From the IMG/VR virus record IMGVR_UViG_3300042542_004122, positions 1 to 64,000 of that record: a stretch of DNA of 64,000 nucleotides, one strand, 5' to 3'. Positions within the stretch are counted from its first letter, which is position 1. Each line of letters begins with the position of its first letter. Below the pieces are notes generated by a model. That model did no database searches. It was not told the DNA's origin and saw only the letters and a list, made by a program, of their open reading frames with translations. The position numbers and the translations under genes were made by a program. This document shows positions 1 to 64,000 of the stretch, piece by piece. Source of the stretch: a virus.

Positions 1-137
1 TGATCCGCAACACCAACACATTCTTTCACAATCAACTCGGCAAACTTTTGCATTGTTTCAGAACCCACATACCAATGGTATTTGTGGTCCCAACCTGCCC
101 CAGCCTGTTCAGCAAGTTGTTTAATTCTTTCGTTCAT
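1..137 (-). CDS. Small phage paralog-family protein, 3' truncated by window edge
   Basis: The start is at 137 and the gene runs off the left edge. It opens MNERIKQLAEQAG and holds FAELIVKECV, the signature shared with the genes at 251, 502, 1685 and 1918. It is the leftmost visible member of a tandem family of small proteins of unknown function. Confidence 0.75.
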   Translation of the reverse strand, partial: MNERIKQLAEQAGAGWDHKYHWYVGSETMQKFAELIVKECVGVAD

Positions 138-267
138 TTAATACCTCTCTACATTCTATCAACAGATCTCTCACAGCAAGATGATTGGCAAATTCTGGAT
201 TAAACAATCCTCCATTGGATAAGTATTCCGTAATACTATCTGAAAGCTCTTTAATTCTTTCGTTCAT
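121..267 (-). CDS. Small paralog-family protein, 48 aa
   Basis: It starts MNERIKELSDS, ends LNERKN, and overlaps the next gene's start by 17 nt. The overlap arises because the downstream MNERIK start is read in another frame as NERKN plus stop. This copy has lost the ELIVKECV core, so it is a shortened relative of its neighbours. Function unknown. Confidence 0.6.
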   Translation of the reverse strand: MNERIKELSDSITEYLSNGGLFNPEFANHLAVRDLLIECREVLNERKN

Positions 268-502
268 CGCTCATTCCAAAATGAAGTTTCAGCGCATCTG
301 CAAACATTTCGCTGGGCTTATAGTTTAGATTGCCCGGATTACGCTGATCCAAACAAACTTTTACACATTCTTTCACAATCAACTCAGCATAAATTCGATT
401 GTATAGATAAAACCAATCTTCATCATAGGGAAATTCTTTTTCTGTGGCCAAATAATTTGCATGTTCGGCAAGTTCTGTAATTAGCTCATTCATCTTGTTC
501 AT
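251..502 (-). CDS. Small paralog-family protein (ELIVKECV core), 83 aa
   Basis: ATG at 502 is chosen because GGAG lies 7 nt upstream; an in-frame GTG sits 3 nt earlier. It has the family layout: N-terminal MNKMNELITEL, central YAELIVKECV, C-terminal LKLHFGMSDERKN. It overlaps the downstream gene by 17 nt and abuts the upstream gene. Function unknown. Confidence 0.75.
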   Translation of the reverse strand: MNKMNELITELAEHANYLATEKEFPYDEDWFYLYNRIYAELIVKECVKVCLDQRNPGNLNYKPSEMFADALKLHFGMSDERKN

Positions 503-765
503 CACTCAACTCCAAAATGCTGTTTGATATCGTCTCTAATTTGCCACAATGCATCGTGCGTCCATTCGGCTGCCATCTCGCCCACAGCACTATTGCCTAC
601 AGGAATGCGATATGTTTCGATCTTGTCAACACATTCCCTGACAATCAACTCAGCAAAGATTTGATTGAACAAATCTTCGCGCGAATAGCCAGTTAGTCGC
701 TTCTCGTACTCTTTATACGACAGCTCCTGCGCCTTGTCAACCAAGGCTGAAAAACGCTCATTCAT
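502..765 (-). CDS. Small paralog-family protein, 87 aa
   Basis: MNERFSALVDKAQELSYK start, FAELIVRECV core, IKQHFGVE end. Its 5' half (about 640-765) is nearly identical in DNA to the gene at 1918-2181 while the 3' halves differ, a sign of recent duplication followed by exchange. Function unknown. Confidence 0.8.
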   Translation of the reverse strand: MNERFSALVDKAQELSYKEYEKRLTGYSREDLFNQIFAELIVRECVDKIETYRIPVGNSAVGEMAAEWTHDALWQIRDDIKQHFGVE

Positions 766-982
766 CTTGTTTCACTTCCCATGCCCAATGTATAACGATC
801 CAATCCTGTATGCAATCATCAGAAGAATAAGTGGCATCTACGTGTTCTTTACCAAACTTCTCACACATTTCTCCATACCAATATTCATAATAATCTCTAC
901 GAATATCTTCTTCTGAAACGGTGACTACATATCCACCATCAGGATGATCTGGATCGTATTCGTTATATGAAAAGTATCTCAT
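758..982 (-). CDS. Hypothetical acidic protein, 74 aa
   Basis: Rich in D, E, Y and W (MRYFSYNEYDPDHPDGGY start). It overlaps the downstream paralog start by 8 nt and lies 5 nt below the gene at 988. No recognisable domain. Confidence 0.7.
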   Translation of the reverse strand: MRYFSYNEYDPDHPDGGYVVTVSEEDIRRDYYEYWYGEMCEKFGKEHVDATYSSDDCIQDWIVIHWAWEVKQDE

Positions 983-987
983 TTGAC

Positions 988-1446
988 TTATATCTTATAC
1001 CTTGCTTCATATTCATTGACAGAAGCCATTGTGCAATTGCGAATATCATTTTGAAAATTTTCCACTCCTCGCGCACTAAGATCGTATTGATTTAATGCAT
1101 AGGCCAGCCTAGATGAACCAAAATAAACACAACACCAACCACGATGTTCAATAATGACTGTATGTGTGGTGGTTGTTTTTGCTCCACCCATACCACCATA
1201 GCCTAGAGCAGTGCTACCCCAGCTTTGAGGAAACATATGAACTTTAACCTCATCTTCAATGGGTCTTCTTTTAGTTTTAGAAGCCACCATTGGTTCGGTT
1301 CTAGTTTTTATTGCATCTTCTTTTTCTTTTTGTGACAGCTTTTTCCAGGCATCCCAATCACGATTTAGGTATTCAATATCGGGCAAGTCGCGATACAGAG
1401 CAGCAGCTAAAGCTGAACTAAGAATGGCAATGGGATTGTCAGTCAT
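988..1446 (-). CDS. Hypothetical phage protein, 152 aa
   Basis: Contains a Gly/Ser stretch FPQSWGSTALGYGGMGG (about residues 72-88) followed by a TTTTHTVII strand and VYFGSSRLAY. I associate this combination with uncharacterised phage proteins from memory only. Part of the leftward small-gene operon; function unknown. Confidence 0.75.
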   Translation of the reverse strand: MTDNPIAILSSALAAALYRDLPDIEYLNRDWDAWKKLSQKEKEDAIKTRTEPMVASKTKRRPIEDEVKVHMFPQSWGSTALGYGGMGGAKTTTTHTVIIEHRGWCCVYFGSSRLAYALNQYDLSARGVENFQNDIRNCTMASVNEYEARYKI

Positions 1447-1451
1447 TTACT

Positions 1452-1685
1452 TTATCCTTTACGAAGATTGCCTTCTACAATTTCTTTGATGTCGGTCAAC
1501 GCTTGTTTAAGTCCATCCATATCATTATACCCCCAAGTTTCAGCATCTTTAAGTAAACATAAAATTGCTTCGTTTATTATTGTTTCTAATGAAGGACCCA
1601 TTCCATCTTCTGGATTCCTTCTATGATAGTCATAGATATCAAATGCCTGCTCAGTTAGCAATTCAATTAGTCGCTGCTTATTCAT
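1452..1685 (-). CDS. Hypothetical, distant member of the small paralog family, 77 aa
   Basis: MNKQRLIELLTEQAFDIYDYH start resembles the family N-terminus, but the ELIVKECV core is replaced by NEAILCLLKDAE. The stop codon overlaps the start region of the upstream gene by 1 nt. Function unknown. Confidence 0.7.
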   Translation of the reverse strand: MNKQRLIELLTEQAFDIYDYHRRNPEDGMGPSLETIINEAILCLLKDAETWGYNDMDGLKQALTDIKEIVEGNLRKG

Positions 1686-1918
1686 TATTCAACACCAAAC
1701 CTATTCTTAATGTTTTGGACGGCAACACTAACAGTCCATGCGATGTCCTCATTTTCAGAGTTTGTTACACCAATCATAGCAATCTCAGAGATACATTCCG
1801 TTAAGATTAGCTTGGCGAACTTCTCAGGATCAAAGTAAGTCACAAGATGGTCGCCACTCCACTCTGTAGGCTCTTTAACGAGACTTAGCTCATAAAATTC
1901 TTTAATTCGTAGACTCAT
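1685..1918 (-). CDS. Small paralog-family protein, 77 aa
   Basis: ATG at 1918 follows the same GGAGTTGAGTG-ATG junction as the gene at 502; an in-frame GTG precedes it. LRIKEFYEL start, FAKLILTECISEI core, IKNRFGVE end. Function unknown. Confidence 0.75.
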   Translation of the reverse strand: MSLRIKEFYELSLVKEPTEWSGDHLVTYFDPEKFAKLILTECISEIAMIGVTNSENEDIAWTVSVAVQNIKNRFGVE

Positions 1919-2181
1919 CACTCAACTCCAAAATATTTTTTGATCATGGTAGCACAATACTTGCTTGTAGATTCAGCCAATCGTGCCTTAGCAGGGGTAA
2001 AGGAGTATTTGTATGATTCACCTTCCATTTCGCAAATATCGGCACATTCCCTGACAATCAATTCGGCAAAGATTTGATTGAATAAATCTTCGCGCGAATA
2101 GCCAGTTAGTCGCTTCTCGTACTCTTTATACGACAGCTCCTGCGCCTTGTCAACCAAGGCTGAAAAACGCTCACGCATCAT
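1918..2181 (-). CDS. Small paralog-family protein, 87 aa
   Basis: Starts at the ATGATG overlapping the upstream stop (2178 or 2181). MRERFSALVDKAQELSYK start, FAELIVRECADIC core, IKKYFGVE end. Near-identical in DNA to 640-765 over the 5' half, unrelated in the variable segment after ELIVREC. Confidence 0.8.
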   Translation of the reverse strand: MMRERFSALVDKAQELSYKEYEKRLTGYSREDLFNQIFAELIVRECADICEMEGESYKYSFTPAKARLAESTSKYCATMIKKYFGVE

Positions 2182-2371
2182 GCCCTCTATCAAATCCATA
2201 AAGAATCTGCGCTAGCTGCTCGTGGTTCATCTTCTCTTCAAGAATATTGAAACATAGATCCTTGAAAAACACATACATATTTGTATAGTGTTCCAGCTCT
2301 TGCTCTAGTTCCTCTTTTGAAATCTCAAAACTAGTCAAGTTTTGAGAAATAGCTACGTCAATCTTTTTCAC
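2171..2371 (-). CDS. Hypothetical protein, 66 aa, GTG start
   Basis: GTG at 2371 is preferred because GGAGG lies 6 nt upstream; longer in-frame starts would lie deep inside the upstream gene. Sequence VKKIDVAISQN then an acidic helix. Overlaps the upstream gene by 14 nt and the downstream gene by 11. Function unknown. Confidence 0.6.
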   Translation of the reverse strand: MKKIDVAISQNLTSFEISKEELEQELEHYTNMYVFFKDLCFNILEEKMNHEQLAQILYGFDRGHDA

Positions 2372-2603
2372 TAATAACCTCCATAGCAATCCGACGGTAA
2401 GCCTCAAATGCGAGTCTTTCCATCCAACAAACAATGCTGCCGGTGTCAGTTGATTTGGTAATAGATTCTATAAGATCGTGTGCGATACTGCGGAGATGAC
2501 AATCTCCAATAGCACCGTCACGTTCAAACTGTTCGTAGTCACGAATAATTTGAAGAACAATATCTCTTTCGAGATTTGCAACATGGTCACGTAGTATACT
2601 CAT
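2358..2603 (-). CDS. Hypothetical helical protein, 81 aa
   Basis: First gene of the leftward small-gene operon, starting MSILRDHVANLERD with AGGAAA 5 nt upstream of ATG. Predominantly helical and charged; no known domain. It follows the terminator at 2670-2699, so transcription probably starts in the gap 2604-2665. Confidence 0.7.
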   Translation of the reverse strand: MSILRDHVANLERDIVLQIIRDYEQFERDGAIGDCHLRSIAHDLIESITKSTDTGSIVCWMERLAFEAYRRIAMEVISEKD

Positions 2604-2669
2604 TTTATTTCCTATTTAAGATTAGCCAAAGTAATACATTTATATTCATAGTTACATTATCGCATAAAA

Positions 2670-2699
2670 AAAGGAGTTTTGCAAACGCAAAACTCCTTT
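2670..2699 (-). terminator. Rho-independent terminator
   Basis: 13-bp perfect stem AAAGGAGTTTTGC/GCAAAACTCCTTT with a 4-nt loop. On the minus strand it is followed by a T run (A run at 2665-2671), so it ends transcription of the SLOG gene. Confidence 0.85.
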
Positions 2700-2720
2700 A
2701 ATAGGTGTAGATTGACTGTT

Positions 2721-3188
2721 TTATTTAGACCACTGTTCCCAGAGGTTTATCAGCGGTTTGTTTGTTTTCTTAGCATATCTAACGCAATTTCCGGTGCCGC
2801 CGGAAGTTCCGTCCCATAATGCTAGGACCATGTCGCACTGGTCCACCATCCACTCGTTTCTGGTCTGCATCTTCCAGCCTGCATATGCGCCACTACATAC
2901 AGTCTTTACGGTGGAGGTTTTAGTCATAATCTCTTTATATCTAATACGGCTCTTCTCAGGCCAGAGGTCTTCCTGGCCTTTGAAGGGAATAGCCGCGACT
3001 AGCGGTATCTGAAGATCAATAGCTGCTTGAGCAAGAGCCTGATCCCAACCGATCGCCATACCAGATATTACCTTTGTAGGTAGGTTATCAGAGAGCCAAT
3101 CAGTGGCGAGACTGACTAGCTTCTGATAGACATCGTCCCCGTATCCGCCTAGTTTATCGGGCCGATGTCCTGTCCCGGCTACAATCAT
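2721..3188 (-). CDS. SLOG-superfamily nucleotide/ligand-binding protein
   Basis: 155 aa Rossmann-like protein. Opens VAGTGHRPDKLGGYG, then VISGMAIGWDQALAQAA (about 40-56) and a late DMVLALWDGTSGGTGNCV (about 120-137). This is the pattern of the SLOG/YpsA-DprA superfamily, which binds nucleotides or DNA. Its role in phages is unknown. ATGA overlap with the upstream HTH gene; terminator directly downstream. Confidence 0.8.
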   Translation of the reverse strand: MIVAGTGHRPDKLGGYGDDVYQKLVSLATDWLSDNLPTKVISGMAIGWDQALAQAAIDLQIPLVAAIPFKGQEDLWPEKSRIRYKEIMTKTSTVKTVCSGAYAGWKMQTRNEWMVDQCDMVLALWDGTSGGTGNCVRYAKKTNKPLINLWEQWSK

Positions 3189-3499
3189 CGAGTCTGGAAA
3201 GCCTCGATGAGTTCAGCAAGAGAGCCCTTTGTAGCACCCTCGATACCAGTAAGTTCCTTACCAGTGAGCTTGCTTAGCTCTAGAACTAGCTCCTTCTTAG
3301 AAGGGCCATCCTCGTCGTTCTTCTTGCTCTTATCAGGAGCTAGGTAAACTCCCTCGCGAACTAGCTTCGCCCTGACGCTCTTTAGCGTCTTACCCATCTC
3401 CTGGGCAATTTCCTCGAGACTGTCGTTACCGCGCTCTTGGTAGAGTGCAATTAGACGCTCAGTCTGTTCCTTAGTGTAGTTGATCTGCTTCTGTGTCAT
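3185..3499 (-). CDS. Helix-turn-helix protein with C-terminal Lys-rich domain
   Basis: 104 aa. Start at 3499 chosen because GAGG lies 6 nt upstream; in-frame ATGs at 3517-3520 lack a ribosome site. Residues about 5-50 (YTKEQTERLIALYQERG then LEEIAQEMGKTLKSV) form a sigma-4/GcrA-like HTH. It resembles 53880-54203 and the four repeats of 56677-57354, so this phage has at least three members. Possible DNA-binding regulator; target unknown. Confidence 0.75.
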   Translation of the reverse strand: MTQKQINYTKEQTERLIALYQERGNDSLEEIAQEMGKTLKSVRAKLVREGVYLAPDKSKKNDEDGPSKKELVLELSKLTGKELTGIEGATKGSLAELIEAFQTR

Positions 3500-3531
3500 C
3501 TGTTTCCTCTCATTCATCATAGATACATATT

Positions 3532-3561
3532 ACTATAATCCAGACTAGGAGGCAAGGTCAA
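3532..3561 (-). promoter_or_regulatory. Sigma70-type promoter
   Basis: TTGACC (3556-3561), 18-bp spacer, TATAGT (3532-3537), about 30 nt before the HTH gene start. Confidence 0.7.
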
Positions 3562-3650
3562 AATGAAAGTGAGTTGTCTTTATAGTACCCATAGTTTAGC
3601 TTTCTACCAATCTCGAAACTCTCCGTAAAAGGCGTGCCTGTCTGCAACAT
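3558..3650 (-). CDS. Possible 30-aa peptide, leaderless-type start
   Basis: Short frame MLQTGTPFTESFEIG to SLSF, stop at 3558. TTGACA (3678-3683), 16-bp spacer and TACACT (3656-3661) end 5 nt before ATG, the same geometry as the leaderless genes elsewhere in this window. No homology recognised; may be spurious. Confidence 0.35.
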   Translation of the reverse strand: MLQTGTPFTESFEIGRKLNYGYYKDNSLSF

Positions 3651-3679
3651 CTTTTAGTGTAACGGATTTCAGAGAATTG

Positions 3680-3898
3680 TCAAGGGCCTACCCAGTCGGG
3701 TGCGGCGAACGGATCTGCGGCAATAGCGCCCTTTTTCAGTTCACGGACTTGAGTTTGGAGGCGAGAGATCTCCTTGCGTAGCTCACCAGCCGCAGCTATT
3801 TCGTCGTTTCTTGATCTCCGCAAGCGATCATTTTCAACGCGCAGACTTTGCACTTCTTTACGAAGATGATCCAATATCTCGTATATAGGATCACTCAT
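3680..3898 (-). CDS. Coiled-coil protein, 72 aa
   Basis: ATG at 3898 overlaps the upstream stop (ATGA). Heptad-like LRKEVQSLRVENDRLRRS to LRKEISRLQTQVRELKK, about residues 10-58, predicts a long coiled coil. Together with the DUF551 gene it sits in a visibly more GC-rich block with C/G-ending codons, unlike its neighbours, so recent acquisition is likely. Confidence 0.65.
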   Translation of the reverse strand: MSDPIYEILDHLRKEVQSLRVENDRLRRSRNDEIAAAGELRKEISRLQTQVRELKKGAIAADPFAAPDWVGP

Positions 3899-4155
3899 GG
3901 CTTGGCTTCCTTGCATGGAGGTGGCGGCAGCGGCATCCAATGGGTCGGGTTGAAATGCATAACTAGGTCCATGACATCGTCGGCGTAGAGCGTCCACCAG
4001 AGAGCGGATTCGCTCCATGACGCGACCTGAACGAAAACCCCAGCAGTCTGCATATTTTCGGTCCAGTCGATCGGACGGCCATCAGCGTCGATTGCCCAGC
4101 AAAGCAGGATGTCTGTCCCATCCCGTGGAGCGGTTTCAATCGGTTGCCAATTCAT
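3895..4155 (-). CDS. DUF551-like protein
   Basis: 86 aa starting MNWQPIETAPRDGTDILLCW, the hallmark WxPIxTAPxDG opening of DUF551-type proteins, ending THWMPLPPPP. The family is common in prophages and phages of Alphaproteobacteria; function unknown. GC-rich relative to surroundings. Confidence 0.8.
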   Translation of the reverse strand: MNWQPIETAPRDGTDILLCWAIDADGRPIDWTENMQTAGVFVQVASWSESALWWTLYADDVMDLVMHFNPTHWMPLPPPPCKEAKP

Positions 4156-4427
4156 GTTATTTCTCCAGCTTGTTCTATAAACTCTACTAAAATATCTCCG
4201 TGACAGGAAAGAGGTTTACACCAACAACCCAGTCTAAGACCTTTAAGTGATAGTAAGTCCTCTCTAGTTACTCTACCTTCTCGTATCTCTTGTTCAAGAT
4301 ACTCTCTATATTTAGAGATAACCTGACGTCTGGATAGATGACCTATAGGGTAAGGATTACCCCAACGGGTGGATCTATCTATCTTGACATCATAGACATC
4401 GGTTCGGATATTAACTACTCTAGTCAT
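4152..4427 (-). CDS. DUF4326 protein
   Basis: 91 aa with RWGNPYPIG (about 21-29) and LGCWCKPLSCHGDILVEF (about 67-84), the diagnostic DUF4326 motifs including its conserved Cys and His. Possible metal or nucleotide binding is speculative. ATGA overlaps on both sides. Confidence 0.85.
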   Translation of the reverse strand: MTRVVNIRTDVYDVKIDRSTRWGNPYPIGHLSRRQVISKYREYLEQEIREGRVTREDLLSLKGLRLGCWCKPLSCHGDILVEFIEQAGEIT

Positions 4428-4594
4428 TCATCCCAAGGTAGGAAATTATCATAGTCATTAAGGAATGCCTGACCAGCTATGGTTGCTTCTTCCTGAGAAG
4501 CGAATAGAGACTTGGAAATCTCTTCTCCATTTTCATAGAAAGTGACCTGCCAAGTGTCATGATCTATGAGTTCTAGTAAAAAATCTTTAGACAT
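4424..4594 (-). CDS. Hypothetical protein, 56 aa
   Basis: MSKDFLLELIDHDTWQVTFYENG then SLFASQEEATIAGQAFL: a small strand-strand-helix protein. Stop overlaps the DUF4326 start (ATGA); start overlaps the upstream stop (TAATG). Function unknown. Confidence 0.6.
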   Translation of the reverse strand: MSKDFLLELIDHDTWQVTFYENGEEISKSLFASQEEATIAGQAFLNDYDNFLPWDE

Positions 4595-4761
4595 TACTTA
4601 CTGCTTTTCGCAGAAACTACTCCGCCTAATACAAGAGCAGCCGCCCAAGTAGTTATACTATACTCAATACCCAGAGTAAATAGGGTATTGAGGGACCAGA
4701 TTAGAAGTAGCGGCCCAGCTACAATAGCTAATACTATAAAAATTAATACTAATACTTTCAT
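4594..4761 (-). CDS. Small membrane protein, 55 aa, two TM segments
   Basis: MKVLVLIFIVLAIVAGPLLL then LNTLFTLGIEY and TTWAAALVLGGVV: two hydrophobic helices separated by a short turn. I associate this pattern with small phage membrane proteins of unknown function. Lies 1 nt downstream of the SWIM-like gene. Confidence 0.65.
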   Translation of the reverse strand: MKVLVLIFIVLAIVAGPLLLIWSLNTLFTLGIEYSITTWAAALVLGGVVSAKSSK

Positions 4762-4762
4762 C

Positions 4763-5038
4763 TTAAACCTCTACAAACTTATTCATCTTGAACTCACCGC
4801 CATCTTCCCAGATAGCAGAACCCTCAGGACTGCCATGACTCATCCAAAACCTAACCATCTTGCAATGCTTATGTTCCGACTTGTCTTTCTGCATCCTGAA
4901 GCCGCGACAATTGCAACTCAGATAGTCTCGGCTCTTAGTATAGAGAATCTCATAGACTCCCTCAGGGGCCGCACTATCTTCAAAGTTGGCAATTTGAAAA
5001 CGGTTGTTCTGAATTTCTTTAATCAGATAAGTTGACAT
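4763..5038 (-). CDS. SWIM-like zinc-binding protein, 91 aa
   Basis: LSCNCRGFRM (about 41-50) followed by SEHKHCKMVRFW gives a C-x-C...H-x-C metal-binding pattern close to the SWIM zinc finger, which usually binds nucleic acid or protein. First gene of a leftward operon, with a -10 box 6 nt before its ATG (leaderless type). Confidence 0.65.
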   Translation of the reverse strand: MSTYLIKEIQNNRFQIANFEDSAAPEGVYEILYTKSRDYLSCNCRGFRMQKDKSEHKHCKMVRFWMSHGSPEGSAIWEDGGEFKMNKFVEV

Positions 5039-5044
5039 TCTTTT

Positions 5045-5050
5045 ATTATA
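5045..5050 (-). promoter_or_regulatory. -10 box TATAAT, leaderless geometry
   Basis: TATAAT followed by AAAAGA and ATG (6 nt). The -35 region at 5068-5073 is weak (TAGTAA). Confidence 0.5.
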
Positions 5051-5173
5051 CTAGGGATTAGTCTTGATTACTAGACATATTTCTATTTATCTTGTATAGA
5101 GTCTTGAAAAAAATATAAAACCCATATACAATTGCAAAGATTTCATCAACAAATGTACTATTTAGTAAAATAC

Positions 5174-5779
5174 TCAAATGTTGAATATATCTTTCCATCT
5201 TAATATCTTTCTTATCTCTTCACGAATTTCTTCAATATTTTCTGGATTATCAGATAATACGTGTTTAGTATCTTCTATAAATCCAAGATCTTCATACTCA
5301 AGGTCTAGTGAATATGAATATGGCAATTTTCTAAGATAGAAATCATTTCTCATTATTGCGGTTAAAGCATCTAGTAAAACTACTCGATCTATAGGTAGAT
5401 AATATTTTTCAGTAGTATCTCCTATATATTTAAAAAATTTTGATCTTTTTTGAGCTATATATAAACTAGAAATTTGTGCTACCTTATCTCTCCTACTTAA
5501 TCTTATTCTATAGCTATCCATGTCTAATAATTTTTCATACGGATTAAGATCATTTATTTGAATACCCATAAATTTAACTACATAGTTAGAGCTATTTTTA
5601 TAAGTTTTCATAAAATGTAATTTAAAGCTATTTATGCTGCCTATTGTAGAGTTAGTAAAAGGTTCTGAAAACACAGGTATTGAATATTTATTTCCTAGAT
5701 GATCTGCCAAAGCAGAAGACCCTGTTCTAAAATTAGCCAATATTACGATAGGAAAACGATCAACTTTGATATCTATCAC
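5174..5779 (-). CDS. Sulfotransferase-like protein
   Basis: 201 aa. PIVILANFRTGSSALADHLG (about 10-29) matches the PAPS phosphate-binding loop of Stf0/cytosolic-type sulfotransferases, and FSEPFTNS follows as expected. It would transfer sulfate from PAPS to an unknown acceptor, perhaps a glycan or a virion or cell-surface group. ATGA overlap with the upstream APS-kinase-like gene suggests coupled sulfate activation and transfer. Confidence 0.7.
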   Translation of the reverse strand: MIDIKVDRFPIVILANFRTGSSALADHLGNKYSIPVFSEPFTNSTIGSINSFKLHFMKTYKNSSNYVVKFMGIQINDLNPYEKLLDMDSYRIRLSRRDKVAQISSLYIAQKRSKFFKYIGDTTEKYYLPIDRVVLLDALTAIMRNDFYLRKLPYSYSLDLEYEDLGFIEDTKHVLSDNPENIEEIREEIRKILRWKDIFNI

Positions 5780-6552
5780 AAACCCATTTCCTTTCTGATT
5801 TTAGTAGCACTAATACTAGTAATACTCTCATCAAAATGTTCTTGTTCTATCTTATATCCAACATCTCTACCATAAGTGATGTTAACAATATTGGGGACAG
5901 GATAGACGATATACCTATTATTATATAGGCTATCTAGATCTTTATAAATCCGTTCGGTAACTTCCTTGAGCAAGAAAGGATTTTTATCATCATGACAGTC
6001 TCTCACCATAATAGCAACCTGTCCAGTTTTTGCTATGGCTCTCTCAAAAAGAGCGCGGTGACCTTGATGCCAGGGCTGCCAGCGACCTAACATTTGAACA
6101 GTAGGTTTCTTCCAATCAAATGTAGGCTTATCGTTTTTTAAGATCTGTTCGGCCAAGAGAGGTGCCCATTTTTTAGCATCAAACTCTGATATTCTAAAAT
6201 CATAGTAACCTCTGCTGGGTTTTTCAAATATAGCATTAGTATCTTCAAATCTACCACTCTCTATAGTATCCATCCATATGACCCAGTCTGGACTGTATAT
6301 CTCTCTCATTGCTGAGAGAGGGCAGACAAAATCTGCTATCACATATGTAGTCTTAAAATCTCTAGCTAAATAGCTCATTCTCTGGGCTTGTCGTATTCTA
6401 CCAGCAGTAGAGAAGTCCCAGTCGTTAGAGTTCTTTCTAACCTCGTCTGCATTTAGCCAAGTGACACCGTATTTCGATAGTATATCTACAAGCTCTTTAG
6501 CTAAAGTAGTTTTACCAGAACCAGGGAGTCCCATTATTAATATTTTTTGCAT
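5776..6552 (-). CDS. Fusion: APS-kinase-like P-loop domain + HxGH nucleotidyltransferase
   Basis: 258 aa. Start MQKILIMGLPGSGKTTLA chosen because the Walker A motif begins there; longer starts would run into the terminator upstream. N-terminal about 150 aa resembles adenylylsulfate kinase (GLPGSGKTT, LNADEVR). The C-terminal about 105 aa has GRWQPWHQGH and ISATKIRKEMG, the HxGH and ISxTxIR motifs of cytidylyl/adenylyltransferases such as NadM. With the adjacent sulfotransferase it could make PAPS, but the C-terminal substrate cannot be read from sequence. Confidence 0.75.
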   Translation of the reverse strand: MQKILIMGLPGSGKTTLAKELVDILSKYGVTWLNADEVRKNSNDWDFSTAGRIRQAQRMSYLARDFKTTYVIADFVCPLSAMREIYSPDWVIWMDTIESGRFEDTNAIFEKPSRGYYDFRISEFDAKKWAPLLAEQILKNDKPTFDWKKPTVQMLGRWQPWHQGHRALFERAIAKTGQVAIMVRDCHDDKNPFLLKEVTERIYKDLDSLYNNRYIVYPVPNIVNITYGRDVGYKIEQEHFDESITSISATKIRKEMGL

Positions 6553-6570
6553 ATAATTAATCCTAAGAAA

Positions 6571-6594
6571 AAAGGCAGGAGAGATCCTGCCTTT
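6571..6594 (-). terminator. Rho-independent terminator
   Basis: AAAGGCAGGA/TCCTGCCTTT with 4-nt loop; T run on the minus strand. It overlaps the last two bases of the SleB gene. Confidence 0.85.
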
Positions 6595-7072
6595 AGTGTG
6601 TTTGACGATAAAAACTGTGTCCGCCAATAGTTTCTATATATTCTATACGTCCAGTTTTAAGAGCGTGTTTGAACCAAGCTCTTGCACGTTTTGGAGTAAC
6701 ATTGTCAAAGTGGGTAGCACCTTGAGAAATGTCATTAGCATCTCCAGATAGAATTAGTCCTGCTATGGCTACACAGAATTCATATTCCATGCGGTCAAGC
6801 TTTCCTGCACTTCGTTGCTTCTTAGCGGTCCAAGAGAACTGCGGTTTCCCGTCTATCTTTTGATATACTATCTCACATGCTGATTTGTCTGCTTTCAACA
6901 TTCGATTGTATGTGACCAGGCCTACACGAAAGATACCTTCTGCAGGTTCTCCTCGAGATTCGTAATACATATTATCTGCCATACAACGAATGTCTTTAGC
7001 AGTAATATCCTTGCTTACGAAAGGTAAGGCTAAATAAGAAGCAATGATTGCTATTTTTAAGGTTTCAATCAT
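6593..7072 (-). CDS. SleB-like cell wall hydrolase
   Basis: 159 aa. N-terminal hydrophobic segment (residues 3-19) can act as signal or signal-anchor. MADNMYYESRGEPAEG (about 31-46), a VTYNRM and a C-terminal GATHFDN/HSFYR region match the Hydrolase_2/SleB amidase-like lytic transglycosylase family with its catalytic Glu. It probably cleaves peptidoglycan. Separate from the main lysis cassette at 28-30 kb, so it may be a second lysin. It has its own promoter and a hairpin in the leader. Confidence 0.8.
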   Translation of the reverse strand: MIETLKIAIIASYLALPFVSKDITAKDIRCMADNMYYESRGEPAEGIFRVGLVTYNRMLKADKSACEIVYQKIDGKPQFSWTAKKQRSAGKLDRMEYEFCVAIAGLILSGDANDISQGATHFDNVTPKRARAWFKHALKTGRIEYIETIGGHSFYRQTH

Positions 7073-7092
7073 TACATCCTCACAAAAAATTA

Positions 7093-7118
7093 AAGGCTTA
7101 TCGAATGTAATAAGCCTT
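7093..7118 (-). terminator. Hairpin with T run in SleB leader (attenuator-like)
   Basis: 9-bp stem AAGGCTTAT/ATAAGCCTT, loop 8 nt, followed on the minus strand by TTTAATTTTTTG. It lies between the promoter at 7130-7158 and the SleB start at 7072, so most transcripts would end before the gene unless read-through occurs. Confidence 0.6.
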
Positions 7119-7120
7119 AT

Positions 7121-7158
7121 TATTTATAGATTATACTAAACTCAGAACTAGACAGCAA
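7121..7158 (-). promoter_or_regulatory. Promoter upstream of SleB gene
   Basis: TTGCTG (7153-7158), 17-bp spacer, TATAAT (7130-7135). TATAAATA (7121-7128) directly follows; it equals the T4-type late box, but only one other exact copy was noticed. Confidence 0.7.
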
Positions 7159-7171
7159 GCATTAAATTTAA

Positions 7172-13758: not shown

Positions 13759-13787
13759 ATTATAGTATATTTAAGACTAATCATCAA
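13759..13787 (-). promoter_or_regulatory. Promoter TTGATG-17-TATAAT, 6 nt before ATG
   Basis: -35 13782-13787, -10 13759-13764, ATG at 13752. Confidence 0.8.
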
Positions 13788-13792
13788 AAAGA

Positions 13793-13996
13793 TTACTTAA
13801 ATTTTTCGTATGAATAATCACTTACAGTCACATCGTAAGGTTTAGTGCTAACAACACCAACTTCTTCTGAGTGACCTATGGCTTTAAGGAAGTCGTTAAA
13901 CTTATCTACCATGTAACCAAGATTAGGAGATCTAAAAGATAAGGTGATTTCGTTGTCGTCATCGTCTGAATAGTTAAAATTAATTCTAGGGTTCAT
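13793..13996 (-). CDS. Hypothetical acidic protein, 67 aa
   Basis: MNPRINFNYSDDDDNEITLSF: small beta protein with an acidic patch. ATGA overlap with the upstream gene. Function unknown. Confidence 0.6.
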   Translation of the reverse strand: MNPRINFNYSDDDDNEITLSFRSPNLGYMVDKFNDFLKAIGHSEEVGVVSTKPYDVTVSDYSYEKFK

Positions 13997-14274
13997 GGTA
14001 GCTCTTCTATAGTAGTAAAACCACTTCTCATTACTTGTTCATCGTTCCAATTCTTTAGATAATCATTATCTTCCTTAAAGAGCTTAATAGCATCTTTTTT
14101 AGAGATAACCCTAGAAGATGTTATAACATCTCCTAAGTGTTTTTGAGAAAATTCTTTTGCTTGTTCCATAGTTACAGTATCTTCTGCCCAAGAAGTTTTA
14201 CCTTCTGGTACTTCTACTAGATATCTCATGCGATGTTGAGATATTGTTTCAACAAGTATAAATTCAGTTTTCAT
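13993..14274 (-). CDS. Hypothetical protein, 93 aa
   Basis: MKTEFILVETISQHRMRYLVEVPEG start; VSKK and WNDEQVMRSGF segments. I recall loosely similar sequences in other phages but cannot name a family. Confidence 0.6.
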   Translation of the reverse strand: MKTEFILVETISQHRMRYLVEVPEGKTSWAEDTVTMEQAKEFSQKHLGDVITSSRVISKKDAIKLFKEDNDYLKNWNDEQVMRSGFTTIEELP

Positions 14275-14297
14275 ATAATAATGATATCAAAAAAATA

Positions 14298-14329
14298 AAC
14301 AGCTAGCTATTAAAAAATAGCTAGCTGTT
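14298..14329 (-). terminator. Rho-independent terminator
   Basis: 14-bp stem AACAGCTAGCTATT/AATAGCTAGCTGTT, T run TATTTTTTT on the minus strand; ends pstS. Confidence 0.9.
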
Positions 14330-14350
14330 GTATCAAGTGGTAATTAATTT

Positions 14351-15376
14351 TTACTTCATTGGTGTTAGTGTAAGAGCATTTTTACGCACAAGTTCTCTCT
14401 GTGTTTTCGTCAATGGCACTAGACCCTTTTTTTCAAGGTATCCATTCTCAGCCATGGAACGATCTGAAACATACTCAGCTATGAAATCTCTAATGCCAGG
14501 AATAACTTCAGCATGAGCATTCTTGACATAGACAAACAAGGAACGAGCGACTGGATATTTCTGTGTAGAGATATTTTCAAACTCTGGCTCTACCTCATCA
14601 ATCTTTAATCCAATAAGCTTGTCTACGTTTTCTTCCAAGAACGAGTATCCAAAGACTCCAATAATTAGATTGTTCTTGTTAGAAACCAGTCTCTGAACAA
14701 TTAGATTATCATTTTCACCCGCCTCAATGAATTTGCCATCTTCACGAATTGAAGAGCAGGCAGCTTGCTTCTGTCTTGCATCCTGCAGAGACTTGATTTC
14801 ATCGAAACTCTTGCAGCCATGATCCATTACCATTTCAACAAATGCATCGCGCGTCCCAGAAGTTGGAGGAGGACCCATGACTTCAATTGGAGCGTTTGGT
14901 AGTTTAGGATCAATCTCATTCCATTTCTGGTAGAAATTATTTACAAGCTTACCGTCCTTTGGCACCTGACGAGCCAAAGCAAGCCAAACGTGTTCGCGTG
15001 TCAAACTAAAAGGCTTTACATCCTTGCGAACCGCAAATACGATGCCATCATATCCAATCATTACTTCAGTAATGCTCGTTACACCATTTTTGGCGCAAAG
15101 TTCAATTTCTGATTTTGTGATCGGACGAGACGCATTTGAAATGTCTGGGTGTTGTGTTCCTATACCTGCACAAAACAGACGAAATCCACCACCCGTTCCA
15201 GTAGATTCTACAATAGGCGCCTTCAGACCTGATGTTCGACTGAAATTTTCAGCAACCGTTGTAGTAAATGGAAAAACTGTCGATGATCCAACAGCACGAA
15301 TTTGATCTCTTGCGTTTTGTGCATATGCCGTAGTACTAATTAATAAAATTGTAGTAGCTGTGATTAGTAATTTCAA
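14351..15376 (-). CDS. pstS: Phosphate ABC transporter substrate-binding protein PstS
   Basis: 341 aa periplasmic protein. Signal peptide about 1-20, then IRAVGSSTVFPFTTTVAENF (about 27-46), TGTGGGFRLFC and SGTRDAF, the conserved phosphate-cradle segments. TTG start with GGAG 6 nt upstream. Marine phages are known to carry pstS as an auxiliary gene to keep phosphate uptake high during infection. Codons are more GC-rich than in neighbours, fitting host origin. Own Pho-box-like promoter and own terminator. Confidence 0.92.
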   Translation of the reverse strand: MKLLITATTILLISTTAYAQNARDQIRAVGSSTVFPFTTTVAENFSRTSGLKAPIVESTGTGGGFRLFCAGIGTQHPDISNASRPITKSEIELCAKNGVTSITEVMIGYDGIVFAVRKDVKPFSLTREHVWLALARQVPKDGKLVNNFYQKWNEIDPKLPNAPIEVMGPPPTSGTRDAFVEMVMDHGCKSFDEIKSLQDARQKQAACSSIREDGKFIEAGENDNLIVQRLVSNKNNLIIGVFGYSFLEENVDKLIGLKIDEVEPEFENISTQKYPVARSLFVYVKNAHAEVIPGIRDFIAEYVSDRSMAENGYLEKKGLVPLTKTQRELVRKNALTLTPMK

Positions 15377-15401
15377 TGTAATCTCCTTCTTAAGATAATG
15401 T

Positions 15402-15435
15402 ATTATAGCATAAAATTATTACAGGAATATTACAA
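15402..15435 (-). promoter_or_regulatory. Pho-box-like promoter of pstS
   Basis: Two direct 7-mers, TTGTAAT (15429-15435) and CTGTAAT (15418-15424), spaced 4 nt, then 10 nt to TATAAT (15402-15407). This is the layout of PhoB-activated promoters, in which the Pho box replaces the -35. Confidence 0.7.
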
Positions 15436-15444
15436 ATTGAGATT

Positions 15445-15612
15445 TTAACTAGGATATCTATCCATTTCTTCTAGCAAAATTATTGCTTCTTGTTTAGTTA
15501 TATTAAATTCTCGCATGACCATTTCCAAAAAATCAGGTCTGCCTTGCACGAGATCGTAGTCTAGCTGTCTCCATGCTTGGTGCATCAATCTAACTCTGTC
15601 TTCAGCCGACAT
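15445..15612 (-). CDS. Hypothetical protein, 55 aa
   Basis: MSAEDRVRLMHQAWRQLDYDL then helix KQEAIILLEEMD: a UBA/helical-bundle-like small protein. Overlaps the upstream gene by 11 nt. Function unknown. Confidence 0.6.
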   Translation of the reverse strand: MSAEDRVRLMHQAWRQLDYDLVQGRPDFLEMVMREFNITKQEAIILLEEMDRYPS

Positions 15613-15853
15613 AACTATTACCTAAAGAGTTTAGAATAGACCTAAGTTTATCATGCTCTTTGCAAAGAGTCTCTAGATCTATATAGCTTCCATCTTCTAA
15701 ACAATAAGCATACTTTATCTGATATCTAAGCTGCCCTATTTGTTTTTCGAGAAATTCTATCTCTCCTACTACATTTTCTAAGGACTGTTGGCTATCGCGA
15801 ATAGCAATTGCTAATTCAGTAATTCTATTTTTTAGGGTAGCTTCTCTTATCAT
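15602..15853 (-). CDS. Coiled-coil protein, 83 aa
   Basis: LENVVGEIEFLEKQIGQLRYQIK forms a heptad coil; the C-terminal helix LCKEHDKLRSILNSLG. ATGA overlap with the SprT-like gene. Function unknown. Confidence 0.65.
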   Translation of the reverse strand: MIREATLKNRITELAIAIRDSQQSLENVVGEIEFLEKQIGQLRYQIKYAYCLEDGSYIDLETLCKEHDKLRSILNSLGNSYVG

Positions 15854-16371
15854 AGTTCGCTCATTGCTAACTTGGTAAAATCAGTGGCCTGCTTGCAAAA
15901 CTCTTCCCTGAGAGGCTCTTGATCTGGCAGAGTAGAGTTAAGAAATTGCTTGCGTATCTTTCTATAAATGGTTTTAAAAATCTCACCATGAGGAGTGTCC
16001 CTAAAGTAATTAACCTTATACAGATAGAACTGACTAGCATGGGCTATCTCGTGACACAGAATCATCTTTAGACCGTCCATCTTGTTATCTGTAAAAAATC
16101 CACCGATATCAGGATCTTTATCAAATGACTTATACTCATGAACTCTATATGCTTTTACAGATGAGTAACTACTGCCGTATCGCTGCATAGCGATATTAAT
16201 ACCAGGGCCAGAAGAATACATTCCGCCTCGAGAAGTAACTCGATGTGGAGACCAATCAAATTCAACCTTAGTCAGTTTAAATCCTTTCCAGACTCCGCCC
16301 TGAGAAATAGTCCAATCCTCAATATCTTTGATATACTGACGAGCTTTATCTTCACAAACTATCTTTAGCAT
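15850..16371 (-). CDS. SprT-like zinc metalloprotease
   Basis: 173 aa. ILCHEIAHASQFYLY (about 107-121) contains the HExxH zinc motif and HGEIFKTIYRKI the downstream zinc-ligand region of SprT-like proteins, which in eukaryotes process DNA-protein cross-links. ATG at 16371 is chosen because the promoter -10 ends 6 nt before it; an in-frame GTG directly abuts the -10. Confidence 0.75.
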   Translation of the reverse strand: MLKIVCEDKARQYIKDIEDWTISQGGVWKGFKLTKVEFDWSPHRVTSRGGMYSSGPGINIAMQRYGSSYSSVKAYRVHEYKSFDKDPDIGGFFTDNKMDGLKMILCHEIAHASQFYLYKVNYFRDTPHGEIFKTIYRKIRKQFLNSTLPDQEPLREEFCKQATDFTKLAMSEL

Positions 16372-16377
16372 AGACAC

Positions 16378-16406
16378 ATTATCTCACATACAGAGTAATT
16401 TAGCAA
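16378..16406 (-). promoter_or_regulatory. Promoter TTGCTA-17-GATAAT, 6 nt before ATG
   Basis: -35 16401-16406, -10 16378-16383, ATG at 16371. Confidence 0.8.
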
Positions 16407-16413
16407 GTTAAAA

Positions 16414-16731
16414 CTAAATACTAAAAGACTTCCCACACCCACATCCAGCTTTTTGATTCGGGTTTTTAAGTTTCAAACCGCTGCTTCCAATAGTCTGTTC
16501 GTAATCTAACTCTGTCCCAGCTACATATAGTAAACTCATACTGTCTACAAAAAACTTACAAGTTAAAAGATCTATCTCAAAGTCATCAGGTTCTGCACTA
16601 TCTACAAATTCATAGTTATACACAAAACCAGAACATCCTCCGCCCTTGACTTCTAATTTAACCGCCTGCTTATTGTTTTCTTTGCATAGATACCTAATAT
16701 AATCTCTAGCGATGGGAGTTAAGCTAAACAT
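16414..16731 (-). CDS. A-type iron-sulfur carrier (IscA/HesB/ErpA)
   Basis: 105 aa. GGGCSGFVY (about 31-39) and C-terminal AGCGCGKSF (about 95-103) provide the three invariant Cys of A-type Fe-S carriers. It inserts clusters into apo-proteins; homologs occur in several marine phage groups. ATG-side overlap of 8 nt with the carbamoyltransferase gene suggests they share a message. Confidence 0.92.
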   Translation of the reverse strand: MFSLTPIARDYIRYLCKENNKQAVKLEVKGGGCSGFVYNYEFVDSAEPDDFEIDLLTCKFFVDSMSLLYVAGTELDYEQTIGSSGLKLKNPNQKAGCGCGKSFSI

Positions 16732-18205
16732 TTTGTTTTTTGTAAATTGTATTGCCTACTACCAACACATCTATGTCTGTTGATTTAAATAAGTTCATGG
16801 CATTCTCAATCCAGCCTGCTATAGGTTTTCCTGCTTCGTTAAGGCTTGTGTTTAATAATAAAGGGCACCCCGATAGTTCATGGAAAACTTCTAACAATTT
16901 TCTAAAAGCATAGTCAAACGATTCATTGACAGTTTGAGCGCGACAAGTTCCGTCGACATGAGTTATAGCTTGTAAATTATCTTTTTGTGTTGTGCCTAGA
17001 TAAAGCATATACGGATTTTCAAAATCTAGATCAAAATATTCTTTGCCATACTCTTGCAAAACACTAGCTCCAAAAGGTCTGTAGTACTCTCTATTTTTAA
17101 CCCTATTAATTATATCTTTTCCATTTTTAATTCTTGGGTCCATTAGTATAGATCTGTGCCCTAATGCTCGTGGACCTATCTCACCATGTCCTTGATACCA
17201 TGCAACAATTTTACCTTCATTTAAAAATTTAGCTGTTTGATATATGGTATCAATAGTAGGTTGGCTATGTGGAGACTGATCAGACTGCATGAATGGATAT
17301 CTAGACATATTAAACTTAGGTAAATTTTTTGATTGTCTAAATAGTTCAAGTGTTCCAAAAGTTAATCCCTCATCGCTGCAATGTGGATATATTATGAGAT
17401 TGGGGTATTTTTTCTTTAACAACGTATTCCAAACAACATTTTGTGCTACTCCACCTGAATAGCCTATTCTCTCATGCGGTTTGAAATGTTTTTCAAAAAA
17501 TTCTAGTAGTAATTCGCCTATTCTAAAATGAATAGTGTGAGCAATATCTAATTTTTGTTGCAGAGGTAATGTTCTATCAACAAAATATAAATGATCGTCA
17601 GATGCAACTGTCCATTTCCAAGGTCTGTCTTTACGCATACCTTTAACTGCAGTGCTAGTATAGTTCATGTTGTACTTTAAAAGATTTTCATAATGTTTCA
17701 AATTTAATCTACCATAACTTTGCCAACCCATAAGTTTACCCGCAAGATCAAGGCCATGACCTTCAATATCTAAATAATTTGCTATTATCCCCAAACCGTC
17801 GCCAAAACTTACGCCAGAATTAGAGGTAAGTATTTGGCTTATAATTTTATCATCTCTAAAAATGCTACACCAAAGATCAGCGTTATCCCCTAATCCATCA
17901 ACTACTACATGAGCATCTATTTTTTCTTTTTCTAATATCTCTACACTATATGCATGCTTTCTATGATGCCCTTGATACTTTTGATGTTCTGAGTAGCTAA
18001 TATCTAAAAAGTTACCATTATATTTATTTTTACAATAAACAGCAATAAAATCTTGAATTTGAAATTCAACAGCGGACTTGCCAGTAATATAAAATCCAAA
18101 ATGTTTATTTTGTAAAAGCCTTTCAAATTTTAAATAGCCTACTTTAGTATTAAAATAAGCTATGGAAGCATCATGATAAGGATGTGATGCTACTATGCTT
18201 AACAT
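16724..18205 (-). CDS. NodU/TobZ-family carbamoyltransferase
   Basis: 493 aa from MLSIVASHPYHDASIAY. The N-terminal Kae1-like domain binds ATP/carbamoyl-adenylate (HDASIAY, GYSGGVAQNVVWN); the C-terminal YrdC-like domain carries GPRALGHRSILMDP and PLLLNTSLN. It transfers carbamoyl to hydroxyl groups of sugars or nucleosides. Next to a glycosyltransferase-like gene, so surface-glycan or DNA-base carbamoylation are both possible. Confidence 0.9.
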   Translation of the reverse strand: MLSIVASHPYHDASIAYFNTKVGYLKFERLLQNKHFGFYITGKSAVEFQIQDFIAVYCKNKYNGNFLDISYSEHQKYQGHHRKHAYSVEILEKEKIDAHVVVDGLGDNADLWCSIFRDDKIISQILTSNSGVSFGDGLGIIANYLDIEGHGLDLAGKLMGWQSYGRLNLKHYENLLKYNMNYTSTAVKGMRKDRPWKWTVASDDHLYFVDRTLPLQQKLDIAHTIHFRIGELLLEFFEKHFKPHERIGYSGGVAQNVVWNTLLKKKYPNLIIYPHCSDEGLTFGTLELFRQSKNLPKFNMSRYPFMQSDQSPHSQPTIDTIYQTAKFLNEGKIVAWYQGHGEIGPRALGHRSILMDPRIKNGKDIINRVKNREYYRPFGASVLQEYGKEYFDLDFENPYMLYLGTTQKDNLQAITHVDGTCRAQTVNESFDYAFRKLLEVFHELSGCPLLLNTSLNEAGKPIAGWIENAMNLFKSTDIDVLVVGNTIYKKQNV

Positions 18206-19148
18206 AATTTCTTGCACAACTTAGCAATCGATTCTGAATACGAGATTCTGAGTATAAAGCTCTTAGGTGTTTACTATACTTTAGATCGTCTATCAATCTT
18301 TTCAACATTTTCAATTGAGTATTTTTATTAATTTCAGATGTTAATCCTATATATTTTAAAAAGGTATTAATGTCTGAAAGTTCTTCTTCTTTATTGATTA
18401 GTGCTAAAAACTCTCTATGAAAACCAAAAACACTGATTTCACATTTGGTAGTATAAGTATTTAGTAATTCATATAATAGCCTGTAATTTTTATCAATCCA
18501 GAATTTTTTCCAAAATGTTCTATATTGTACTTTTAGTTCTATTTCATTAATAAAATTATCTGGTAAAAGATATGAGTAGAATAAAAATTCGCAAGGTTTA
18601 TCTTGATTAAGAAGAACATCAATCGCTTCTTCTATGTTTTCAATTTTATCTAGATACTTTTTTTGAACATAAAAAGGCGTATGAGGTGTTAGAAAATAGT
18701 CTAATGATTTTTTTTTAAAGTAGTTACTGTAATCATCTACACATTTTTTTGATGGAAAAATATCATGTGCATGTATAGGGCTAATATTACCTGAGCCAAT
18801 AGTATTTTTCCAATTTGAATAGCTACTATTTCTAATAAAAAAATTCAATGGACCTAGAAGGAGGTAATCACCATCTATAAACTGAGAAACAAGTATTTTA
18901 ATTCCCTGATGTCTAAACCATCCATTCTTATAAGAATTTACCTTTGCAAAATCTTTGACACTTAAAACTTTTACAGAATTTTTGTCTTTATAATATTTCT
19001 CAATTAAAACATTCCACTTTTCAAAATCTGTATATTCATTAATAATTATCCAATGAACATACGAATCTATAAATTTGGATATTGATTCTAGTTGAAGTTC
19101 AAAAACTTCAAAATCACGGTCACAAACAATAGTAACTATATTCAACAT
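18171..19148 (-). CDS. Glycosyltransferase-like protein, 325 aa
   Basis: MLNIVTIVCDRDFEVFELQLESI opening plus DGDYLLLGPLNFFIRN resemble DUF6492/GT-A nucleotide-sugar folds, in which an acidic pair holds the metal. Low-complexity Lys/Ile/Asn composition. Overlaps the carbamoyltransferase start by 35 nt, so the two products likely act on the same substrate. Confidence 0.55.
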   Translation of the reverse strand: MLNIVTIVCDRDFEVFELQLESISKFIDSYVHWIIINEYTDFEKWNVLIEKYYKDKNSVKVLSVKDFAKVNSYKNGWFRHQGIKILVSQFIDGDYLLLGPLNFFIRNSSYSNWKNTIGSGNISPIHAHDIFPSKKCVDDYSNYFKKKSLDYFLTPHTPFYVQKKYLDKIENIEEAIDVLLNQDKPCEFLFYSYLLPDNFINEIELKVQYRTFWKKFWIDKNYRLLYELLNTYTTKCEISVFGFHREFLALINKEEELSDINTFLKYIGLTSEINKNTQLKMLKRLIDDLKYSKHLRALYSESRIQNRLLSCARNYVKHSSITSLS

Positions 19149-19151
19149 TCA

Positions 19152-19802
19152 TCAATCTTTAAGAGTATTAAAACTATCATCCATAACAAACTCAGTCATA
19201 TAACTATCGTCTGTATACATCTTATCTTTATTTTCTACAGAATATATTGTAAGATCAATCTCATAACCTGGATTACTAGTTATAGGATCTTTCACCCAGG
19301 CATTGTCATGCCAGATAATTCTATTATTAGGATAAATGTAGTAGTTGCCCTCGTCCATTTGGAATAGGTGGCCGCACTTATGTTCTGGAGTTTCAGAGAA
19401 GTTAGTATCTAATATTGCTCTATTTTCAAAAGACCAATCGAGAGTGAACAAATATATACCTTCTCTCTTATCTCCTGTTGGGGATATAAGTTTAGCTCTT
19501 AGTCTATTTAGTCTTGCTCTAACTTGCACATCTATATAAGGACTAAAACAATCCCAATATATATGCTCATTCAATGCTCTAACTGGAGCATCTTGCTTCC
19601 AACAAAAGGCTGTTATAGGTCTACGAGTCCAATTTACTCCATTTTCTAAAAATGCTTCAAATAGAGGAACTCTATTCTCAATAGAAGCTACTGAGTGCAT
19701 ATTGCAAGGAGTATACTCCCCGTGACCTTTACGGTGATTAAACAGATATTCATTCCTAATATAACAAGGTATAGTAGGTATATTATGATTTAAATAAGAC
19801 AT
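19152..19802 (-). CDS. Hypothetical protein, 216 aa
   Basis: MSYLNHNIPTIPCYIRNEYLFNH start; many aromatic and polar residues and no signal peptide. The stop of the gene lies 4 nt before the glycosyltransferase-like start and its own start overlaps the nuclease stop. Probably cytoplasmic; no family recognised. Confidence 0.7.
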   Translation of the reverse strand: MSYLNHNIPTIPCYIRNEYLFNHRKGHGEYTPCNMHSVASIENRVPLFEAFLENGVNWTRRPITAFCWKQDAPVRALNEHIYWDCFSPYIDVQVRARLNRLRAKLISPTGDKREGIYLFTLDWSFENRAILDTNFSETPEHKCGHLFQMDEGNYYIYPNNRIIWHDNAWVKDPITSNPGYEIDLTIYSVENKDKMYTDDSYMTEFVMDDSFNTLKD

Positions 19803-20242
19803 TATTCACACCAAGATTTTTTTTCCTCTCCATAATACTCTCTAGCTAGTCCAGCTGCAATTAAAGATTTAGCTAAGTTTACATCGCCAACCATTACATC
19901 GGCATTAATTCTTCCACCAAATTTATCCCATTTAACTTTGCTAAAAGTAATAGTGGTATTATTAGCCTTTGCAGTCTCTATTAGTTTTTTGGTGTGCTCA
20001 GTAGCTTTGACAGCTAGTGCAGCCTCAGAAGGGCACTTGGCTCTTCCACCTTTTTCTGGCGTATCTACTCCTAGAACTCTTACTTTAAGTCCTAATTCAG
20101 GAGGTAGTCTCATAGAGGCTACATCAATCTCTAAAGTATCTCCATCTACAACTCTTAAAACTTTCCAGTCATATGATTTTGTCTGTGCAAATGCAGTTGT
20201 TGCAATAAGAACAAATGCAGTAGATAATAATAACTTTTTCAT
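19802..20242 (-). CDS. Secreted thermonuclease (SNase)-like protein
   Basis: 146 aa. Signal peptide MKKLLLSTAFVLIATTAFA, then an SNase OB fold: VVDGDTLEID (about 32-41), VRVLGVDTPE (Arg/Asp/Glu catalytic region) and WDKFGGRINADV with the second catalytic Arg. Full family length. It would degrade nucleic acid in the periplasm or medium, for scavenging or against competing DNA. Confidence 0.88.
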   Translation of the reverse strand: MKKLLLSTAFVLIATTAFAQTKSYDWKVLRVVDGDTLEIDVASMRLPPELGLKVRVLGVDTPEKGGRAKCPSEAALAVKATEHTKKLIETAKANNTTITFSKVKWDKFGGRINADVMVGDVNLAKSLIAAGLAREYYGEEKKSWCE

Positions 20243-20382
20243 GATTTACCTAATTTTCCTTTTTTCTTTTCTCCAGTTTCTCTAGAGATAAGACCTCTGG
20301 CTTTTAATCTAGCCTCTGCTGTAGCTCCGACTGATTCGCCTCTTTTATACTTAGATAACATTTTATCCAAGTGAGATTTCAT
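20239..20382 (-). CDS. Hypothetical basic protein, 47 aa
   Basis: MKSHLDKMLSKYKRGES then a Lys/Gly-rich tail. ATGA overlap with the nuclease gene. Function unknown. Confidence 0.55.
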   Translation of the reverse strand: MKSHLDKMLSKYKRGESVGATAEARLKARGLISRETGEKKKGKLGKS

Positions 20383-20548
20383 CTTTTTTCCCTGAAATCG
20401 AAGTGCCATAGATATCCTTTTTGGAGCTGTGTAAGTTGTAAGCAGATATATAATCGTAGAACTCGTCTAAGATTTTTAACTTTTTAGCACGTTGTTCACA
20501 GTTATATGGAAATTTTAAATGAAGACCGTTACAAACTACGCAGCGCAT
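20363..20548 (-). CDS. Hypothetical CxxC protein, 61 aa, leaderless-type start
   Basis: MRCVVCNGLHLKFPYNCEQ gives a CxxC plus a third Cys, a possible half zinc knuckle. TTGACT-17-TAAGCT ends 6 nt before ATG. Confidence 0.6.
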   Translation of the reverse strand: MRCVVCNGLHLKFPYNCEQRAKKLKILDEFYDYISAYNLHSSKKDIYGTSISGKKDEISLG

Positions 20549-20554
20549 AGTTAA

Positions 20555-20583
20555 AGCTTATCGTAGTAAGGTCCAGTAGTCAA
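20555..20583 (-). promoter_or_regulatory. Promoter TTGACT-17-TAAGCT, 6 nt before ATG
   Basis: -35 20578-20583, -10 20555-20560. The upstream terminator's T run abuts the -35 and may serve as an UP-like element. Confidence 0.6.
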
Positions 20584-20591
20584 TAATAAAA

Positions 20592-20613
20592 AAACCGGGA
20601 TTTCTCCCGGTTT
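20592..20613 (-). terminator. Rho-independent terminator
   Basis: AAACCGGGA/TCCCGGTTT, loop 4 nt, long T run on the minus strand; ends the speD pair. Confidence 0.9.
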
Positions 20614-20615
20614 AA

Positions 20616-20972
20616 TTAGACTCCAAGTCCTCTATATTCTTCTTTTACTCGTATATTATCAGTTTCTAACTCTCGTCGCAAAACCTCTATAGCTTTCCAA
20701 GGATCACAATTACCGCAAGTAAAGATGTCTATACTAGCGTAATTAAGTTCTGGAAACGTGTGCCAAGAAGCGTGGCTTTCTGCTAAGAGAATTACTCCGC
20801 TGCATCCTTGCGGAGAGAACTGATGATCGTGCACATGGATAATAGTTGCCCCTGTCGCATTACAGGCCATGAGCATTGCATTTAACACATTCTCTCTAGT
20901 TAGAGCCGGAGAGTCAAACACCTCAATTAAGAGGTGTTTGCCTACGTAGTTTGTAGGATGAGAAAAACTCAT
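20616..20972 (-). CDS. speD: S-adenosylmethionine decarboxylase (SpeD)
   Basis: 118 aa from MSFSHPTNYVGKHLLIEVFD. LLAESHASWHTFPELNYASI (about 66-85) is the pyruvoyl-forming site: Ser of ESH becomes the cofactor after self-cleavage. IFTCGNCDPW follows as in class 1b enzymes. It makes decarboxylated SAM for spermidine, or may have another decarboxylase activity as shown for some phage SpeD homologs. Forms a tandem with a diverged homolog 1 nt upstream. Confidence 0.88.
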   Translation of the reverse strand: MSFSHPTNYVGKHLLIEVFDSPALTRENVLNAMLMACNATGATIIHVHDHQFSPQGCSGVILLAESHASWHTFPELNYASIDIFTCGNCDPWKAIEVLRRELETDNIRVKEEYRGLGV

Positions 20973-20973
20973 C

Positions 20974-21342
20974 TTAGCAAGCCTGGCGAATGGTAAAGTC
21001 CCACTTTGCGTTCTGTGGCTCAAACCACTCACGGAAGTGAGCGACTACAGCCTCATTGTCGAACGGCTTGCAAGAAAAGATATCTAGATATCCATCGCCT
21101 GACTCATTGCACAGATGGGCAGTAATGCTTGAGGTTTCGATTGGCTGAAGTAGTGTGATACCGCATAGATCAGGGCGATCCTTTGGACCACAATCTTCAA
21201 TCCAAGGAGTGCCCATTGACTTCATGCCAATGAGTTTAAGTAGTGATTCGTTATATTGAAGAACATACGGAATGCTCTTGATTTTTTCGATGACGCAAGC
21301 GCGTGCATCAATACGTAGGTGATATCCCCAGTAGTTTGACAT
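20974..21342 (-). CDS. SpeD homolog lacking the canonical active site
   Basis: 122 aa from MSNYWGYHLRIDARACVI. The C-terminal YLDIFSCKPFDNE aligns with the SpeD DIFTCG region, but the ESHxS segment reads ETSSITAH, so the normal cleavage Ser is not in place. It could be a regulatory prozyme-like partner of the downstream SpeD, or use the adjacent Ser differently. Confidence 0.65.
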   Translation of the reverse strand: MSNYWGYHLRIDARACVIEKIKSIPYVLQYNESLLKLIGMKSMGTPWIEDCGPKDRPDLCGITLLQPIETSSITAHLCNESGDGYLDIFSCKPFDNEAVVAHFREWFEPQNAKWDFTIRQAC

Positions 21343-21451
21343 AGTGGTTCCTTTCATCAAATATTTAAATAAGATGAAGAAGCCCACTCTTCCATTCTTA
21401 ATCTAGGGCTATCAGGCAGGTTTAGCTTAGCAAACTGCCAAAATGTAATAT

Positions 21452-21480
21452 ATAATACAACTTTCTTAAGTGTTGGGCAA
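21452..21480 (-). promoter_or_regulatory. Promoter TTGCCC-17-TATTAT for speD pair
   Basis: -35 21475-21480, -10 21452-21457; directly below a terminator. Confidence 0.7.
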
Positions 21481-21485
21481 ATATA

Positions 21486-21516
21486 AAATGCCAGCATTTG
21501 TTTAATGCTGGCATTT
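21486..21516. terminator. Bidirectional terminator
   Basis: 12-bp stem AAATGCCAGCAT/ATGCTGGCATTT, loop 7 nt; T-rich on the minus strand. Confidence 0.8.
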
Positions 21517-21519
21517 AAT

Positions 21520-21591
21520 TGGTGGCTTGACCTGGAATCGCACCAGAATGGCAGACTTATGAGATCCGCTCGGTTAACTAAACCTCAAGCC
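21520..21591 (-). tRNA. tRNA-Met or tRNA-Ile2 (CAT), elongator
   Basis: Acceptor GGCTTGA/TCAAGCC (fully paired position 1-72), anticodon loop CTCATAA, CCA encoded. Short 72-nt form. Met versus lysidine-Ile cannot be settled. Confidence 0.85.
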
Positions 21592-21597
21592 TTGCAT

Positions 21598-22173
21598 TTA
21601 TAGCGTAGGACCGCCGACGGGGCGATTACATTCGCATAGTTGATCAGTAAGGAGTGCATCTAGAATACGTAGGGTCTCATCAGCACTACGTCCTACGTTT
21701 AGGTTATTCACCGAAACGTGCTGAATAACATCGCTAGGATCTACGATAAAAGTTGCACGGAGTGCAACACCAGAGGTAGTATCAAGAACTCCTAGCTGAT
21801 AGGCTAGGCCTGTAATCTCGACATCTTCTACAGGATCTACAAATCCTTCTCGAAGAGTATCGGCAAACATCCAAGAATTAGTCTTCTTTAGATCGGGATG
21901 TGCGTTTCTCCATGCTAGCTTGCAGAACTCATTATCGGTTGATCCGATAAGAAGAACTGTATCTCGGTCTTCAAAATCCTTATTTAGCTTATCATAAGCT
22001 ACAATCTCAGTAGGGCATACAAAGGTAAAGTCTTTAGGATAAAATACTATTACTTTCCACTTACCCGGAAAACTAGTCTCATCAATATGCTCAAAAGCAT
22101 CCTCACCCTCTAATACTCCTGGCTTAACGCCTTTAATATTAAATGATTCTAGCTTATCTCCAACGGTTTTCAT
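21598..22173 (-). CDS. ahpC: 2-Cys peroxiredoxin (AhpC type)
   Basis: 191 aa. FYPKDFTFVCPTEIVAYD (about 45-62) has the peroxidatic Cys in FVCPTE; LCECNRPVGG at the C-terminus has the resolving Cys. Full length for AhpC. It detoxifies peroxides. Unusual for a phage; it probably protects infected cells. The gene ends 7 nt before tRNA-Met. Confidence 0.93.
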   Translation of the reverse strand: MKTVGDKLESFNIKGVKPGVLEGEDAFEHIDETSFPGKWKVIVFYPKDFTFVCPTEIVAYDKLNKDFEDRDTVLLIGSTDNEFCKLAWRNAHPDLKKTNSWMFADTLREGFVDPVEDVEITGLAYQLGVLDTTSGVALRATFIVDPSDVIQHVSVNNLNVGRSADETLRILDALLTDQLCECNRPVGGPTL

Positions 22174-22646
22174 TTCTTCTCACTTTCTTCTTTCAAAACA
22201 TACTGTTGCATTTTATTGTGTGGTATTCCTGCAACATGAATACCAGGGGAACGTTGTCCCTTGCCGCTTTCATCAAAATAGTTTTTAAACTGTATATTGT
22301 ACGGTCTAAAATCTACATTGGCGGTTTTATACGCTCCAATAGTCATAACTTCTATTGGAGACGGATATAGTTTATCGTAAGCAGCTTTAACTACTTTCAT
22401 TACAGATTCAGCTCCTTTGCTGAAACCGTAAAGATAGTAGCATTTTTCATCTTCGACTATAGACATAGCAATATCTAAGTCTTCATGATAAAGTGTTATA
22501 GGATACAATCCTCGTAATTTAGCATAATCTTCAAAAGCTGCCTGATCAAATTGGCCTTTTAAACCACGAAAACCTATGATAACACAGTCGTTAGCATAGG
22601 TTTGTAGAGGCCATATAGTTAGTATGGTTGCGATTAGTTTTTTCAT
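22170..22646 (-). CDS. Secreted alpha/beta-hydrolase-like protein
   Basis: 158 aa. Signal peptide MKKLIATILTIWPLQTYA; YYLYGFSKGAESVMK (about 70-84) is a nucleophile elbow (G-F-S-K-G), and GIHVAGIPHNKM near the C-terminus could supply the catalytic His. A periplasmic esterase or lipase is plausible. Cotranscribed with ahpC (ATGA). Confidence 0.6.
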   Translation of the reverse strand: MKKLIATILTIWPLQTYANDCVIIGFRGLKGQFDQAAFEDYAKLRGLYPITLYHEDLDIAMSIVEDEKCYYLYGFSKGAESVMKVVKAAYDKLYPSPIEVMTIGAYKTANVDFRPYNIQFKNYFDESGKGQRSPGIHVAGIPHNKMQQYVLKEESEKK

Positions 22647-22649
22647 TTT

Positions 22650-22866
22650 AAAATTTGGTGTGGGCTATGCACAAGAGCGTTGCATCTTGCCATGATCTCT
22701 TTTCCAATCCCCCACACAGACTAGAACGTTCTGTCATCTCTATAAACCTTCACCAACCGACAGCTCAGAGTGTGAATTTGTTGAGAAATTTTACATAGCC
22801 TCTTCAACAGGCTCTCCTCTAGCAGTCTTCATTGACTGACGTTACGTATCGTGTCAATCCATCGTC
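22650..22866. other. Non-coding structured segment
   Basis: Contains GTGTGGG...CCCACAC around about 55 nt (22658-22725), CTGTC...GACAG and TGTTGA...TCAACA inverted repeats. No convincing gene and no complete clover leaf. Confidence 0.45.
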
Positions 22867-22876
22867 TACTAGAAAC

Positions 22877-22953
22877 TGGCGCCTCTGGCAGGAGTCGAAC
22901 CCACAACCGCTCGGGTAGAAACCGATTGCTCTATCCAATTGAGCTACAAAGGC
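22877..22953 (-). tRNA. tRNA-Arg (TCT)
   Basis: Anticodon loop TTTCTAC, acceptor GCCTTTG/CAGAGGC, CCA encoded. Confidence 0.92.
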
Positions 22954-22970
22954 ATTTAACTTTATGATTA

Positions 22971-22999
22971 ATAATATCAAGTTTAGAGATAACTTGCAA
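22971..22999 (-). promoter_or_regulatory. Promoter TTGCAA-17-TATTAT
   Basis: -35 22994-22999, -10 22971-22976; drives tRNA-Arg leftward. Confidence 0.7.
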
Positions 23000-23007
23000 C
23001 TAAAAAA

Positions 23008-23081
23008 TGGCACCGGCACAAGGACTTGAACCCTGACAAACAGATTTGGAGGCTGTCGTGCTACCATTACACTATGCCGAT
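23008..23081 (-). tRNA. tRNA-Trp (CCA)
   Basis: Anticodon loop CTCCAAA, acceptor ATCGGCA/TGCCGGT, discriminator G as in tryptophan tRNAs, CCA encoded. Confidence 0.88.
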
Positions 23082-23085
23082 AATT

Positions 23086-23171
23086 TGGTGCCCGCAGCCA
23101 GACTTGAACTGGCACGCCTCTAAAGGCTACGGATTTTAAGTCCGTTGCGTCTGCCATTCCGCCATGCGGGC
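23086..23171 (-). tRNA. tRNA-Leu (TAA)
   Basis: Class II, anticodon ACGGA-CTTAAAA-TCCGT, long variable arm, CCA encoded. Confidence 0.95.
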
Positions 23172-23176
23172 AATAT

Positions 23177-23252
23177 TGGTAGCCGTAGAAGGAGTTGCAC
23201 CTACAACATCTCACTAATCAGGTGAGCGCTCTGCTAATTGAGCTATACGGCT
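23177..23252 (-). tRNA. tRNA-Ile (GAT)
   Basis: Anticodon CTCAC-CTGATTA-GTGAG, acceptor AGCCGTA/TACGGCT, CCA encoded. Confidence 0.95.
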
Positions 23253-23257
23253 ACAAT

Positions 23258-23351
23258 TGGTAGTCCCACCAGGATTCGAACCTGGACTGCTCTCTAATCT
23301 GGAGACAATGCCGAATATAAGTCGGGTGTTCTACCGTTAAACTATGGGACC
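23258..23351 (-). tRNA. Class II tRNA with TAT anticodon (Ile-ATA?)
   Basis: Acceptor GGTCCCA/TGGGACT, D-arm GTT/AAC, anticodon loop CTTATAT, T-stem CCAGG/CCTGG, CCA. A 24-nt variable region holds a TCTC-CAGATTA-GAGA stem-loop. Isoleucine tRNAs are class I, so this long-arm TAT tRNA is unusual. Confidence 0.75.
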
Positions 23352-23360
23352 ATAAAAATA

Positions 23361-23436
23361 TGGAGGGCCCCGTCGGAGTCGAACCGACAACCTACAACTT
23401 AAAAGGATGCTGCTCTGCCAATTGAGCTAGGGGCCC
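23361..23436 (-). tRNA. tRNA-Lys (TTT)
   Basis: Anticodon loop CTTTTAA, acceptor GGGCCCC/GGGGCCC, CCA encoded. Confidence 0.92.
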
Positions 23437-23588
23437 TGATGTTACTGACAGCATTATCACATCCTAAGTAGGTTCTAAATACTCGGTTTTATCTACATCA
23501 TACTCTCGGGTCATATAGCGTACGCAACTGAATCGTGCCTTATATGGCTTGCAATAGTAGACCGGGCATACCGAAACCGGTAAAAAAA

Positions 23589-23663
23589 TGGTGGGCCGTG
23601 ACGGGATTGAACCGCCGACATTCGCCGTGTAAAGACGCTGCTCTGCCGCTGAGCTAACAGCCC
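23589..23663 (-). tRNA. tRNA-Val (TAC)
   Basis: Anticodon loop TTTACAC, acceptor GGGCTGT/ACGGCCC, CCA encoded. The 150-nt gap to tRNA-Lys shows no gene. Confidence 0.92.
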
Positions 23664-23738
23664 ATAAAAGCCCCTGCCGGCCCGTGAGTTTCTTTCGTGG
23701 GCAGGAACGGTATGTTTTATATCAAAAACATACAAAAC

Positions 23739-23814
23739 TGGTAGAGCGTAGGGGATTCGAACCCCTGTTAACGGATTGAAAGCCCGCGATCCTAGGCCGC
23801 TAGACGAACGCTCC
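23739..23814 (-). tRNA. tRNA-Glu (TTC)
   Basis: Anticodon loop CTTTCAA, acceptor GGAGCGT/ACGCTCT, CCA encoded. A GTATGTTTT/AAAACATAC hairpin lies just downstream (about 23710-23733). Confidence 0.93.
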
Positions 23815-23819
23815 TCAAT

Positions 23820-23894
23820 TGGTTGCAGAGACAGGACTTGCACCTGTGGCCTTCTGGGTATGAGCCAGACGAGCTGCTTCTGCTCCACTCTGCG
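23820..23894 (-). tRNA. Initiator tRNA-fMet (CAT)
   Basis: Acceptor CGCAGAG/CTCTGCA with the unpaired C1-A72 that marks bacterial initiator tRNAs. D-arm GGAGCAG...CAGCTCG and anticodon stem TCTGG/CCAGA with loop CTCATAC. Close to the bacterial initiator consensus; only two consecutive G-C pairs border the loop instead of three. Confidence 0.88.
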
Positions 23895-23905
23895 TTATGA
23901 TACTT

Positions 23906-24007
23906 GATTGTGTGCATTTTTATGAGAATCGAACTCACTCAACTCCGAACGCGGCAGAGCTATTTACCATTATATCGGCGTGGCCTTTGCCTTCCATGCA
24001 CACAATC
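23906..24007 (-). ncRNA. tRNA-like element closed by 12-bp helix
   Basis: GATTGTGTGCAT/ATGCACACAATC enclose a core with T-arm GTGAG-TTCGATT-CTCAT, D-arm-like TAATGGTAAATAG and CTCTG-CCGCGTT-CGGAG. Loop position 33 is C, not T, and there is no CCA, so it is not a normal tRNA. Confidence 0.5.
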
Positions 24008-24101
24008 AAATATCATTGATACTTGTTTCCCGAATTTTACTCTCTGCGTTGTCGCCGCAGATCCTTCATCCGACAATGTTTTTCAAAACATCAACTTATA
24101 T

Positions 24102-24130
24102 ATAATACTAAAACTTAGAGCATCTAGCAA
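24102..24130 (-). promoter_or_regulatory. Promoter TTGCTA-17-TATTAT
   Basis: -35 24125-24130, -10 24102-24107; start of the fMet-to-Lys tRNA array. Confidence 0.75.
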
Positions 24131-24161
24131 TATAAAAATGCAATTTTATACTCTAGACGCA

Positions 24162-24203
24162 AAAAATGCGATAATCTAGGTTACCCTAAACTATCGCATT
24201 TTT
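24162..24203. terminator. Bidirectional terminator
   Basis: 12-bp stem AAAAATGCGATA/TATCGCATTTTT with 18-nt loop. Confidence 0.75.
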
Positions 24204-24205
24204 GT

Positions 24206-24509
24206 AGGAAAGCTGAGATTACACTTTCTATATTAGCACTTCAAGAGGTACCCTCTATTTGCAGTAGAGGTTTTCTTGACATCCACCAGATGCCTGCTAA
24301 GGTCACCCAGTATACCAACAGTATCGCCTTTTAAAGTCTGGCAGTAGACTTGACGTTATACGCTACTCTATATTATACCGTCCGCTGACCTTGCGAGCCA
24401 TTAAGCCTTGCGAGCTACGAATTTTTTAATATAAACTGATTTCACCTTGCGGGTTACATCAGACCAAGTTCTCTTTCGAGCTTGGTATTAGATACCTTTC
24501 ACATATAAC
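24206..24509. other. Structured non-coding DNA
   Basis: No gene seen. Long-range repeats include AAGGTCA...TGACCTT (24299-24392), which enclose AAGTC...GACTT and GATAC...GTATAC hairpins like a distorted clover leaf. Several short CCTTGCGAG-type words recur near 24388-24450. Confidence 0.5.
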
Positions 24510-24627
24510 CGAGGCAGACTTTGCTTTTTTAAAACATTGACTGGATTTGAACCAGCGTCCGTTTGCTTCCAACGCAAATGCTCATCCACTGAGCTACAAT
24601 AATAACCTACTGCGATGTGCTGCCTCG
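24510..24627 (-). ncRNA. tRNA-Pro-like (TGG) core inside long helix
   Basis: CGAGGCAG/CTGCCTCG flank a core (24535-24604) with D-arm GCTC/GAGC, anticodon TTTGC-GTTGGAA-GCAAA and T-stem CTGG/CCAG. Acceptor pairing is poor and CCA absent. Confidence 0.55.
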
Positions 24628-25056
24628 TTGCTCCGTATGGTTTTGACATACAAAATACAACACACCACGTATCTTTCGCGACGCGCGCTACTCGATCGTA
24701 TTTTGCGACGATGTATAAGCATTTATAGCTTATCCACTACCGCTGATACTGCAAAAATGCCTTTAGTTGCTTAAACTTCAGACAGAGATGCTACCCTTTG
24801 TTCTACCAACTGCTAGATTGGTGTTGTAGTGAAGTCGGCACCACCCGTTACATTCCAATAACTTAGGTTCCCCTTTCGGGCCTATAAGCTATCGTTTTCT
24901 CACTACACCTAGTTCATTGTTACCTCCGTTGCCGAAGGCTAGGAACTGGGCTTGCTTAAGTGGGCCACTCGGAGAGTGGTGCGGTTATGTAGGGATTACC
25001 GCTTTTATCACATTACTGTGACTATCCTTATGGGGCTTAAGCGCCCCAACTCATTA
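24628..25056. other. Structured non-coding DNA
   Basis: No gene seen. Inverted repeats: TGTAGTGA...TCACTACA (24825-24907), CTTAGG...CCTATAAG, CCACTC-gga-GAGTGG, GCGGT...ACCGC and GGGGC...GCCCC. Looks like a chain of structured RNAs; family unknown. Confidence 0.5.
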
Positions 25057-25063
25057 TTTATCT

Positions 25064-25092
25064 ATAATATCAAACTTTTAAGTAACTACCAA
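25064..25092 (-). promoter_or_regulatory. Promoter TTGGTA-17-TATTAT
   Basis: -35 25087-25092, -10 25064-25069; would transcribe the structured region leftward. Confidence 0.7.
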
Positions 25093-25182
25093 CTAAAAAA
25101 TGACTTTTCTTTGTCGGTCCTCTTTAAGAGTTTTATTTTGTAGGAGAGGAGGTTTTACCTGTCTCTCCGCTTCAGTTTTTAT

Positions 25183-25211
25183 ATATTACTAAACTTTTTA
25201 GCGTTGAGCAA
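25183..25211 (-). promoter_or_regulatory. Promoter TTGCTC-17-TAATAT
   Basis: -35 25206-25211, -10 25183-25188; below tRNA-Pro, pointing into the structured region. Confidence 0.65.
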
Positions 25212-25250
25212 TATAAAAATAAAAGAATTTGGTATAGTGCTATTTTTAAA

Positions 25251-25328
25251 TGGTCCGGGTAGCAGGATTTGAACCTACGACCCCTCCGCCCCAAACGGAG
25301 TGCTCTAGCCAGACTGAGCTATACCCGG
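25251..25328 (-). tRNA. tRNA-Pro (TGG)
   Basis: Anticodon CTCCG-TTTGGGG-CGGAG, acceptor CCGGGTA/TACCCGG, CCA encoded. Confidence 0.95.
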
Positions 25329-25338
25329 TTAAATTATG

Positions 25339-25414
25339 TGGAGGACTCGACAGGAGTTGCACCTGCATATTACCGATTTGCAGTCGGCTGCCTAACTATT
25401 CGAACCACGAGTCC
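25339..25414 (-). tRNA. tRNA-Cys (GCA)
   Basis: Anticodon GCCGA-CTGCAAA-TCGGT, discriminator T as in cysteine tRNAs, CCA encoded. Confidence 0.93.
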
Positions 25415-25416
25415 GT

Positions 25417-25491
25417 TGGGGTGACTACTCGGATTTGAGCCGAGTCTGACAGAATCACAATCTGTAGTGCTGCCATTACACTATAGCCACC
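25417..25491 (-). tRNA. tRNA-His (GTG)
   Basis: Anticodon ACAGA-TTGTGAT-TCTGT, G-1 opposite discriminator C as required for histidine, CCA encoded. Confidence 0.94.
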
Positions 25492-25496
25492 ATAAC

Positions 25497-25572
25497 TGGT
25501 GCCCCAGACAAGACTTGCACTTGTTTCCTTACCCTTACCAAGGGTCTGTTCAGCTATATGAACTTCAGGGGC
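25497..25572 (-). tRNA. tRNA-Thr (GGT)
   Basis: Anticodon loop TTGGTAA, acceptor GCCCCTG/CTGGGGC, CCA encoded. Confidence 0.9.
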
Positions 25573-25578
25573 GTAATA

Positions 25579-25654
25579 TGGTAGGTTGTCTCTGAATCGA
25601 ACAGAGTTCCTTCGCTCTTCAGGCGAATGTGTGCACCAGCTTCACCAACAACCC
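25579..25654 (-). tRNA. tRNA-Phe (GAA)
   Basis: Anticodon TTCGC-CTGAAGA-GCGAA, acceptor GGGTTGT/ACAACCT, CCA encoded. Confidence 0.94.
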
Positions 25655-25655
25655 A

Positions 25656-25732
25656 TGGAGTACCTAGTAGGACTTAAACCCACAACCTCTCAGTTCGTAG
25701 CCGAGTGCTCTGTTCAATTGAGCTATAGGTAC
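25656..25732 (-). tRNA. tRNA-Arg (ACG)
   Basis: Anticodon CTCGG-CTACGAA-CTGAG, acceptor GTACCTA/TAGGTAC, CCA encoded. Needs A34-to-inosine editing by host TadA. Confidence 0.93.
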
Positions 25733-25738
25733 AAGAAA

Positions 25739-25815
25739 TGGTAGACCTCTTCGGACTTGAACCGAAAACCCTCAGTTTAAGAGACTGATGCTCTAACCAA
25801 TTGAGCTAGAGGTCC
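25739..25815 (-). tRNA. tRNA-Lys (CTT)
   Basis: Anticodon TCAGT-CTCTTAA-ACTGA, acceptor GGACCTC/GAGGTCT, CCA encoded. Confidence 0.94.
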
Positions 25816-25818
25816 ATA

Positions 25819-25907
25819 TGGCGGAGAGCCGGAAGTACGATTTCCATCCCTTTGCAGGCACCCTCAGTTTAGCAAACTGTGCTAGCTCCCCGCTAGTTGG
25901 CCTCTCC
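25819..25907 (-). tRNA. tRNA-Ser (GCT)
   Basis: Class II, anticodon ACAGT-TTGCTAA-ACTGA, discriminator G, CCA. Its first 15 nt overlap the end of the upstream gene, whose TAG stop is the tRNA's D-arm. Confidence 0.9.
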
Positions 25908-26102
25908 AGAAATTTGTTTATAATGATGTAAACAGTATTTACGATGCTTATAGTGAATATGAGCATCATCAAAACAGTTATGAAAAGCACAAAGCTCTAG
26001 CTTGTTTTTAAACACAGCTAGAGCGTGCCCAGCGGCGTCAGCGTCTAGTTGGGTCATCCAATCTACAAACGCGCGGCGAGCATCCTGCAATTCATCATTC
26101 AT
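25893..26102 (-). CDS. Hypothetical His/Cys-rich protein, 69 aa, leaderless-type start
   Basis: MNDELQDARRAFVDWMTQL helix, then CAFHNCFDDAHIHYKHRKYC, a likely zinc-binding HNH-remnant-like segment. TTGCTT-17-TAAGAT ends 6 nt before ATG. The last five codons, including the TAG stop, lie inside tRNA-Ser(GCT), so RNase P cleavage of the tRNA would remove the stop codon. Confidence 0.65.
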   Translation of the reverse strand: MNDELQDARRAFVDWMTQLDADAAGHALAVFKNKLELCAFHNCFDDAHIHYKHRKYCLHHYKQISGEAN

Positions 26103-26108
26103 ATAGAT

Positions 26109-26137
26109 ATCTTACTACAGAAATAAGTATTAAGCAA
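26109..26137 (-). promoter_or_regulatory. Promoter TTGCTT-17-TAAGAT, 6 nt before ATG
   Basis: -35 26132-26137, -10 26109-26114, ATG at 26102; drives the gene plus the Ser-to-Pro tRNA array. Confidence 0.8.
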
Positions 26138-26151
26138 GATAAAAATGAAAT

Positions 26152-26241
26152 TGGCGGAGTGATGGCGGAATCGAACCCCTGGCCCGTAGGCTCCAACCGC
26201 TTTCAAGGCGGTGCTAGTATCCCCGACTAGACATGCACTCC
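26152..26241 (-). tRNA. tRNA-Ser (TGA)
   Basis: Class II, anticodon loop CTTGAAA, discriminator G, CCA. First 15 nt overlap the end of the zinc-ribbon gene upstream. Confidence 0.92.
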
Positions 26242-26367
26242 AAATTCTTTGTAGTTAACCCATTTGAGATATAGGTGATGGCACACGGGACATTCTGTTG
26301 GTCCCGCATAATCTTGCCACTCTGTGGCACAACGCATACATCTAAAATGGGCTATTTGGCGATTCAT
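26227..26367 (-). CDS. Zinc-ribbon protein, 46 aa, between two tRNAs
   Basis: HFRCMRCATEWQDYAGPTEC then PVCHHLYLKW: two CxxC pairs, a rubredoxin-like or ribbon zinc site. ATG lies 7 nt after the CCA of tRNA-Leu(TAG) and the TAG stop is in the D-arm of tRNA-Ser(TGA), the same layout as 25893-26102. Confidence 0.65.
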   Translation of the reverse strand: MNRQIAHFRCMRCATEWQDYAGPTECPVCHHLYLKWVNYKEFGVHV

Positions 26368-26374
26368 TGTAAAT

Positions 26375-26458
26375 TGGTGCGACTAGAGGGATTTGCACCC
26401 CCACCTCTCTCGAGACTAGTTCCTAAGACTAGCGCGTCTGCTGTTTCGCCATAGTCGC
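26375..26458 (-). tRNA. tRNA-Leu (TAG)
   Basis: Class II, anticodon GCTAGT-CTTAGGA-ACTAGT, acceptor GCGACTA/TAGTCGC, CCA encoded. Confidence 0.94.
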
Positions 26459-26464
26459 ATTATC

Positions 26465-26539
26465 TGGTGCCCACAGAGAGGATTGAACTCCCGACCTTCG
26501 GTTTACAAAACCGCTGCACTACCGCTGTGCTATATGGGC
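26465..26539 (-). tRNA. tRNA-Thr (TGT)
   Basis: Anticodon loop TTTGTAA, acceptor GCCCATA/TGTGGGC, CCA encoded. Confidence 0.92.
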
Positions 26540-26557
26540 TCGTTTAATTGTTTTTAG

Positions 26558-26586
26558 ATTATAAGATATTTTTTAGCAAATACCAA
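26558..26586 (-). promoter_or_regulatory. Promoter TTGGTA-17-TATAAT
   Basis: -35 26581-26586, -10 26558-26563; drives the Thr/Leu/Ser tRNA unit. Confidence 0.75.
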
Positions 26587-26594
26587 TAAAAAAA

Positions 26595-27119
26595 TTAATG
26601 TTCCCACTCATACCAGGCAACTGATAGAGCTACAGTCGCAGTAGCTCCGGAGTGTTCAACACTTACCATATAATTAGAGTTAGGAGCTAAGATATATTCA
26701 GGAACTCCGTCATTTTGAAGATCCCCAGAATCTGCTTTACCGAAATTATAGTGAGTAGTTAGTAGAGTTCCATTAGCACTAGCTACTGCCCCAGAATATG
26801 TAAAAGCGCGATTTGTTGTAATCTCTTCTGGGTGTCTATTAGCACATATTACCGCTGTGCCAGTTCCCTCGGATGTTAAGGTAGGATTTTCAAATATTTT
26901 TAATATTAAAGTTCCACTAGAGTTGTAACTAATAATTTTTCTAAGATGAACCGTAGTAGCATTAGTTCTTATTAATACATTGCTAATTGCAGTTCCTACA
27001 GAACCGTAATCTACGTCTGTAACAAAAGTTTTTCCTTGGTGAACCATTTGGTGCTCAATAGTTCTATAAACCTGAATAGGCTCTAGAGAGCGTTCATAAG
27101 AATTAGTTCTTACCACCAT
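26595..27119 (-). CDS. Possible virion protein, 174 aa
   Basis: Start MVVRTNSYERSLEPI with GGAG upstream. Ser/Thr/Ala-rich beta-sandwich-like sequence (TNATTVHLRKIISYNSSGT, NSNYMVSVEHSGATATVAL), reminiscent of capsid decoration or tail-fibre-like domains, though no family is certain. No signal peptide. The -35 of the tRNA promoter overlaps its neighbourhood, so it ends the leftward lysis-side operon. Confidence 0.6.
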   Translation of the reverse strand: MVVRTNSYERSLEPIQVYRTIEHQMVHQGKTFVTDVDYGSVGTAISNVLIRTNATTVHLRKIISYNSSGTLILKIFENPTLTSEGTGTAVICANRHPEEITTNRAFTYSGAVASANGTLLTTHYNFGKADSGDLQNDGVPEYILAPNSNYMVSVEHSGATATVALSVAWYEWEH

Positions 27120-27282
27120 CTTTTTTTCTCCATAACAGCTCAAGCATTATTTCTAGCTTTTGCTGTTCGCTATACTGAGTCCAATTTTGTATCTCAGTTA
27201 TAGTTCTACGACATCCTACGCATGTATTAGTTTTATAAGAGATCTTACAAACCTTAATGCAAGGTGTTAGTATTTTTTTCAT
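27103..27282 (-). CDS. DUF1289 family protein, 59 aa
   Basis: TPCIKVCKISYKTNTCVGCRRTI (about 6-28) then EIQNW matches the four-Cys DUF1289 signature PCIxVCxI...CxGCxRT. Host homologs are uncharacterised metal-binding proteins. Overlaps the downstream gene start by 17 nt. Confidence 0.8.
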   Translation of the reverse strand: MKKILTPCIKVCKISYKTNTCVGCRRTITEIQNWTQYSEQQKLEIMLELLWRKKDGGKN

Positions 27283-27517
27283 TACGATTCATAACTTGCT
27301 TAACTCCGTTAATAAACTCTTCAGCCCAACGATTTCTAAAATCTTTCGGACCGCTATTTATAATACTAGAGCAACAAGCTATGTGTGCAGCTAATAAGGC
27401 AGCAACTATGTAGTGAGAATCCTCTAAAGATTCAGAGGCGACCCTTGTTGCGGCCGCCTCTGTCATGCTTTGATATAGATCATCTCTTAGTTTTAAGAAC
27501 TTATCAAAGTTTTCCAT
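27254..27517 (-). CDS. Hypothetical helical protein, 87 aa
   Basis: MENFDKFLKLRDDLYQSM; a long amphipathic segment with VAALLAAHIACCSSII. Overlaps DUF1289 by 29 nt and the upstream gene by 14. Function unknown. Confidence 0.65.
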   Translation of the reverse strand: MENFDKFLKLRDDLYQSMTEAAATRVASESLEDSHYIVAALLAAHIACCSSIINSGPKDFRNRWAEEFINGVKQVMNRNEKNTNTLH

Positions 27518-27941
27518 CTTTTAACAATTCACCCATCCTACCACGTTTCATGGCTTCCTGCACTCTTTTAAATTCAGATAGACGAGGATTCCACTTATTA
27601 AGTAGTAAGTCAATTTTATCAGTTTTTACAGCTTGAATAGCAGCTGCTCTTTGTAGACCAGCTTCTCCATACTGATTAAGTAATTGGGCTGCTCTAGACT
27701 CTACGTCGTTATCTTTAAGATATTTGTCGCGTAATACTTTTTCTTGAGCATTTTGTGGTCTATCAATGATCCTAGTTCTCCAGCGAAGACTTTGAAAAAG
27801 AGAATCAAGTCTATCATACTCTGACCTATCTTTTCTAGCAAGTAGTTTATACTTCCTAGAAACAGGTCGCGCACTAACTTTAGGACCAGTCTTCTTAGTA
27901 GATACTGCTTGTGTCTGTTTTTGATTTTTATTTTTTGCCAT
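27504..27941 (-). CDS. Hypothetical basic protein, 145 aa
   Basis: Start MAKNKNQKQTQAVSTKKTG with GGAG 7 nt upstream. Lys-rich disordered N-terminus, then a helical domain with RAAQLLNQYGEAGLQRAAAI and LLNKWNPRLSEFKRVQE. Function unknown, possibly a virion or DNA-packing protein. Confidence 0.65.
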   Translation of the reverse strand: MAKNKNQKQTQAVSTKKTGPKVSARPVSRKYKLLARKDRSEYDRLDSLFQSLRWRTRIIDRPQNAQEKVLRDKYLKDNDVESRAAQLLNQYGEAGLQRAAAIQAVKTDKIDLLLNKWNPRLSEFKRVQEAMKRGRMGELLKDGKL

Positions 27942-27961
27942 GTATAACTCCAATAGTAGCT

Positions 27962-27990
27962 ATACTATCAAATAAGACAGATACAAGCAA
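27962..27990 (-). promoter_or_regulatory. Promoter TTGCTT-17-TAGTAT
   Basis: -35 27985-27990, -10 27962-27967, about 20 nt before the basic protein's ATG. Confidence 0.75.
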
Positions 27991-28002
27991 GTATTATTAT
28001 AG

Positions 28003-28182
28003 TTATTTTTGTTGTAATGCTCTAAGACTTTCAGTTGAAGTAACTGATATGAGTGTAGTATCTGTTTCATATAAGGCGTGACATTTAAAACAAGATATTA
28101 ACTCAGCAGACTCATCAGAACGTTTCCAATCTATGTTCTCATTACCACATTTAATACAGAAAGTCTTAAAGATACAAATCAC
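28003..28182 (-). CDS. Zinc-ribbon protein, 59 aa, GTG start
   Basis: CIKCGNENIDWKRSD...LISCFKCHALYE: two CxxC pairs 19 residues apart. GTG directly follows the holin stop codon, suggesting translational coupling. Function unknown. Confidence 0.6.
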   Translation of the reverse strand: MICIFKTFCIKCGNENIDWKRSDESAELISCFKCHALYETDTTLISVTSTESLRALQQK

Positions 28183-28473
28183 TCAGTCTTCTTTAGCTAT
28201 CTTAGCAGTTTTTTCTTGAGTGCGACCAAAGGCTGAGATACCTAATACTGCGCCCATAGCTAGGTGAAATAGTCCACCTTCTGCTAGAGTTAAACTTTTC
28301 CACACTGTGTGCGGTATTTTAGTTACAGCAGATAAAATACCAAAAAATACAGGAGCTAACATAAAATCAAATAAACATATTGCCATGTAACTCCAACCCA
28401 TGGCCGGTCTCCAGTATTTTTGAACCCAACTCTCAGGTGGTTTTACCTCTTTAGGTTCTGTATCATCGCTCAT
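28183..28473 (-). CDS. Holin, GTA-type 3-TM family
   Basis: 96 aa. WVQKYWRPAMGWSYMAICLFD opening, three hydrophobic helices and LTLAEGGLFHLAMGAVLGI, the pattern of the 3TM holin family known from gene transfer agents and alphaproteobacterial phages. It would permeabilise the inner membrane. Last in order of the endolysin-spanin-holin cluster. Confidence 0.8.
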   Translation of the reverse strand: MSDDTEPKEVKPPESWVQKYWRPAMGWSYMAICLFDFMLAPVFFGILSAVTKIPHTVWKSLTLAEGGLFHLAMGAVLGISAFGRTQEKTAKIAKED

Positions 28474-28482
28474 CTCTTTCCT

Positions 28483-28734
28483 TTAAGAAGCTGCCTGAGC
28501 TATTGCTATTAAGGCTTTTACTGCTTCTTCAATTTTTGCTTGAGTCTCTAACTCATCTGCAAATTTAGCTAAGTTTTTTTGAGAGATTAAGTCTCTTAAT
28601 AGTTCTTCATGTTCTTCTTTAGAAATTAATCCTTCTTCAAACTCTCTATGATATTTAATAGCTTTATTAGCACAACTAATAACGGCAAAATCTGTGTGCC
28701 TAGATAGATTAGTTAATTCGGATATTGGGTTCAT
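28483..28734 (-). CDS. Hypothetical acidic helical protein, 83 aa
   Basis: MNPISELTNLSRHTDFAVI then EEGLISKEEHEELLRDLI (SHOCT-like) and an Ala-rich end. Lies in the lysis cassette; function unknown. Confidence 0.6.
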   Translation of the reverse strand: MNPISELTNLSRHTDFAVISCANKAIKYHREFEEGLISKEEHEELLRDLISQKNLAKFADELETQAKIEEAVKALIAIAQAAS

Positions 28735-29120
28735 CTAGATCTCCTATTCATACTTTGTTGCATTGTTTCTGTAGATTCCATGATGGTTTCCAGTTTTTCT
28801 TCGCAATAAGTTTTAGATACTCTAGATACAGTAAGATATCTATTATGCATAGGTTCTACTATATTAAAAAGTTCTTTGCTCATATTATATGTAGGGTTGT
28901 TATTAGGTAGATGTTCAGAATAGTGAACTAAAGTGAGACTAAGTTCTGTCATCTGTTGAGTTTTATCTCTCATATACGACATATCGTCACAATGTTTACG
29001 AGAAAGCTGACTGATAGTTCTAATTTGAGTTACATATGAATATTCAACAGAATCAAATTTAGCAGTAAATATACAACTACTGAGAAGGAGTGTTAGAGGT
29101 ATCAGACTTAATTTCTTCAT
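28731..29120 (-). CDS. Predicted lipoprotein, 129 aa
   Basis: MKKLSLIPLTLLLSSCIFTA has a lipobox LSSC (Cys 16). The rest is helical and polar. Overlaps the o-spanin gene and is probably part of the lysis unit, perhaps a second spanin-like lipoprotein or inhibitor. Confidence 0.6.
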   Translation of the reverse strand: MKKLSLIPLTLLLSSCIFTAKFDSVEYSYVTQIRTISQLSRKHCDDMSYMRDKTQQMTELSLTLVHYSEHLPNNNPTYNMSKELFNIVEPMHNRYLTVSRVSKTYCEEKLETIMESTETMQQSMNRRSR

Positions 29121-29457
29121 TAGAAGTAACCTTCCTATAATATACAATTATTTCTTTCTGTTGATTGATGTAACGTCGTATCTCTTCTAAATTTAAAGCC
29201 ATAGTTTCATAGTCTTTAACGCTAAAAGCTATAAATACAAAGTCATCACCGTATTTTTTCTTCCATTGTTTTAAGAAGTCATCTATATTTTCACTAGTAA
29301 CTACTTTGAATTCTACATCTTCTAATTTTACAGCTCTAACAGCAGCCGGCTGCATTACAGGAACTTTAACAGGTTCCGCAGATATCTCTATCTTTTTTTC
29401 TCTAGAAAAACAGCCAGATAATAAAACAAGGCTACTTACTAGTAGTATCTTGTTCAA
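29077..29457 (-). CDS. Putative o-spanin lipoprotein
   Basis: TTG at 29457 puts the lipobox signal LNKILLVSSLVLLSGCFSR at the N-terminus; an ATG at 29484 is the alternative. Small lipoprotein following, and overlapping, the i-spanin gene, the standard Rz/Rz1 arrangement. It would span the periplasm with its partner to fuse inner and outer membranes at lysis. Confidence 0.6.
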   Translation of the reverse strand: MNKILLVSSLVLLSGCFSREKKIEISAEPVKVPVMQPAAVRAVKLEDVEFKVVTSENIDDFLKQWKKKYGDDFVFIAFSVKDYETMALNLEEIRRYINQQKEIIVYYRKVTSNEEIKSDTSNTPSQ

Positions 29458-29812
29458 TCTGCCTAAAGGTTCTCTTAGTTCCATTATTAATCTTTTTTTC
29501 TGCTTCAGAAGGTCTATCTTTCAAAATCTTTTCTAGATTGTGTTTTTTTAAAAGATTAGACAACTTAGCTTTATCTTCTTCTACCTTAGATAGATTAGAT
29601 TGTAATTCATTAGCAAGTTTTGCTTGTCTAGCAAAATCTTCTTTCATAGCTTCTATAGTTTTCTTCTGTATCTCTACAGCTACTTCTAATTTAGCTACGT
29701 TCTCTTGTAAAATTTGAATAGTATTTTGACTATCTACATAGTAAATATAAAAGGCACTAGATACGGTAACAAGAGCTATTGCTAAACCTAGCGATATTTT
29801 TCCGCCTATCAT
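29432..29812 (-). CDS. Putative i-spanin (Rz-like)
   Basis: 126 aa. N-terminal signal-anchor SLGLAIALVTVSSAFYIYYV, then a coiled coil from about 30 to 95 (LQENVAKLEVAVEIQKKTI). Located directly after the endolysin and overlapping the lipoprotein gene, as expected for the inner-membrane spanin. Confidence 0.7.
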   Translation of the reverse strand: MIGGKISLGLAIALVTVSSAFYIYYVDSQNTIQILQENVAKLEVAVEIQKKTIEAMKEDFARQAKLANELQSNLSKVEEDKAKLSNLLKKHNLEKILKDRPSEAEKKINNGTKRTFRQIEQDTTSK

Positions 29813-30276
29813 TATGCAATTAATCCTGGTTTATATACTGTCTTTCCATTTTCTTTCATAGCGGTCATAACTTTCTTCTGATTATCACCTTCTACATAAG
29901 ATACATGGACCCAGCCACTATCTGGTATTCCTGGGGTATAGAATTCTAAAATTAACTGTCTAAATTCTAGGTTATTTCTAATCCATTCTGCTAATTCTGC
30001 ATTAGCTATTCCGGGTATTTCAATGTCGGCAGCTTGGCCTTGGCAGTGATCTGAGGTCTTTGATCCGCCTACAGCCGCGTTAACTTCTGGATGGCGAAAC
30101 CCAGAGTTAACTTTTACACCCTTGCCAAAAGCATCCCTGATAGGCTGAAGAACATTTTCACAAAGAGCCTTTAGGTTTTCAATCTCTCTTTCTCCAGGGG
30201 TATTATCAAGTCCGTGTCTAAGGGCTGTTTCGCTCTTAACCATTTCTGATAGAGAAAAGTTTTTTGTAAGCTGCAT
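29812..30276 (-). CDS. Endolysin, peptidase M15 family
   Basis: 154 aa. VNSGFRHPEVNAAVGGSKTS (about 56-75) then DHCQGQAADIEI and WVHVSY give the H...D...H zinc site of M15A peptidases. It cleaves peptidoglycan cross-bridges (D-Ala-D-Ala or L-Ala-D-Glu). No signal peptide, so it needs the holin. First gene of the lysis operon, with GGAG 6 nt before ATG. Confidence 0.88.
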   Translation of the reverse strand: MQLTKNFSLSEMVKSETALRHGLDNTPGEREIENLKALCENVLQPIRDAFGKGVKVNSGFRHPEVNAAVGGSKTSDHCQGQAADIEIPGIANAELAEWIRNNLEFRQLILEFYTPGIPDSGWVHVSYVEGDNQKKVMTAMKENGKTVYKPGLIA

Positions 30277-30300
30277 ATGAACTCCTTTTTAATTATTGGT

Positions 30301-30329
30301 AGTTTATCAAAACTTTTTTTACTAGTCAA
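30301..30329 (-). promoter_or_regulatory. Lysis-cassette promoter TTGACT-17-TAAACT
   Basis: -35 30324-30329, -10 30301-30306. Confidence 0.6.
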
Positions 30330-30406
30330 ACCAAAATCTTCCAAGTTACCTATGCAACATTAATTTTTTAGATTTACATAAGCACAGAAAAGTATTCTTT
30401 TACTAT

Positions 30407-30434
30407 TTGTGGTATTTTTAAAAAAGTGTATAAT
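30407..30434 (+). promoter_or_regulatory. Promoter of curli-type operon
   Basis: TTGTGG (30407-30412), 16-bp spacer, TATAAT (30429-30434), then a conventional leader with AAAGGAG before the ATG at 30454. Confidence 0.65.
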
Positions 30435-30453
30435 ATCTATAAAGGAGCACGTC

Positions 30454-30738
30454 ATGGAAGCAGAATTCTTTAAACTGGTTGCAGAGGTAGGATTTCCTAT
30501 AGCATCATCTATAGCTGGTGGTTACTTTGTATTTCTTACTCTCAAATTCATTCTCGCAGGGGTTCAAAGCTCTGTAAAAGGTTTAAGTGGAATTATTGTT
30601 GCACTTGATAACAGAGTTAAAACAATGAACCACGATATTATCAGAATTGATGCACTAATATCTACAGCTCTAGGAGTAAAACCAGATACAGATAGAATTG
30701 CAAGAGCGGACGGTAAAAACGACGCTAGAAAGGACTAA
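30454..30738 (+). CDS. Small membrane protein with coiled coil, 94 aa
   Basis: Start MEAEFFKLVAEVGFPIA with AAAGGAG upstream. One TM segment (about 11-33), then a helical segment with LDNRVKTMNHDIIRIDALIS. Clearly related to the protein at 30925-31167 (EVGFPIA.., IxALxxRVxxxxxDxIRxxxxI). The fold recalls small phage holin-like/YvlB proteins; function unknown. First gene of the curli-type operon. Confidence 0.7.
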   Translation: MEAEFFKLVAEVGFPIASSIAGGYFVFLTLKFILAGVQSSVKGLSGIIVALDNRVKTMNHDIIRIDALISTALGVKPDTDRIARADGKNDARKD

Positions 30739-30739
30739 G

Positions 30740-30922
30740 GTGTTTTACTTAGGTTATAATATACAAATATCAAATAGCTCTCTAGTATTAGACGAAGAGT
30801 TAGTTTTAATGCCCAATCAAAATAATAGTAGGATACAACAAACTTTACCTTGGAAAGAAGGTGATAAATTTGAATTAACAGTAATTCAGGGTAATACTGT
30901 ATTTAAAAAAGTGAAGGATTAA
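30740..30922 (+). CDS. Hypothetical protein, 60 aa, GTG start
   Basis: GTG at 30740 with AAAGGA 5 nt upstream. FYLGYNIQISNSSLVLDEEL then FELTVIQGNTVFKKV: small beta-rich protein, possibly SpoVT/AbrB-like in topology. Sandwiched between two related membrane proteins; function unknown. Confidence 0.6.
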   Translation: MFYLGYNIQISNSSLVLDEELVLMPNQNNSRIQQTLPWKEGDKFELTVIQGNTVFKKVKD

Positions 30923-30924
30923 CT

Positions 30925-31167
30925 ATGGATATGGTTCAACTTATTAATAAATATGGATTTCCCATTGTTGCTGCAGGCGGTATGGGTTACCTTATTTTTT
31001 ACGTTTGGAAATGGGCAACGGCAGAAATTAAACCTGTTCTATCAGAAGCTAATACTGTATTGATAGCATTAATAGATCGTGTCAGAATGTTAGATAACGA
31101 TTTAATAAGACTTAATCAAAAGATTAACATAGTATTAATGCTAAAGGAAAGGAATGAAAAGCCGTAA
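30925..31167 (+). CDS. Small membrane protein with coiled coil, 80 aa
   Basis: MDMVQLINKYGFPIVAAGGM, TM about 8-28, then SEANTVLIALIDRVRMLDNDLI helix. Paralog of 30454-30738. Overlaps the next gene by 14 nt. Confidence 0.7.
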   Translation: MDMVQLINKYGFPIVAAGGMGYLIFYVWKWATAEIKPVLSEANTVLIALIDRVRMLDNDLIRLNQKINIVLMLKERNEKP

Positions 31168-33046
31168 ATTATTTAAATTATTAACAACTGCAAGCTTATT
31201 AATATCAGCAATCGCTTTTTCACAAACTCTTCCTTCAGGATATGTTGGAACAGTTACTAACAATACGCCAAATACCTGGGAAACCTATTCATATTCTTTT
31301 ACACCAAATATCTCAGGAACAAACTATGTCGGTTTTGCGTTCAGACAAGATCCTGCATTCTGGACATTCGACAACGTGTCGTTAACAGAATCAGGATCTA
31401 CCGTAAATCTATTGACAAACGGAGCATTCACAACTGGTGGTGCAATCAACATCACCACAAGTAATGGACCAGGAACAATTCAAGCACCAACAAATTGGGG
31501 TGTGTGGTATCAAAACGGCACGTATCCAGCAGCTGCTGGCACTTGGAACGACATCGGAGGATCTCACGGCGGTGTTTGGTATGATGGAGCCGTCGGAACA
31601 TTTGACGGTATCTATCAAGGAATTAGCCTACTAGCAGGCACAACATATACGATTACATTTGAAGTGTCTGGTAATCATGTAAGCAATGGTAGTTCTGTAC
31701 AGCTTGGCATTTATGCTGGTCCATGTGCTGACACAACGATTGCTGTTGCGTCATGTACAATACCAAGCTCAGCTGGATTCACAACATTAGCAACACCAGC
31801 AGAAGGTGCATCTGCAGGCAATCCTACACCAACTATTGTAAGTCAAGTTGCTGGAACACCAATCGTTTCAGAATCATCAAGCCGCGGCACTACGACAACT
31901 ACTGTGTCAAACACAAGAGGAACAACAGCTTATGTTCCTACAACTACATTCACAGGCACAAGACAAGACCCAACGCTCACGGTAAATCGCAACATCACTA
32001 CAGTTGCAACAACACCGATCACCACAGTAACAACGCACACAACACCTATCACAGTAGTAACAAGCACAACACCAACTACAATTCAAACATGGAGTGACGG
32101 ATCTATTACGACTGTAAACGGAACAGCAACGACCTCAACGACAGTTGTCAATGAAATATTAACCGGGACTTCTGTGGCTAATGAAGTAGTCACCACACAA
32201 GATAATCAACTTTTCACTACTAGAATTGATCAGTTAGCAAAACTTGACAAAATTAGCACTCTTCAAAATGAAAATTCACTAGCTGATCCATTGGCAAGAA
32301 ATAAAGTATTTGGTAATAAGATCATAACAAGGGGTCCTGTAAACAAGGATTCTCAAGCTTATATTACAGGATACTCTCTTCGTTCTGGCACCAAAGACAC
32401 ATATAGCTACACGACAAATGTTTTTGGTATTGGGTATGAACAAAAACATAATGATTCATTATTATTTGGCATTCAATTAAATGGTGCGGTTACAGATCTA
32501 AGCGGTGATGCGTCTTCTGGAGAACTAAAGAAGTATTCATTTGACATATTTGCTTTAAAAGTAGAAGATGATTGGATACTAAAAACAAATTTTGGTGTAG
32601 CATACAATGAGTTTGAAACATCACATTTCATGCGCGGTCTAAACTTACTGAACACAGCTTCTACAAAAGGCTATGATACTTGGTTTGTAAATAGACTTTA
32701 TACGCCAGATAACTACGGATTTAGACCATTTGCAGGTTTAAAGTTTGAATACGATTATAGAGACAGTGTATTTGAAACTGGCCCAAATCTTACGGCAGTA
32801 AGACATGCTGGTAGAAGTGACTTTGAAGTTACTGGTCACGGCGGTATTAGATTTGAACAAGACATCATTCAAGATATGACTGGTGTTATAGAGGGCATGA
32901 TTGAAACCAGTAAAGCAAAATCAGCTTTTGCTGGATTCTCTTATGCTATAGACGAAAATTCTTCTATTAAGCTAAAGTATGCAATACAAGAGAAAGAAGA
33001 TGTGGTAAATAACATTATTGGAGCACAGATAAGAATAATGTTCTAA
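31154..33046 (+). CDS. Adhesin-like outer-membrane protein, 630 aa
   Basis: Signal peptide about 1-23 (LLTTASLLISAIAFS). Residues 24-200 form a beta-sandwich with WETYSYSFTP, VSLTESGS and NLLTNGAF blocks, like carbohydrate-binding domains. About 215-335 is a Thr/Ser/Val-rich linker. About 385-630 is a beta-barrel ending IGAQIRIMF with terminal Phe, as in autotransporters. The first part is visibly richer in GC than its flanks, suggesting a host-derived mosaic. It may be displayed on the infected cell alongside the curli fibre. Confidence 0.7.
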   Translation: MKSRKLFKLLTTASLLISAIAFSQTLPSGYVGTVTNNTPNTWETYSYSFTPNISGTNYVGFAFRQDPAFWTFDNVSLTESGSTVNLLTNGAFTTGGAINITTSNGPGTIQAPTNWGVWYQNGTYPAAAGTWNDIGGSHGGVWYDGAVGTFDGIYQGISLLAGTTYTITFEVSGNHVSNGSSVQLGIYAGPCADTTIAVASCTIPSSAGFTTLATPAEGASAGNPTPTIVSQVAGTPIVSESSSRGTTTTTVSNTRGTTAYVPTTTFTGTRQDPTLTVNRNITTVATTPITTVTTHTTPITVVTSTTPTTIQTWSDGSITTVNGTATTSTTVVNEILTGTSVANEVVTTQDNQLFTTRIDQLAKLDKISTLQNENSLADPLARNKVFGNKIITRGPVNKDSQAYITGYSLRSGTKDTYSYTTNVFGIGYEQKHNDSLLFGIQLNGAVTDLSGDASSGELKKYSFDIFALKVEDDWILKTNFGVAYNEFETSHFMRGLNLLNTASTKGYDTWFVNRLYTPDNYGFRPFAGLKFEYDYRDSVFETGPNLTAVRHAGRSDFEVTGHGGIRFEQDIIQDMTGVIEGMIETSKAKSAFAGFSYAIDENSSIKLKYAIQEKEDVVNNIIGAQIRIMF

Positions 33047-33061
33047 TTAGAAAGGTATTTA

Positions 33062-33502
33062 GTGATAAATAAAAATGTATTTTTATTCGTTATATTAATG
33101 CTGAGTTACTCCGCTAAAGCTAGTGAATTAAATTTTAAATTTAAAAATCCGGCTTTTAGCGGAGTTAACTATTCTAGCCACGTATTTGCAATTGAACAAC
33201 TGGAAGAGCAAAGAAAACAAAAAATAAAAGATGAACAAGAAAAAATTAGAAAAGAGTTAGAAAGTAAACTTGAACAGAGTAATCTTCAGAAGTTTTTAAG
33301 AAATGTTGAAGCTAGAATATACGCTCAAATATCTAAAGATGTTGTCGATAAGATGTTCGACGGCACCGGATCGTCATCGGGAACCGTTGTAATAGGAGGA
33401 GCTAGCGTAAGTTTTAACAATGACGGCTCTAACATTACATTAAATGTAGTAGACGATAAAGGTAATACTACTGTTATAACTATACCTCTAGGGGCTTTTT
33501 AA
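33062..33502 (+). CDS. csgF: Curli assembly factor CsgF
   Basis: 146 aa. Signal peptide about 1-20, then LNFKFKNPAFSGV (about 22-34), the conserved CsgF N-terminus that inserts into and narrows the CsgG pore. It is followed by a coiled neck and a C-terminal beta domain (GTVVIGGASVSF, ITIPLGAF). GTG start; stop overlaps the csgG start. In bacteria CsgF couples curli nucleation to secretion. Confidence 0.88.
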   Translation: MINKNVFLFVILMLSYSAKASELNFKFKNPAFSGVNYSSHVFAIEQLEEQRKQKIKDEQEKIRKELESKLEQSNLQKFLRNVEARIYAQISKDVVDKMFDGTGSSSGTVVIGGASVSFNNDGSNITLNVVDDKGNTTVITIPLGAF

Positions 33503-34275
33503 TGAAAAAGATTTGCTTAGTAGGTTTTTTATTGTTAACAGCATGTATACCTCCTAATGTAGAAGAGCCTATATCAATAAATGAATCTGTAGTTAAAAAA
33601 CTAACTATAGTTAATAGTCCTTTATCTACAGAAGCTCCTTTTTATATAGCAGTATATCAATTTTCAGATAAAACAGGACAGAGACGTCCAAGCGAAGTAG
33701 TAGCTCATCTAAGTAGTGCTGTTACGCAGGGAGCCGAAACTTGGCTTATAAAAGCACTTCAAGATGCTGGTAACGGTAGCTGGTTTAAAGTTGTAGAAAG
33801 AGTAGGGTTAGAAAACCTAACTAGAGAAAGACAATTAATCAGGCAAACCAGAGAACAATACGAAGGTAAGGATGCTAAGCCACTAAGACCTTTAGTATTC
33901 GCATCTCTTATATTAGAAGGTGGAATTATAGGATATGACGTAAATACGATAAGCGGTGGAATAGGAGCGAGATATTTAGGTATAGGTTCTTCAACACAAT
34001 ATAGACAGGATCAAGTAACTATAGTAATGAGACTAATTAGTGTTCAAACAGGAGAAGTGCTGCTTAACGTAGCTACAAGTAAAACCATACTTAGCTCTGC
34101 TGTAGGTATAGATGTTTTTAAATTTGTAGATGCAGGAACTCGAGCCGTAGAAATAGAAACTGGTTTAGCTACAAATGAGCCTGTAAACTATGCTGTCAGA
34201 GCAGCGATTGAAGCTGGAGTAGTAGAACTAATTCAAGAAGGTGCAAGAAAGGGGCTTTGGAGAATGTCAGAATGA
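33502..34275 (+). CDS. csgG: Curli secretion channel CsgG
   Basis: 257 aa. Lipobox LTAC at Cys 15. FYIAVYQFSDKTGQRRP (about 46-62), LENLTRERQLIRQ, IIGYDVNTISGGIGARYLGI and QVTIVMRLISVQTGEVL match CsgG along its whole length, including the constriction loop region and the transmembrane hairpins. It forms the nonameric outer-membrane pore for curlin export. Coupled to csgF (TAATG) and curlin (ATGA). Confidence 0.95.
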   Translation: MKKICLVGFLLLTACIPPNVEEPISINESVVKKLTIVNSPLSTEAPFYIAVYQFSDKTGQRRPSEVVAHLSSAVTQGAETWLIKALQDAGNGSWFKVVERVGLENLTRERQLIRQTREQYEGKDAKPLRPLVFASLILEGGIIGYDVNTISGGIGARYLGIGSSTQYRQDQVTIVMRLISVQTGEVLLNVATSKTILSSAVGIDVFKFVDAGTRAVEIETGLATNEPVNYAVRAAIEAGVVELIQEGARKGLWRMSE

Positions 34276-34925
34276 AAAAATTATATACTATTTTAATGAT
34301 CTTATTAAGCACTCATGCTTATGGACAAAGTAACGTTCTATATATAGAACAATCAGGCGCTGGATTCTCAGGTTCTATTACTCAAGATGGAGCAACTAAT
34401 ATAATTGGAACTTCTAGTAGTCCTTCGATAATTAACGGTACTACCAATACTATTAGTGTCAATCAAATTGGAAATAGTAACTCTTTAGATTTTGCAGTTT
34501 ATGGAGATACAAATACGATATCTATTACAAAAACAGGCGATTCCAATTCAGTTACTCTTGAAATAGGCAGTAACGGACAAGATAGTAGCACTAATGAATA
34601 TACCCTAGACATTACTGGTAGTAGTAATACTATAGAATCTACTATAACTGGCGGTATAAATACTGTAGGTATAACAATTTTCGGAGACAGTAATAGTATT
34701 ACTAATACTATATCTAGTGGTAATACAGAACTTACTCTTACCGTAACAGGTAGCACAAATATTATAACAACTAATCAATCAGGAGCTGGAGCACATAGAA
34801 TAATACATGACCATACAGGAGATACTGGAACTTTTAGTTTTAGCCAGAGTGGAACCAATGCAAAAATTATCAATATTATTACTAACGGTAATAATCAGTC
34901 AGTTACTGTATCTCAAACAGACTGA
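34272..34925 (+). CDS. Curlin-repeat protein (CsgA/CsgB-like)
   Basis: 217 aa from MKKLYTILMILLSTHAYG (signal peptide). At least seven repeats of the type N-x5-Q/T-x-G-x-x-N, e.g. NTISVNQIGNSNS and NTISITKTGDSNS, plus AKIINIITNGNNQSVTVSQ. Such repeats stack as cross-beta strands of curli amyloid. Being directly after csgG, it is the expected substrate. Its last 68 nt also encode the signal peptide of the next gene. Confidence 0.85.
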   Translation: MKKLYTILMILLSTHAYGQSNVLYIEQSGAGFSGSITQDGATNIIGTSSSPSIINGTTNTISVNQIGNSNSLDFAVYGDTNTISITKTGDSNSVTLEIGSNGQDSSTNEYTLDITGSSNTIESTITGGINTVGITIFGDSNSITNTISSGNTELTLTVTGSTNIITTNQSGAGAHRIIHDHTGDTGTFSFSQSGTNAKIINIITNGNNQSVTVSQTD

Positions 34926-35907
34926 AGCAAGAATAGGAGATGTAACAGAGCTTAACGGACAGGCGTCTGTTACAAGAAATAAAAAAGAACAACCTATAGG
35001 CATTCGAGACGGTATCGAATCTATGGACACTATCTCTACTAAAAATTCAAAGGTTAGGATAGATTTTATTGACAAAACCCACGTTAGTGTAACTGAGCAT
35101 AGTGACTTAGAAATAGATGAGTATGTTTTTGATCCTTCTAGAGATTTAGCAAAATTATCTATGAAAGTATCTTCTGGCACTGTACAATATGCAAGCGGAC
35201 TTTTAGCAAAAAAAGTAGGAGCTGTAGATGTTAGAACTCCTACTGCTTCTATAGCAGTTAGAGGTACAGAATTTTCTATGAGTGTCAATGAGTTAGGTAA
35301 AAGTTTGATTATGCTTTTACCTAACCAAGATGGAAGCACAGGAGAAATTACCGTTAGCACAGACGTTGCAAGCGTTATTCTAAATAGAAGTTATCAAGCT
35401 ACTATAGTGACTAGCAGCTCTAGTCCGCCTTCAAATCCACTTATTCTTAATATGTTAGGCAGAGTAATAAATAATGATTTACTGCTGTCCATGCCGAAAT
35501 CTGTAGAAACAGTTTCTAATGTCGAAAAAGAACAAGGTCCATTGGATTTTGACCTTAAATTTGTAGACGTAAATATGCTGGATAAAGATCCTCTTAAATT
35601 TGAAGAACTGAATGTAGACCTGCTAAAGTCTGATTTTTTCAATACTAGATTAAACAATATAGATTCAATTTTTGATAATTTTAGTGAACGAGATGGTCAA
35701 GTGACTGGATATAATCCAACTACACAAATTAATACAGTAGTAGAAGACACTACCGTATTAACCCAAAGATTAGATATTTCTATATTTTCTGTAAAAGTTA
35801 ATAAAGATTATGGATTAAAAATCGAATACAATGGCGATGGTATCTCTGCTGCGTTTGTAGCTGGAAATATGCAATCCAACAGTATTTTAAAGGTTAAGCA
35901 AAAATGA
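34858..35907 (+). CDS. Secreted FecR-domain protein
   Basis: 349 aa. Start at 34858 gives a signal peptide LSILLLTVIISQLLYLKQTEA read in another frame of the curlin gene. FecR domain about 26-150: IGDVTELNGQASVTRN, RDGIESMDTISTKNSKVRI, VRTPTASIAVRGTEFSM. FecR domains are periplasmic sensors; here it is paired with a CHASE2 cyclase, a combination found in bacteria. C-terminal about 190 aa is unassigned. Confidence 0.8.
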   Translation: MQKLSILLLTVIISQLLYLKQTEARIGDVTELNGQASVTRNKKEQPIGIRDGIESMDTISTKNSKVRIDFIDKTHVSVTEHSDLEIDEYVFDPSRDLAKLSMKVSSGTVQYASGLLAKKVGAVDVRTPTASIAVRGTEFSMSVNELGKSLIMLLPNQDGSTGEITVSTDVASVILNRSYQATIVTSSSSPPSNPLILNMLGRVINNDLLLSMPKSVETVSNVEKEQGPLDFDLKFVDVNMLDKDPLKFEELNVDLLKSDFFNTRLNNIDSIFDNFSERDGQVTGYNPTTQINTVVEDTTVLTQRLDISIFSVKVNKDYGLKIEYNGDGISAAFVAGNMQSNSILKVKQK

Positions 35908-37958
35908 AAAAAGTAATCATTACTTTACTAACAATCGCAATAGGTATCGGTATAAAGATATACGAGCCTAATATAGTAGAAATTTTAAAACTCAAAGGAT
36001 TTGATCAGTTATTAACTTTAAATGATACTAAAACTAGTGAAACAGCCGTAATAATAGAAATTGATGAGCCTACAATAGAGCAACAAGGTCAATGGCCTTG
36101 GCCAAGAGATTTAATAGCAGATGGTATTAAAAAAGCTGTAGATCATGGAGCTGAGATTGTAGTTCTATATCCGCTTTTTGCAGAAAAAGATAGATTTAAT
36201 AAAGATGAAATACTTAAAGAGGTTATAACAAATAGTAAGGTCATAGGAACGCAATCTGCTTCTTTAAAAGGGAAAGGAGATCTAGTAACTAGAGGTTTTG
36301 CTATCGTAGGAAATACAGAAGAACAATGGTTTTATAGGTATCAAAACGGAATAGGTAGTATTTCTGAAATATCTAAAACAGCTCAAGGTATGGGTATGAT
36401 TACTACAGTCCCAGAACTAGATGGAGTAACTAGAAAAATACCTTTAGTGTTAATGGTTGGTGATAAGTTCTATCCTTCTTTACCTTTAGAAATAGCAAGA
36501 GTAATACATGGGGCTAAAAATTATAGAGCAAAAGTTACTGAGGCGGGATTATCTAGCATATATATCAATAAGAATTTTTCCATAGAACCAGATAAGCGCG
36601 GAGAGTTATGGATAGATTGGTCTTGGACCTGGCCTATTAAAAGTTGGAAAGAGGAATCTTGGGGAGACTTGACAGGTAAAATAGCTATTTTAGCTATAAA
36701 CGTAGAGGGAATTACTAATACTATTGCAACCCCTGCAGGCACTAAACTAGGTCATGAAGTTAGTTTAGCTGCATGGGAAACTCTATGGAACGATAATAAA
36801 ATAACTAGACCTTATTGGGCAGATTTAACTGAGCTTTTATTTTTCTGTCTGTTGATAGCAGTCAGTGCTCTCGTTGCTGATAAAGGAAATAAATTACTCG
36901 TAGGAGTATGGGGAGTAGTTATACTACTAGTTCCATTTAGTATAAGTTACTACGTCTTTAATCAATATCAATATTTAACTGATTGGACATTTAGTTTAGT
37001 ATTTGGAACACTGTTCTATGGATATGTCGTGTATTCTAGATTTGTTAAAGAGTTTAAACTAAAGCAACAAATCAAGAAACAATTCCAATCTTATCTTTCA
37101 AAGGCTCTTGTGGAAAAACTCCAGAAGAATCCAGAGCTATTAAAGCTTGGCGGAGATAGCAGAGAGCTGTCAATCATGTTCACAGACGTTCGTGGGTTTA
37201 CCTCTATCAGCGAACACTATGGTGAGAATGTTCAAGGATTAACCCAAATCATGAATCGCTATATGACAGCGATGACTGCAAAAATTCTTGAGAATGAAGG
37301 AACGCTTGATAAGTATATTGGCGATGCACAGATGGCATTTTGGAATGCGCCGCTTGATGACAAGCAGCACGCCAAGAATGCAGTTAAAACAGCTTTAAGT
37401 ATGTTAGGAGATTTAGATGAATTCAACAGAAGTATTGCGGCTGAAGGCGTCCCTCCTTTCGGCATGGGCCTTGGTATCAATACCGGTATGGTTGTTGTTG
37501 GAAATATGGGCAGCGATCAACGTTTCGATTATACTTGCCTCGGTGATGCTGTCAATCTTGCTAGTCGTCTCGAAGGACAAAGCAAACCGTATGGAGTCAA
37601 ATTAGTCATTGGTTCAAAGACAGCAGAGTATGTTTCAGATGAATATTTTATATTAGAACTGGACACTATTGCGGTAAAAGGTAAAAAACAAGGAGTTAAT
37701 ATCTATACTGTTTTAGGCACTAATAAAGAGATAGATGATTTAGGTTTTTCTTATGCAAGAAAAGATCATAACGATATGTTAGATTATTATAGAAATAAAA
37801 ACTTCACTAGTGCTACCGTATTGTGCGAAAGATTAACGAAAGCATTTAAAGGCGATATGAAATCATACTACGAAATGATGATGGATCGTTGTCGTGAGTA
37901 TACAAAAACCCCGCCACCAGCTAACTGGGACGGGGTTTACAGAGCTACTAGTAAATAG
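35904..37958 (+). CDS. CHASE2 sensor - class III adenylate/guanylate cyclase
   Basis: 684 aa. N-terminal TM, CHASE2 periplasmic domain about 40-310 (IIEIDEPTIEQQGQWPWPR, ATPAGTKLGHEV), three TM helices about 310-385, then a class III cyclase domain. MFTDVRGFTS and YIGDAQMAFWNAP provide the metal aspartates, LDKYIGD the purine-selecting Lys, and CLGDAVNLASRLE the Asp and the transition-state Asn/Arg. All key residues are present, so it should be active, probably making cAMP. It ends in two successive TAG codons. The region about 37080-37620 has more GC-rich codons, suggesting a recent host origin. Confidence 0.93.
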   Translation: MKKVIITLLTIAIGIGIKIYEPNIVEILKLKGFDQLLTLNDTKTSETAVIIEIDEPTIEQQGQWPWPRDLIADGIKKAVDHGAEIVVLYPLFAEKDRFNKDEILKEVITNSKVIGTQSASLKGKGDLVTRGFAIVGNTEEQWFYRYQNGIGSISEISKTAQGMGMITTVPELDGVTRKIPLVLMVGDKFYPSLPLEIARVIHGAKNYRAKVTEAGLSSIYINKNFSIEPDKRGELWIDWSWTWPIKSWKEESWGDLTGKIAILAINVEGITNTIATPAGTKLGHEVSLAAWETLWNDNKITRPYWADLTELLFFCLLIAVSALVADKGNKLLVGVWGVVILLVPFSISYYVFNQYQYLTDWTFSLVFGTLFYGYVVYSRFVKEFKLKQQIKKQFQSYLSKALVEKLQKNPELLKLGGDSRELSIMFTDVRGFTSISEHYGENVQGLTQIMNRYMTAMTAKILENEGTLDKYIGDAQMAFWNAPLDDKQHAKNAVKTALSMLGDLDEFNRSIAAEGVPPFGMGLGINTGMVVVGNMGSDQRFDYTCLGDAVNLASRLEGQSKPYGVKLVIGSKTAEYVSDEYFILELDTIAVKGKKQGVNIYTVLGTNKEIDDLGFSYARKDHNDMLDYYRNKNFTSATVLCERLTKAFKGDMKSYYEMMMDRCREYTKTPPPANWDGVYRATSK
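37906..37938 (-). terminator. Terminator embedded in the cyclase 3' end
   Basis: AAACCCCG/CGGGGTTT; on the minus strand followed by TTTTTG. It ends the convergent leftward operon from inside the plus-strand coding sequence. Confidence 0.65.
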
Positions 37959-37963
37959 TAGAG

Positions 37964-38212
37964 TTATTTTTTCTTTGCAGTTCTAGCTTTTTTAGCTAAA
38001 TCAGCATCTGCTGTGTAATAAGTTTTACCTTTGGTAATAAAGCTATTAACTCTAGCATATGCCCATTGCTCTCTTGTAGCACCTGGACGGTGACCTGTTG
38101 CCCAAGCAGCAGCACCTCTACGATATACCTGCTCTAAAATACTTTTAGGTATTTTAGATTCTTTAGCTTTACCAGCTAAGCCTTTATCTTGTGGTTTATT
38201 TTTTAGCGCCAT
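37964..38212 (-). CDS. DUF5824-like small basic protein, 82 aa
   Basis: MALKNKPQDKGLAGKAKES, then ILEQVYRRGAAAWATGHRPG and REQWAYARVNSFI, the core pattern I associate with phage DUF5824 proteins. The start at 38212 overlaps the upstream gene by 17 nt. Likely nucleic-acid associated; role unknown. Confidence 0.7.
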   Translation of the reverse strand: MALKNKPQDKGLAGKAKESKIPKSILEQVYRRGAAAWATGHRPGATREQWAYARVNSFITKGKTYYTADADLAKKARTAKKK

Positions 38213-38438
38213 TTTTCTTACCGTAGCGTTTTTGATATGCCAAAGTATATTTACTTGGCTTAGTCTCAACGCCCTCATCTGTTTTAAAAGGTTGATAAGA
38301 GTAATTACCAGATCTAGCTTGCTCTCGTCTAGCAACTACTTCCTTAGCTCTCTCTTTTCTTGACTGACCTTTAAGGGATCCAAGATATCTTTTAATAACT
38401 CTTTTACCGTCTACAGTTTCAGCAGGAACTTTCTTCAT
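38196..38438 (-). CDS. Small basic phage protein, 80 aa
   Basis: MKKVPAETVDGKRVIKRYLG, then KGQSRKERAKEVVARREQA and YTLAYQKRYGKK. Strongly basic; possibly DNA binding. One of four consecutive small basic genes that recur together in phages, as I recall. Confidence 0.65.
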   Translation of the reverse strand: MKKVPAETVDGKRVIKRYLGSLKGQSRKERAKEVVARREQARSGNYSYQPFKTDEGVETKPSKYTLAYQKRYGKKNGAKK

Positions 38439-38608
38439 TTTTTCTTCTTACGACGAACAGGTTTATAAGAACCTGTAAGAGTCTGTGCAGCCATATCTTT
38501 ATCGTAGGTAGCAATATTATATTTACTGACATTAGTTGTTGGAGTTATTTCGCCTACACCTAAACTTTTGTCTACCGAAGACATACGAGGTTTTTTTGTT
38601 TTTTTCAT
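38435..38608 (-). CDS. Small basic protein, 57 aa
   Basis: MKKTKKPRMSSVDKSLGVG to GSYKPVRRKKKK. ATGA overlaps on both sides. Function unknown. Confidence 0.6.
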   Translation of the reverse strand: MKKTKKPRMSSVDKSLGVGEITPTTNVSKYNIATYDKDMAAQTLTGSYKPVRRKKKK

Positions 38609-38952
38609 TTCTTTCTCGGATTACTTAGTTTAGAGCCACCAGATCCGGCCCATAACACTTTTCTAGCCCAATAGTTAGGAGAGAATTTATCGTCTTTAGT
38701 TAGTTGTCCGCTCTTATCTCTAATTCCTGCACTACGAGTTAGATAATTCTTTCTAGCATCTGGGCTGTAGTTATGTCCATAGCCTTTTTGACCAAAATGA
38801 ACTACTTTAACTTCATCCCCTTTTTTGGCTAATACCATACGTTTTTTATCTTCTTTAGTAGAAGAACGAGGTTTATTAAACCCAGGAAAGACGGTGCCTC
38901 TATATTCTATTTTACCGTCTCCAAGTCTTTTTACGTCTTTAGATGATGCCAT
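38605..38952 (-). CDS. Small basic phage protein, 115 aa
   Basis: Contains IEYRGTVFPGFNKPR, KVVHFGQKGYGHNYSPDARK and SPNYWARKVLWAGSGGSK, a pattern I recall from many tailed phages, usually near packaging or structural genes. Possibly a virion or DNA-associated protein. Strong GGAGG site. Confidence 0.7.
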   Translation of the reverse strand: MASSKDVKRLGDGKIEYRGTVFPGFNKPRSSTKEDKKRMVLAKKGDEVKVVHFGQKGYGHNYSPDARKNYLTRSAGIRDKSGQLTKDDKFSPNYWARKVLWAGSGGSKLSNPRKK

Positions 38953-38974
38953 TTTATCCTCCGGGGATTTATAG

Positions 38975-39118
38975 CTATAATAGCTTTTTATTACTAGAAT
39001 TGTCTACTGTAAAAATATAAGATACTGTATTGGAACTAACTGATGATGCAGTAGGAAAAGTATTGCTGACATGAGCTAGATTATTTTTTAGTATAGTTTC
39101 TATAGAATATTTACCCAT
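38975..39118 (-). CDS. Hypothetical protein, 47 aa
   Basis: [19 protein letters not shown], Ser/Thr-rich middle and YIFTVDN strand. Start overlaps the IF-1 stop by 8 nt. Function unknown. Confidence 0.5.
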
Positions 39119-39323
39119 TTCTATAAATTATTCTACCTCTATGTAAGTCGTAAGGACTTACTTCTACCTTCACGCTATCCCCTACAGATATTCTGATATT
39201 GTTCTTTCTAATTTTTCCATTAACGTAAGCTAGTAAGATATTCCCATTTACTTCTACTTTAAAATTTGCATTAGGTAATGCTTCTAGCACTTTACCGTCT
39301 ATTTCTATTAATTCTTTAGACAT
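39111..39323 (-). CDS. infA: Translation initiation factor IF-1
   Basis: 70 aa S1/OB-fold protein aligning with bacterial IF-1 over its full length: [33 protein letters not shown] (about 36-49), [14 protein letters not shown] (about 55-68). The basic GKxRKNxIRI loop that enters the 30S A site is intact. IF-1 stimulates IF-2/IF-3 action and start selection. ATG is embedded in the upstream gene's end, so it is translationally coupled, not leaderless. Confidence 0.93.
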
Positions 39324-39486
39324 ATTTATTGTATATACTTTTAAAAGTCTCCCATTGTTTTTGGCTGAGCTGTGGATATTTACTTTGATAAACTACAAGA
39401 CTTTTAATAAATGCTCTTTGAGGATCAGTTAAAGGTTTTTGTAGTAATTCTTCTTGTTGTTGTTTAGATATTCTACGAGTTTTCAT
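39316..39486 (-). CDS. Hypothetical protein, 56 aa
   Basis: [20 protein letters not shown] then [19 protein letters not shown]: a basic helical protein. Directly upstream of, and overlapping, infA by 8 nt. Function unknown. Confidence 0.6.
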
Positions 39487-39492
39487 TAGTCT

Positions 39493-40167
39493 TTATAAAC
39501 TAACCTGTAATTTTTCGTATTGATTAATTCTATATTTTAACTCAGGGATGAAAGGTAAAGTTTGTGATTCAAATACTTGAACATCTGCGTTTTCCACAGT
39601 AATTAAAACAACTATTTTTTGTAAGTTTGTTTTAAAAATTTCATTGTGAGCGTAAGCATATGCTGTGCACTGTATAAAATAATCTTTAATATCTTTTATC
39701 TGTTTTTTCTTTTTAGATGTTTTAAAGTCTATTACTGCCGGAATTTTATTCCACTCTCCAAACATATCAACTCGTCCAGCATATCTCAAATGCTTAGACC
39801 AAACAGGTATTTCTTGTGCCCAAACATTAGTTACGCCTTTTTGTGTAGCCTGTATGAGATTAGTAATCATTTTCTGAGTAGTAATTTCTTCATTTAAAAT
39901 ATCAGTTGCCCAAGAGTTAGATCCATCCCAATATCTTTCTAGATATTTGTGCACTATCTCTCCACGATCCGTAGCAGCTTTAGATACACGCGCTGCCTCT
40001 TCTTCTCCTACTTTATCTTTCCAGCGTTGCAACCAGATATTATTAGCCGTTTTTCCTAAAATAGTAGTGACGCTAGGAAAACTACCATCAGGTGTTTTAT
40101 ATAGCCTGCCTTTTTCGGTAGTTTCTGCTGTTACCTCTTTGCATACGGAATAATCAAAATTTGTCAA
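39493..40167 (-). CDS. PD-(D/E)XK exonuclease (RecB/Cas4-like)
   Basis: 224 aa if started at TTG 40167 (TNFDYSVCKEV); an ATG at 40236 would lie further inside the methyltransferase gene. DGSFPSVTTIL, GEIVHKYLE, then GRVDMFGEWNKIPAVIDFKT with the D...D-x-K active site and IQCTAYAYAHNE with the conserved Gln/Tyr. Likely degrades host DNA or acts in phage recombination/replication. Confidence 0.8.
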   Translation of the reverse strand: MTNFDYSVCKEVTAETTEKGRLYKTPDGSFPSVTTILGKTANNIWLQRWKDKVGEEEAARVSKAATDRGEIVHKYLERYWDGSNSWATDILNEEITTQKMITNLIQATQKGVTNVWAQEIPVWSKHLRYAGRVDMFGEWNKIPAVIDFKTSKKKKQIKDIKDYFIQCTAYAYAHNEIFKTNLQKIVVLITVENADVQVFESQTLPFIPELKYRINQYEKLQVSL

Positions 40168-40729
40168 TTTGGTTACCAAACACGTCCCATCCAGGTCTTT
40201 GCGTTCTTGCAAACATTTCCAGATATGGGCCATCAAATAGTCTTTCTATTCTGTCATAGGCTTCGTCAGGTTTTCTACTATGCTCACGTTGTTGAGATAT
40301 GATTACTTGTCTAACACCTTTATCTTTACGCTCTAAAGTTTTACCTCGTCTACCGAGTAGACATAGCTCTGCGTTAGCTCTAGTGTAATATCCTAGATTC
40401 ATGCGTATATCTTTATCTACATCTAAGGCTTTAAGATTGGCTGTTTTATTAGTTTTTACCCAAGTAAATGCACAGGTTTTATATTCAAATCCCCACGCTT
40501 TCATTACTTCGAAACTTTTGTCCAAGATAGGAAAAGTTACCCACATAAATAAGATTGAGTTAGGAGCCGCAATCTTCTTAATCGGTAAATTTTTAATATC
40601 TTCCAAAGTCATAACCTTATAATCTGGACTTCTATCTCCACCAGCTTCTGAGTAGGTTTCAAATGTCCAAGGTGGATCGGCGTAAATAACCGAATACCGT
40701 TTATCTGTATTAAATATGTCTATATTCAC
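40154..40729 (-). CDS. MT-A70 family adenine methyltransferase
   Basis: 191 aa. GTG at 40729 with GAGG 5 nt upstream. VIYADPPWTFETY (about 13-25) is the DPPW catalytic motif; FMWVTFPILD and ARTQRPGWDVFGNQ are typical of phage and Dam-like MT-A70 DNA N6-adenine methyltransferases. It would methylate adenines to protect against host restriction or mark phage DNA. Confidence 0.88.
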   Translation of the reverse strand: MNIDIFNTDKRYSVIYADPPWTFETYSEAGGDRSPDYKVMTLEDIKNLPIKKIAAPNSILFMWVTFPILDKSFEVMKAWGFEYKTCAFTWVKTNKTANLKALDVDKDIRMNLGYYTRANAELCLLGRRGKTLERKDKGVRQVIISQQREHSRKPDEAYDRIERLFDGPYLEMFARTQRPGWDVFGNQIDKF

Positions 40730-40731
40730 TA

Positions 40732-40800
40732 TTACCTCAAAGACATTAACCATAGGACTATAAATCCCATGGCTAATATTATTATACTAATCATCTTCAT
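40732..40800 (-). CDS. Possible 22-aa single-TM peptide
   Basis: MKMISIIILAMGFIVLWLMS. Starts within the upstream gene's end and stops 3 nt before the methyltransferase GTG, so it would keep translation continuous through the operon. Confidence 0.4.
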   Translation of the reverse strand: MKMISIIILAMGFIVLWLMSLR

Positions 40801-41056
40801 CTACCATCTCACTACCAGATAGCATCATATGTTTCACTGATTCAATGCCACCTATAGCCAAGATAATATCAAATTCTCCTGCTATTATGGAAAATATTTT
40901 ATTATCAGATCCCATACCCACAGCAACTATACCGGATAATTTACCTTGGTCTATAAGGTTATGTATCTCGCCTACAATTTTTAGCATCATTTCTTTGGGA
41001 GATGTGGTTCCGTCTTTTTTACTTTTTAGGTCTTGAAAATTAATAATATTATCCAT
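40787..41056 (-). CDS. Hypothetical protein, 89 aa
   Basis: MDNIINFQDLKSKKDGTTSP, helix EMMLKIVGEIHNLIDQG, then strands GIVAVGMGSDNKIFSII. Phage proteins with this helix-strand outline are common but unnamed. Overlaps RNase HI by 8 nt. Confidence 0.65.
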   Translation of the reverse strand: MDNIINFQDLKSKKDGTTSPKEMMLKIVGEIHNLIDQGKLSGIVAVGMGSDNKIFSIIAGEFDIILAIGGIESVKHMMLSGSEMVDEDD

Positions 41057-41489
41057 TATAACAACACTCGCTTGCTAAAGTATCTACTTCTTCATTTTCT
41101 GGTATGCCAGAATGGGCAGGAACCCATTTCCATTCTATAGATATATGAGAAGATAGAAGATCTAGCTCTTTCCAAAGGTCTTGATTTTTTACAGGCTTAC
41201 GGTTAGCAGTTTTCCAACCATTCTTTTTCCAAGAGTGAATCCACTCTGTTATACCCTTTTTAAGGTATTGGCTATCAGTATTAACCTCTATAGTATCTAT
41301 TTCGAGTGTTACGTTTTTAATACCTTCTATAGCTGCTCGTAGTTCCATCCTATTATTTGTAGTATTAGACTCGCGACCTATTACTATCTTAGGATCTTTA
41401 TCCAAGTAGTAAATTTTAGCCGCAAACCCTCCAGGACCGGGGTTACCTTTACAGGCTCCGTCACAAAATATTATAGCTCTATTAGTCAT
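41049..41489 (-). CDS. rnhA: Ribonuclease HI
   Basis: 146 aa from MTNRAIIFCDGACKGNPGPG. Catalytic carboxylates: Asp in FCDGACKGNPG, Glu in NNRMELRAA, Asp in VNTDSQYLKKG and Asp in NEEVDTLAS; His in PAHSG. Complete enzyme. It removes RNA primers or hybrids during phage replication. Confidence 0.93.
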   Translation of the reverse strand: MTNRAIIFCDGACKGNPGPGGFAAKIYYLDKDPKIVIGRESNTTNNRMELRAAIEGIKNVTLEIDTIEVNTDSQYLKKGITEWIHSWKKNGWKTANRKPVKNQDLWKELDLLSSHISIEWKWVPAHSGIPENEEVDTLASECCYNG

Positions 41490-41586
41490 CAAAGATACTC
41501 CAAACGGCGTGAGATACTGCAGCAAAAAGCCCAATTAAGAATGCTAAAAAAGCAATAGAGAAAATTAATCCTAATACTAGTTCCAT
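41482..41586 (-). CDS. Small single-TM protein, 34 aa
   Basis: MELVLGLIFSIAFLAFLIGL then FAAVSHAVW. Overlaps both neighbours (8 and 10 nt). Membrane peptide of unknown role. Confidence 0.5.
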   Translation of the reverse strand: MELVLGLIFSIAFLAFLIGLFAAVSHAVWSIFDD

Positions 41587-42140
41587 GCTATTTTAATCTC
41601 GGCTTTCCATGCAGGTAGATAATCAACCCAGGAAGGGTGATATACAGTAACAGGAAATAATTTTCTTAGCTCTATCAACTGTTCGTGAGTAGGATGCCAA
41701 GGTTTTGTATTTGGTTTCCACTTACCTACAGGCAGATGATCTGATTTAAGATAGTTACAAGTTGGACACGCTGCAACTACATTTAGCCAATCGTCTTTGC
41801 CGCCTTTTGACAGAGGCATAACGTGGTCTCTAGTAACAGTTTCCATTGAAAGTTTAGTATTGCAGTAAGCACAATGACCCCGGTCTCTATAAAGCAAAGA
41901 GCTTTTAGTTAGCACAGGTTTTTGCGTCCTTTTAACATATTCTTTGCGAATAATTATAGAAGGCCAATTTAACTTGATGTTTGGATTTGGAGTCTTAATA
42001 GGAGTGCCATAATCAGATACTACCGAACAGGTATCGGCAAAAAGTCTTATAACCGCCTGTTTAGCACTAATTACGTGAAGTGGTAGTACACTTATAGGAG
42101 TGTAGTCCGCATTAAGAACTAATGTTTTGAATTCTGTCAT
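41577..42140 (-). CDS. HNH endonuclease
   Basis: 187 aa. CAYCNTKLSMETVTRDHVMP (about 89-108), GGKDDWLNVVAACPTCNYLK: ββα-metal HNH core with two CxxC zinc pairs, preceded by a domain starting LVLNADYTPISVLPL, common in stand-alone HNH proteins of this family. Could be a homing-like or packaging-associated nuclease. TTGACC-17-TAAGAT ends 7 nt before ATG. Confidence 0.88.
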   Translation of the reverse strand: MTEFKTLVLNADYTPISVLPLHVISAKQAVIRLFADTCSVVSDYGTPIKTPNPNIKLNWPSIIIRKEYVKRTQKPVLTKSSLLYRDRGHCAYCNTKLSMETVTRDHVMPLSKGGKDDWLNVVAACPTCNYLKSDHLPVGKWKPNTKPWHPTHEQLIELRKLFPVTVYHPSWVDYLPAWKAEIKIAWN

Positions 42141-42147
42141 TTTTTCT

Positions 42148-42176
42148 ATCTTATACTATTTTAGAGTATGGGTCAA
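42148..42176 (-). promoter_or_regulatory. Promoter TTGACC-17-TAAGAT, 7 nt before ATG
   Basis: -35 42171-42176, -10 42148-42153, ATG at 42140. Confidence 0.75.
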
Positions 42177-42182
42177 ATAAAA

Positions 42183-42208
42183 ACAGAGGGAGATTACTCT
42201 CCCTCTGT
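42183..42208 (-). terminator. Rho-independent terminator
   Basis: 11-bp stem ACAGAGGGAGA/TCTCCCTCTGT, loop 4 nt, T run on the minus strand; ends the hsp20 gene. Confidence 0.9.
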
Positions 42209-42253
42209 CGTTAACCGAGCCAGTCCAGCTCTTCTTCTGTGTATGGCCACATT

Positions 42254-42646
42254 TTACTTAATTGGAAGCTTGGTTACTTTCTCTGGATTACGAGAGAAGG
42301 TAATCTTTAGCATACCATCCTTAAGCGTGACTTCATCAACTAGAAATACTGGTGAAATTGGGAATACTGTCTTAAAGGCCTTTTTAGTTAGCCCCTGATG
42401 GACCCAACGTAGGGAATTTTCTGGATAAGCTGAAGAAGGCTGAGCTTCTACAGTTAGCCTACCGTCTACGTATTCAACTGATAGGTCATCTTTGTTATAT
42501 CCAGCAACTGCCATCTCTAAGATGTAGTTACCAGTCTTATCTTCCTTATATAGATTATAAGGTAAGAAGGTTTTGGCCGAAGCTAGGTAGTCAAGCTGAC
42601 CAAAAAGTGCGTCTTCAATTTGACGAATAATATCAAGTGTAGTCAT
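42254..42646 (-). CDS. Small heat shock protein Hsp20
   Basis: 130 aa alpha-crystallin-domain protein. YNLYKEDKTGNYILEMAVAG (about 30-49), NKDDLSVEYVDGRLTVEA, then IAF-like KKAFKTVFPI and VDEVTLKDGMLKITF, the IbpA/HspA order. An ATP-independent holdase. Hsp20 is recurrent in marine myophages and thought to help particle assembly. Its leader looks like a ROSE thermometer. Confidence 0.92.
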   Translation of the reverse strand: MTTLDIIRQIEDALFGQLDYLASAKTFLPYNLYKEDKTGNYILEMAVAGYNKDDLSVEYVDGRLTVEAQPSSAYPENSLRWVHQGLTKKAFKTVFPISPVFLVDEVTLKDGMLKITFSRNPEKVTKLPIK

Positions 42647-42654
42647 GTTTTTTT

Positions 42655-42699
42655 ATCTCCTTAAAAGCAAGATTTTATACGTCCCAAATGGCAACGTAT
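42655..42699 (-). promoter_or_regulatory. ROSE-like RNA thermometer in hsp20 leader
   Basis: Two hairpins in the roughly 50-nt leader: ATACGT...ACGTAT (42677-42699) and ATCTTGCT-TTTA-AGGAGAT (42655-42673). The second sequesters the Shine-Dalgarno AGGAG with UUGCU and a bulged G, the hallmark of ROSE elements that control small heat-shock genes. Confidence 0.7.
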
Positions 42700-42705
42700 A
42701 GATAT

Positions 42706-42735
42706 ATGTTAAGCTATCTTATGGGTAACTAGCAA
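42706..42735 (-). promoter_or_regulatory. Promoter of hsp20, TTGCTA-18-TAACAT
   Basis: -35 42730-42735, -10 42706-42711; places transcription start at the first thermometer hairpin. Confidence 0.55.
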
Positions 42736-42742
42736 ATAAAAA

Positions 42743-43015
42743 TTATTCGCAAAGTTCTACAAGAGACAAGATAGCTTCGTTTTTCTCTTCTAGCTCATCT
42801 TTGTTACGCTTAAATACCGCAACAGCAGTTGCACGAGTAAGACCTGACGCAAGTCCATACTCTGTCTTGAGATACGACTGTATATCTTTGATTACATCTC
42901 TAGATGATTCAATGAGCACTAGCTGATCTACTATCTGGTTAATCTTAACCTTAAAGTCTTGTGGATCAAGGGCCTTAGGTTCTGGCTTCTTTTTCTTTTC
43001 TGTATTCTCAGTCAT
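42743..43015 (-). CDS. Hypothetical helical protein, 90 aa
   Basis: Lys/Pro-rich start then VKINQIVDQLVLIESSRDVI and LASGLTRATAVAVFKRNKDE. Overlaps the upstream gene by 8 nt. Possibly a regulatory helix-bundle; no family assigned. Confidence 0.65.
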   Translation of the reverse strand: MTENTEKKKKPEPKALDPQDFKVKINQIVDQLVLIESSRDVIKDIQSYLKTEYGLASGLTRATAVAVFKRNKDELEEKNEAILSLVELCE

Positions 43016-43358
43016 TTTTTATAATTTTAAATCCTTTTCTTGTTTCTTTAGGCGGACGTCTGATTACTCGCTCCGCTTCTAGCTTGGTTAGGATAGTATT
43101 AAATACTATCTTAGCATTTTGTAAAGGCTCAACATCTCTAACGTCGTGTAAGGCCTTTATGACCATATGTTGAGCTGTAGTGATATTTGCACTACCAATT
43201 TTACTTAGCCCATCTTCTCTTGGAGAAACTAGTTCCCAAGTAAAACACTCATAGATAGCTTGCCCGTCGTTTTCAATTACATCAACAGGTTCTGATATCA
43301 GAAGCTCTTTGACAAGAGGTAGTAGCTTATCTATTATTGTTGAATGGCTGGAGACCAC
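43008..43358 (-). CDS. Hypothetical protein, 116 aa
   Basis: IIDKLLPLVKELLISEPVDV and a C-terminal winged-helix-like LTKLEAERVIRRPPKETRKG. Overlaps fpg by 25 nt. Function unknown. Confidence 0.6.
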   Translation of the reverse strand: MVSSHSTIIDKLLPLVKELLISEPVDVIENDGQAIYECFTWELVSPREDGLSKIGSANITTAQHMVIKALHDVRDVEPLQNAKIVFNTILTKLEAERVIRRPPKETRKGFKIIKND

Positions 43359-44167
43359 CAGGTTGTTCTTCCATCATCCAGATTGATTTTTTCTACTGGA
43401 TTTCCGTATGGGTCTTGTTTTTGGCTATAGACCATAACTCCTAGTCTAGCTTTCATCATCTCATCTGGCTTACTAGGAAATTGGATGTATGTGCCATGAT
43501 TAGCGTATAGATCGCTATAGTTTCGTATGGTAGCGCCGCCCATCTCATAACTATTTCTGAGCACTTGTTTGACACTGTGATACAATCTTGAAAGTTCATC
43601 TTCGTTACAGTCCTTTACTTTTTTAGATGGATTAAGTTTTGCTAAAAATAGGCTTTCGCTTTTATAGATATTACCTACTCCGGCAATGGCTTTTTGTTCC
43701 ATTAGGAAGCTAACTAATGTCTTAGCTTGATTTCTTTTACATATTTCTAGCCATATAGATAAACTAGGAGGATTATTTAACATATCTGGCCCTAGTTCTT
43801 GTAACTTCTTATTCAGTTCTTTTTCTGAAAAGATTATTTTGAGAGTACCAAAATTACGCATATCGCAATAGAATACGCTAGTACCATCACTGAAATTGAA
43901 TCTAACTCGAGCATATTTATTTGGCTCCGTTTTATAGCTACCAGTCATGCCTAAAGTAGAAAATATCCAGCTAGATTCTAGTGTCCACCAGATAAATTTA
44001 CCGTGACATTGAACTGATTTAACCTGCTCAGATTTAAACTTATCTAAACCTACAATAGGAGATTTAGTGTATCTACCTGATACAGGGCTAATTATTTCTA
44101 AAGTTTTTCTTTGAACTACAGAATTAAGTTGTGTAGTTACATGAAGTACTTCAGGACCTTCTGGCAC
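43334..44167 (-). CDS. Formamidopyrimidine-DNA glycosylase (Fpg/Nei family)
   Basis: 277 aa. Begins MPEGPEV with the catalytic Pro2/Glu3; LGMTGSYK, the H2TH segment AIAGVGNIYKSESLFLAKL and Asn of GxGN are intact. The C-terminal zinc finger has lost its cysteines (VYSQKQDPYGNPVEK, DGRTTWWSPAIQQ) but keeps the finger Arg, so it is a zincless variant as in NEIL1-type enzymes. Repairs oxidised bases; rare in phages. Confidence 0.9.
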   Translation of the reverse strand: MPEGPEVLHVTTQLNSVVQRKTLEIISPVSGRYTKSPIVGLDKFKSEQVKSVQCHGKFIWWTLESSWIFSTLGMTGSYKTEPNKYARVRFNFSDGTSVFYCDMRNFGTLKIIFSEKELNKKLQELGPDMLNNPPSLSIWLEICKRNQAKTLVSFLMEQKAIAGVGNIYKSESLFLAKLNPSKKVKDCNEDELSRLYHSVKQVLRNSYEMGGATIRNYSDLYANHGTYIQFPSKPDEMMKARLGVMVYSQKQDPYGNPVEKINLDDGRTTWWSPAIQQ

Positions 44168-44444
44168 TTTTTTTACCTTTCTTTTTATTTAAAAGATCTA
44201 CTTTATGTTTAGCGTAATCTAATTCGCTTAGAGTTTGACAGATTGCATTAACTGTCTTTAAAAACTCTATGTAGTTAATACCAGAATCCTGATGAAAAGC
44301 TATAGTCATAAAATGAGTTTGAGTATAGTAATCTTTTCTTTTATAGAAATGAACAAATCCATTGTCATCTCTAATCCAAGTATATCTACTATCTACGTGT
44401 TTTACATCAGAAGCAATCTTATCGAAGTTATAAGGCTCAGTCAT
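44151..44444 (-). CDS. Hypothetical protein, 97 aa
   Basis: MTEPYNFDKIASDVKHVDSR; aromatic strands RYTWIRDDNGFVHFYKRKDY and a Lys-rich tail. Overlaps fpg by 17 nt. Function unknown. Confidence 0.65.
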   Translation of the reverse strand: MTEPYNFDKIASDVKHVDSRYTWIRDDNGFVHFYKRKDYYTQTHFMTIAFHQDSGINYIEFLKTVNAICQTLSELDYAKHKVDLLNKKKGKKSARRS

Positions 44445-44492
44445 TTTTTTCTACTGAGTAATTTATAGCTGAAAATTAACCATTTTACCAGT

Positions 44493-44813
44493 TCAATTTA
44501 CTGGATTCTGGAGCGCAAGATATTCACTAAGAGACAATTCAAAATTAAGAGGCTGCGGTCTAGTTGGTACTACATCTACACCCCAGAAATCTTCTTGATA
44601 CTCTTTGTTGTAATAATAGCTACTTTCAATAGAATTAAGTGTATCGCAAGCGCGTTTAACTGCTCTATTATAATTTGCTACATCAATAGGATTAACAGCC
44701 CTTGAACGAGCGCTATCAAACCATTTCATAGCCTCATTAGGATTCCAACGGCACATATTAGCTGCATCATTAACTAGACGAGCAAATGGCATATCAAGTC
44801 CGATAATTCTCAT
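44493..44813 (-). CDS. Hypothetical protein, 106 aa
   Basis: MRIIGLDMPFARLVNDAANM, then helices WNPNEAMKWFDSARSRAV and YNRAVKRACDTL. 1-nt overlap with the upstream gene. Function unknown. Confidence 0.65.
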   Translation of the reverse strand: MRIIGLDMPFARLVNDAANMCRWNPNEAMKWFDSARSRAVNPIDVANYNRAVKRACDTLNSIESSYYYNKEYQEDFWGVDVVPTRPQPLNFELSLSEYLALQNPVN

Positions 44814-45013
44814 TATTTAGTTTCCTTCATTTTCTTTAAGAGTTTTTGTTCTTTTTTCTTTAGATAGTCCATATATACCCTTTTAATAAACAGGGCTCCA
44901 ACAAACTCTCCAGACTGTTGTTTAATAAGTTCATACTCATCTAATACTTGAGTTTGACCGTGAACATCGGCCATAGTTTTAAAAAATTGTTTACCTTCTG
45001 TATAATAGCTCAT
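44813..45013 (-). CDS. Hypothetical protein, 66 aa, leaderless-type start
   Basis: MSYYTEGKQFFKTMADVHGQ, Lys-rich C-terminus KKKEQKLLKKMKE. TATAAT ends 6 nt before ATG. Function unknown. Confidence 0.65.
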   Translation of the reverse strand: MSYYTEGKQFFKTMADVHGQTQVLDEYELIKQQSGEFVGALFIKRVYMDYLKKKEQKLLKKMKETK

Positions 45014-45019
45014 TCTATT

Positions 45020-45048
45020 ATTATAGAGTGTTTTTTAGTCTTTAGCAA
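45020..45048 (-). promoter_or_regulatory. Promoter TTGCTA-17-TATAAT, 6 nt before ATG
   Basis: -35 45043-45048, -10 45020-45025, ATG at 45013. Back-to-back with the plus-strand promoter at 45087. Confidence 0.85.
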
Positions 45049-45086
45049 TAAAAAAATAAGAGATAATGGTCAAATAAAGAAATTAT

Positions 45087-45114
45087 TTGACATTTTAAAC
45101 TATTATGTTATAGT
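45087..45114 (+). promoter_or_regulatory. Promoter TTGACA-16-TATAGT, 6 nt before ATG
   Basis: -35 45087-45092, -10 45109-45114, ATG at 45121. Confidence 0.8.
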
Positions 45115-45120
45115 AATTTA

Positions 45121-45294
45121 ATGTATGCAACCCCTCAGGAACTAAAAGCCCAGGTTAGGGATCTTAGGTCAGAAATCATAGCCGTATCTAAAGAGTTAGG
45201 CGGAGAGATTCAATACTTAAATCATCGTATTAATGAACTCCATTCTATAATAGAAGCCCAGGCGGAGGCAATTAGGAAATTGAATAATGTATAA
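45121..45294 (+). CDS. Coiled-coil protein, 57 aa, leaderless-type start
   Basis: MYATPQELKAQVRDLRSEI continuing in heptads to the end (LGGEIQYLNHRINELHSII). First gene of the bS21 operon; overlaps the next by 8 nt. Function unknown. Confidence 0.65.
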   Translation: MYATPQELKAQVRDLRSEIIAVSKELGGEIQYLNHRINELHSIIEAQAEAIRKLNNV

Positions 45295-45562
45295 TAAGTT
45301 GTACGGATTCTATCACAACGATACTCTTTTAGAGTATTTGAATGCTAGATTCAGCGAGTTATCTGCTGTTACAAAAAATCTTGAGTATATTACCTTAGAT
45401 GAAACATCTGATAAAGCTCAACTATGGGGTGTTAACGTATTTCCTACGATAATACTTAGTAAGCATGATCTTATGGGACCAATTTTACAAGGCGCATACC
45501 CAGGACATACATTATTACAGTGGTTGCAAAAGTATAACGTAGAAGTGAGTAAAGATAATTAA
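45287..45562 (+). CDS. Thioredoxin/glutaredoxin-like fold protein lacking CxxC
   Basis: 91 aa. YGFYHNDTLLEYLNARFSE and the cis-Pro segment WGVNVFPTIILS, then GPILQGAYPGHTLLQWL, fit a glutaredoxin/thioredoxin fold. The active-site cysteines are missing (HND in place of CPYC), so a redox role is unlikely; perhaps a scaffold or binding module. 1-nt overlap with rpsU. Confidence 0.6.
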   Translation: MYNKLYGFYHNDTLLEYLNARFSELSAVTKNLEYITLDETSDKAQLWGVNVFPTIILSKHDLMGPILQGAYPGHTLLQWLQKYNVEVSKDN

Positions 45563-45831
45563 TGAAACTATTTGTTAAACATAACGACGTAACCAAAGCG
45601 TATAAGATTTTAACTAAAAAATTAAACGATGAAGGTATTTTTAAGACTTTAAAATCTAAGGAACATTATCTTAGTAAGAGTCAGAAAATACGTGCTAAAA
45701 AGAAAATAGCCCTATCTAGGTTCAGAAAAGAACAGAAAAAGAAAAGAATGATAGAGGCTAGGCAAGAAGAGAAGTTTTTACTTTACTCTAAAAAATCAGG
45801 TAACTTTCAGCAGCCTAGAAGATACTCTTAA
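45562..45831 (+). CDS. rpsU: Ribosomal protein bS21
   Basis: 89 aa. MKLFVKHNDVTKAYKILTKK, GIFKTLKSKEHYLSKSQK and IRAKKKIALSRFRK align with bS21, in the alphaproteobacterial style (LVxxNxVxxALxxLKKKLxxEGxF). A C-terminal extension (about 65-89) is phage-specific. bS21 sits near the anti-Shine-Dalgarno end of 16S rRNA, so a phage copy could reprogram initiation on infected-cell ribosomes. Confidence 0.88.
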   Translation: MKLFVKHNDVTKAYKILTKKLNDEGIFKTLKSKEHYLSKSQKIRAKKKIALSRFRKEQKKKRMIEARQEEKFLLYSKKSGNFQQPRRYS

Positions 45832-45840
45832 AAATACAAG

Positions 45841-45869
45841 TTGTCTCATACTTATATATTTCATATAAT
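45841..45869 (+). promoter_or_regulatory. Promoter TTGTCT-17-TATAAT, 6 nt before ATG
   Basis: -35 45841-45846, -10 45864-45869, ATG at 45876. Confidence 0.8.
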
Positions 45870-45875
45870 ACATAT

Positions 45876-46139
45876 ATGAAAGCATATAAAGGAAAGTTTA
45901 CAAAAAAAGACGGATCTGAGCGAAAAATGGTTTTTGCAAAGATCCTAGACATTACTAAAGTTAATGACGAGTTTATCGCAGCAAAGATCGTAGGAGATGG
46001 TAGATCCAGAAACTATGGACCCGGACAAGAACTTGTTTGGGATTTAGAGGCTGATGATTTTAGAATATTTAACTGGGAAAAAGCCGTAGAAATAGAAGAA
46101 ATAACTATTTCTAAAAGTATTTTTGAAGGAGTTAAATGA
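45876..46139 (+). CDS. Hypothetical SH3-like protein, 87 aa, leaderless-type start
   Basis: MKAYKGKFTKKDGSERKMVF, then AKILDITKVNDEFIAAKIVG and GQELVWDLEADDFRIFNW: a small beta barrel. I have seen the KxDGSxRxMxFxKLxD pattern in T4-like phages. Function unknown. Confidence 0.65.
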   Translation: MKAYKGKFTKKDGSERKMVFAKILDITKVNDEFIAAKIVGDGRSRNYGPGQELVWDLEADDFRIFNWEKAVEIEEITISKSIFEGVK

Positions 46140-46306
46140 CTGACGTCGATATTGTTTTAGCACAAGCAAGAAGATTATATCATCATTATACTAATTTAGA
46201 ATCTCCTAATAGACAATTCTCTAGAGTAGCTGATGATTTTGGTTCGATAGTAGAAAATTTAGAATACATTCAATCAAAATTACATAGTGTTTCAACTAAA
46301 ACATAA
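46136..46306 (+). CDS. Hypothetical protein, 56 aa
   Basis: MTDVDIVLAQARRLYHHYTN, helical with ENLEYIQSKLHS. ATGA overlap upstream; overlaps the next gene by 20 nt. Function unknown. Confidence 0.55.
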   Translation: MTDVDIVLAQARRLYHHYTNLESPNRQFSRVADDFGSIVENLEYIQSKLHSVSTKT

Positions 46307-46472
46307 CTACTTTAAAGGTCAAGTCGTAGAATTTAGTTATAATTACTGGTCCATCTATAATGAGGCTGGTAAGCTAATTCTGACTACTAAAGATAAAAAA
46401 TATGCTGAGGCTAAATTGCAACAACTAAATAAGGCTTTAGCAGACAAGATCTCGTTGATAGCAGCGAAATAA
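46287..46472 (+). CDS. Hypothetical protein, 61 aa, GTG start
   Basis: FQLKHNYFKGQVVEFSYNYW then YAEAKLQQLNKALADKI. The stop codon directly precedes the acceptor piece of the tmRNA. Function unknown. Confidence 0.5.
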   Translation: MFQLKHNYFKGQVVEFSYNYWSIYNEAGKLILTTKDKKYAEAKLQQLNKALADKISLIAAK

Positions 46473-46730
46473 GCATACTGGACACGGGGGCAGTGCCCGT
46501 CATCTCCACCATAAATATGTCGATTAGTAAACATTGACATATTTATAATGGGGATGAATTAGGATCGACAGGTGTGTAAAGGTTGAAGTAGAGATAGGTG
46601 CGCGAGCGACCTCTAATCGCAAGAAATCAATAAATGCTAACGATAATAGCATCGAAGAGATCCGCCTAGCGGCATAACTTCTGCGGTATGGGCTCCACCG
46701 TATTACCCAACGGGCCTATTCCTTTTAGAA
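46473..46730 (+). ncRNA. ssrA: Circularly permuted (two-piece) tmRNA
   Basis: Acceptor piece: GCATACTG, T-arm ACGGG-GGCAGTG-CCCGT, then CATCTCC-A-CCA (46501-46511). A 38-nt intervening segment folds as TAAATATGTC...GACATATTTA. The coding piece starts GGGGATG (46550-46556), which pairs perfectly with CATCTCC including G3-U70, the alanine identity pair. CAG(G)TGTGT pairs with GCATACTG as helix P2. The tag frame 46636-46677 reads ANDNSIEEIRLAA plus stop. Rescues stalled ribosomes and tags nascent chains for proteolysis. The 3' end is approximate. Confidence 0.92.
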
Positions 46731-46739
46731 AGATTTTTA

Positions 46740-47450
46740 ATGTTTATTTATTGGAGAGTATGCGAATTACAAAAATCTATTAGCTACGTTAATAGATGGA
46801 AAAACTATAACAAAACAGACATCTTAAAAAGATGCTGGTTATCAGTTCAGAGTAGCGTATCTCCAGACGATCAAATCTATCTAATAGAAGATAATGTAAC
46901 CCATGAGACTTTAACTTGGTTAAGAGAGACGTGCAAAGCAAAGCTAAGTATCATACACGTACCAGAACATGCATGGGAATATCATCAACATACAGTAACC
47001 TTGATAGATACGCTAGAATCCTCTGTTAAACAGTATGAGCAAGATGTTCATCTTATTTTAGAAGATGATTATCTGTTTACTCCAAACGGATTAAATACTT
47101 TTAAGTTGTCCGCTGAAAATTGGAATCAAGGATTTATAGCTCCTTACGACTATATTGATAGATATAAAGAAATAAAACCCACTCAAGTTCTTTTAGGCCC
47201 AGATAGACATTGGCGTACAGTAGATAGTATTACTATGACTGTAGCAGCCAAAGGTTTTATCTGGGTTAAGTATTTAAAAGACTTAAAAGATGCAGCTCCT
47301 ACCAGCAATGATAAAGTCTTCGATAAGATTTTATCTGAAGTGCCATGTATCTCTCCAATGCCTTCTTTATGCAGTCATCTTACCGAACATCATAATAGTC
47401 CTTACATGGATATAGAAAATATCTGGAAATATTACGAGAACAATCTATGA
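46740..47450 (+). CDS. Glycosyltransferase-like protein, 236 aa
   Basis: RCWLSVQSSVSPDDQIYLIEDN and VHLILEDDYLFTPNGL (DxD-like EDD) indicate a GT-A fold related to GT2/GT25 enzymes. First gene of a tightly overlapping glycan cluster, ATGA to the epimerase. Confidence 0.7.
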   Translation: MFIYWRVCELQKSISYVNRWKNYNKTDILKRCWLSVQSSVSPDDQIYLIEDNVTHETLTWLRETCKAKLSIIHVPEHAWEYHQHTVTLIDTLESSVKQYEQDVHLILEDDYLFTPNGLNTFKLSAENWNQGFIAPYDYIDRYKEIKPTQVLLGPDRHWRTVDSITMTVAAKGFIWVKYLKDLKDAAPTSNDKVFDKILSEVPCISPMPSLCSHLTEHHNSPYMDIENIWKYYENNL

Positions 47451-48451
47451 AGATATATATAACAGGAATAGCAGGATTTTTAGGCAGTCACTTAGCTAAG
47501 AGATTTTTAATGAAAGGCCACAAGGTATCTGGATGTGATACCCTTATAGGTGGTTATTTAGATAATTGTCCGCAACCAGCAGATTTTAAACAGATAGATA
47601 TTTTAAACTATGAAGCTCTTGTAGAGCATATGAAAGATTCAGACATAGTTATTCACACTGCTGCTCTTGCTTATGAGGGTCTATCTGTATTTAGTCCTAA
47701 ACTTGTTACAGAGAACATCTACGCAGGAACTATGAGTGTTGCTACAGCAGCTATAGCTTCTAAAGCTAAACTATTATTGAACTGTAGTTCAATGGCTAGG
47801 TATGGTTTAATAGAAACTCCGTTTACAGAAAAGTCTGTATGCAATCCTATTGATCCATATGGGTTAGCTAAGTATCAAGCCGAACAAGCTATCAATTTAC
47901 TTAGTGATATTCATGGCATTAAAGTAGTTCATGTGGTTCCTCATAATATAATAGGAACTCATCAAAAATATGATGATCCGTATAGAAATGTAGTGTCTAT
48001 CTTTATTAATTCGTTGCTGCAAAGCAATAAGCTCATTATATATGGAGACGGATTACAGAAAAGAAGTTTCAGTCCTGTTGTAGATTGTATAAATGCGATT
48101 ATTAGAATAATCGAAAAAGAAGATATTCCAAATAAAGAAATCTTTAATATAGGACCCGAGGGCAACGAGATTACTATTAAAGACTTAGCCTATAAAGTAG
48201 CACATCTATGTGGTATTTATCCAAGTATTCAATACCTTGCTGATAGACCGCAAGAAGTAAAAAACGCATGGTGTAGTAGTGAAAAAGCTAGAATAGAGCT
48301 AAACTATGCGCCCAACACAAGTATGAACGATACCATTCAAGAAATGGTATCATGGATTCGCGGAAAGGGCGCTAAACCTTTCGATTACAAACTACCTTTA
48401 GAGATTATAAACGAGAAAACACCTAGGACATGGGTAGAAAAACTATATTAA
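47447..48451 (+). CDS. NAD-dependent nucleotide-sugar epimerase/dehydratase
   Basis: 334 aa extended SDR. GIAGFLGSHLAKRF (GxxGxxG, about 6-19), DIVIHTAALAYEG, NCSSMARYG with catalytic Ser and DPYGLAKYQAE with YxxxK. Typical of UDP-glucose 4-epimerase/GDP-sugar dehydratase relatives. It provides an activated sugar for the neighbouring transferases. Confidence 0.88.
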   Translation: MKIYITGIAGFLGSHLAKRFLMKGHKVSGCDTLIGGYLDNCPQPADFKQIDILNYEALVEHMKDSDIVIHTAALAYEGLSVFSPKLVTENIYAGTMSVATAAIASKAKLLLNCSSMARYGLIETPFTEKSVCNPIDPYGLAKYQAEQAINLLSDIHGIKVVHVVPHNIIGTHQKYDDPYRNVVSIFINSLLQSNKLIIYGDGLQKRSFSPVVDCINAIIRIIEKEDIPNKEIFNIGPEGNEITIKDLAYKVAHLCGIYPSIQYLADRPQEVKNAWCSSEKARIELNYAPNTSMNDTIQEMVSWIRGKGAKPFDYKLPLEIINEKTPRTWVEKLY

Positions 48452-49398
48452 TATTCAACTCCCAAGCAACGGGAGATTGTCTAATAGGCACTCATGCCGC
48501 TAGGTTTATAAAACAGGCGTATCCAGATTCTCATATAATTTTTTGTGTAAGACAGAATTTGACACTTACTACAGCTGAAAATAATAAAAACGGTATCTTT
48601 GAAGTTTTAGAAATATTGGAACTTCAAGAACATATAGATGACGTTGGTTTTATTGATTTTCAAGGTAATGTTAATACTAAAAATAATTCTCTTACCAGTT
48701 CTCCAGATATTATATATCAACAACACGGATGGTTTTCTGATTTAGGCGTCGTAAAAAGCGCACTTACTGAGATAGCAGAAGAAATTGGTTGGAATAATAT
48801 TCACACAGAAACTAAGTTCTCCGTTGGAGAAGAAGCACACAAATACAGTCAATTTACTGTAGCTACTGCTGGTCCTCTAGATTGGAATAGAAAACTAAAT
48901 AAAAATCTAGACTACGGCAAAATATTTAATTACTTAAGGTCTCTAATACCTGACGTGCGTATAATACCGCTTGGTAGAGATGTTAGTGATTCTAGCTATT
49001 TAACCTCTCTTAGAGAGTTGAATAAATGTCATATGTATTTAGGACCTATGGGTTCTATGACAGCTATGGCAGCAGGTCTAGGAATAGATACTATAAATAT
49101 ATGTAGTGTTTTTCCACCTACATTTGATTCTCCAGAGTTTTATCATAGCGGAAATCATCACAGCGTAACTGCAAAAGAAGATAAACATTGCGGAACTTAT
49201 GCATGTATTAAACCTGCCTTTTATAAAAAAGAATATAGTAAGACCAAGATAGGTAATCCAGAAACTGAATATCCTTTTTGGACTAACACTTGTGGATACC
49301 GAGAAGATAAAAAATCTTGTGTAATAAATATAACAGAAGACGATATTATAGAAAAGATTGATAAATGGTTCAAACAGTTACATTCGAAGATCAAATAG
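48430..49398 (+). CDS. Glycosyltransferase family 9-like
   Basis: 322 aa. ILIFNSQATGDCLIGTHAAR opening and late YLGPMGSMTAMAAGLGIDTI match GT9 heptosyltransferase-type GT-B enzymes. Probably acts on a lipopolysaccharide-like or virion glycan. Overlaps both neighbours. Confidence 0.75.
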   Translation: MGRKTILIFNSQATGDCLIGTHAARFIKQAYPDSHIIFCVRQNLTLTTAENNKNGIFEVLEILELQEHIDDVGFIDFQGNVNTKNNSLTSSPDIIYQQHGWFSDLGVVKSALTEIAEEIGWNNIHTETKFSVGEEAHKYSQFTVATAGPLDWNRKLNKNLDYGKIFNYLRSLIPDVRIIPLGRDVSDSSYLTSLRELNKCHMYLGPMGSMTAMAAGLGIDTINICSVFPPTFDSPEFYHSGNHHSVTAKEDKHCGTYACIKPAFYKKEYSKTKIGNPETEYPFWTNTCGYREDKKSCVINITEDDIIEKIDKWFKQLHSKIK

Positions 49399-49874
49399 TT
49401 CCAGAGTATATTACAAAAGGTAATCATACCAGATTCATAGAGCCTTTAGCTTTAGAAGTATGTAAAGGTCACGGGTTAGATATAGGTTGTAATAGAGTAG
49501 AGTGGGCCTTAAAAGGCGCAGTGCCTATAGATCCAGTCATAGATCCTAATAGCCATGCGCTCTCATTACCTTTAAGATATGGCGGATGGAATTATATTTA
49601 TAGTTCACATTGTCTAGAGCATATTCCTGACTACATGGAAGTCTTACGTTTTTGGACTGCATGCCTAGCTCCGAAAGGAACTCTATTTTTATATTTACCA
49701 CATCCAGATTGTAAATATTGGAGACCTTGGAAAATGCCTACTCGTAAACATTTACATCAGTTCTACCCAGAACAAATTCATGACGTTTTAAGCAGTCTTG
49801 GATATAAAAACATATTTGTAAGTGGTAGAGATTTGGCTTTTAGTTTTGCAGCATTTGGAGAAAAAAGTGAATAA
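49365..49874 (+). CDS. SAM-dependent methyltransferase (type 11)
   Basis: 169 aa. HGLDIGCNRVEWALKG (about 35-50) motif I, YSSHCLEHIPDYMEVL (about 78-93) and GTLFLYLPHPD. Short family member; likely methylates a sugar in the cluster product. Confidence 0.8.
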   Translation: MVQTVTFEDQIVPEYITKGNHTRFIEPLALEVCKGHGLDIGCNRVEWALKGAVPIDPVIDPNSHALSLPLRYGGWNYIYSSHCLEHIPDYMEVLRFWTACLAPKGTLFLYLPHPDCKYWRPWKMPTRKHLHQFYPEQIHDVLSSLGYKNIFVSGRDLAFSFAAFGEKSE

Positions 49875-50619
49875 GGTATCTATTATAACTCCATATCTTT
49901 TTGAAGAAGAAATCAGCCACCTTAAACAAGCATCTGTTTTCTTAGATGCCGAGTTTATTTTCGAAGAAGATACTGCCAGAATAGGCTGCGATCTCATGTA
50001 TCAAAAATTATGGAAAAAGGCAAATCCTAATGACGTAATTATTTTACACTCTGATATGGATTTTTACAATGGTATTGAAAACTGGTTTAATGACTTATTA
50101 AAGTATGTTAATAAATACCCAGAAGCAGGAATGTTTGGTTGTAAACTACTATACCCTTTAAAAAATAAGAATAACCAACCACTTATTCAATGTGCTGGTG
50201 GAAAATTTTTAGAGGACGGCGCTCCAGATCATTTTGGTTCTGGTATAGATGTATTTTCTCAAAAAACATTTAAAGACGTTGAACCTGATTTAGGTCAATA
50301 TGATTACGTTAGGGAAGTAGCTTGGACTACTTTTGGTGGGATATACATTCGCAGACAGCTATTAGATCAAGTCGGAGATTTTGATCCTAGCTTTGAGTGG
50401 ACATATAAAAGAGACGTTGATTATTGTTTGATGGCTAGAGATAAAGGTTGGAAGATATACCAGGTGCCTGTCCCTCTATACCATTTTGAAAGTAAAGATG
50501 TAAAGAGAATTAGGACTCAATCAAATGCAGATGCTGAGACTAGAAATATGCAAAGGCTATTAAACAAATGGAAAGGTTCAGAGTTGTATAAAACTCTCGA
50601 CATTAAAATTAATGACTAA
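49867..50619 (+). CDS. Glycosyltransferase family 2
   Basis: 250 aa from GTG 49867 (NKVSIITPYLFEEE). DVIILHSDMDFYNGI (DxD), GKLLYP-like GCKLLYPL and FGGIYIRRQLLDQVGDFDPS match GT2 rhamnosyl/glycosyltransferases. GTGAATAA overlap with the methyltransferase stop. Confidence 0.82.
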   Translation: MNKVSIITPYLFEEEISHLKQASVFLDAEFIFEEDTARIGCDLMYQKLWKKANPNDVIILHSDMDFYNGIENWFNDLLKYVNKYPEAGMFGCKLLYPLKNKNNQPLIQCAGGKFLEDGAPDHFGSGIDVFSQKTFKDVEPDLGQYDYVREVAWTTFGGIYIRRQLLDQVGDFDPSFEWTYKRDVDYCLMARDKGWKIYQVPVPLYHFESKDVKRIRTQSNADAETRNMQRLLNKWKGSELYKTLDIKIND

Positions 50620-50872
50620 GTATATTAAAAAAGAAGAATTTGAAAAAACACTAGAAACTACTATTGGCAAGTCTAATAAACAAGAGTCAATAATACTAGA
50701 AGCATATACTGGTTGGTTATGTGGATGGGTGCTGGCTATTTTTTCTATAGCATTCCTCTTAGCATTCGTATTATTATGCATATTACCTTTAGTTTTAGTC
50801 TTTGGACCAATTATATTACTAGAGTTATGGATTACAGGAGCACTTACCCGTGAACGAAGAAAAAACAAATAA
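50612..50872 (+). CDS. Small membrane protein, 86 aa
   Basis: Charged N-terminus, then two long hydrophobic helices (WLCGWVLAIFSIAFLLAFVL, LPLVLVFGPIILLELW) and a basic tail. Sits in the glycan cluster; could anchor or export the product. Confidence 0.65.
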   Translation: MTKYIKKEEFEKTLETTIGKSNKQESIILEAYTGWLCGWVLAIFSIAFLLAFVLLCILPLVLVFGPIILLELWITGALTRERRKNK

Positions 50873-51599
50873 ATTAATAGAATTAGCTACTAAGTCATAC
50901 GAAAACTCCCAGAGAAATCTTTCAAAAATTGCTAATGACTGGAGAGTAATGGATCAATACTCAGTGTCTTCAAAGAAATTTAAAAATCTTTTAAGCAATC
51001 TGTGTAGCCTAGAAAATTGTTGTTATCTTGAATTAGGATGTTTTAGAGGCGGTACTTTAACCGCTGCACTAATGCAAAATAAACTTTTAGCAGCTTATGC
51101 AGTAGATAACTTTACCTATAACCCGTTAGGCCAACATAAAGATCCAGAAACAGGAAAGATATCTTCTTATAACCCTGACGGATGGCCTAATGTTAAATTG
51201 AACCTAATTGAAAATCTGGAAAAACTAAGTCTAGATAAATCAGTAAAAGTATTTATGGGAGACTGGGATAAAATATCTCCTACATTTATTAAACATAAGC
51301 TTAACATTATACATTTAGATATACCACATAAAACTAACGATATTTTAAATTTTTATGATAATAAGTTTGATGATGTATTTATATTAGTCGTAACTAACTA
51401 TAACGAAAGAGAAATAAGAGAAGACGTAGACAAGTATATCTCTGATAAAAAATATGAGGTAAAGCACAAAATAACCACATACAGTGCTTCTAATGCAGAC
51501 ACCGAAGGATGGTGGAATGGCGTAAGCGTTATGGTAATTCAAAAACAAAATGAGGTTTTAAATGAGAAAAAAGTCAGTAATCAGCCTAATCAGTTATGA
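50850..51599 (+). CDS. SAM-dependent methyltransferase-like protein, 249 aa
   Basis: CCYLELGCFRGGTLTAALM (about 57-75) is motif I; AVDNFTYN and NIIHLDIPHK follow. GTG start. A class I fold like the one at 7478, probably sugar or small-molecule methylation. Confidence 0.75.
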   Translation: MNEEKTNKLIELATKSYENSQRNLSKIANDWRVMDQYSVSSKKFKNLLSNLCSLENCCYLELGCFRGGTLTAALMQNKLLAAYAVDNFTYNPLGQHKDPETGKISSYNPDGWPNVKLNLIENLEKLSLDKSVKVFMGDWDKISPTFIKHKLNIIHLDIPHKTNDILNFYDNKFDDVFILVVTNYNEREIREDVDKYISDKKYEVKHKITTYSASNADTEGWWNGVSVMVIQKQNEVLNEKKVSNQPNQL

Positions 51600-52383
51600 T
51601 GCGGAATATCTTCCAGATAGTATTCTCAGCTACTATGACTATGTAGATGAAATTGTCCTTGGATTAGACGAGGATAGGATTACCTGGAGCGGTAATAAAT
51701 TCTCTTTTGACGAAGCAAAACTATATTCAGCGTTAAAAGCAATAGACGTAGATAATAAAATTTCTATAATAGAGCATAACTTTCATCACAGTAAAGTAGC
51801 ATTAGAAAACGATAACTTTGAAAGAAATTATTTAAAATCTCAATGCACTAATGATTGGATTTTTAGTGTTGATGCAGATGAGACTCTGTTGAATTCTAAA
51901 GACTTTTTCTTGAAATTCTTACCGCTGGTTGAGAGATATAACAATAGTGTTGATCTGTTGTTTACATGGTTTTTACCTTATAAAGAATTTGACGATTCAT
52001 ATTTAGTTATTGCTAACGAAGACAATACTTGGTTTAGAGGTGATACACAAGGGTTTGTAACACATAAAAATAACGAATATACCTATTGTAGATGGACTAA
52101 TAACAGAAAACACCTGCGCACTCCTCTAGCAGTTTTACACTGGAGTTTCTGTAGAAAAGAAACTAAGCTAGATCAGAAATTAAATAATTTTGGACATAGC
52201 GATAAAACTGCAAAAGATCCTTTCTTTCATAATTGGAAATTGGTAAATCTAGATAACTATACACAGTTAAGAAATTTTAAAACTAGTGGATATGGTGCTA
52301 ACCAATGGGAGAAGCTAGTCAGGGTTCCTAAAAAAGAATTTCTAAATATTGCAAATCAAGAAGCTAGAAGAGTGTACACATGA
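51562..52383 (+). CDS. Glycosyltransferase family 2-like, 273 aa
   Basis: SLISYDAEYLPDSILSYYDY, VDEIVLGLDEDR and CTNDWIFSVDADETLLNS (DADE metal site) indicate a GT-A enzyme. Overlaps the methyltransferase gene by 38 nt and abuts the GT4 gene by ATGA. Confidence 0.72.
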   Translation: MRKKSVISLISYDAEYLPDSILSYYDYVDEIVLGLDEDRITWSGNKFSFDEAKLYSALKAIDVDNKISIIEHNFHHSKVALENDNFERNYLKSQCTNDWIFSVDADETLLNSKDFFLKFLPLVERYNNSVDLLFTWFLPYKEFDDSYLVIANEDNTWFRGDTQGFVTHKNNEYTYCRWTNNRKHLRTPLAVLHWSFCRKETKLDQKLNNFGHSDKTAKDPFFHNWKLVNLDNYTQLRNFKTSGYGANQWEKLVRVPKKEFLNIANQEARRVYT

Positions 52384-53549
52384 AAGTAGAAATTGTAGGT
52401 AAATTTTTTGATAATCATAGCTTATCTATTATTAATAGATATATTGCTATTGAACTAGATAAGCTTAGTGAAACTAACGAAGTTGAAGTATGTATTACTC
52501 CAATAGATAAGTTAGATCCTTCTTTTAAAGTAGACAAAAAATTCTTAAAAAGACTAACTGAATTATCTAAAGATAGAAACCCAGATAAAAAGGTAGATAT
52601 TCAAATTAGACATACTTATCCTCCTATGTGGGTGTGGCCTAATAACCCAGAGACTAAGGTTATTTATATTCAACCATGGGAGTTCTCTAGAGTTCCTTTT
52701 GAATGGCAGTATAAGTTTGAAACCTTTGCAGACCATGTGATAGTTCCTAGCACTTGGGTTAGAGATAGATACTTAGAAGGTGGAATAAATCCTAGCAAGA
52801 TAACTGTAATTCCTAATGGGTATAACCCAGAAGTCTTTAATAAAGAAGGCGCTTTAACTTCTTTATTCGATAATAAAAAGTTTACTTTCACGTTTGTTGG
52901 GTGTGGACAGTTTAGAAAAGGTATTGATGTTTTAATAGACACCTTTAAAGAAGTATTTGTAAAAGCTGATGCTGTAAGATTGTTTATTAAAGACTCTCCG
53001 CAGATATACGGAAATAATAATCTTCTACATGAACTCACAAGAATACAATACTATAAGAGCTGTGCCGAAATAATACTCAATGATGACTCTTTATCAGAAG
53101 AGGAAATGGCTCAAATCTATCGTTCTACAGATGTATTAGTGCATCCATATAGAGGAGAAGGTTTTGGTATGCATGTGCAGGAAGCTATGGCTTGCGGAGC
53201 ATTTCCATTGATTACAGGCGGAGGTCCTACAGATGATTTCGTTAATGAAGAGTGTGGCCTGAGAATAAACTCTAGCAAGAGATTAGTTAATTTTAATGAT
53301 GAAAAGATATTTGCTACTAAACCCGGAGACAGCTTAACTAACATGGGCAGCCATGGATGGGTTTTAGAACCAGACGCTACAGATCTTAGAAATAAAATGC
53401 AGTATCTATATTACCATCAGGAAAAAGATAGCATATTATCGAAAGTTAATAACGCTAAGCTGTTTACATGGGAATCTGTGGCAAAAAATTATTTCCAGAC
53501 ATTAGCACACATAGTATTAGACACAAGAAAACCAACTAGAATAAAATAG
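52380..53549 (+). CDS. Glycosyltransferase family 4
   Basis: 389 aa GT-B enzyme. VIPNGYNPEVF (about 141-151), FTFVGCGQFRKGIDVLID, and YRGEGFGMHVQEAMACGAFP (about 257-276) with the E-x7-E catalytic/nucleotide signature. Last gene of the glycan cluster. Confidence 0.88.
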   Translation: MKVEIVGKFFDNHSLSIINRYIAIELDKLSETNEVEVCITPIDKLDPSFKVDKKFLKRLTELSKDRNPDKKVDIQIRHTYPPMWVWPNNPETKVIYIQPWEFSRVPFEWQYKFETFADHVIVPSTWVRDRYLEGGINPSKITVIPNGYNPEVFNKEGALTSLFDNKKFTFTFVGCGQFRKGIDVLIDTFKEVFVKADAVRLFIKDSPQIYGNNNLLHELTRIQYYKSCAEIILNDDSLSEEEMAQIYRSTDVLVHPYRGEGFGMHVQEAMACGAFPLITGGGPTDDFVNEECGLRINSSKRLVNFNDEKIFATKPGDSLTNMGSHGWVLEPDATDLRNKMQYLYYHQEKDSILSKVNNAKLFTWESVAKNYFQTLAHIVLDTRKPTRIK

Positions 53550-53553
53550 TTGC

Positions 53554-53583
53554 TTGCTTACTACTACACAATAGTGTTATTAT
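53554..53583 (+). promoter_or_regulatory. Promoter TTGCTT-18-TATTAT
   Basis: -35 53554-53559 (a second TTGCTT overlaps at 53550), -10 53578-53583; upstream of the PC4-like gene. Confidence 0.65.
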
Positions 53584-53601
53584 TCTTTTAAAGGTAAAAA
53601 A

Positions 53602-53877
53602 GTGTATTATGACGATTTAGATTTTGGCATAGCTTATATGAAATCTGACTATAGCGGTGTCAAAGTCACCATGAATTCTTTTAGAGACAGAACATATATT
53701 CATATTAGAGAATATTTATTCGACCCAGATGAAGAAGTATGGTTTCCAACTAAAAAAGGATATGCTTTAAATGCAAATGAAGTAGATACTGTTATTCACT
53801 TGTTAACTAAAGCTAGTAAAAAACTAAGTGCTGATTATAAACCAGATGATCAGTTAGAATTTAATTTTGAGGAGTAA
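53602..53877 (+). CDS. PC4/YdbC-like ssDNA-binding protein
   Basis: 91 aa, GTG start with AAAGG upstream. VTMNSFRDRTYIHIREYLFD then WFPTKKGYALNANEVDTVI (about 47-66) match the PC4 fold (…R.Y..IREY…PTKKGI.L…E). It binds single-stranded or melted DNA, so it may act in transcription or replication. Confidence 0.78.
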   Translation: MYYDDLDFGIAYMKSDYSGVKVTMNSFRDRTYIHIREYLFDPDEEVWFPTKKGYALNANEVDTVIHLLTKASKKLSADYKPDDQLEFNFEE

Positions 53878-53879
53878 TA

Positions 53880-54203
53880 ATGAGTACAAAAGCCTGGTCC
53901 GATGAAGAAGAAGCAAAGTTAAAAGACCTATATTTAACTAAAACACAAGACATAGAAGAGATTGCACAAGAGTTTCCGCATAAAGGATATAGAAGTATTA
54001 TCTCTAAACTAGTTCAGTTAAAGATTTATCAAAAGCCAGAAGAGGCTCAGCCTGATAAAACAAAAACAGTTAAGTTGATGTTGCGAGATCTCGAAACTAT
54101 GTTAGACATAGAGATAGAAGGCACTAATCTTAACAAAAAAGAAAATCTAAAAAATCTAGTAGAATCTGTAACTAGACTTTATACTTTAGCAAACGATAAA
54201 TGA
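53880..54203 (+). CDS. Helix-turn-helix protein, 107 aa
   Basis: WSDEEEAKLKDLYLTKTQDI then EEIAQEFPHKGYRSIISKLV is one HTH, followed by a helical domain LRDLETMLDIEIEGTNLNKK. Same architecture as 3185-3499, indicating paralogs. Possible transcription regulator. Confidence 0.7.
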   Translation: MSTKAWSDEEEAKLKDLYLTKTQDIEEIAQEFPHKGYRSIISKLVQLKIYQKPEEAQPDKTKTVKLMLRDLETMLDIEIEGTNLNKKENLKNLVESVTRLYTLANDK

Positions 54204-54772
54204 TTATAGGAATTAGCGGTAAGCTATACAGCGGCAAAGACACCCTAGCTTCTTGCCTTTTGCATGAGTTTGACGACTATGGTGTTACTTTTATGCAAAA
54301 ATCTTTTGCCTTTAAGCTCAAGAAAATGGGCGCATACTTAACAAATACTCCAGAAATTTGGTGGTTTACTCAAGAAGGTAAGCAACATTATTTACCTAAA
54401 TGGGACATGACCATAGGAGAATTTCAACAAAAACTAGGAACAGAAGCCATGCGAGATAATATTCATCCAGACGGATGGGTAATAGCGTTAATGTCTGAAT
54501 ACTCATCTTTTGATAACTGGATAATTACAGATGTTAGATTCCCTAACGAAGCAGAAGCAATAAAAAAAGAAGGTGGAATCCTTATTAGGATAGATGGTGA
54601 CCCTTCTGACGGAAGAAAAAACTCTAAAAGAGATCTAAATCATCCAAGTGAAACATTGCTAGATAACTACGATGGTTTTGATTATAAGATACTTAATGTG
54701 CCTCCTATTGAAATGCTACAGAAGCAAGCACATACTATTGCTTTTAACTTGCTAAGATCTAGAATTTATTAA
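54200..54772 (+). CDS. Deoxynucleoside monophosphate kinase
   Basis: 190 aa. GISGKLYSGKDTLASCLL (about 4-21) Walker A, FAFKLKKMGAYL, IGEFQQKLGTEAMRD and WIITDVRFPNEAEAI match phage dNMP kinases (T4 gp1 type). It phosphorylates dNMPs from host DNA breakdown for dNTP supply. Confidence 0.88.
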   Translation: MIIGISGKLYSGKDTLASCLLHEFDDYGVTFMQKSFAFKLKKMGAYLTNTPEIWWFTQEGKQHYLPKWDMTIGEFQQKLGTEAMRDNIHPDGWVIALMSEYSSFDNWIITDVRFPNEAEAIKKEGGILIRIDGDPSDGRKNSKRDLNHPSETLLDNYDGFDYKILNVPPIEMLQKQAHTIAFNLLRSRIY

Positions 54773-54778
54773 TATAAT
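54749..54778 (+). promoter_or_regulatory. Promoter TTGCTA-18-TATAAT, 6 nt before ATG
   Basis: -35 54749-54754 inside the kinase gene, -10 54773-54778, ATG at 54785. Confidence 0.85.
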
Positions 54779-54784
54779 ATAAGA

Positions 54785-56533
54785 ATGAATTACCAAGAGC
54801 TAAAAGAGCTTGTAAAAAAGCACTGTCATCTTTATTACGATGTGAATCGTCCAGAGATATCAGACCAAGAGTTTGATCGTCTATATGACACTCTAGAAGC
54901 CTTTGAAGATGCCCAGGGATGGGCAGATTATGATTCTCCTACCAAAAAAGTAGGGGGAACCAGTGGTAAGGTAAAACATAAATATAAGTTATTCTCGCTT
55001 AGGAAAGTCTATGACCAGGAAGATATTAACCCATCTTTCAAAATCAAGACCCCTAAGGTTGATGGTGCTAATATTTCTATCATCTATGTAGATGGCAAGA
55101 TGGTTCTTGCTATGACTAGAGGTGATGGTGAGTTCGGAGAAGACGTAACTCATCTGGTTAAACATATTCAAAATGTCCCTGCAACCGTAAAATCAACCCA
55201 TAAGGAATTGGTTATTAACGGAGAGTGCGTAACAGATAATGAGGTTACTAATTTTCGTAACTATGTGTCTGGCGCTCTAGGTCTAGACTCAGCAGAAGAG
55301 TTTAAAACCAGAAACATTAAATTCATAGCCCATGATTGGCTAGGTGTAGATATTGACTATACAGCACGAATGAGTGTTGTAAAAGCAATGGGATTTAATA
55401 CCGTATTTGATACGGAATTCTGTTCTAAATATCCGCACGATGGAGAGGTATACCGACTTGATTCTTATAAAGAAAGTGTCGAGCTAGGTTGGACCTCTAA
55501 ATATCCTAGGTTTTCAGTAGCCCTTAAACCTAGAGGTCTTCTTACGGCTATTGCCGAACTACAGAATGTAGTTTGGGTAGTAGGACGTACAGGCTCCGTA
55601 AATCCAGTAGGTATTGTTTCTCCAATCACTCTGGATGGTGCTGTCATTACTAGAGTAACTCTTCATAATATTGGTATTATCGAAGAGCACAAACTAGCTC
55701 TAGGAGACATCATTGAGATCGAAAGGGCGGGGGGAGTTATTCCTAAGTTCCTAAAAGTAATTGATAGAACTAATACTAACTCAAAAATTACAGCCCGTCA
55801 CGCAGAAGAGCAGTTAGGTATTAAAACGTATAGAAACGGACCTAAGCTTTTTTGTGAAGATCACGAAGATCTAAGTGCCCCTAAAGCCTTAGAGCACTTT
55901 ATCAAAATTATGGGTATCAAAGGGCTAGGTCCATCTAGTGTTAAAAAGATGGAACTTACTCACCCACTAGATCTCTACAAAGATCAAAAGTGGGCTGCCT
56001 TAGGCGCTAACGGCCCCAAGATTAAGGCAGAAATTGATAAGAGTAAAAACAAACCTTACTATATTGTCCTAGCAGCTCTAGGAATACCGCAGGTAGGGCT
56101 AACAGCTGCTAACAGTATTGTAAGTAAAATTCCGAGGTTTGATAGGCTGAGGGATATCGAGACAGTAAAAGTTGATGGAGTAGCGGAAAAGACTATCAAT
56201 AGTATTCTCAGCTGGTTAGACGTCAACGAGGAGTGGGTATCAGAGCTCCCACTAAATCTGTCTCAGGACCTTACTACGGAAGCTATCACGGCTCCAATAA
56301 AGAAGGATAAAAAGATCTGCATAACAGGTAAATTCGATCTAACTCGAGAAGAGTTAACTGAGATTTTATCTGGCTATGGTTACGATGTTAAGACATCCGT
56401 AACACGCGATCTCTATGCTCTTATTAGCGGTGGAGATTCCACTTCTAGTAAGTTCAAAAAAGCTGAACAGTACGGTATTACTATCATAGATTTTTGGACT
56501 AATAAAGAAAAGATTTTAACTGGTCAATTCTAA
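54785..56533 (+). CDS. ligA: NAD+-dependent DNA ligase LigA, leaderless-type start
   Basis: 582 aa versus about 670 in bacteria. YYDVNRPEISDQEFDRLYD (NAD-binding Ia), KTPKVDGANISI with the adenylated Lys, LVINGECV, VGRTGSVNPVGIVSPITL, VTLHN, GDIIEIERAGGVIPK, HhH GIKGLGPSSVKKM and C-terminal BRCT KKICITGKFDLTREEL. The four-Cys zinc finger is reduced to a single Cys (LFCEDHEDLS). Seals nicks in phage DNA. TATAAT ends 6 nt before ATG. Confidence 0.93.
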   Translation: MNYQELKELVKKHCHLYYDVNRPEISDQEFDRLYDTLEAFEDAQGWADYDSPTKKVGGTSGKVKHKYKLFSLRKVYDQEDINPSFKIKTPKVDGANISIIYVDGKMVLAMTRGDGEFGEDVTHLVKHIQNVPATVKSTHKELVINGECVTDNEVTNFRNYVSGALGLDSAEEFKTRNIKFIAHDWLGVDIDYTARMSVVKAMGFNTVFDTEFCSKYPHDGEVYRLDSYKESVELGWTSKYPRFSVALKPRGLLTAIAELQNVVWVVGRTGSVNPVGIVSPITLDGAVITRVTLHNIGIIEEHKLALGDIIEIERAGGVIPKFLKVIDRTNTNSKITARHAEEQLGIKTYRNGPKLFCEDHEDLSAPKALEHFIKIMGIKGLGPSSVKKMELTHPLDLYKDQKWAALGANGPKIKAEIDKSKNKPYYIVLAALGIPQVGLTAANSIVSKIPRFDRLRDIETVKVDGVAEKTINSILSWLDVNEEWVSELPLNLSQDLTTEAITAPIKKDKKICITGKFDLTREELTEILSGYGYDVKTSVTRDLYALISGGDSTSSKFKKAEQYGITIIDFWTNKEKILTGQF

Positions 56534-56585
56534 TTTAACAAAAATTCTAAAACTACCAATTAAGAAAATTGTTTACACTTTAATC

Positions 56586-56614
56586 TTGCTTAGCTCTTAG
56601 ATCGCTGATATAAT
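56586..56614 (+). promoter_or_regulatory. Promoter TTGCTT-17-TATAAT
   Basis: -35 56586-56591, -10 56609-56614; about 55-nt leader with CAATC...GATTG hairpin before the HTH-repeat gene. Confidence 0.85.
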
Positions 56615-56676
56615 CTGAACATAATCAATCGGGAAACATCTGATTGAAAACAAAATAAAGAGGAAAATTAAAAACA

Positions 56677-57354
56677 ATGTCAAAGTTTGAATACACTGAT
56701 GAGATGGTTGCTCGTATGCAGTCACTCTGCGCAGGTGGAGTAACTGAGGAAGTTGTAGAGTCAATCTGCACTGAGTTCGAGTTCCCACGCCGTTCAGTAA
56801 CCGCCAAGCTACGTAAGCTAGGTTACGACGTGCCAAAGAAGCCCGGCGCAGCTCCTATCTTCTCTCCTGAGGAGACTGAGGCACTAAAGCAGTTCCTAGT
56901 CGCTCATAGCGGACAGCACACTGCAGAAGAGATCGCTGCTAAGTTTGGTAATGGCAACTTCAATGCTCGCCAGATCAACGGTAAGGCTCTCTCACTAGAG
57001 ATGACTCAGCACATCAAGCCAGCCGAGAAGAAGGTAGCTCCAAAGAGCTATTCAGTCGAGGAAGAGGCTCTTGTTCGTAAGATGGTTGAGGAGGGTGCAT
57101 ATCTCGAGGATATCGCTGCTCGCCTAAACAAGCCAGTCAACTCTGTTCGTGGTAAGCTTCTATCAATGGAGCTAAAGGCCCCACAGCGTGACAAGAAGGC
57201 TACAAAGACTGACCCATATGAGGGTATCGAGGATATGGCCGACAAGACCGTAGCCGAGATCGCAGCTCACTTCGGCAAGACTGAGCGTGGTGTTCGCACC
57301 GTTCTCACTCGTCGTAAGATGGCTTGCGCTGATTACCAGCCAAAGGCTGAGTAA
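56677..57354 (+). CDS. Four-repeat helix-turn-helix protein, 225 aa
   Basis: Four tandem HTH units start at about residues 4, 67, 126 and 185: YTDEMVARMQSLCAGGV, FSPEETEALKQFLVAHS, YSVEEEALVRKMVEEGA, DMADKTVAEIAAHFGKT; each ends in a recognition helix (R/N)SVxxKL. The codon use is markedly GC-richer and more uniform than in neighbours, suggesting very high expression. It has its own promoter and terminator. A nucleoid-like or abundant regulatory DNA-binding protein is plausible. Confidence 0.78.
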   Translation: MSKFEYTDEMVARMQSLCAGGVTEEVVESICTEFEFPRRSVTAKLRKLGYDVPKKPGAAPIFSPEETEALKQFLVAHSGQHTAEEIAAKFGNGNFNARQINGKALSLEMTQHIKPAEKKVAPKSYSVEEEALVRKMVEEGAYLEDIAARLNKPVNSVRGKLLSMELKAPQRDKKATKTDPYEGIEDMADKTVAEIAAHFGKTERGVRTVLTRRKMACADYQPKAE

Positions 57355-57378
57355 TAACTCAAGTAAATTGAGGGGAAG

Positions 57379-57411
57379 AAGCGGTAGGTGTAACTCACCT
57401 GCCGCTTTTTT
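57379..57411 (+). terminator. Rho-independent terminator
   Basis: AAGCGGTAGGTG/CACCTGCCGCTT with one G-U pair, loop 5 nt, then TTTTTATT. Confidence 0.9.
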
Positions 57412-57420
57412 ATTGGTGAA

Positions 57421-57738
57421 ATGGAAAAAGATTTAGAACCTTTTGAATTATTTAATGTGCCAGAAAGCACGTTAAACTATATATTATCACTTCCTGAAGA
57501 AGAAAAAACAGGCTACTTTCATTCCATAATCTCCAGATATTACGAAGATAAAGAATTAAGTAGTGAAAAATATAAAGAACTTCAGATAGCCTATAGAGCA
57601 AGTTTTATGCTAGAAAAAATATATCGAAACAATAAAGCCCTAAGAGATGGCTTTCGACCGGTGTATTCTAAGACGGGCTTAATTAGAGATTTGACTAATG
57701 ATTTATATTTTATAGCTGAAAACCTACACGTTCATTAA
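57421..57738 (+). CDS. Hypothetical protein, 105 aa
   Basis: MEKDLEPFELFNVPESTLNY, helical and charged throughout. Starts 10 nt after the terminator's T run. No domain recognised. Confidence 0.65.
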   Translation: MEKDLEPFELFNVPESTLNYILSLPEEEKTGYFHSIISRYYEDKELSSEKYKELQIAYRASFMLEKIYRNNKALRDGFRPVYSKTGLIRDLTNDLYFIAENLHVH

Positions 57739-57781
57739 AGTTTAAGCTAGTTAAATTGTTTGAAAAACGATAATATATAGT

Positions 57782-58789
57782 ATGACTAACTTACAAGGAT
57801 ATTGGCTCAAAGAAGAGCCAACATACAGACTTGCAACTTGTTGTATGTTTGATAAACCGCCTTTAGATAAAATGAATATGGGCACGACTACAAAAACTAG
57901 TGCTCTTTCTAATTATCGAAAGGCTTTAGATAAAGCCGTTTACAACGCAAATAAACTTTTAGAACAGATTAAATTTCTATCTTCTCAGCCCAAAGAGCTT
58001 AGATATTGGAGAATTAGTTCTGAACTATTCCCTTGTTATACGGTAAAGGAGATACATCCATATTATGGAGAAATTACAGAAACACTTAAAGATATTCTGG
58101 GACGTGCTGGTGAACTCGCCATTTCTAGCGGGATTCGCCTTTCTAGCCATCCTGGTCAGTATACTGTCCTTGGTTCAAACCGTGCTGACGTGGTTACAAA
58201 CTCTATAGAAGACCTGCATTATCACGCACAGATATTTAAGTGGATGAATATACCAGCAAAAGAAGCTATTATCAACATCCATTTACAAGGTCTCTACGGA
58301 GGTAAACACTCAGACGGTATTAGTAGATTTGCTACCAATTACAGATACTTAGATGACTATACACAAAAAGCATTGACAGTCGAAAACGAAGACAAACCTA
58401 ATGGTTATGATATTGAGCACACACTAGAGCTAGCCAGTATCATACCTATTAGATGTATGCTAGACGTACATCATTACTACTGTCATCGTAAGGGTGAAGA
58501 GTATATTACTCATACGCATCCGTACTTTAAAGAATTCTTAAAAACCTGGTATCCAATTCGCCCAGCTATGCATAAAAGCCAGAGTAAAATTGGATCATCT
58601 AGAATGAATGAACATTCAGACGAGTTTCACGATGAATTCTTTGCTAGCCTAGCAGTGCCTATGTTAGAGTATACAGACATAGAGTGTGAGCTTAAAAACA
58701 AATGGACAGGTGTTCAAAACTTTTACAACTATGTAAAAGAAGAAGAACAAATGGCCGGAGAAAATCTAAGCCTAAAAACAGTAAATTAA
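57782..58789 (+). CDS. uvsE: UV damage endonuclease (UvdE/UvsE)
   Basis: 335 aa TIM-barrel AP-endonuclease-like enzyme. YWRISSELFPCYT (about 79-91), GIRLSSHPGQYTVLGS (about 117-132), TVENEDKPNG, MLDVHHYYCH, PAMHKSQSKIG and HSDEFHDEF give the metal-binding His/Glu/Asp set. It nicks 5' of UV photoproducts. A GATAAT box ends 7 nt before ATG. Confidence 0.92.
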   Translation: MTNLQGYWLKEEPTYRLATCCMFDKPPLDKMNMGTTTKTSALSNYRKALDKAVYNANKLLEQIKFLSSQPKELRYWRISSELFPCYTVKEIHPYYGEITETLKDILGRAGELAISSGIRLSSHPGQYTVLGSNRADVVTNSIEDLHYHAQIFKWMNIPAKEAIINIHLQGLYGGKHSDGISRFATNYRYLDDYTQKALTVENEDKPNGYDIEHTLELASIIPIRCMLDVHHYYCHRKGEEYITHTHPYFKEFLKTWYPIRPAMHKSQSKIGSSRMNEHSDEFHDEFFASLAVPMLEYTDIECELKNKWTGVQNFYNYVKEEEQMAGENLSLKTVN

Positions 58790-58810
58790 TTCAATACATT
58801 TCTACATATT

Positions 58811-58850
58811 AATGCGTTAGTTTCAATTCAAGTTGACTAACGCATTTTTA
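58811..58850 (+). terminator. Rho-independent terminator
   Basis: AATGCGTTAGT/ACTAACGCATT stem then TTTT; the right arm overlaps the next promoter's -35. Confidence 0.85.
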
Positions 58851-58861
58851 TTTGCTAGAAT
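58833..58861 (+). promoter_or_regulatory. Promoter TTGACT-17-TAGAAT
   Basis: -35 58833-58838, -10 58856-58861; AAGGA precedes the ATG at 58883. Confidence 0.65.
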
Positions 58862-58882
58862 CTATTGATATAAGGATTAAAC

Positions 58883-59647
58883 ATGGCAGTAAAAAAAGAA
58901 ATACCTGAGTCTAAAATTCGACAGGTTATCTGGATGCTCAAGGCAGGTAAAACTAAAAAGGCCTGCTGCGAACATCTTGGTATTGCGTATAATACCAAGA
59001 GACTAGATACTATTATCACAGAATTCAAAGAAGGTCTTGAAAGAGAAGAACGCCTTAAGAAAGAAATTCGCTCTAAACCTATTGATGAGGCAACAAAAAA
59101 ATCAATTATAGGTTCATACCTAAAAGGAGAAAGTACTTCTTCTATTGCAGAAAGTCTATATCTAACTCCTCAGAAAATTAAACAAGTTCTTATCGAAGGT
59201 AACGTACCTATTAGAGCACGCTCAAAAAGAGGCGAGGCTAATGTAGACCATGTTATTCAAGACCTAGATAAAAAGTTCGTCAAGGGTGAAAAAGTATTTG
59301 TTGCAAAAAATAACAGTTTTGCTATAGTAAAAGAAATATACGACGAAGAGTATTTAGAGAGATTCGACAATGCTCATCTAAAGTCGGTAGAATTACATTC
59401 TTGGGCTAAGTTAGCTCCTGACCAAGAGCCTGTAGAGGGTATTCATTATGAATCATACTACATCCTTGATGACGGTAGTCAGTGGAAAAGATTCGCTGCC
59501 CAGAATTTTATTAACAGAGTCACAAAAATAATCGAAGAAACAGGAAGAGAAACTTATCTAGTATATCATATCGGTGATTATTCATATTTCGCCGAATACT
59601 ATAGAAGAGATCTCTTTCCTATAGCAGGGAGTAACCCAGTTGCTTGA
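58883..59647 (+). CDS. Double helix-turn-helix protein, 254 aa
   Basis: ESKIRQVIWMLKAGKTKKAC...GIAYNTKRL (about 9-42) and KKSIIGSYLKGESTSSIAES...TPQKIKQVL (about 73-105) are two HTHs; the C-terminal about 130 aa is unassigned. Directly upstream of the helicase and overlapping it, so a helicase loader or origin-binding role is possible. Confidence 0.65.
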   Translation: MAVKKEIPESKIRQVIWMLKAGKTKKACCEHLGIAYNTKRLDTIITEFKEGLEREERLKKEIRSKPIDEATKKSIIGSYLKGESTSSIAESLYLTPQKIKQVLIEGNVPIRARSKRGEANVDHVIQDLDKKFVKGEKVFVAKNNSFAIVKEIYDEEYLERFDNAHLKSVELHSWAKLAPDQEPVEGIHYESYYILDDGSQWKRFAAQNFINRVTKIIEETGRETYLVYHIGDYSYFAEYYRRDLFPIAGSNPVA

Positions 59648-61010
59648 TCTACAAAAACTAACTCTAGGTAGGCTTTTGGCTACTAGAGATAACGATTTCT
59701 ATTCAAAACTTATGCCGGAATATTTCTCTGGCATGAGTCTTGTGCTATTTGATAAGATTAAAAACTTCTATAAGGCTAATCTTAGACTGCCTAGCATAGA
59801 AGAATTACTAATTGTACATAAAGATGTTGCTTTACAAGACTATATTGATACTCAGATTCTATCTGATACTAATAAGTACGAAACTATTGCTAATGCATTT
59901 CTAGTAGGTCAGTTACAAGATCATTATGTAAGAGAAGATACTATCAGATTTCTAGACAAGTTTATGGATGATTTTGAAAACTATGAAAAAGTAGAAATCA
60001 TTGATAAACTGCAAGAACACGTTTTACAACTTAATAAAGCGTCTCCATCAGTAGATGAACTATTTGATGTAGGAGAATTAGAATTCTTTCCTAAAGGAGA
60101 CGACTTTACCCTATATCCATCAGGTCTTAGTACTGAATATGATTCAGTTAATGGAGGATTTGCTCTTCAGGAACTAGTCCTTCTAGGCGGTCGTAGAGGT
60201 AGTGGAAAATCTATTATAAGTTTGAATTGCGCCTTTAATCGTTTCAAACAAGGCGCTACTGTAGCTTTCTTTACCATTGAAATGAGATACAAAGAGGTAT
60301 ACGATCGACTTCTATCTATAATTAGTGAAGTTCCATTTCTGGATATCTATAGAAACGAACTAAAAGAAGATCAAAAGTTAAGAATACTTCAAGCTAAGGT
60401 AAATACTTTTTATCAGCCAGAACCAGAGCTTTTAAAGCTAGTAGATGAAACTACTAGAACTAAAGACTTTGATAGGTTTGAACTAGAGATGAAAAATCGA
60501 AAGTTTCCTATGAAAGATAATAGGTTCTTTCTGATAGACGATGAAAGCTTGAATCTTTCTAGAATAGATCACTATTGTAATCTATTCAGTAGTAAATATC
60601 CTAACTTTAATATGGCTGTAGTTGACTACATCAACATCATTAAGATACCAGATCAAAAAGACTGGAAATCTCAGATCGTATTGTCAGACAGCTTGAAATC
60701 TGTAGCAAGAAAGTATAATATAACAGTGCTTTCTCCTTTCCAGATTGATTCTTCTGGAGAAGCGCGATTTGCAAAAGGTATCTTAGATTTCGCAGACAGA
60801 GCTTTTAGCTTCATGCCTGTAGATCAGGAAAAAGATCCTAATAAACTGAAAATGTTAACCTCTAAGATAAGAAATGGTAAAACGATTAACTTTGAAGTAT
60901 TCATGAACTGGCCTTGTGTTAAGATTGACCCAAGCCAGAGTAAAGTAATTAATGAACAGCTTCTACCCGGTGAGAGATACGGATCAGAAGAATCATCAAA
61001 GGATTTATAA
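59640..61010 (+). CDS. DnaB-type replicative helicase
   Basis: 456 aa, TTG start with GGGAG upstream. The RecA core has LVLLGGRRGSGKSIISLNCA (Walker A), TVAFFTIEMRYKEV (H1a), MAVVDYINIIKIP (Walker B) and VLSPFQIDSSGEARF (H3 Gln). N-terminal about 170 aa is a DnaB-like collar. It is the hexameric helicase of the phage replisome, adjacent to primase and polymerase. Confidence 0.9.
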   Translation: MLDLQKLTLGRLLATRDNDFYSKLMPEYFSGMSLVLFDKIKNFYKANLRLPSIEELLIVHKDVALQDYIDTQILSDTNKYETIANAFLVGQLQDHYVREDTIRFLDKFMDDFENYEKVEIIDKLQEHVLQLNKASPSVDELFDVGELEFFPKGDDFTLYPSGLSTEYDSVNGGFALQELVLLGGRRGSGKSIISLNCAFNRFKQGATVAFFTIEMRYKEVYDRLLSIISEVPFLDIYRNELKEDQKLRILQAKVNTFYQPEPELLKLVDETTRTKDFDRFELEMKNRKFPMKDNRFFLIDDESLNLSRIDHYCNLFSSKYPNFNMAVVDYINIIKIPDQKDWKSQIVLSDSLKSVARKYNITVLSPFQIDSSGEARFAKGILDFADRAFSFMPVDQEKDPNKLKMLTSKIRNGKTINFEVFMNWPCVKIDPSQSKVINEQLLPGERYGSEESSKDL

Positions 61011-61015
61011 AATAA

Positions 61016-61873
61016 ATGGATCTTATAACTATATTAGAAGATAGAGGAATTCCTTTTAAGAAAACAAATAATCCTTCTACTATCTTAATTAAATGCACTT
61101 CTGGTTTACACGAAGATAGAGATCCTTCACTAAGCTATAACTTAGACAAAAATGTATTTAAATGTTGGAGTTGTGACTTTAAAGGCGGAGGATCTAAGTT
61201 TTTGCAATCTATAGGAATTGTAACTAGAGTTCCCATAGAAACTAAGCAAAGATTTAAAATTCAAAAGCTTAAACAGAAAGTTACGTCTTTTATTGAAAAA
61301 GACAATCTAAAGTTACCTAATAACAGGACAGAAGTAGATTTTCCGTTTAAAGGAATATCTGAAGAAGTATTGCAAGAATTTGGAACATTCCTAACTCACG
61401 AGATGGGAATGGAAGATTATATTTGCATACCAGTCTATCAATTTGGTAGACTAAGATTTATAGAAGGTCGATTAAGACTTACTAGTAGTAAAAAACCGAA
61501 ATACTTTCGTAGACCTATGGGAGCCTCTGTTACACAGATACTATTCCCATTAGATAAAATAGAACAAACAAAAGAAATTATATTAGTAGAAGGTATATTC
61601 GATATGTTAAATATGTGGCAGCACGGATTTAGAAATGTTCTATGTATATTTGGGACTCAAAATTTTGGTCCTAAAAAAGTAGAACTTCTAGATCAAATAG
61701 GAATTACTAAAGTTCATCTTCTAATGGATGGAGATTCTGCTGGTATAAGAGCTGCTGCTAGTATTCAAAAACTACTAGAACTAAATAACATAGAAGTAAG
61801 AAATATAAGCTTACCTCCAGGAAGAGATCCCGGAGATCTATCAAAATATGAATTGGAACAAGCAATAAAATGA
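61016..61873 (+). CDS. DnaG-like primase
   Basis: 285 aa. Zinc-binding CTSGLHEDRDPSLSYN and VFKCWSCDFKGGG (about 27-60), then a TOPRIM domain with ILVEGIFDML (about 184-193) and LLMDGDSAGIRAA. Shorter than bacterial DnaG because the helicase-binding domain is absent. Starts 5 nt after the helicase stop. Confidence 0.9.
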   Translation: MDLITILEDRGIPFKKTNNPSTILIKCTSGLHEDRDPSLSYNLDKNVFKCWSCDFKGGGSKFLQSIGIVTRVPIETKQRFKIQKLKQKVTSFIEKDNLKLPNNRTEVDFPFKGISEEVLQEFGTFLTHEMGMEDYICIPVYQFGRLRFIEGRLRLTSSKKPKYFRRPMGASVTQILFPLDKIEQTKEIILVEGIFDMLNMWQHGFRNVLCIFGTQNFGPKKVELLDQIGITKVHLLMDGDSAGIRAAASIQKLLELNNIEVRNISLPPGRDPGDLSKYELEQAIK

Positions 61874-64000
61874 CAAAACTAGCTTTCGTATGTGCGTCTG
61901 TCGCCGATACAACTTTAGACTCATGGCTTAAAGAACTAGCACCCACATCCCTACATTCTAAGTATGATATTAAGTACCTATGCTCATCTCCTAAGGATAA
62001 GATCCTTAAGAAAGATGTAGATCTCGAAATGACAGTACTAGATACATATCCTTATATTGTACCTGTAGGTGCCGAAGCTCTTAAGCATGTATGTGGTATG
62101 ACTGGAATAACTAAATACAATGGAACCATTGTAAAAGATAAGTATATTCCATTGATGCACCCTAATATCATATCTGTTAAACCACAGAGTAGAGATGATA
62201 TTGTTAAAGCCCTATCTACTATTTCTCAAATCGTAGATGGTAAATATAACGTAGTCGTAAATGATAAGACCCATCTGTATATAGATAATGAGGAATCATA
62301 TAATCAATATATGTCTTCTAGCTTTATAGATGCTAAAGAAGTAGTATGCGATATCGAAACTACAGGTCTATCTTTTATGGACAATGACATAATCGGGGTT
62401 GCTTTTAGTACTAAACCTCACGAAGGTGTATTTATATCTATTGATATAATTCTAAAGCATAAAGAAGAAATTAAAAATCTACTTAAAACTAAAAAGGTAA
62501 TATTCCATAACGGCAAATTCGATCAACAGTTCTTGAACTATCAACTAGGTTGGGAGTTTCCTGACTTTGAGGATACCATGCTTCTTCACTATTGCTTAGA
62601 AGAAGCCGTAGGCACGCATGGACTTAAGCCTCTAGCTATGAAATATACCGATCTAGGCGACTATGAGCGCGAACTAGACGAATATAAAAAAGCTTTTTGT
62701 AGAAAAAGCAAGCTCAAGCTCGAAGATTTTAATTATGGAATGTTACCCTTAGACATCCTAGCTCCTTATGCTTGTAAGGATGCGGATGCTTCTTTTCAAC
62801 TATACCTAAAATTCAAACCTCTTGTTGATAAGAATCCAAAATTTAAAAGTCTCTATGAGACAATTCTCCTACCTGCTAGTAAATCACTAATGGTTCTAGA
62901 GAGAAACGGAGGCCCTATTGATGTATCCTTCGCCCAAACTCTTGTAGATAACTACAAAGTAGAAATTGATAAAACTCTAAAAGAGATTTATCAAGATGAA
63001 GCTGTTGCTAGATTTGAGCGTATATATGAAAAAACGTTCAATCCCAATAGCACTATGCAACTTAGAGAACTTTTCTTTACTATTCTAAGATTAGAGCCAG
63101 TAAAGAAAACAGATTCCGGCGCTTGGTCAACAGATAAGGAAGTTCTAGAAGAACTAGATCATCCTCTATCTAATCTAATACTAGATCTTCGTAAAAAGAA
63201 AAAGATCCAAGATACATACCTTGAAGGTATTATTAGCGGATTAAGCTCTGATAAAAGACTACGTAGTGGTTTCAATATTCATGGAACTACCAGCGGACGT
63301 CTATCTAGCTCTGGAGTAATTAATTATCAAAATATTCCTCGAGACAATAAGGACATCAAAAAGATGTTTAAAGCCCGAGAGGGTTATAAGATAGTTCAGG
63401 GAGACTTGAAGACTGCGGAAGTGTATTACGCAGCAGTTCTCAGTAATGACGAATTCTTACAGAAAGCGTTCGTAGAAAAACTAGACTTCCACTCTTACAT
63501 TGCTAAACAGATTTTCAATTTGCCGTGCAAGGTAGAAGAAGTTAAAAAACTATATCCAGATAATAGACAGTGGGCAAAAGCAATTACATTCGGTATCATG
63601 TATCAAGCAGGGCCGGGTAAAATTGCAGAAACTGCTAACGTTACCTATCAAGAAGCTAAAATGTTTATTAATAAATACTTTAGAGAAGCTAGTAATCTAA
63701 AGATATGGATTGATCATGCCAATGATTTCATTGCAAGCAATGCCTATATCTATAGCTTCTTCGGCAGAAAGCGCCGACTTCCAGAGAGTAAATCTCCAAA
63801 TAGAGGCGTAGCAGGTCACGCAATTAGGTCTGGGGTTAACTTCTTAGTACAGAGTGTAGCGTCTGACATTAATCTTCTAGGTCTTGTAGATGCTATGAAA
63901 TGGATACAAGATAACAACTATCAGAAAGAGATCATACCTTTTACCGTTGTTCACGACTCTATAGTCGCGGAAGTAAGAGAAGATCTAGTTGATACCTGGG
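61870..64000 (+). CDS. DNA polymerase family A with N-terminal UDG-like domain, 3' truncated
   Basis: 710 codons visible. About 1-130 resembles uracil-DNA-glycosylase cores (VPVGAEALKHVCGMTGITKY, LMHPNIIS). 3'-5' exonuclease: VVCDIETTGLSF, FHNGKFDQQFL, ACKDADASFQLY, all carboxylates present. Polymerase motif A reads VQGDLKTAEVYYAAV instead of the usual DYSQIELR, motif B RQWAKAITFGIMYQAG, motif C VVHDSIVAEV (HDS for HDE). ATGA overlap with primase; runs off the right edge. Confidence 0.93.
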   Translation, partial: MTKLAFVCASVADTTLDSWLKELAPTSLHSKYDIKYLCSSPKDKILKKDVDLEMTVLDTYPYIVPVGAEALKHVCGMTGITKYNGTIVKDKYIPLMHPNIISVKPQSRDDIVKALSTISQIVDGKYNVVVNDKTHLYIDNEESYNQYMSSSFIDAKEVVCDIETTGLSFMDNDIIGVAFSTKPHEGVFISIDIILKHKEEIKNLLKTKKVIFHNGKFDQQFLNYQLGWEFPDFEDTMLLHYCLEEAVGTHGLKPLAMKYTDLGDYERELDEYKKAFCRKSKLKLEDFNYGMLPLDILAPYACKDADASFQLYLKFKPLVDKNPKFKSLYETILLPASKSLMVLERNGGPIDVSFAQTLVDNYKVEIDKTLKEIYQDEAVARFERIYEKTFNPNSTMQLRELFFTILRLEPVKKTDSGAWSTDKEVLEELDHPLSNLILDLRKKKKIQDTYLEGIISGLSSDKRLRSGFNIHGTTSGRLSSSGVINYQNIPRDNKDIKKMFKAREGYKIVQGDLKTAEVYYAAVLSNDEFLQKAFVEKLDFHSYIAKQIFNLPCKVEEVKKLYPDNRQWAKAITFGIMYQAGPGKIAETANVTYQEAKMFINKYFREASNLKIWIDHANDFIASNAYIYSFFGRKRRLPESKSPNRGVAGHAIRSGVNFLVQSVASDINLLGLVDAMKWIQDNNYQKEIIPFTVVHDSIVAEVREDLVDTW

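What the first reader, a model, noticed from the sequence alone, without database searches (positions are those of the whole stretch)
23820..23894. Phage initiator tRNA-fMet
The C1-A72 mismatch, D-arm and CAT loop identify an initiator, distinct from the CAT tRNA at 21520 that has a paired 1-72. Initiator tRNAs are uncommon in phage arrays and are the one tRNA needed by leaderless 70S initiation.
Basis: partly seen in the sequence, partly recalled or inferred. Interest (0 to 1): 0.8.

Follow-up and report, generated by a model that had tools for sequence, protein, structure and literature searches.

The report
Phage initiator tRNA with swapped elbow
A marine phage carries its own copy of the tRNA that starts every bacterial protein; such genes are known in phages, but this one belongs to a phage class in which a normally fixed contact at the tRNA's elbow (G18-U55) has been exchanged for another (A18-G55), and it also differs from bacterial initiators at the base where a known host toxin cuts.

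Summary
The minus-strand gene at 23820-23894 is a complete, CCA-templated initiator tRNA (C1xA72, A11:U24, CAU). A profile of other initiators scores it 55.1 bits, against 18.3 for other CAU tRNAs. Phage initiator tRNAs are not new: one canonical query matches 270 of 50,697 phage records.

What is unusual was not in the finding. The elbow contact G18-U55 is replaced by A18-G55. Viral initiators found by G55 alone carry A18G19 in 119 of 120 stretches (92 of 93 unique); those found by A18 carry G55 in 107 of 109 parsed. Initiators listed from two bacterial phyla show G18G19 in 260 of 260 rows. The base beside the VapC cut, A38, is C38 here: 38 viral stretches have this pattern, against 5 in 84,980 genomes.

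Best reading: a working initiator that keeps initiation going when the host tRNA is depleted, with an elbow that cannot carry Gm18/Psi55. The identity and covariation are shown; the evasion is inferred.

The parts
23820..23894 (-). initiator tRNA-fMet gene, CCA included
23888..23894 (-). 5' acceptor strand CGCAGAG; position 1 = C, unpaired with A72
   Evidence: sequence
23871..23885 (-). D-arm GAGC-AGAAGCA-GCTC: A11:U24 kept, 7-base loop, A18G19 instead of G18G19
23853..23869 (-). anticodon arm UCUGG-CUCAUAC-CCAGA: C38 instead of A38; U29:A41, G30:C40, G31:C39
23831..23847 (-). T-arm ACAGG-UGCAAGU-CCUGU: G55 instead of U55, C56 kept
23823..23830 (-). 3' acceptor strand CUCUGCA and discriminator A73
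23820..23822 (-). templated CCA
22877..26539 (-). tRNA array in which the gene lies

Best explanation
The gene encodes a real initiator tRNA of a marine T4-like phage, used in the phage's own translation supplement (30 tRNAs by Infernal, a permuted tmRNA, a bS21 ORF, a GOLLD RNA). It supplies initiator during infection when the host's initiator is depleted or attacked. Two departures from bacterial initiators fit that use. First, C38 sits at the base next to the bond that VapC cuts (A38/C39), so the phage copy should be cut poorly. Second, the D-loop/T-loop contact 18-55 is A18-G55 instead of G18-U55, with G19-C56 kept, so the elbow holds without Gm18 and Psi55. Shown: initiator identity, the 18-55 covariation, the phage enrichment of A18-G55 and C38 in the sets sampled. 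Inferred: expression, charging, formylation, the geometry of A18-G55, and any escape from a nuclease.
For: Identity. Selection on the fold: in 14 distinct A18-G55 initiators 95.9% of 294 cells pair, 10 of 21 pairs have changes on both sides (slid controls 1-4 pairs), A11:U24 is kept in 14 of 14, and position 1-72 is unpaired in 11 of 14. Covariation: searched by G55 with a free D-loop, 119 of 120 stretches (92 of 93 unique) have A18G19; searched by A18, 107 of 109 parsed (80 of 82 unique) have G55C56 (scans 78 and 79, counted). All tRNAs then fetched: G55C56 goes with A18G19 in 21 of 21 unique, U55C56 with G18G19 in 718 of 723, U55U56 with G18A19 in 14 of 18. In the window the 5 ARAGORN tRNAs with G55 are the ones whose D-loop has A18G19. 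Bacteria: 260 of 260 listed initiator rows have G18G19 (150 listed rows of 194 genomes; 110 rows of 198 genomes); 0 of 199 genomes of a third phylum match the G55 pattern. C38: 38 viral stretches against 5 stretches in 84,980 genomes; 16 of 34 array-borne A18-G55 initiators have C38 against 8 of 85 elsewhere. Horizontal spread: the identical gene lies in 7 of the loci examined (window included) while the DNA match to the window there ends within a few bases of the gene. Papers: VapC cuts between A38 and C39 (PMC4105405, passages, citing Winther and Gerdes 2011, which is not held); phage tRNAs altered in the anticodon loop (PMC10264068, passages).
Against: No expression, charging or cleavage data. 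The host is unknown, so whether it has a VapC is unknown. 90 of 120 G55 initiators keep A38. All 7 phage records read from the annotated collection keep A38 and G18-U55. C38 is not odd in tRNAs as such: Ala, Arg(TCT) and Val in this window have it too. PMC10264068 (passages) says phages generally avoid the target tRNA-fMet of VapC-LT2. C38 and A18-G55 were associated (3 of 9 against 3 of 144, p 0.003), but on a tree only 5 independent contrasts on supported branches exist and they show nothing. A18-G55 also occurs in elongators of this phage (Leu, Ile, Glu, Cys), so it is not an initiator device. Bacterial controls for position 18 cover three phyla, no Proteobacteria as far as the named seed genomes tell.
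Confidence: 0.6

Rival explanations
1. A functional initiator kept only to raise initiator supply or match a fast, host-degrading infection; C38 and A18-G55 are drift tolerated by the fold, with compensation at 18-55, and no nuclease is involved.
For: 270 phage records match a canonical initiator and 90 of 120 G55 initiators keep A38: supply alone would explain these. Compensated elbow changes occur at 19-56 too (U56 with A19, 14 of 18).
Against: C38 is very rare in bacterial genomes (5 stretches) and concentrated in arrays; A18-G55 recurs in many viral contigs and was not seen in the bacterial rows.
Confidence: 0.3
2. The variant serves mainly to work without host elbow modification (Gm18, Psi55, which need G18 and U55) so that the tRNA matures fast or escapes a host factor that reads the modified elbow.
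For: G55 cannot be pseudouridylated and A18 is not G18; reviews call Psi55 universally conserved and say elbow modifications stabilise it (PMC7912444, PMC4810234, passages). The pair is swapped as a unit.
Against: In the ten array stretches listed (L314, L316, L318-L325) the initiator was the only G55 tRNA the scan found, so independence from modification is not a general need. No data on modification.
Confidence: 0.25
3. A decaying or captured host gene with no function.
For: It lies among several divergent tRNAs, some missed by ARAGORN.
Against: Compensatory changes across 14 sequences, identity in 7 loci with differing flanks, templated CCA.
Confidence: 0.03
4. An elongator tRNA-Met or tRNA-Ile(CAU).
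For: CAU anticodon only.
Against: Profile scores 55.1 against 18.3 bits; A11:U24 and C1xA72.
Confidence: 0.02

Closest known systems
Bacterial initiator tRNA-fMet, Proteobacteria type
   Same: C1xA72, G2:C71, C3:G70, A11:U24, CUCAUA, G30:C40 and G31:C39, templated CCA
   Different: C38 for A38, A18-G55 for G18-U55, 7-base D-loop, U29:A41
Phage initiator tRNAs of Caulobacter phages CcrBL9 and phiCbK, Mycobacterium phage Myrna, crAss-like cr60_1
   Same: initiator tRNA in a phage genome
   Different: those four have A38, G18G19 and U55
Anticodon-loop-altered phage tRNAs of PMC10264068
   Same: change at a nuclease site relative to bacterial tRNAs
   Different: there in tRNAs of mycobacteriophages with known host VapCs; here in the initiator, host and nuclease unknown
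Staphylococcal peptidoglycan tRNA-Gly (recalled, no call)
   Same: recalled to lack G18G19 and to have UGC in the T-loop
   Different: not an initiator; the recall was not checked

Membership tests
Bacterial initiator tRNA | no Watson-Crick pair at 1-72 | tested here: met
   C1xA72
Bacterial initiator tRNA | A11:U24 in the D-stem | tested here: met
   14 of 14 relatives
Bacterial initiator tRNA | G2:C71 and C3:G70 | tested here: met
   14 of 14 and 13 of 14 (one U:G)
Bacterial initiator tRNA | G:C pairs at 29-31/39-41 | tested here: inconclusive
   two of three kept, 29-41 is U:A; of 160 unique G18 initiators only 69 have all three, so the third pair does not define the class
Bacterial initiator tRNA | best match to the initiator profile among isotypes | tested here: met
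   55.1 against 18.3 bits
Bacterial initiator tRNA | charged with Met and formylated | not testable with these tools
   needs bench work
Canonical tRNA elbow | G18 with U55 | tested here: not met
   A18 and G55
Canonical tRNA elbow | G19 with C56 | tested here: met
Nuclease-insensitive phage tRNA | base change at the known cleavage site relative to bacterial tRNA | tested here: met
   C38; pattern rare in bacteria
Nuclease-insensitive phage tRNA | resists the host's nuclease | not testable with these tools
   host unknown
Elongator tRNA-Met or tRNA-Ile(CAU) | paired 1-72, pyrimidine 11 : purine 24, best profile match | tested here: not met

The most novel reading that the evidence does not exclude
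Phages have repeatedly evolved a distinct class of initiator tRNA whose elbow is held by A18-G55 and so cannot carry Gm18 or Psi55; in tRNA-array phages it is combined with C38, giving an initiator that host tRNases and perhaps elbow-reading host factors cannot attack, so that the phage controls initiation in a cell whose own initiator is destroyed.
Probability: 0.3. Interest if true: 0.75.

Novelty: new variant of a known kind. Interest (0 to 1): 0.55.

Why it matters
The 18-55 contact is treated as universal in tRNA; a natural, recurrent A18-G55 exchange gives a direct test of what G18, U55 and their modifications are for. Initiator tRNA is also a known target of VapC toxins, so a phage copy altered at the cut site tests the nuclease-evasion theory of phage tRNAs on a tRNA that the theory's authors said phages tend to avoid.

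Tried and rejected
Leaderless initiation: no support. Amber or opal recoding because of the CTA tRNA: reading TAG or TGA through does not lengthen the longest ORFs in a telling way. A shared phage backbone as the reason for the identical tRNA: the window's DnaB-like protein matches only 2 of 19 records weakly, bS21 1 of 19, and GOLLD was found in 0 of 19 with no positive control ringing; many of these records are short fragments, and some do share a few other genes or tRNAs with the window. Deformylase, formyltransferase or RNA ligase beside the tRNA: not among the Pfam families printed for 75 ORFs in two pooled scans (2 of 27 families were not shown) or for the ORFs scanned singly. A tree for the number of origins: parsimony needs 31 changes, but the 41-column tree has few supported branches, 5 contrasts, so I claim only that the exchange is probably recurrent. 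Papers searched for A18-G55, the purine trap and phage tRNA elbow changes: searches gave no paper; the listing was seen, and the two T-loop/elbow reviews were read by passages. This covers open-licence PMC only. I recall, without a check, laboratory suppressor tRNA selections by the Steinberg group that may include A18-G55.

The five bacterial C38 stretches: L200 and L204 do not look like whole tRNAs after the anticodon arm; L201 is one of 5 copies in its genome, the other four A38; in the genomes of L202 and L204 an A38 copy is present; L203 is the only match in its genome. In some searches one row each is the seed genome chosen for C38; apart from these, 0 rows have C38 and 2 rows (one genome) have U38. 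The 260 rows were counted by eye. Some loci (L314-L325) repeat earlier loci and were de-duplicated in the scripts; the window is left out.

Full report
What was checked. The window is 64,000 bases of a 72,161-base virus record from IMG/VR. Its 684-aa cyclase is closest to those of Methylophilales phage Melnitz (38.7%) and Pelagibacter phage HTVC008M (35.5%), and it bears an alphaproteobacterial-type permuted tmRNA, so a marine T4-like phage of an alphaproteobacterium or a similar marine host is likely. The host is unknown. At 23820-23894, minus strand, lies tRNA-Met(CAT).

Identity. The sequence reads CGCAGAG-TG-GAGC-AGAAGCA-GCTC-G-TCTGG-CTCATAC-CCAGA-AGGCC-ACAGG-TGCAAGT-CCTGT-CTCTGCA-A-CCA. 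C1xA72, G2:C71, C3:G70, A11:U24 and templated CCA are initiator features (recalled from textbook knowledge of tRNA-fMet; CCA templating in PMC5143459, passages). A profile of other initiators, none with A18, scores it 55.1 bits; the next, other CAU tRNAs, 18.3. So it is an initiator, not elongator Met or Ile2.

Is it unusual for a phage? No. A canonical initiator query matches 270 of 50,697 phage records at E<=1e-4, 254 over at least 80% of the query; a few of these are bacterial records or tiny contigs filed as phages, and host-derived att copies cannot be excluded. The window's own sequence finds only 9 records, none above 90% identity. A tRNA-fMet of phage pEa_SNUABM_47 is reported in PMC7760394 (passage). 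PMC10264068 and PMC12482277 (passages) discuss tRNA-fMet as absent from phages of a VapC-bearing enteric host.

What is unusual: the elbow. In nearly all tRNAs G18 contacts U/Psi55 and G19 pairs with C56 (PMC7912444, PMC4810234, passages). Here 18-19 is AG and 55-56 is GC. In the window 5 of 28 ARAGORN tRNAs (Glu-CTC, Ile-GAT, Met-CAT, Cys-GCA, Leu-TAG) have G55, and these five have A18G19 (chance of such a coincidence about 1e-5); a further tRNA-Thr-like gene at 25500-25572, missed by ARAGORN, reads the same way by eye. Over all tRNAs fetched by then, 21 of 21 unique G55C56 tRNAs have A18G19, 718 of 723 U55C56 tRNAs have G18G19 and 14 of 18 U55U56 tRNAs have G18A19, i.e. both elbow contacts covary. 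To test this without circularity I scanned IMG/VR twice: for initiators with G55 whatever the D-loop and with A18 whatever the T-loop. Of the first, 119 of 120 stretches (92 of 93 unique) have A18G19; of the second, 107 of 109 that parse as whole tRNAs (80 of 82 unique; 127 raw matches) have G55C56 and 2 have U55C56. Of the 119, 34 lie in fetched stretches with five or more tRNAs, 18 in stretches with 2-4 and 67 with at most one.

Bacterial controls. In two phyla 159 of 194 and 88 of 198 genomes match an initiator pattern; 260 of 260 listed rows have G18G19 (one search lists 150 rows and says there are more). In a third phylum 0 of 199 genomes match the G55 pattern, without a positive control there. 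I had no centre genome for sampling Proteobacteria.

Position 38. Bacterial initiators end the anticodon loop in A37 A38; this one has C38. The C38 pattern gave 38 stretches in viral contigs (complete scan) and 5 stretches in a collection of 84,980 bacterial and archaeal genomes; two of the five do not look like whole tRNAs and three of the five genomes also hold A38 copies. Among A18-G55 initiators C38 is in 16 of 34 array stretches and 8 of 85 others (Fisher p 1.4e-5, not corrected for relatedness). VapC of Shigella and Salmonella cuts between A38 and C39 (PMC4105405, passages). I infer that C38 hinders such a cut. Against this: 90 of 120 G55 initiators keep A38, and the seven phage records read from the annotated collection keep A38.

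Conservation and spread. In 14 distinct A18-G55 initiators the cloverleaf is kept by compensatory changes (95.9% of cells paired; 10 of 21 pairs with double changes), 1-72 is unpaired in 11 of 14 and A11:U24 is in all. The identical gene sits in seven of the loci examined (window included) and the DNA match to the window ends at the gene's edges; the window's DnaB-like protein has only weak matches in 2 of 19 of these records. This suggests transfer of the single gene between phages.

How it most likely works. Shown: an initiator tRNA with intact identity elements, under selection, inside a phage array. Inferred: it is transcribed, charged, formylated and used when host initiator is scarce or cut; C38 lowers cleavage; A18-G55 gives an elbow without Gm18/Psi55. 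The phage also encodes a bS21-like protein (45562-45831) and a tmRNA, both acting on translation, which fits a phage that takes over initiation and rescue; Melnitz has the same two genes (PMC9004378, abstract and passages).

Verdict. The A18-G55 elbow with C38 makes it a new variant of a known kind. I found no report of it in the searches, which cover open-licence papers only.

Noticed in passing
24210-24668 (-): GOLLD RNA (205 bits) with a tRNA-Pro(TGG) lacking CCA at 24532-24603 inside it, in a stretch that the family model leaves unpaired.
   Followed up: partly
46419-46768 (+) and 45562-45831 (+): Permuted alphaproteobacterial-type tmRNA (tag ANDNSIEEIRLAA) close to a bS21-like ORF; both are reported for Melnitz.
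   Followed up: partly
11618-11691 (-): tRNA with an amber (CTA) anticodon, called tRNA-Pyl by ARAGORN; reading TAG through did not clearly lengthen the longest ORFs.
   Followed up: partly
25656-25732 (-): tRNA-Arg(ACG) with G18A19 and U55U56, the same kind of elbow compensation at 19-56; 14 of 18 unique tRNAs with U55U56 show it.
   Followed up: partly
12809-12879, 25500-25572, 26156-26241 (-): tRNA-like genes missed by ARAGORN but seen by Infernal (the last as tRNA-Sec below threshold). The first seems to have G56 in its T-loop.
   Followed up: no
21521-21595 (-): tRNA-like element with a CAU anticodon, T-loop UGCGAUU and CCA, abnormal D-arm; no tool recognises it.
   Followed up: partly
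5776-6627 (-): P-loop kinase-like ORF (APS kinase/Kti12 hits) with a 72% relative beside the tRNA array of an otherwise different phage (L314); possible RNA-repair kinase.
   Followed up: no
8796-9548 (-), 16724-18217 (-), 14351-15376 (-): Bax1-I family protein, Nol-type carbamoyltransferase and a PBP_like_2 (PBP superfamily) protein; S-adenosylmethionine decarboxylase matches two ORFs of a pooled scan, not singled out.
   Followed up: no
between 28483 and 61873: CsgG and CsgF curli-export families among phage ORFs (ORFs not singled out).
   Followed up: no

What the first reader, a model, noticed from the sequence alone, without database searches (positions are those of the whole stretch)
23906..24007. 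tRNA-like element closed by a 12-bp outer helix
T-arm, D-arm-like and anticodon-arm-like parts remain, but the acceptor is replaced by GATTGTGTGCAT/ATGCACACAATC and CCA is missing. Similar designs occur at 12806-12883 (Lys-like) and 24510-24627 (Pro-like), so they form a set. They could be decoys for host tRNA-cleaving defences, processing substrates or new small RNAs.
Basis: partly seen in the sequence, partly recalled or inferred. Interest (0 to 1): 0.72.

Follow-up and report, generated by a model that had tools for sequence, protein, structure and literature searches.

The report
Stem-closed RNA heading phage tRNA operon
A virus of water bacteria carries, just before a row of transfer-RNA genes, a small folded RNA held shut by a long double-stranded stem; related viruses keep such a stem RNA at this spot but put different contents inside, some of it imitating transfer RNA, which suggests an exchangeable RNA tool of unknown use, perhaps bait for bacterial defence enzymes.

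Summary
The closing helix at 23906-24007(-) is in fact 21 bp (23897-24016); it encloses a T-arm and an anticodon-like arm in tRNA geometry, has no CCA, and ends 2 nt before tRNA-Met. The three "similar designs" are different things. (1) 24510-24627 is a pseudo-tRNA inside GOLLD RNA, already known. (2) 12806-12883 is a maintained tRNA-Lys(UUU)-like RNA: in a nearly identical phage 10 of its 23 pairs change on both sides, while the Lys loop and an abnormal T-loop stay. (3) The element itself fills a slot that in the nearly identical phage L018 holds an unrelated RNA closed by a 26-nt stem. At least 11 unrelated payloads occur behind a conserved ~24-bp stalk in the same slot (boxA-like motif, stalk RNA, tRNAs) of distant phages. 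None of these stalk RNAs is in Rfam. Most likely it is a co-transcribed, RNase P-released small RNA cassette with an exchangeable payload, reminiscent of the T4 species 1/2 RNAs. A decoy role is plausible for the Lys-like member and weakly supported for this element, whose GCG anticodon matches no usual bacterial tRNA. Expression and function are untested.

The parts
23897..24016 (-). stem-closed tRNA-like element (stalk 24016-23996 / 23917-23897, payload 23995-23918)
   Evidence: inverted repeat, fold z -4.7
23922..23938 (-). T-arm GTGAG TTCGATT CTCAT
   Evidence: sequence; geometry scan
23943..23959 (-). anticodon-like arm CTCTG CCGCGTT CGGAG (C33, 'GCG')
   Evidence: fold
23820..23894 (-). 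tRNA-Met whose 5' end lies 2 nt after the stem; RNase P would cut here
24069..24091 (-). leader motif GATGTTTTGAAAAACATTGTCGGA, shared (ACATTGTYGGA) with stalk-RNA operons of distant phages; boxA-like
24102..24130 (-). promoter-like TTGCTA-17-TATTAT
   Evidence: a consensus match only; 5 found in the region, 3.5 expected
24162..24203 (-). terminator-like hairpin with T-run after GOLLD, separating GOLLD from this unit
   Evidence: inverted repeat I2; sequence
24210..24668 (-). GOLLD RNA, conserved 3' domain
   Evidence: RF02032, 205 bits, model 1-416
   Evidence: anticodon TGG here, TGA in L018
   Evidence: covariation with L063
12655..12804 (-). further structured RNA between the Lys-like element and tRNA-Gln, kept with changed stems in L063

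Best explanation
The element is the payload-carrying first RNA of a phage tRNA operon. A promoter just after the GOLLD terminator starts a transcript with a boxA-like leader, then a ~120-nt RNA closed by a 21-bp stem, then tRNA-Met and the following tRNAs. RNase P cutting the 5' end of tRNA-Met would leave the RNA with a 3' end 2 nt past the stem; the stem would protect it or be trimmed by RNase III. The slot is fixed but its content is exchanged between phages. Here the content is a tRNA-derived domain that cannot be charged because it has neither a normal acceptor end nor CCA. As to what the payload does, I commit to it acting as a stable binding bait, most likely for an enzyme that recognises or cuts tRNA parts. 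Shown: architecture, position, replacement in L018, the stalk family in other phages, and covariation of the stalk family and of the Lys-like element. Inferred: transcription, processing, stability, bait function (about 0.35 on its own).
For: Stem and fold. T+AC geometry expected 0.025 times per 64 kb by chance. Core resembles tRNA-Gly of T4 (score 46; highest of 60 shuffles 31). L018 is 98.8% identical over 19 kb but holds an unrelated payload closed by 26-nt arms in the same slot, and the sequence becomes alike again at tRNA-Met. Distant phages hold the same order (boxA-like motif, stalk RNA, sometimes a 200-nt RNA, tRNAs) with a conserved stalk and about 11 unrelated payloads. Stalk covariation: 12 cells changed on both sides, 0/500 shuffles as many. 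ACATTGTYGGA occurs 17 times in 2.68 Mb of strands where 1.3 are expected, all but one at these leaders, window and L018 included. Lys-like sister element: 10 of 23 pairs changed on both sides, 97.8% paired. T4 species 1 RNA, a stable RNA of the T4 tRNA cluster, also carries a perfect T-arm.
Against: No expression data. No homologue of this very payload in IMG/VR or the phage collection, so no covariation for the element itself. Its stalk sequence is not that of the conserved stalk family. The promoter is only a consensus match. Anticodon GCG with C33 mimics no usual bacterial tRNA.
Confidence: 0.5

Rival explanations
1. Leader-processing structure: the long stem works like the leader-trailer helix of rRNA operons (boxA plus long helix, RNase III cleavage). 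The payload has no job of its own, so it drifts and is replaced freely.
For: A boxA-like motif and a long stem lead the operon in every case examined. The stalk is conserved and the payload is not. rRNA operons use boxA and >17-bp leader-trailer helices (PMC10250234).
Against: Payloads are compact folds. Related ones keep stems by double changes with a fixed YTGATCA loop (L049, L060, L069). A non-functional loop need not be replaced as a whole between 98.8%-identical phages.
Confidence: 0.3
2. Decayed tRNA (pseudogene of a tRNA-Gly) that happens to lie in an inverted repeat.
For: T-arm and D-loop resemble a tRNA-Gly; the D-stem is poor, C33 is odd, CCA is missing.
Against: A 21-bp stem around the remnant is the top repeat of the window; the slot holds another stem-closed RNA in L018; the Lys-like sister shows strong selection on structure.
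Confidence: 0.15
3. DNA-level element: an inverted-repeat cassette (MITE-like, or a recombination or homing site) that moves as DNA; the RNA fold is incidental.
For: Whole-cassette replacement; HNH-type genes sit in the tRNA clusters of the L018 contig; inverted arms.
Against: Single copy in the genome record; always in the sense orientation between leader motif and tRNA; stalk with an invariant G-U pair and covariation.
Confidence: 0.05

Closest known systems
T4 species 1 and species 2 RNA (rnaC, rnaD), small stable RNAs of the T4 tRNA cluster
   Same: Non-tRNA RNAs of 119-139 nt made within a phage tRNA cluster; species 1 ends in a perfect T-arm (CCGGG TTCGAAT CCCGG).
   Different: No sequence similarity to the element, no long closing stem in the T4 fold, placed at the far end of the T4 cluster, conserved across T4-like phages rather than exchanged.
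GOLLD RNA with its embedded pseudo-tRNA (RF02032)
   Same: Neighbour at 24210-24668; its linker holds a CCA-less tRNA between GOLLD helices, as reported for mycobacterial GOLLD (PMC6582537) and discussed in PMC12286853.
   Different: The element lies beyond the GOLLD terminator and matches no part of the GOLLD model.
rRNA operon leaders with boxA and leader-trailer helix
   Same: boxA-like motif and a long helix that joins the two ends of an excised RNA (PMC10250234).
   Different: Encloses a ~50-110-nt payload instead of an rRNA; heads a tRNA operon.
Phage tRNAs that counter anticodon nucleases (PrrC, PARIS AriB, retron-Eco7)
   Same: The Lys-like element carries the Lys(UUU) loop, target of PrrC and AriB; phage tRNA-Lys restores infection (PMC11555353, PMC12409363).
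   Different: Those are working tRNAs; these elements lack CCA and, in the Lys-like case, the normal elbow bases.

Membership tests
tRNA (RF00005) | score above the Rfam gathering cut-off | tested here: not met
   Not listed for 23906-24007 even at E<=1.
tRNA (RF00005) | 7-bp acceptor stem with CCA (encoded by the other tRNAs of this phage) | tested here: not met
   21-bp stem, no CCA; 27 of 28 called tRNAs encode CCA.
tRNA (RF00005) | T-arm and anticodon arm in cloverleaf spacing | tested here: met
GOLLD | match to RF02032 | tested here: not met
   GOLLD match is 24210-24668 only; the element lies outside and after a terminator-like hairpin. The 'Pro-like' member at 24532-24603 is inside GOLLD.
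Stalk-RNA family described here | conserved stalk TTGTTTCTTCATGGAT / ATCTTTGWAGAAACAA | tested here: not met
   Window and L018 stems have other sequences.
Stalk-RNA family described here | slot: leader motif ACATTGTYGGA, then stem-closed RNA, then tRNAs | tested here: met
T4 species 1 RNA | sequence homology | tested here: not met
   one search shows no payload similarity
T4 species 1 RNA | stable non-tRNA RNA accumulating in infected cells | not testable with these tools
   no transcript data
Anticodon-nuclease decoy | anticodon stem-loop of a known target | tested here: inconclusive
   Lys-like element: CYTTTAA loop in both copies (CTTTTAA in L063), met; element at 23906-24007: CCGCGTT, not met.
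Anticodon-nuclease decoy | is bound or cut in place of host tRNA | not testable with these tools
   needs biochemistry

The most novel reading that the evidence does not exclude
Phage tRNA operons carry a dedicated display slot: a fixed leader and long stalk that present rapidly exchanged RNA payloads, including uncharged tRNA mimics, as a modular counter-defence system against host tRNA nucleases or other RNA-sensing defences.
Probability: 0.2. Interest if true: 0.88.

Novelty: new variant of a known kind. Interest (0 to 1): 0.62.

Why it matters
Small stable RNAs in phage tRNA clusters have been known since T4 without a function. A slot whose stem and leader are kept while the contents are swapped between near-identical phages is a signature of conflict, and makes the function testable payload by payload. 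The Lys-like element, kept by compensatory changes but stripped of the parts a working tRNA needs, is a direct candidate for an RNA decoy of PrrC- or PARIS-type defences.

Tried and rejected
Homologues of the element by DNA: none in IMG/VR for its T-arm/3'-arm junction and only chance or tRNA T-arm hits in phages (the Fowlmouth hit looks like the T-arm of an unannotated tRNA). The leader search gave L018 and one chance hit inside an unrelated phage region (L052). Carbamoyltransferase and 18171-19148 neighbours as bait: no relatives. Permuted tRNA for the L049/L060 payload: arm order T, AC, other does not fit a permutation; dropped. Integron attC-like site: considered from memory, core boxes do not fit; dropped. 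A swapped G19-C56 elbow pair in the Lys-like element: the aligned D-loop reads C18 A19, so only C18-G56 could pair; left open. MITE: single copy.

Full report
Where it is. The window lies in a 72.2-kb virus record of a myovirus-like aquatic phage. A neighbouring 684-aa protein is 35-39% identical to proteins of Methylophilales phage Melnitz and Pelagibacter phage HTVC008M. Two tRNA clusters (10.2-13.0 and 22.9-26.5 kb, - strand) hold 28 ARAGORN tRNAs.

Observation. The 12-bp helix is real and is the inner part of a 21-bp one, 23897-23917 with 23996-24016, the top-scoring repeat of its kind in the window. The strand folds far better than its shuffles (z -4.7). A perfect T-arm and a 5-bp, 7-nt-loop arm stand 4 nt apart as in tRNA; 0.025 such pairs are expected per 64 kb, and this is the only one outside called tRNAs. 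The core is most similar to a tRNA-Gly of T4, above all shuffles. CCA is absent, although 27 of 28 called tRNAs encode it. Rfam's tRNA model does not report it.

24510-24627 belongs to GOLLD (24210-24668, 205 bits). A CCA-less tRNA inside GOLLD is known from mycobacteria, where no expression of it was detected (PMC6582537), and is mentioned in the GOLLD cryo-EM paper (PMC12286853). Here its anticodon is TGG; in L018 one base differs and it reads TGA. 12806-12883 is different: the contig of L018 has at this place, next to an identical tRNA-Ala, an RNA of the same shape (L063). Of 23 pairs, 10 differ on both sides and all but one cell still pair; slid controls collapse. The loops stay: anticodon loop CYTTTAA, T-loop TTGGAGT, D-loop AAYCATA. 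In 255 CCA-ending tRNAs of these loci position 33 is T in 254 and position 56 is C in 246, none truly G (the single G looks like a register shift). So this is a kept, tRNA-Lys(UUU)-like RNA with an abnormal elbow and without CCA, not a working tRNA and not a decaying one. The phages also carry ordinary tRNA-Lys genes. Two sequences are few, and the difference most likely came in by recombination, so the counts are not independent mutations in place.

The slot. L018 is 98.8% identical over 19 kb. Its sequence departs from the window after CTGCGG in the leader and becomes alike again at tRNA-Met. In between it holds an unrelated RNA closed by 26-nt arms (z -5.8). The window keeps the L018 5' arm as an unpaired leader, so the window form may be the newer one. 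Both stems end 2-3 nt before tRNA-Met. A promoter-like TTGCTA-17-TATTAT lies just upstream, after the terminator-like hairpin behind GOLLD (24162-24203).

The family elsewhere. A scan for long-armed structures in the tRNA clusters of distant relatives gave elements with 20-25-nt arms. A paired-arm pattern and then a 5'-arm pattern brought 17 loci with both arms. The stalk reads TTGTTTCTTCATGGAT / ATCTTTGWAGAAACAA with a fixed U-U mismatch and a fixed G-U pair. Since these letters were used for the search, their conservation is partly by construction; the inner pairs were not searched and covary. Payloads of 50-106 nt fall into about 11 types with no similarity beyond shuffles, except one type shared by L049, L060 and L069. 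In that type a T-arm-like and an anticodon-like hairpin with loop YTGATCA are kept with changed stems. All lie behind a boxA-like motif (GCTGTTTGACATTGTTGGAA; likeness to rrn boxA from memory) and before tRNAs. In L055, L104 and L128 the stalk runs directly into the tRNA; in most others a conserved ~200-nt RNA, also stem-closed, lies between. Neither RNA matches Rfam. ACATTGTYGGA occurs 17 times in 2.68 Mb of strands where 1.3 are expected; one is a chance hit and the rest are these leaders (a few loci overlap), including window and L018, which were not found by that motif. This links the reported element to the family by place and build, not by stalk sequence.

Mechanism. Best reading: a co-transcribed cassette RNA whose 3' end is set by RNase P at tRNA-Met and whose ends are joined by the stem. 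Payload exchange with a fixed frame suggests conflict or ligand change. For the Lys-like RNA a specific test exists: PrrC cleaves a 17-nt Lys stem-loop and tolerates loss of ACCA (PMC3014915), AriB cuts tRNA-Lys(UUU) (PMC12409363), and phage tRNA-Lys rescues phages from PrrC (PMC11555353). For the element itself the anticodon GCG argues against a simple mimic. The main rival is a boxA/leader-trailer type processing stem with an idle payload (PMC10250234).

Novelty. Phage small stable RNAs in tRNA clusters are known from T4 (rnaC, rnaD), found here in hundreds of T4-like records. I found no description of a stalk with exchangeable payloads, but the literature search was limited to open papers and few queries.

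Noticed in passing
window 12655-12804 (-): Structured RNA between the Lys-like element and tRNA-Gln; in L063 it has changed but still paired stems and fixed motifs (GAGACC..GGGCTGTATTTT, AGTCGAAATAC). No Rfam match at the gathering score.
   Followed up: partly
L033 3615-3814, L034 4351-4550, L049 3353-3550 and others: Conserved ~200-nt stem-closed RNA (GGTGTTATGGAAAAT...CATAACACC) between stalk RNA and first tRNA; no Rfam match.
   Followed up: partly
window 46419-46768 (+): Phage-encoded tmRNA, matching Rfam's permuted tmRNA model (124 bits), tag ANDNSIEEIRLAA.
   Followed up: no
window 11618-11691 (-): Amber suppressor-type tRNA (anticodon CTA); a similar one occurs in L033 and L034.
   Followed up: no
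L018 1637-2360 and L063 2170-2750: HNH-type endonuclease-like genes inserted next to tRNAs in the L018 contig but not in the window.
   Followed up: partly
window 25500-25572 (-) and 26156-26241 (-): Two tRNA-like genes missed by ARAGORN but seen by Rfam (43 bits tRNA; 36 bits tRNA-Sec model, probably tRNA-Ser).
   Followed up: no
window 24532-24603 / L018 3379-3450: GOLLD-embedded tRNA changes anticodon TGG to TGA between near-identical phages.
   Followed up: partly
L071 511-601 (+): Weak local tmRNA-model match (28 bits) inside a tRNA cluster.
   Followed up: no

What the first reader, a model, noticed from the sequence alone, without database searches (positions are those of the whole stretch)
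30454..37958. Phage-encoded curli-type secretion and sensing operon: CsgF-CsgG-curlin-FecR-CHASE2 cyclase
Nine co-directional, mostly overlapping genes include a full-length CsgG pore, its CsgF plug, a secreted curlin-repeat protein, a secreted FecR-domain sensor and an apparently active CHASE2 class III cyclase. A 630-aa adhesin-like barrel protein and two related small membrane proteins lie upstream. CsgE, CsgB and CsgD are absent. I recall CsgG/CsgF being noted in a few aquatic phages, but not joined to a FecR-CHASE2-cyclase arm. A phage could make infected cells secrete amyloid (aggregation, receptor masking, virion anchoring) or use CsgG-CsgF as an outer-membrane pore, and set cAMP by envelope state.
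Basis: partly seen in the sequence, partly recalled or inferred. Interest (0 to 1): 0.95.

Follow-up and report, generated by a model that had tools for sequence, protein, structure and literature searches.

The report
Phage curli-secretion module with cAMP cyclase
This phage carries a known kind of gene cassette for exporting amyloid-like fibres through the infected cell's outer membrane, coupled to a cAMP-making sensor; the cassette was published in 2022, but sequence evidence here suggests that its "iron regulator" protein is really a fibre anchor and that this version adds an outer-membrane barrel.

Summary
All nine genes are present at 30454-37958, and CsgF, CsgG, FecR and CHASE2-cyclase match their families over the expected lengths, on a 72-kb virus record with T5-like replication genes. 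The novelty claim fails: CsgF-CsgG-curlin-FecR-adenylate cyclase in phages was described in 2022 (PMC9599517), earlier in part (PMC7029224, PMC9004378).

What I add: (1) The module is widespread and invariant. In 34 viral loci with >=8 kb on both sides of csgG, CsgF, curlin, FecR and cyclase occur in 34/34 and the small-protein pair in 29. (2) That pair, probably the published "histidine kinase", has no kinase domain. (3) The 630-aa protein is a 12-strand autotransporter-type barrel, present in 13/34 loci. (4) The FecR protein has no anti-sigma part. It is a secreted FecR head, a loose linker and a C-terminal curlin-like repeat (end motif in 56/58 versus 4/680 other ORFs). Its head weakly resembles the retention module of RTX adhesins. 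(5) A Hyphomonas chromosome carries the core operon, unlike 75 other bacterial curli loci. (6) No cAMP receptor domain was found in 15 phage records, and only 5 of 41 Pelagibacter genomes have one.

Most likely mechanism: a self-anchored curli exporter whose state feeds a CHASE2 cyclase.

The parts
30454..30738 (+). smA: 94-aa small membrane protein, one N-terminal hydrophobic segment and a helical tail ending D-G-K-N-D-A-R-K-D (phrog_18771)
   Evidence: PHROG 7.6e-33; no kinase domain; TM score; linked to the module in 73/80 loci found with it alone
30698..30922 (+). sm2: 74-aa small protein, AbrB/MazE-like at sub-threshold level only
   Evidence: weak NCBIfam AbrB hit 0.064, MazE 0.17 in one relative; homologues in 19 of 86 loci
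30925..31167 (+). smB: 80-aa paralogue of smA with conserved D-R-[IV]-R-M-L-D-N-D-L-I-R-L helix
31154..33046 (+). AT630: secreted autotransporter-type protein; N-terminal passenger, Thr-rich stalk, C-terminal 12-strand barrel (about 32351-33043) ending in F
   Evidence: AlphaFold2 barrel, pLDDT about 63-90 per 10-residue block; Foldseek NalP translocator 1.3e-11; one relative hits Pfam Autotransporter 9.8e-12
33062..33502 (+). CsgF, 146 aa, signal peptide, pore-plug motif F-x-[NS]-P-x-F-x-G
   Evidence: Pfam 5.1e-21 over the full profile; motif in 67/83 viral CsgF
33502..34275 (+). CsgG, 257-aa outer-membrane lipoprotein pore (lipobox L-T-A-C, Cys15)
   Evidence: Pfam 9.3e-55; alignment A1 with Cys15 invariant
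34257..34925 (+). Curlin-like fibre subunit, 222 aa, 11/22-residue repeats, C-terminal V-x-V-x-Q
34858..35907 (+). FecR-domain protein, 349 aa: signal peptide, folded FecR head (about 34927-35412), disordered linker (about 35455-35757), curlin-like tail (about 35782-35904)
   Evidence: Pfam 7.1e-9, AlphaFold2, Foldseek, tail tests
35904..37958 (+). CHASE2 class III adenylate cyclase, 684 aa: periplasmic CHASE2 (about 35964-36866), TM helices, cytoplasmic catalytic domain (about 37164-37712)
   Evidence: Pfam, catalytic residues
30429..30434 (+). TATAAT -10-like box, followed by an AAGGAG Shine-Dalgarno sequence before smA; possible module promoter
   Evidence: sequence read directly; the promoter scan did not list it, and promoter-like sites in the region are no more frequent than in shuffles

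Best explanation
It is a phage-borne type VIII (curli) secretion module. Inferred working: curlin is exported through the CsgG pore with CsgF at its outer mouth and forms amyloid-like fibres on the infected cell. The FecR protein is not an iron or sigma-factor regulator but the fibre's anchor. Its folded head stays in the periplasm, its roughly 100-residue linker threads CsgG, and its C-terminal curlin repeat nucleates or joins the fibre outside, doing the job of the missing CsgB. The CHASE2 cyclase, always encoded with it, reads the state of this assembly (or of the OM barrel) in the periplasm and sets cAMP in the cytoplasm. Shown by sequence: gene content, co-conservation, domains, catalytic residues, the curlin-like tail. 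Inferred: secretion, anchoring, sensing. The benefit to the phage (superinfection exclusion, holding siblings or virions together) is not determined.
For: Five-gene core in 34/34 fully flanked viral loci, at csgG identities down to about 50%. FecR C-terminal motif [hydrophobic]-x-[hydrophobic]-x-Q in 56/58 FecR and 67/91 curlins, against 2/69 CsgF, 1/66 CsgG, 1/46 cyclase and 4/680 other ORFs; a second set gives 34/42 FecR against 4/650. Profile comparison of FecR tail with curlin tail: probability 76, E 2e-5; seven control comparisons at most 1.1. The complete bacterial FecR proteins among the best matches lack it, 0/7. AlphaFold2: folded head, disordered linker, C-terminal strands. Head resembles the PupR signalling domain (6ovk) and the MpAFP cell-surface anchoring domain 5ix9 (TM 0.76 to target, 32% identity over 63 residues; profile E 0.0034; retention_LapA in one member 7e-4). 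CsgF keeps the pore-plug motif. Sinorhizobium precedent for OM barrel to CHASE2 cyclase (PMC13001267) and for a FecR gene near cyaD1 (PMC5498481).
Against: No experiment shows fibres. Cultures infected with Melnitz showed no clumping (PMC9004378). The FecR tail resemblance is weak for any single sequence, CsgF tails also score against the whole curlin HMM, and the window's own tail is among the less typical. In the second set only 18/59 curlins end with the strict motif. The 5ix9 similarity is marginal by sequence, and the top Foldseek hits are anti-sigma signalling domains. No cAMP receptor domain was found in 15 phage records or in 36 of 41 Pelagibacter genomes, so the output of the cyclase is unexplained. 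The Hyphomonas FecR lacks the tail.
Confidence: 0.4

Rival explanations
1. A plain curli cassette as published: CsgG/CsgF/CsgA-B make aggregating fibres, while FecR, 'histidine kinase' and cyclase are acquired regulators of its expression (PMC9599517).
For: Gene content and order are identical; aggregation is what curli do in bacteria.
Against: The 'kinases' are about 80-140 aa with no kinase domain. FecR here is a secreted protein without an anti-sigma part and carries a curlin-like tail. No CRP-type protein is encoded with it. No clumping was seen with Melnitz (PMC9004378).
Confidence: 0.25
2. CsgG-CsgF serve as an outer-membrane pore for lysis timing or nutrient uptake, with the small membrane proteins as holin-like partners; fibre formation is secondary or lost.
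For: Proposed for Melnitz (PMC9004378); smB matches a holin PHROG at 1.1e-4 over 19 residues; CsgE, the periplasmic gate, was not found.
Against: A curlin gene is present in 34/34 fully flanked loci, with 11/22-residue periodicity in the window's copy; CsgF keeps its plug motif. A pure pore would not need curlin or a FecR-curlin tail.
Confidence: 0.15
3. The cyclase serves anti-defence or metabolic takeover and shares only an operon with the curli genes.
For: The catalytic domain also matches PADLOC PycC cyclase models (2.5e-26); no cAMP receptor is found in the phages or most sampled Pelagibacter genomes.
Against: K470/T544 is the adenylate-type pair; PycC models are expected to match any class III domain. 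The gene with its CHASE2 domain is present in every fully flanked module, sometimes inverted.
Confidence: 0.1

Closest known systems
Pelagiphage T8SS module (PMC9599517; HTVC008M and Melnitz records)
   Same: Small-protein pair, CsgF, CsgG, curlin, FecR, (second curlin), adenylate cyclase in the same order; CsgG 48-53% and cyclase 36-39% identical
   Different: Here on a phage with T5-like polymerase, with an autotransporter barrel and no second curlin; I read the 'HK' as non-kinase membrane proteins and FecR as a curlin-tailed anchor
Bacterial curli operons (csgBAC-DEFG and alphaproteobacterial forms)
   Same: CsgG pore, CsgF, curlin-repeat subunits
   Different: No CsgE found; FecR and CHASE2 cyclase added. 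Of 76 non-phage bacterial loci only the Hyphomonas one, L088, has them
Sinorhizobium NsrA/CyaD1-CyaD2-CyaK/Clr with FecR gene smc02177 (PMC5498481, PMC13001267)
   Same: OM beta-barrel, CHASE2 adenylate cyclase and a FecR-domain gene in one pathway
   Different: No curli genes named there; a Crp-type receptor (Clr) is present there and not found here
Retention module of RTX adhesins (MpAFP 5ix9, LapA)
   Same: N-terminal folded domain of similar fold that, from general knowledge, lodges at the secretion pore and keeps a surface protein anchored
   Different: Pore would be CsgG instead of a TolC-type channel; sequence similarity is marginal

Membership tests
Type VIII (curli) secretion system | CsgG outer-membrane lipoprotein pore | tested here: met
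   Pfam 9.3e-55, lipobox Cys invariant
Type VIII (curli) secretion system | CsgF with N-terminal plug motif | tested here: met
   Pfam 5.1e-21; F-x-[NS]-P-x-F-x-G
Type VIII (curli) secretion system | Curlin-repeat secreted subunit | tested here: met
   Sub-threshold Pfam hit, but 11/22-residue repeats p 5e-5 and homologues in 81 of 86 loci
Type VIII (curli) secretion system | CsgE gate (not essential in all lineages) | tested here: not met
   No PF10627 match in the 72-kb record; the record may be incomplete
Type VIII (curli) secretion system | Amyloid fibres secreted in vivo | not testable with these tools
   Needs expression
Pelagiphage T8SS module (PMC9599517) | CsgF-CsgG-curlin-FecR-adenylate cyclase in order | tested here: met
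Pelagiphage T8SS module (PMC9599517) | Histidine kinase upstream, as named by the authors | tested here: not met
   Upstream proteins are 94, 74 and 80 aa with no kinase domain. They are homologous to the proteins at that position in HTVC008M and Melnitz, so this questions the published name rather than membership; that these are the published 'HK' is inferred from position
FecR iron-citrate/anti-sigma regulators | Cytoplasmic anti-sigma part and a transmembrane helix beyond the signal peptide | tested here: not met
   Only the N-terminal hydrophobic segment; no other domain
Class III adenylate cyclases with CHASE2 | Two metal Asp, adenine Lys and Thr/Asp, transition-state Asn and Arg | tested here: met
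   D428, D474, K470, T544, N551, R555
Type Va autotransporters | 12-strand C-terminal barrel | tested here: met
   Model has 12 strands from residue 400; NalP 1.3e-11
Type Va autotransporters | Passenger exported through its own barrel | not testable with these tools
   Needs localisation experiments
RTX-adhesin retention module | Sequence and fold match to the retention domain | tested here: inconclusive
   5ix9 TM 0.76 over 63 residues, profile E 0.0034; retention_LapA in 1 of 25

The most novel reading that the evidence does not exclude
The phage encodes a self-monitoring amyloid exporter: a FecR head retained at the CsgG pore, tethered through the pore to the curlin fibre, with CHASE2 cyclase reporting pore or fibre state as cAMP. 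It would be a retention-type anchor working in a type VIII system, carried by many phages.
Probability: 0.25. Interest if true: 0.82.

Novelty: new variant of a known kind. Interest (0 to 1): 0.55.

Why it matters
A concrete anchor-and-sensor model, with a named tail to delete and a named catalytic lysine to mutate, makes that testable in a laboratory E. coli csg-null strain. It would also explain how curli attach without CsgB, and it raises the question of what reads cAMP in hosts that mostly seem to lack a cAMP receptor.

Tried and rejected
Chance: rejected by domain E-values and by conservation across 34 loci. Bacterial chromosome instead of phage: rejected. Unreported operon: rejected. Phage-specific change at the CsgG constriction (residue equivalent to E. 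coli F56): no difference, L and F occur in both phage and bacterial CsgG. AT630 as a simple substitute for the second curlin: not exclusive, some loci carry both. Scanning FecR tails with the whole curlin HMM: not specific, CsgF tails score as well, so I relied on the profile-profile test and the end-motif count. sm2 as an AbrB-type regulator: only sub-threshold support. Module promoter: only a -10-like box, and scan hits in the region equal shuffles. Wide origin of the FecR-cyclase arm in bacteria: among 385 genomes drawn from the class of the Hyphomonas MAG, that MAG gave by far the best and longest FecR match (4.8e-65, positions 8-252 of 362; next 4e-39). The 'Sphingobacteriales' MAG hit: L090 is a T4-like phage contig, judged from its flanking genes. 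The phage-versus-Hyphomonas direction of transfer could not be settled: long branches.
Full report
Observation. The window is part of a 72,161-base virus record. At 30454-37958 nine + strand genes follow each other closely, while the genes on both sides run on the - strand. Pfam confirms CsgF, CsgG, FecR and a CHASE2-class III cyclase over the expected lengths. The curlin gene falls below Pfam's cut-off, but its G-x-x-N motif recurs at multiples of 11 residues (permutation p 5e-5), as expected of curlin repeats. The cyclase has both metal aspartates, the adenine-type lysine/threonine pair and the catalytic Asn and Arg. The DNA polymerase is closest to T5-like phages at 38-40% identity, so by that gene this is neither a T4-like nor an HTVC023P-type phage.

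Prior art. PMC9599517 (2022) describes CsgF, CsgG, curlin, FecR and adenylate cyclase, preceded by a 'histidine kinase', in pelagiphages of two families. PMC7029224 (2020) and PMC9004378 (2022) describe CsgG and CsgF in pelagimyophages and Melnitz. The HTVC008M and Melnitz records show the same order. Five PHROG families already cover six of the nine proteins.

How conserved it is. In 34 loci with at least 8 kb on both sides of csgG, CsgF, CsgG, curlin, FecR and cyclase are present in all 34, the small-protein pair in 29, and the autotransporter-like protein in 13. Contigs range up to 364 kb. Starting instead from the small protein smA, 73 of 80 loci contain other module genes; the seven exceptions are stretches of at most 11.2 kb. 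The cyclase and the small pair can be inverted or moved to the other end of the module. So the pair, although unannotated, belongs to the module.

The small pair. smA and smB (94 and 80 aa) are paralogues with a conserved helix after one hydrophobic segment. They have no kinase domain. Their position directly upstream of CsgF in HTVC008M and Melnitz makes them the likely 'histidine kinase' of PMC9599517; that identification is an inference. A 19-residue match to a holin PHROG is too short to name them holins.

The 630-aa protein. AlphaFold2 gives a C-terminal 12-strand barrel, with a helix before it and low confidence over most of the rest. Foldseek returns autotransporter translocators first (NalP, E 1.3e-11), and one relative matches the Pfam autotransporter model (9.8e-12). 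Two cyanophage proteins match its barrel, one annotated autotransporter. In different phages it lies before CsgF, between CsgF and CsgG, or between FecR and the cyclase. I found no mention of it in the passages of the published module papers that I read.

The FecR protein. It has a signal peptide but no further membrane helix and no anti-sigma domain, so it cannot work like E. coli FecR. AlphaFold2 shows a confident head (about residues 24-200), a disordered linker, and weak strands at the end. The ends of FecR proteins look like the ends of curlins: a terminal hydrophobic-x-hydrophobic-x-Q occurs in 56/58 FecR and 67/91 curlins but in 4/680 unrelated phage ORFs. In a second set it occurs in 34/42 FecR and 18/59 curlins against 4/650. 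A tail-to-tail profile comparison gives probability 76 and E 2e-5, against at most 1.1 for seven controls. Seven complete bacterial FecR proteins lack it. The head aligns to anti-sigma signalling domains and, over 63 residues at 32% identity, to the cell-surface anchoring domain of the RTX adhesin MpAFP. From general knowledge that module keeps the adhesin attached at its outer-membrane pore. A folded periplasmic head, a loose linker and a curlin-like end is the layout expected for a tether between the CsgG pore and the fibre. This is an inference from anatomy.

The cyclase arm. In Sinorhizobium an outer-membrane barrel (NsrA) is needed for signalling through CHASE2 cyclases, a cyaD1 plasmid without CHASE2 makes cAMP constitutively, and a FecR-domain gene lies near cyaD1, although it was not required for perceiving the plant signal tested. 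By analogy the phage CHASE2 domain may hold the cyclase off until the envelope assembly changes. No cNMP-binding domain was found in this record, in 14 other module-bearing records, or in 36 of 41 genomes of the Pelagibacter MAG's genus. What the cAMP acts on is unexplained.

Origin. Of 80 bacterial-collection loci, four carry the phage-type module and look like phage contigs (L086, L087, L090, L093) and 75 are curli operons without a FecR-plus-cyclase arm. One, on a 705-kb contig of a Hyphomonas MAG with ordinary chromosomal neighbours, carries CsgF-CsgG-curlin-FecR-CHASE2 cyclase. Its CsgG groups with the phage clade outside all other bacterial curli, but the branches are long and direction is open. 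It qualifies the published statement that FecR and cyclase are not part of bacterial curli operons.

Verdict. A real, well-conserved, already described kind of phage module, here in a variant with an autotransporter barrel and on a phage with a T5-like polymerase. The new and testable point is the anchor reading of FecR. Against it stand the weak single-sequence signal and the absence of clumping in Melnitz cultures.

Noticed in passing
window 10219-26539 (- strand) and 46419-46768: 28 tRNA genes in two arrays, including one with anticodon CTA (called tRNA-Pyl by ARAGORN, 11618-11691), plus a tmRNA gene. TAG ends 6 of 44 ORFs of 150 aa or more, so there is no sign of TAG recoding.
   Followed up: partly
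window 46740-53549: A nucleotide-sugar epimerase-like gene and a glycosyltransferase next to the tmRNA; possible surface-sugar modification block.
   Followed up: no
L088:9456-15479: A Hyphomonas MAG chromosome carries the CsgF-CsgG-curlin-FecR-CHASE2 cyclase operon, without the small-protein pair.
   Followed up: partly
L090, L086, L087, L093: Phage-type curli modules binned into bacterial MAGs in the genome collection; L090 is T4-like (clamp loader, family B polymerase, lysozyme read from the sequence).
   Followed up: partly
L004:187-1020: A 1.5-kb 'Salmonella phage' record holding a csgG that groups with bacterial CsgG; probably host or environmental DNA contamination.
   Followed up: no
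L003:8842-11636: The Melnitz record annotates two curlin-repeat proteins and a FecR protein, although PMC9004378 says the phage lacks the fibre genes.
   Followed up: partly
alignment A4: Many phage cyclases have Ser in place of the catalytic Asn551 (V-S-T-A-A-R instead of V-N-L-A-S-R), so some may be weak or inactive; the window's copy is intact.
   Followed up: no

What the first reader, a model, noticed from the sequence alone, without database searches (positions are those of the whole stretch)
46473..46730. Permuted two-piece tmRNA encoded by the phage
The acceptor piece (T-arm, CATCTCC-A-CCA) precedes the coding piece (GGGGATG...). The two pair over 7 bp including G3-U70, an intervening hairpin joins them, and the tag frame gives ANDNSIEEIRLAA. 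Permuted tmRNAs are typical of Alphaproteobacteria. A phage copy would secure ribosome rescue during infection and identifies the likely host class. The T-loop (GGCAGTG) is not the standard TTCRANY, which is odd.
Basis: partly seen in the sequence, partly recalled or inferred. Interest (0 to 1): 0.9.

Follow-up and report, generated by a model that had tools for sequence, protein, structure and literature searches.

The report
Phage two-piece tmRNA beside bS21 gene
This phage carries its own intact copy of the RNA that rescues stuck ribosomes, in a known rearranged two-piece form, and related uncultivated phages keep that RNA next to a ribosomal-protein gene and a small unknown gene, which suggests a shared kit for keeping captured ribosomes working.

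Summary
Window 46449-46677 (+) matches Rfam tmRNA_permuted (123.9 bits, cut-off 47) and alpha_tmRNA (104.8, cut-off 50); ARAGORN calls a permuted tmRNA with tag ANDNSIEEIRLAA. Against a colinear relative phage (L291), 31 pairs compare as 24 unchanged, 6 compensated, 1 one-sided, 0 broken. The 'odd' T-loop is normal: GGC[A/G]GTA is the commonest type in relatives. Two-piece phage tmRNAs are already published, so the RNA is a new member of a known kind. It does not fix the host class: phage Melnitz carries an alpha-type tmRNA but infects OM43. New here is the context. A search with the small WYL-like gene upstream (X, 45876-46139) alone gave 80 viral loci: 70 have bS21, 70 a permuted tmRNA, 67 both, always ordered bS21, X, tmRNA on one strand; the 6 with only one partner are cut by a contig end, 7 have neither. 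I found no report of this cassette in the papers searched. Most likely it supports trans-translation with host SmpB during infection (inferred). Relatives also carry conserved small ORFs inside the tmRNA intervening segment.

The parts
46449..46511 (+). tmRNA acceptor piece: P2 strands (46449-453, 46462-465, 46474-476, 46478-480), T-arm 46484-46500, acceptor 3' strand 46501-46507, A73, encoded CCA 46509-46511; true 5' end unknown
46512..46549 (+). intervening segment, 38 nt, 10-bp hairpin possible; presumably removed in processing
   Evidence: 7 nt in L291
46550..46719 (+). tmRNA coding piece: acceptor 5' strand 46550-46556, D region, P2 return strands, PK1 (46596-599/46609-612), tag frame, PK2 (46682-687/46697-702 and 46689-695/46712-718); 3' end not defined
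   Evidence: PK2 is my reading of the sequence, weak in the alignment
46636..46677 (+). tag reading frame, ANDNSIEEIRLAA then TAA
45562..45831 (+). ribosomal protein bS21 gene (89 aa)
   Evidence: Pfam PF01165 E 2.9e-9, 36.9 bits, cut-off 27
45876..46139 (+). gene X (87 aa): small barrel resembling WYL / Sm-like domains; lies between bS21 and tmRNA in relatives
46287..46472 (+). ORF of 61 aa whose last codons and stop lie inside the tmRNA acceptor piece; 58% identical in L291

Best explanation
The locus is an intact permuted (two-piece, alpha-type) tmRNA gene of a T5-like phage. Its transcript is cut by host tRNA-processing enzymes into an acceptor piece and a coding piece, held together by the acceptor stem and P2. 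It is charged with alanine (G3-U70), binds host SmpB, enters ribosomes stalled on broken messages and tags the product with ANDNSIEEIRLAA for proteolysis. During infection this keeps ribosomes in circulation while host RNA is degraded. It is expressed beside phage bS21 and X as a translation-takeover cassette. Shown: anatomy, compensated pairs, conserved cassette order. Inferred: transcription, processing, charging, SmpB use, rescue during infection, and any joint action with bS21 and X.
For: Rfam and ARAGORN hits over cut-offs. Window vs L291 (found through X, not through a tmRNA pattern; contigs 74% identical over 6.3 kb): of 31 pairs 24 same, 6 compensated, 1 one-sided, 0 broken. 30-sequence alignment: acceptor and T stems 100% paired, P2 proximal 92%, covariation score 0.280 vs shuffled 0.119 +/- 0.007, 0 of 500 shuffles reach it, best slid control 0.154. 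Three near-identical contigs keep it with 0, 0 and 1 difference in 46449-46719, the one being in the intervening loop. Cassette: 67 of 80 X-found loci have bS21 and tmRNA in one order and strand; 37 of 44 clusters at 90% X identity.
Against: No RNA data. The record is a 72-kb fragment without SmpB, and 0 of 47 cassette records have SmpB (linear records, possibly fragments), so host SmpB must serve. The outer P2 helices and pseudoknots are poorly supported in the automatic alignment (36-57% of cells paired, one stray pair 30%). In the 30-row alignment the CTCC/GGGG/CCA columns are invariant by construction, because the search patterns fixed them.
Confidence: 0.78

Rival explanations
1. The RNA acts chiefly in regulated proteolysis or takeover: its tag marks selected host or phage nascent chains for degradation, or competes with the host tmRNA, rather than serving general rescue.
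For: The Melnitz authors raise selective degradation of host proteins (PMC9004378, passages). A CDS-less phage tmRNA-like RNA (DS6A) inhibits the endogenous tmRNA in E. coli (PMC11915505, passages).
Against: The tag frame is intact and ends in LAA, and the tRNA domain is under compensatory selection, so no loss-of-function decoy is needed.
Confidence: 0.15
2. Recently captured or decaying host gene, or host DNA in the assembly, with no function for the phage.
For: Phage ssrA fragments can come from imprecise prophage excision (PMC9004378, passages).
Against: Same locus in three other contigs and in a 74%-identical relative with 0 broken pairs of 31; at least 119 viral loci are hit by a loose permuted-tmRNA pattern (capped).
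Confidence: 0.04
3. The bS21-X-tmRNA linkage is only shared ancestry of one phage lineage, not a functional unit (a rival for the cassette, not for the tmRNA).
For: Flanks are also partly shared: 220 of 528 locus pairs share an upstream homologue, 183 of 406 a downstream one.
Against: The cassette is kept in 37 of 44 X clusters while flanks match in under half of pairs; in the six-member alignments the proteins have diverged to 45-54% (X) and 28-43% (bS21) identity to the window.
Confidence: 0.3

Closest known systems
Rfam RF01849 alpha_tmRNA / RF04321 tmRNA_permuted
   Same: full-length match to RF04321; piece order, acceptor stem, T-loop type, resume signal and tag
   Different: only model positions 40-270 of 355 of alpha_tmRNA match; phage-borne
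Two-piece tmRNA of Methylophilales phage Melnitz (PMC9004378; MZ577096)
   Same: phage-borne permuted alpha-type tmRNA
   Different: no bS21 or X found by HMM in the 12-kb stretch read; intervening segment 142 nt with an ORF against 38 nt here
Phage-encoded bS21 (PMC6375957, PMC9723584)
   Same: phage bS21 gene with conserved small neighbours
   Different: PMC9723584 describes capsid-gene neighbours; 'tmRNA' does not occur in either main text
Huge-phage translation genes (PMC7162821)
   Same: tmRNA, SmpB and S21 listed among phage genes
   Different: no adjacency of S21 and tmRNA in the passages seen

Membership tests
permuted tmRNA (RF04321) | covariance model score over gathering cut-off | tested here: met
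   123.9 vs 47 bits, model 1-213/213
permuted tmRNA (RF04321) | acceptor piece with CCA precedes coding piece; 7-bp acceptor stem with G3-U70 | tested here: met
permuted tmRNA (RF04321) | tag frame with resume codon, ending in hydrophobic LAA and stop | tested here: met
permuted tmRNA (RF04321) | transcript processed to two mature pieces | not testable with these tools
   needs northern blot or RNA-seq
alpha_tmRNA (RF01849) | score over cut-off and best of its clan | tested here: met
   104.8 vs 50 bits; only the best of overlapping clan matches is kept
alpha_tmRNA (RF01849) | distal P2 and pseudoknots conserved | tested here: inconclusive
   36-57% of cells paired in A1; window and L291 agree in the P2 pairs and PK1 stem 1
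bS21 (PF01165) | Pfam score over cut-off | tested here: met
   36.9 vs 27 bits
WYL_2 (PF10902), for gene X | Pfam score over cut-off | tested here: not met
   15.3 vs 26.7 bits for the window protein; all 6 members of A2 match at E up to 0.1, best E 0.0036. X is therefore only called WYL-like
SmpB (PF01668), for the phage | phage-encoded SmpB | tested here: not met
   0 of 1 and 0 of 47 cassette records, which may be fragments; controls ring in 10 of 14

The most novel reading that the evidence does not exclude
bS21-X-tmRNA is a dedicated phage ribosome-takeover cassette: phage bS21 remakes ribosomes, X is an RNA-binding partner of the tmRNA or ribosome, and the tmRNA rescues these ribosomes. 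Because ORF 46287-46472 ends inside the acceptor piece, maturing the tmRNA would clip the stop codon off that message and turn it into a non-stop mRNA whose product is tagged by the same tmRNA, a feedback like that recalled for arfA.
Probability: 0.15. Interest if true: 0.82.

Novelty: new variant of a known kind. Interest (0 to 1): 0.52.

Why it matters
Phage tmRNAs are known but their use is not. A tmRNA locked to a phage ribosomal protein and one small unknown protein across many uncultivated phages gives a concrete unit to test: does phage-altered translation need its own rescue RNA? It also warns against reading host class from tmRNA type, and shows that context studies which scan only protein families and tRNAs would miss the partner.

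Tried and rejected
T-loop as a sign of a broken tmRNA: rejected. Stop-codon recoding by the CTA tRNA: TAG ends 15 of 112 non-overlapping ORFs of 60 aa or more, and coverage rises only from 0.855 to 0.868 if TAG is read through, so standard code. Host by closest named phage: tblastn of DNA polymerase and DnaB-like helicase gave many phages at 30-40% identity, best ones Vibrio and enterobacterial; CsgG gave pelagiphage HTVC008M at 52.8%; megablast of 46740-48451 gave nothing; no host call made. X (the L119 copy was the query) and the bS21 protein have no hit in the phage collection, so no named phage carrying the cassette was found. Nearest cellular tmRNA: one genome-contig scan with a strict pattern gave a single hit, in a MAG contig labelled Muricauda, probably a phage contig; no cellular tmRNA tree could be made. 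ORF 45287-45562: no Pfam or PHROG match, left unnamed. X in the PDB: Foldseek best E 0.033 to PafBC; VIA-align best Z 5.5, too weak to name a function; viral library best E 4e-5 to a 'WYL domain containing protein'. One PDB sequence hit at E 0.34 ignored. PHROG match of X to phrog_1086, unknown function, E 1.5e-4, says nothing of function. First strict viral pattern gave 0 hits.

Counts: the 30-row alignment A1 used 30 of 95 dereplicated viral tmRNAs, those nearest to the window save six in that range that I left out (L152, L037, L074, L062, L096, L047). The S21 scan used 49 tmRNA records (9 of 49 hit; by coordinates 4 lie 0.5-1.1 kb upstream on the same strand, 5 at 5-9 kb). One search kept the best 80 of 84 relatives.

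Full report
What is there. The window is part of a 72,161-base virus record. It carries phage replication genes: a NAD-dependent ligase, a D5-like regulator, a DnaB-like helicase, primase and SbcC, and a DNA polymerase at 38-40% identity to phages of about 108-117 kb (the label 'T5-like' for those phages is mine), and 28 tRNA genes. At 46449-46677 (+) both Rfam models for permuted tmRNA hit far above cut-off and ARAGORN reports a permuted tmRNA. I mapped the pieces by hand and the cmscan alignment: acceptor piece to CCA 46511, intervening segment 46512-46549, coding piece from 46550, tag 46636-46677.

Is it functional RNA? One search counts 47 pairs over 30 viral sequences: acceptor and T stems pair in 100% of cells, proximal P2 in 92%, and the covariation score is well over both controls. 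Part of this is circular: 29 of the rows were found with patterns that fix CTCCACCA, and most with GGGG too. The outer P2 helices and the pseudoknots score only 36-57% on the automatic alignment (one stray pair 30%). The cleaner test is L291, found by protein X and not by RNA. Its contig is colinear at 74% identity; of 31 pairs 24 are the same, 6 are changed on both sides and still pair, 1 is changed on one side, 0 are broken. G3-U70 is kept. Its intervening segment is 7 nt against 38, and its tag is ANDNSIEGIRLAA.

Is it known? Yes as a kind. PMC9004378 (passages) reports a two-piece tmRNA in phage Melnitz and 53 two-piece predictions among 133 unique phage tmRNA structures. PMC11915505 (passages) describes the RF04321 model and counts 79 bacteriophage tmRNA sequences. 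The Melnitz work also shows that an alpha-type tmRNA need not mean an alphaproteobacterial host.

The surroundings. Upstream on the same strand lie bS21 (45562-45831), gene X (45876-46139) and an ORF (46287-46472). tblastn showed bS21 and X in the same order before the tmRNA in other contigs. To avoid choosing by tmRNA I searched viral contigs with a profile of X alone: of 80 loci kept, 70 have bS21 by an HMM from A3, 70 have a permuted tmRNA by nhmmer or ARAGORN, 67 both, always bS21 then X then tmRNA on one strand. By the coordinates, the three with tmRNA only (L305, L356, L357) are cut on the 5' side and the three with bS21 only (L313, L329, L338) on the 3' side. Seven have neither (L350, L351, L359, L363-L366). 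At 90% X identity there are 44 clusters: 37 both, 5 neither, 2 one. Median gaps are 241 nt (bS21 to X) and 269 nt (X to tmRNA) over 67 loci. Flanking genes are shared by 220 of 528 pairs upstream (33 loci) and 183 of 406 downstream (29 loci), so these phages are partly related, but the cassette is tighter than its surroundings.

Partners. X is predicted as a small barrel (pLDDT 88.6), nearest to WYL-type proteins in viral models (E 4e-5), but it fails the Pfam WYL_2 cut-off. No SmpB in the window's record or in 47 cassette records, so host SmpB is presumed. The phage bS21 of HTVC008M enters E. coli ribosomes, and ribosomes carrying it were inactive (PMC6375957, passages), which makes a neighbouring rescue RNA an attractive but untested pairing. 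PMC9723584 (abstract start, section 14 and passages) profiled bS21 neighbours in 900 phages with protein families; the word tmRNA does not occur in its main text. Searches for tmRNA with S21 and phage listed no paper that, in the listings and passages I saw, reports this cassette. Most subscription papers, and preprints, are not held.

Overlap. ORF 46287-46472 is 58% identical in L291 and ends in the acceptor piece in both. Of 38 cassette loci examined, 34 show the acceptor pattern, and in 29 of these 34 an ORF of 35 or more codons ends within 60 nt before to 12 nt after GGAC; in 16 of 34 it ends 6-15 nt before it (counted). I made no chance control for this. It is the basis of the bold reading.

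Mechanism. Steps shown: anatomy, pair conservation, cassette order. Steps inferred: transcription, cutting by host enzymes, alanine charging, host SmpB, rescue and tagging, joint use with bS21 and X. A promoter scan of 45000-47000 found 10 matches against 8.5 +/- 3.0 in shuffles and no terminator, so it adds nothing.

Noticed in passing
L126, L149, L121, L143, L187, L211, L129, L183, L123 and others, intervening segment of the tmRNA: In relatives the segment between the two tmRNA pieces is often 100-256 nt and holds a small ORF, often with a Shine-Dalgarno-like sequence: 51 of 102 distinct segments have an ORF of 25 aa or more, 31 of 102 longer than shuffles at p<=0.05. Families such as PKYL, MFDRLTEFF, CINNYS vary most at third codon positions, e.g. 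120, 72, 242. A microprotein gene nested in a tmRNA gene; Melnitz (L121) has one too. I found no report in the paper searches made (listings only).
   Followed up: partly
L134, L101, L140, L129, L159: Permuted viral tmRNAs that seem to lack PK1: a very short stretch joins P2 to the resume codon.
   Followed up: no
window 24210-24668 (-): GOLLD RNA (RF02032, 205.3 bits) with a tRNA-Pro gene inside it, within the tRNA array.
   Followed up: no
window 11618-11691 (-): tRNA with CTA anticodon (ARAGORN label Pyl), a possible amber suppressor, in a phage that still uses TAG as a stop.
   Followed up: partly
window 33502-37958: CsgG (PF03783), a FecR-domain protein and a CHASE2 plus adenylate/guanylate cyclase protein in a row; CsgG is nearest to pelagiphage HTVC008M.
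   Followed up: no
L123 (NHBR02000136.1): A MAG contig titled Muricauda carries an alpha-type permuted tmRNA with a nested ORF, so it is probably a phage contig binned wrongly.
   Followed up: no
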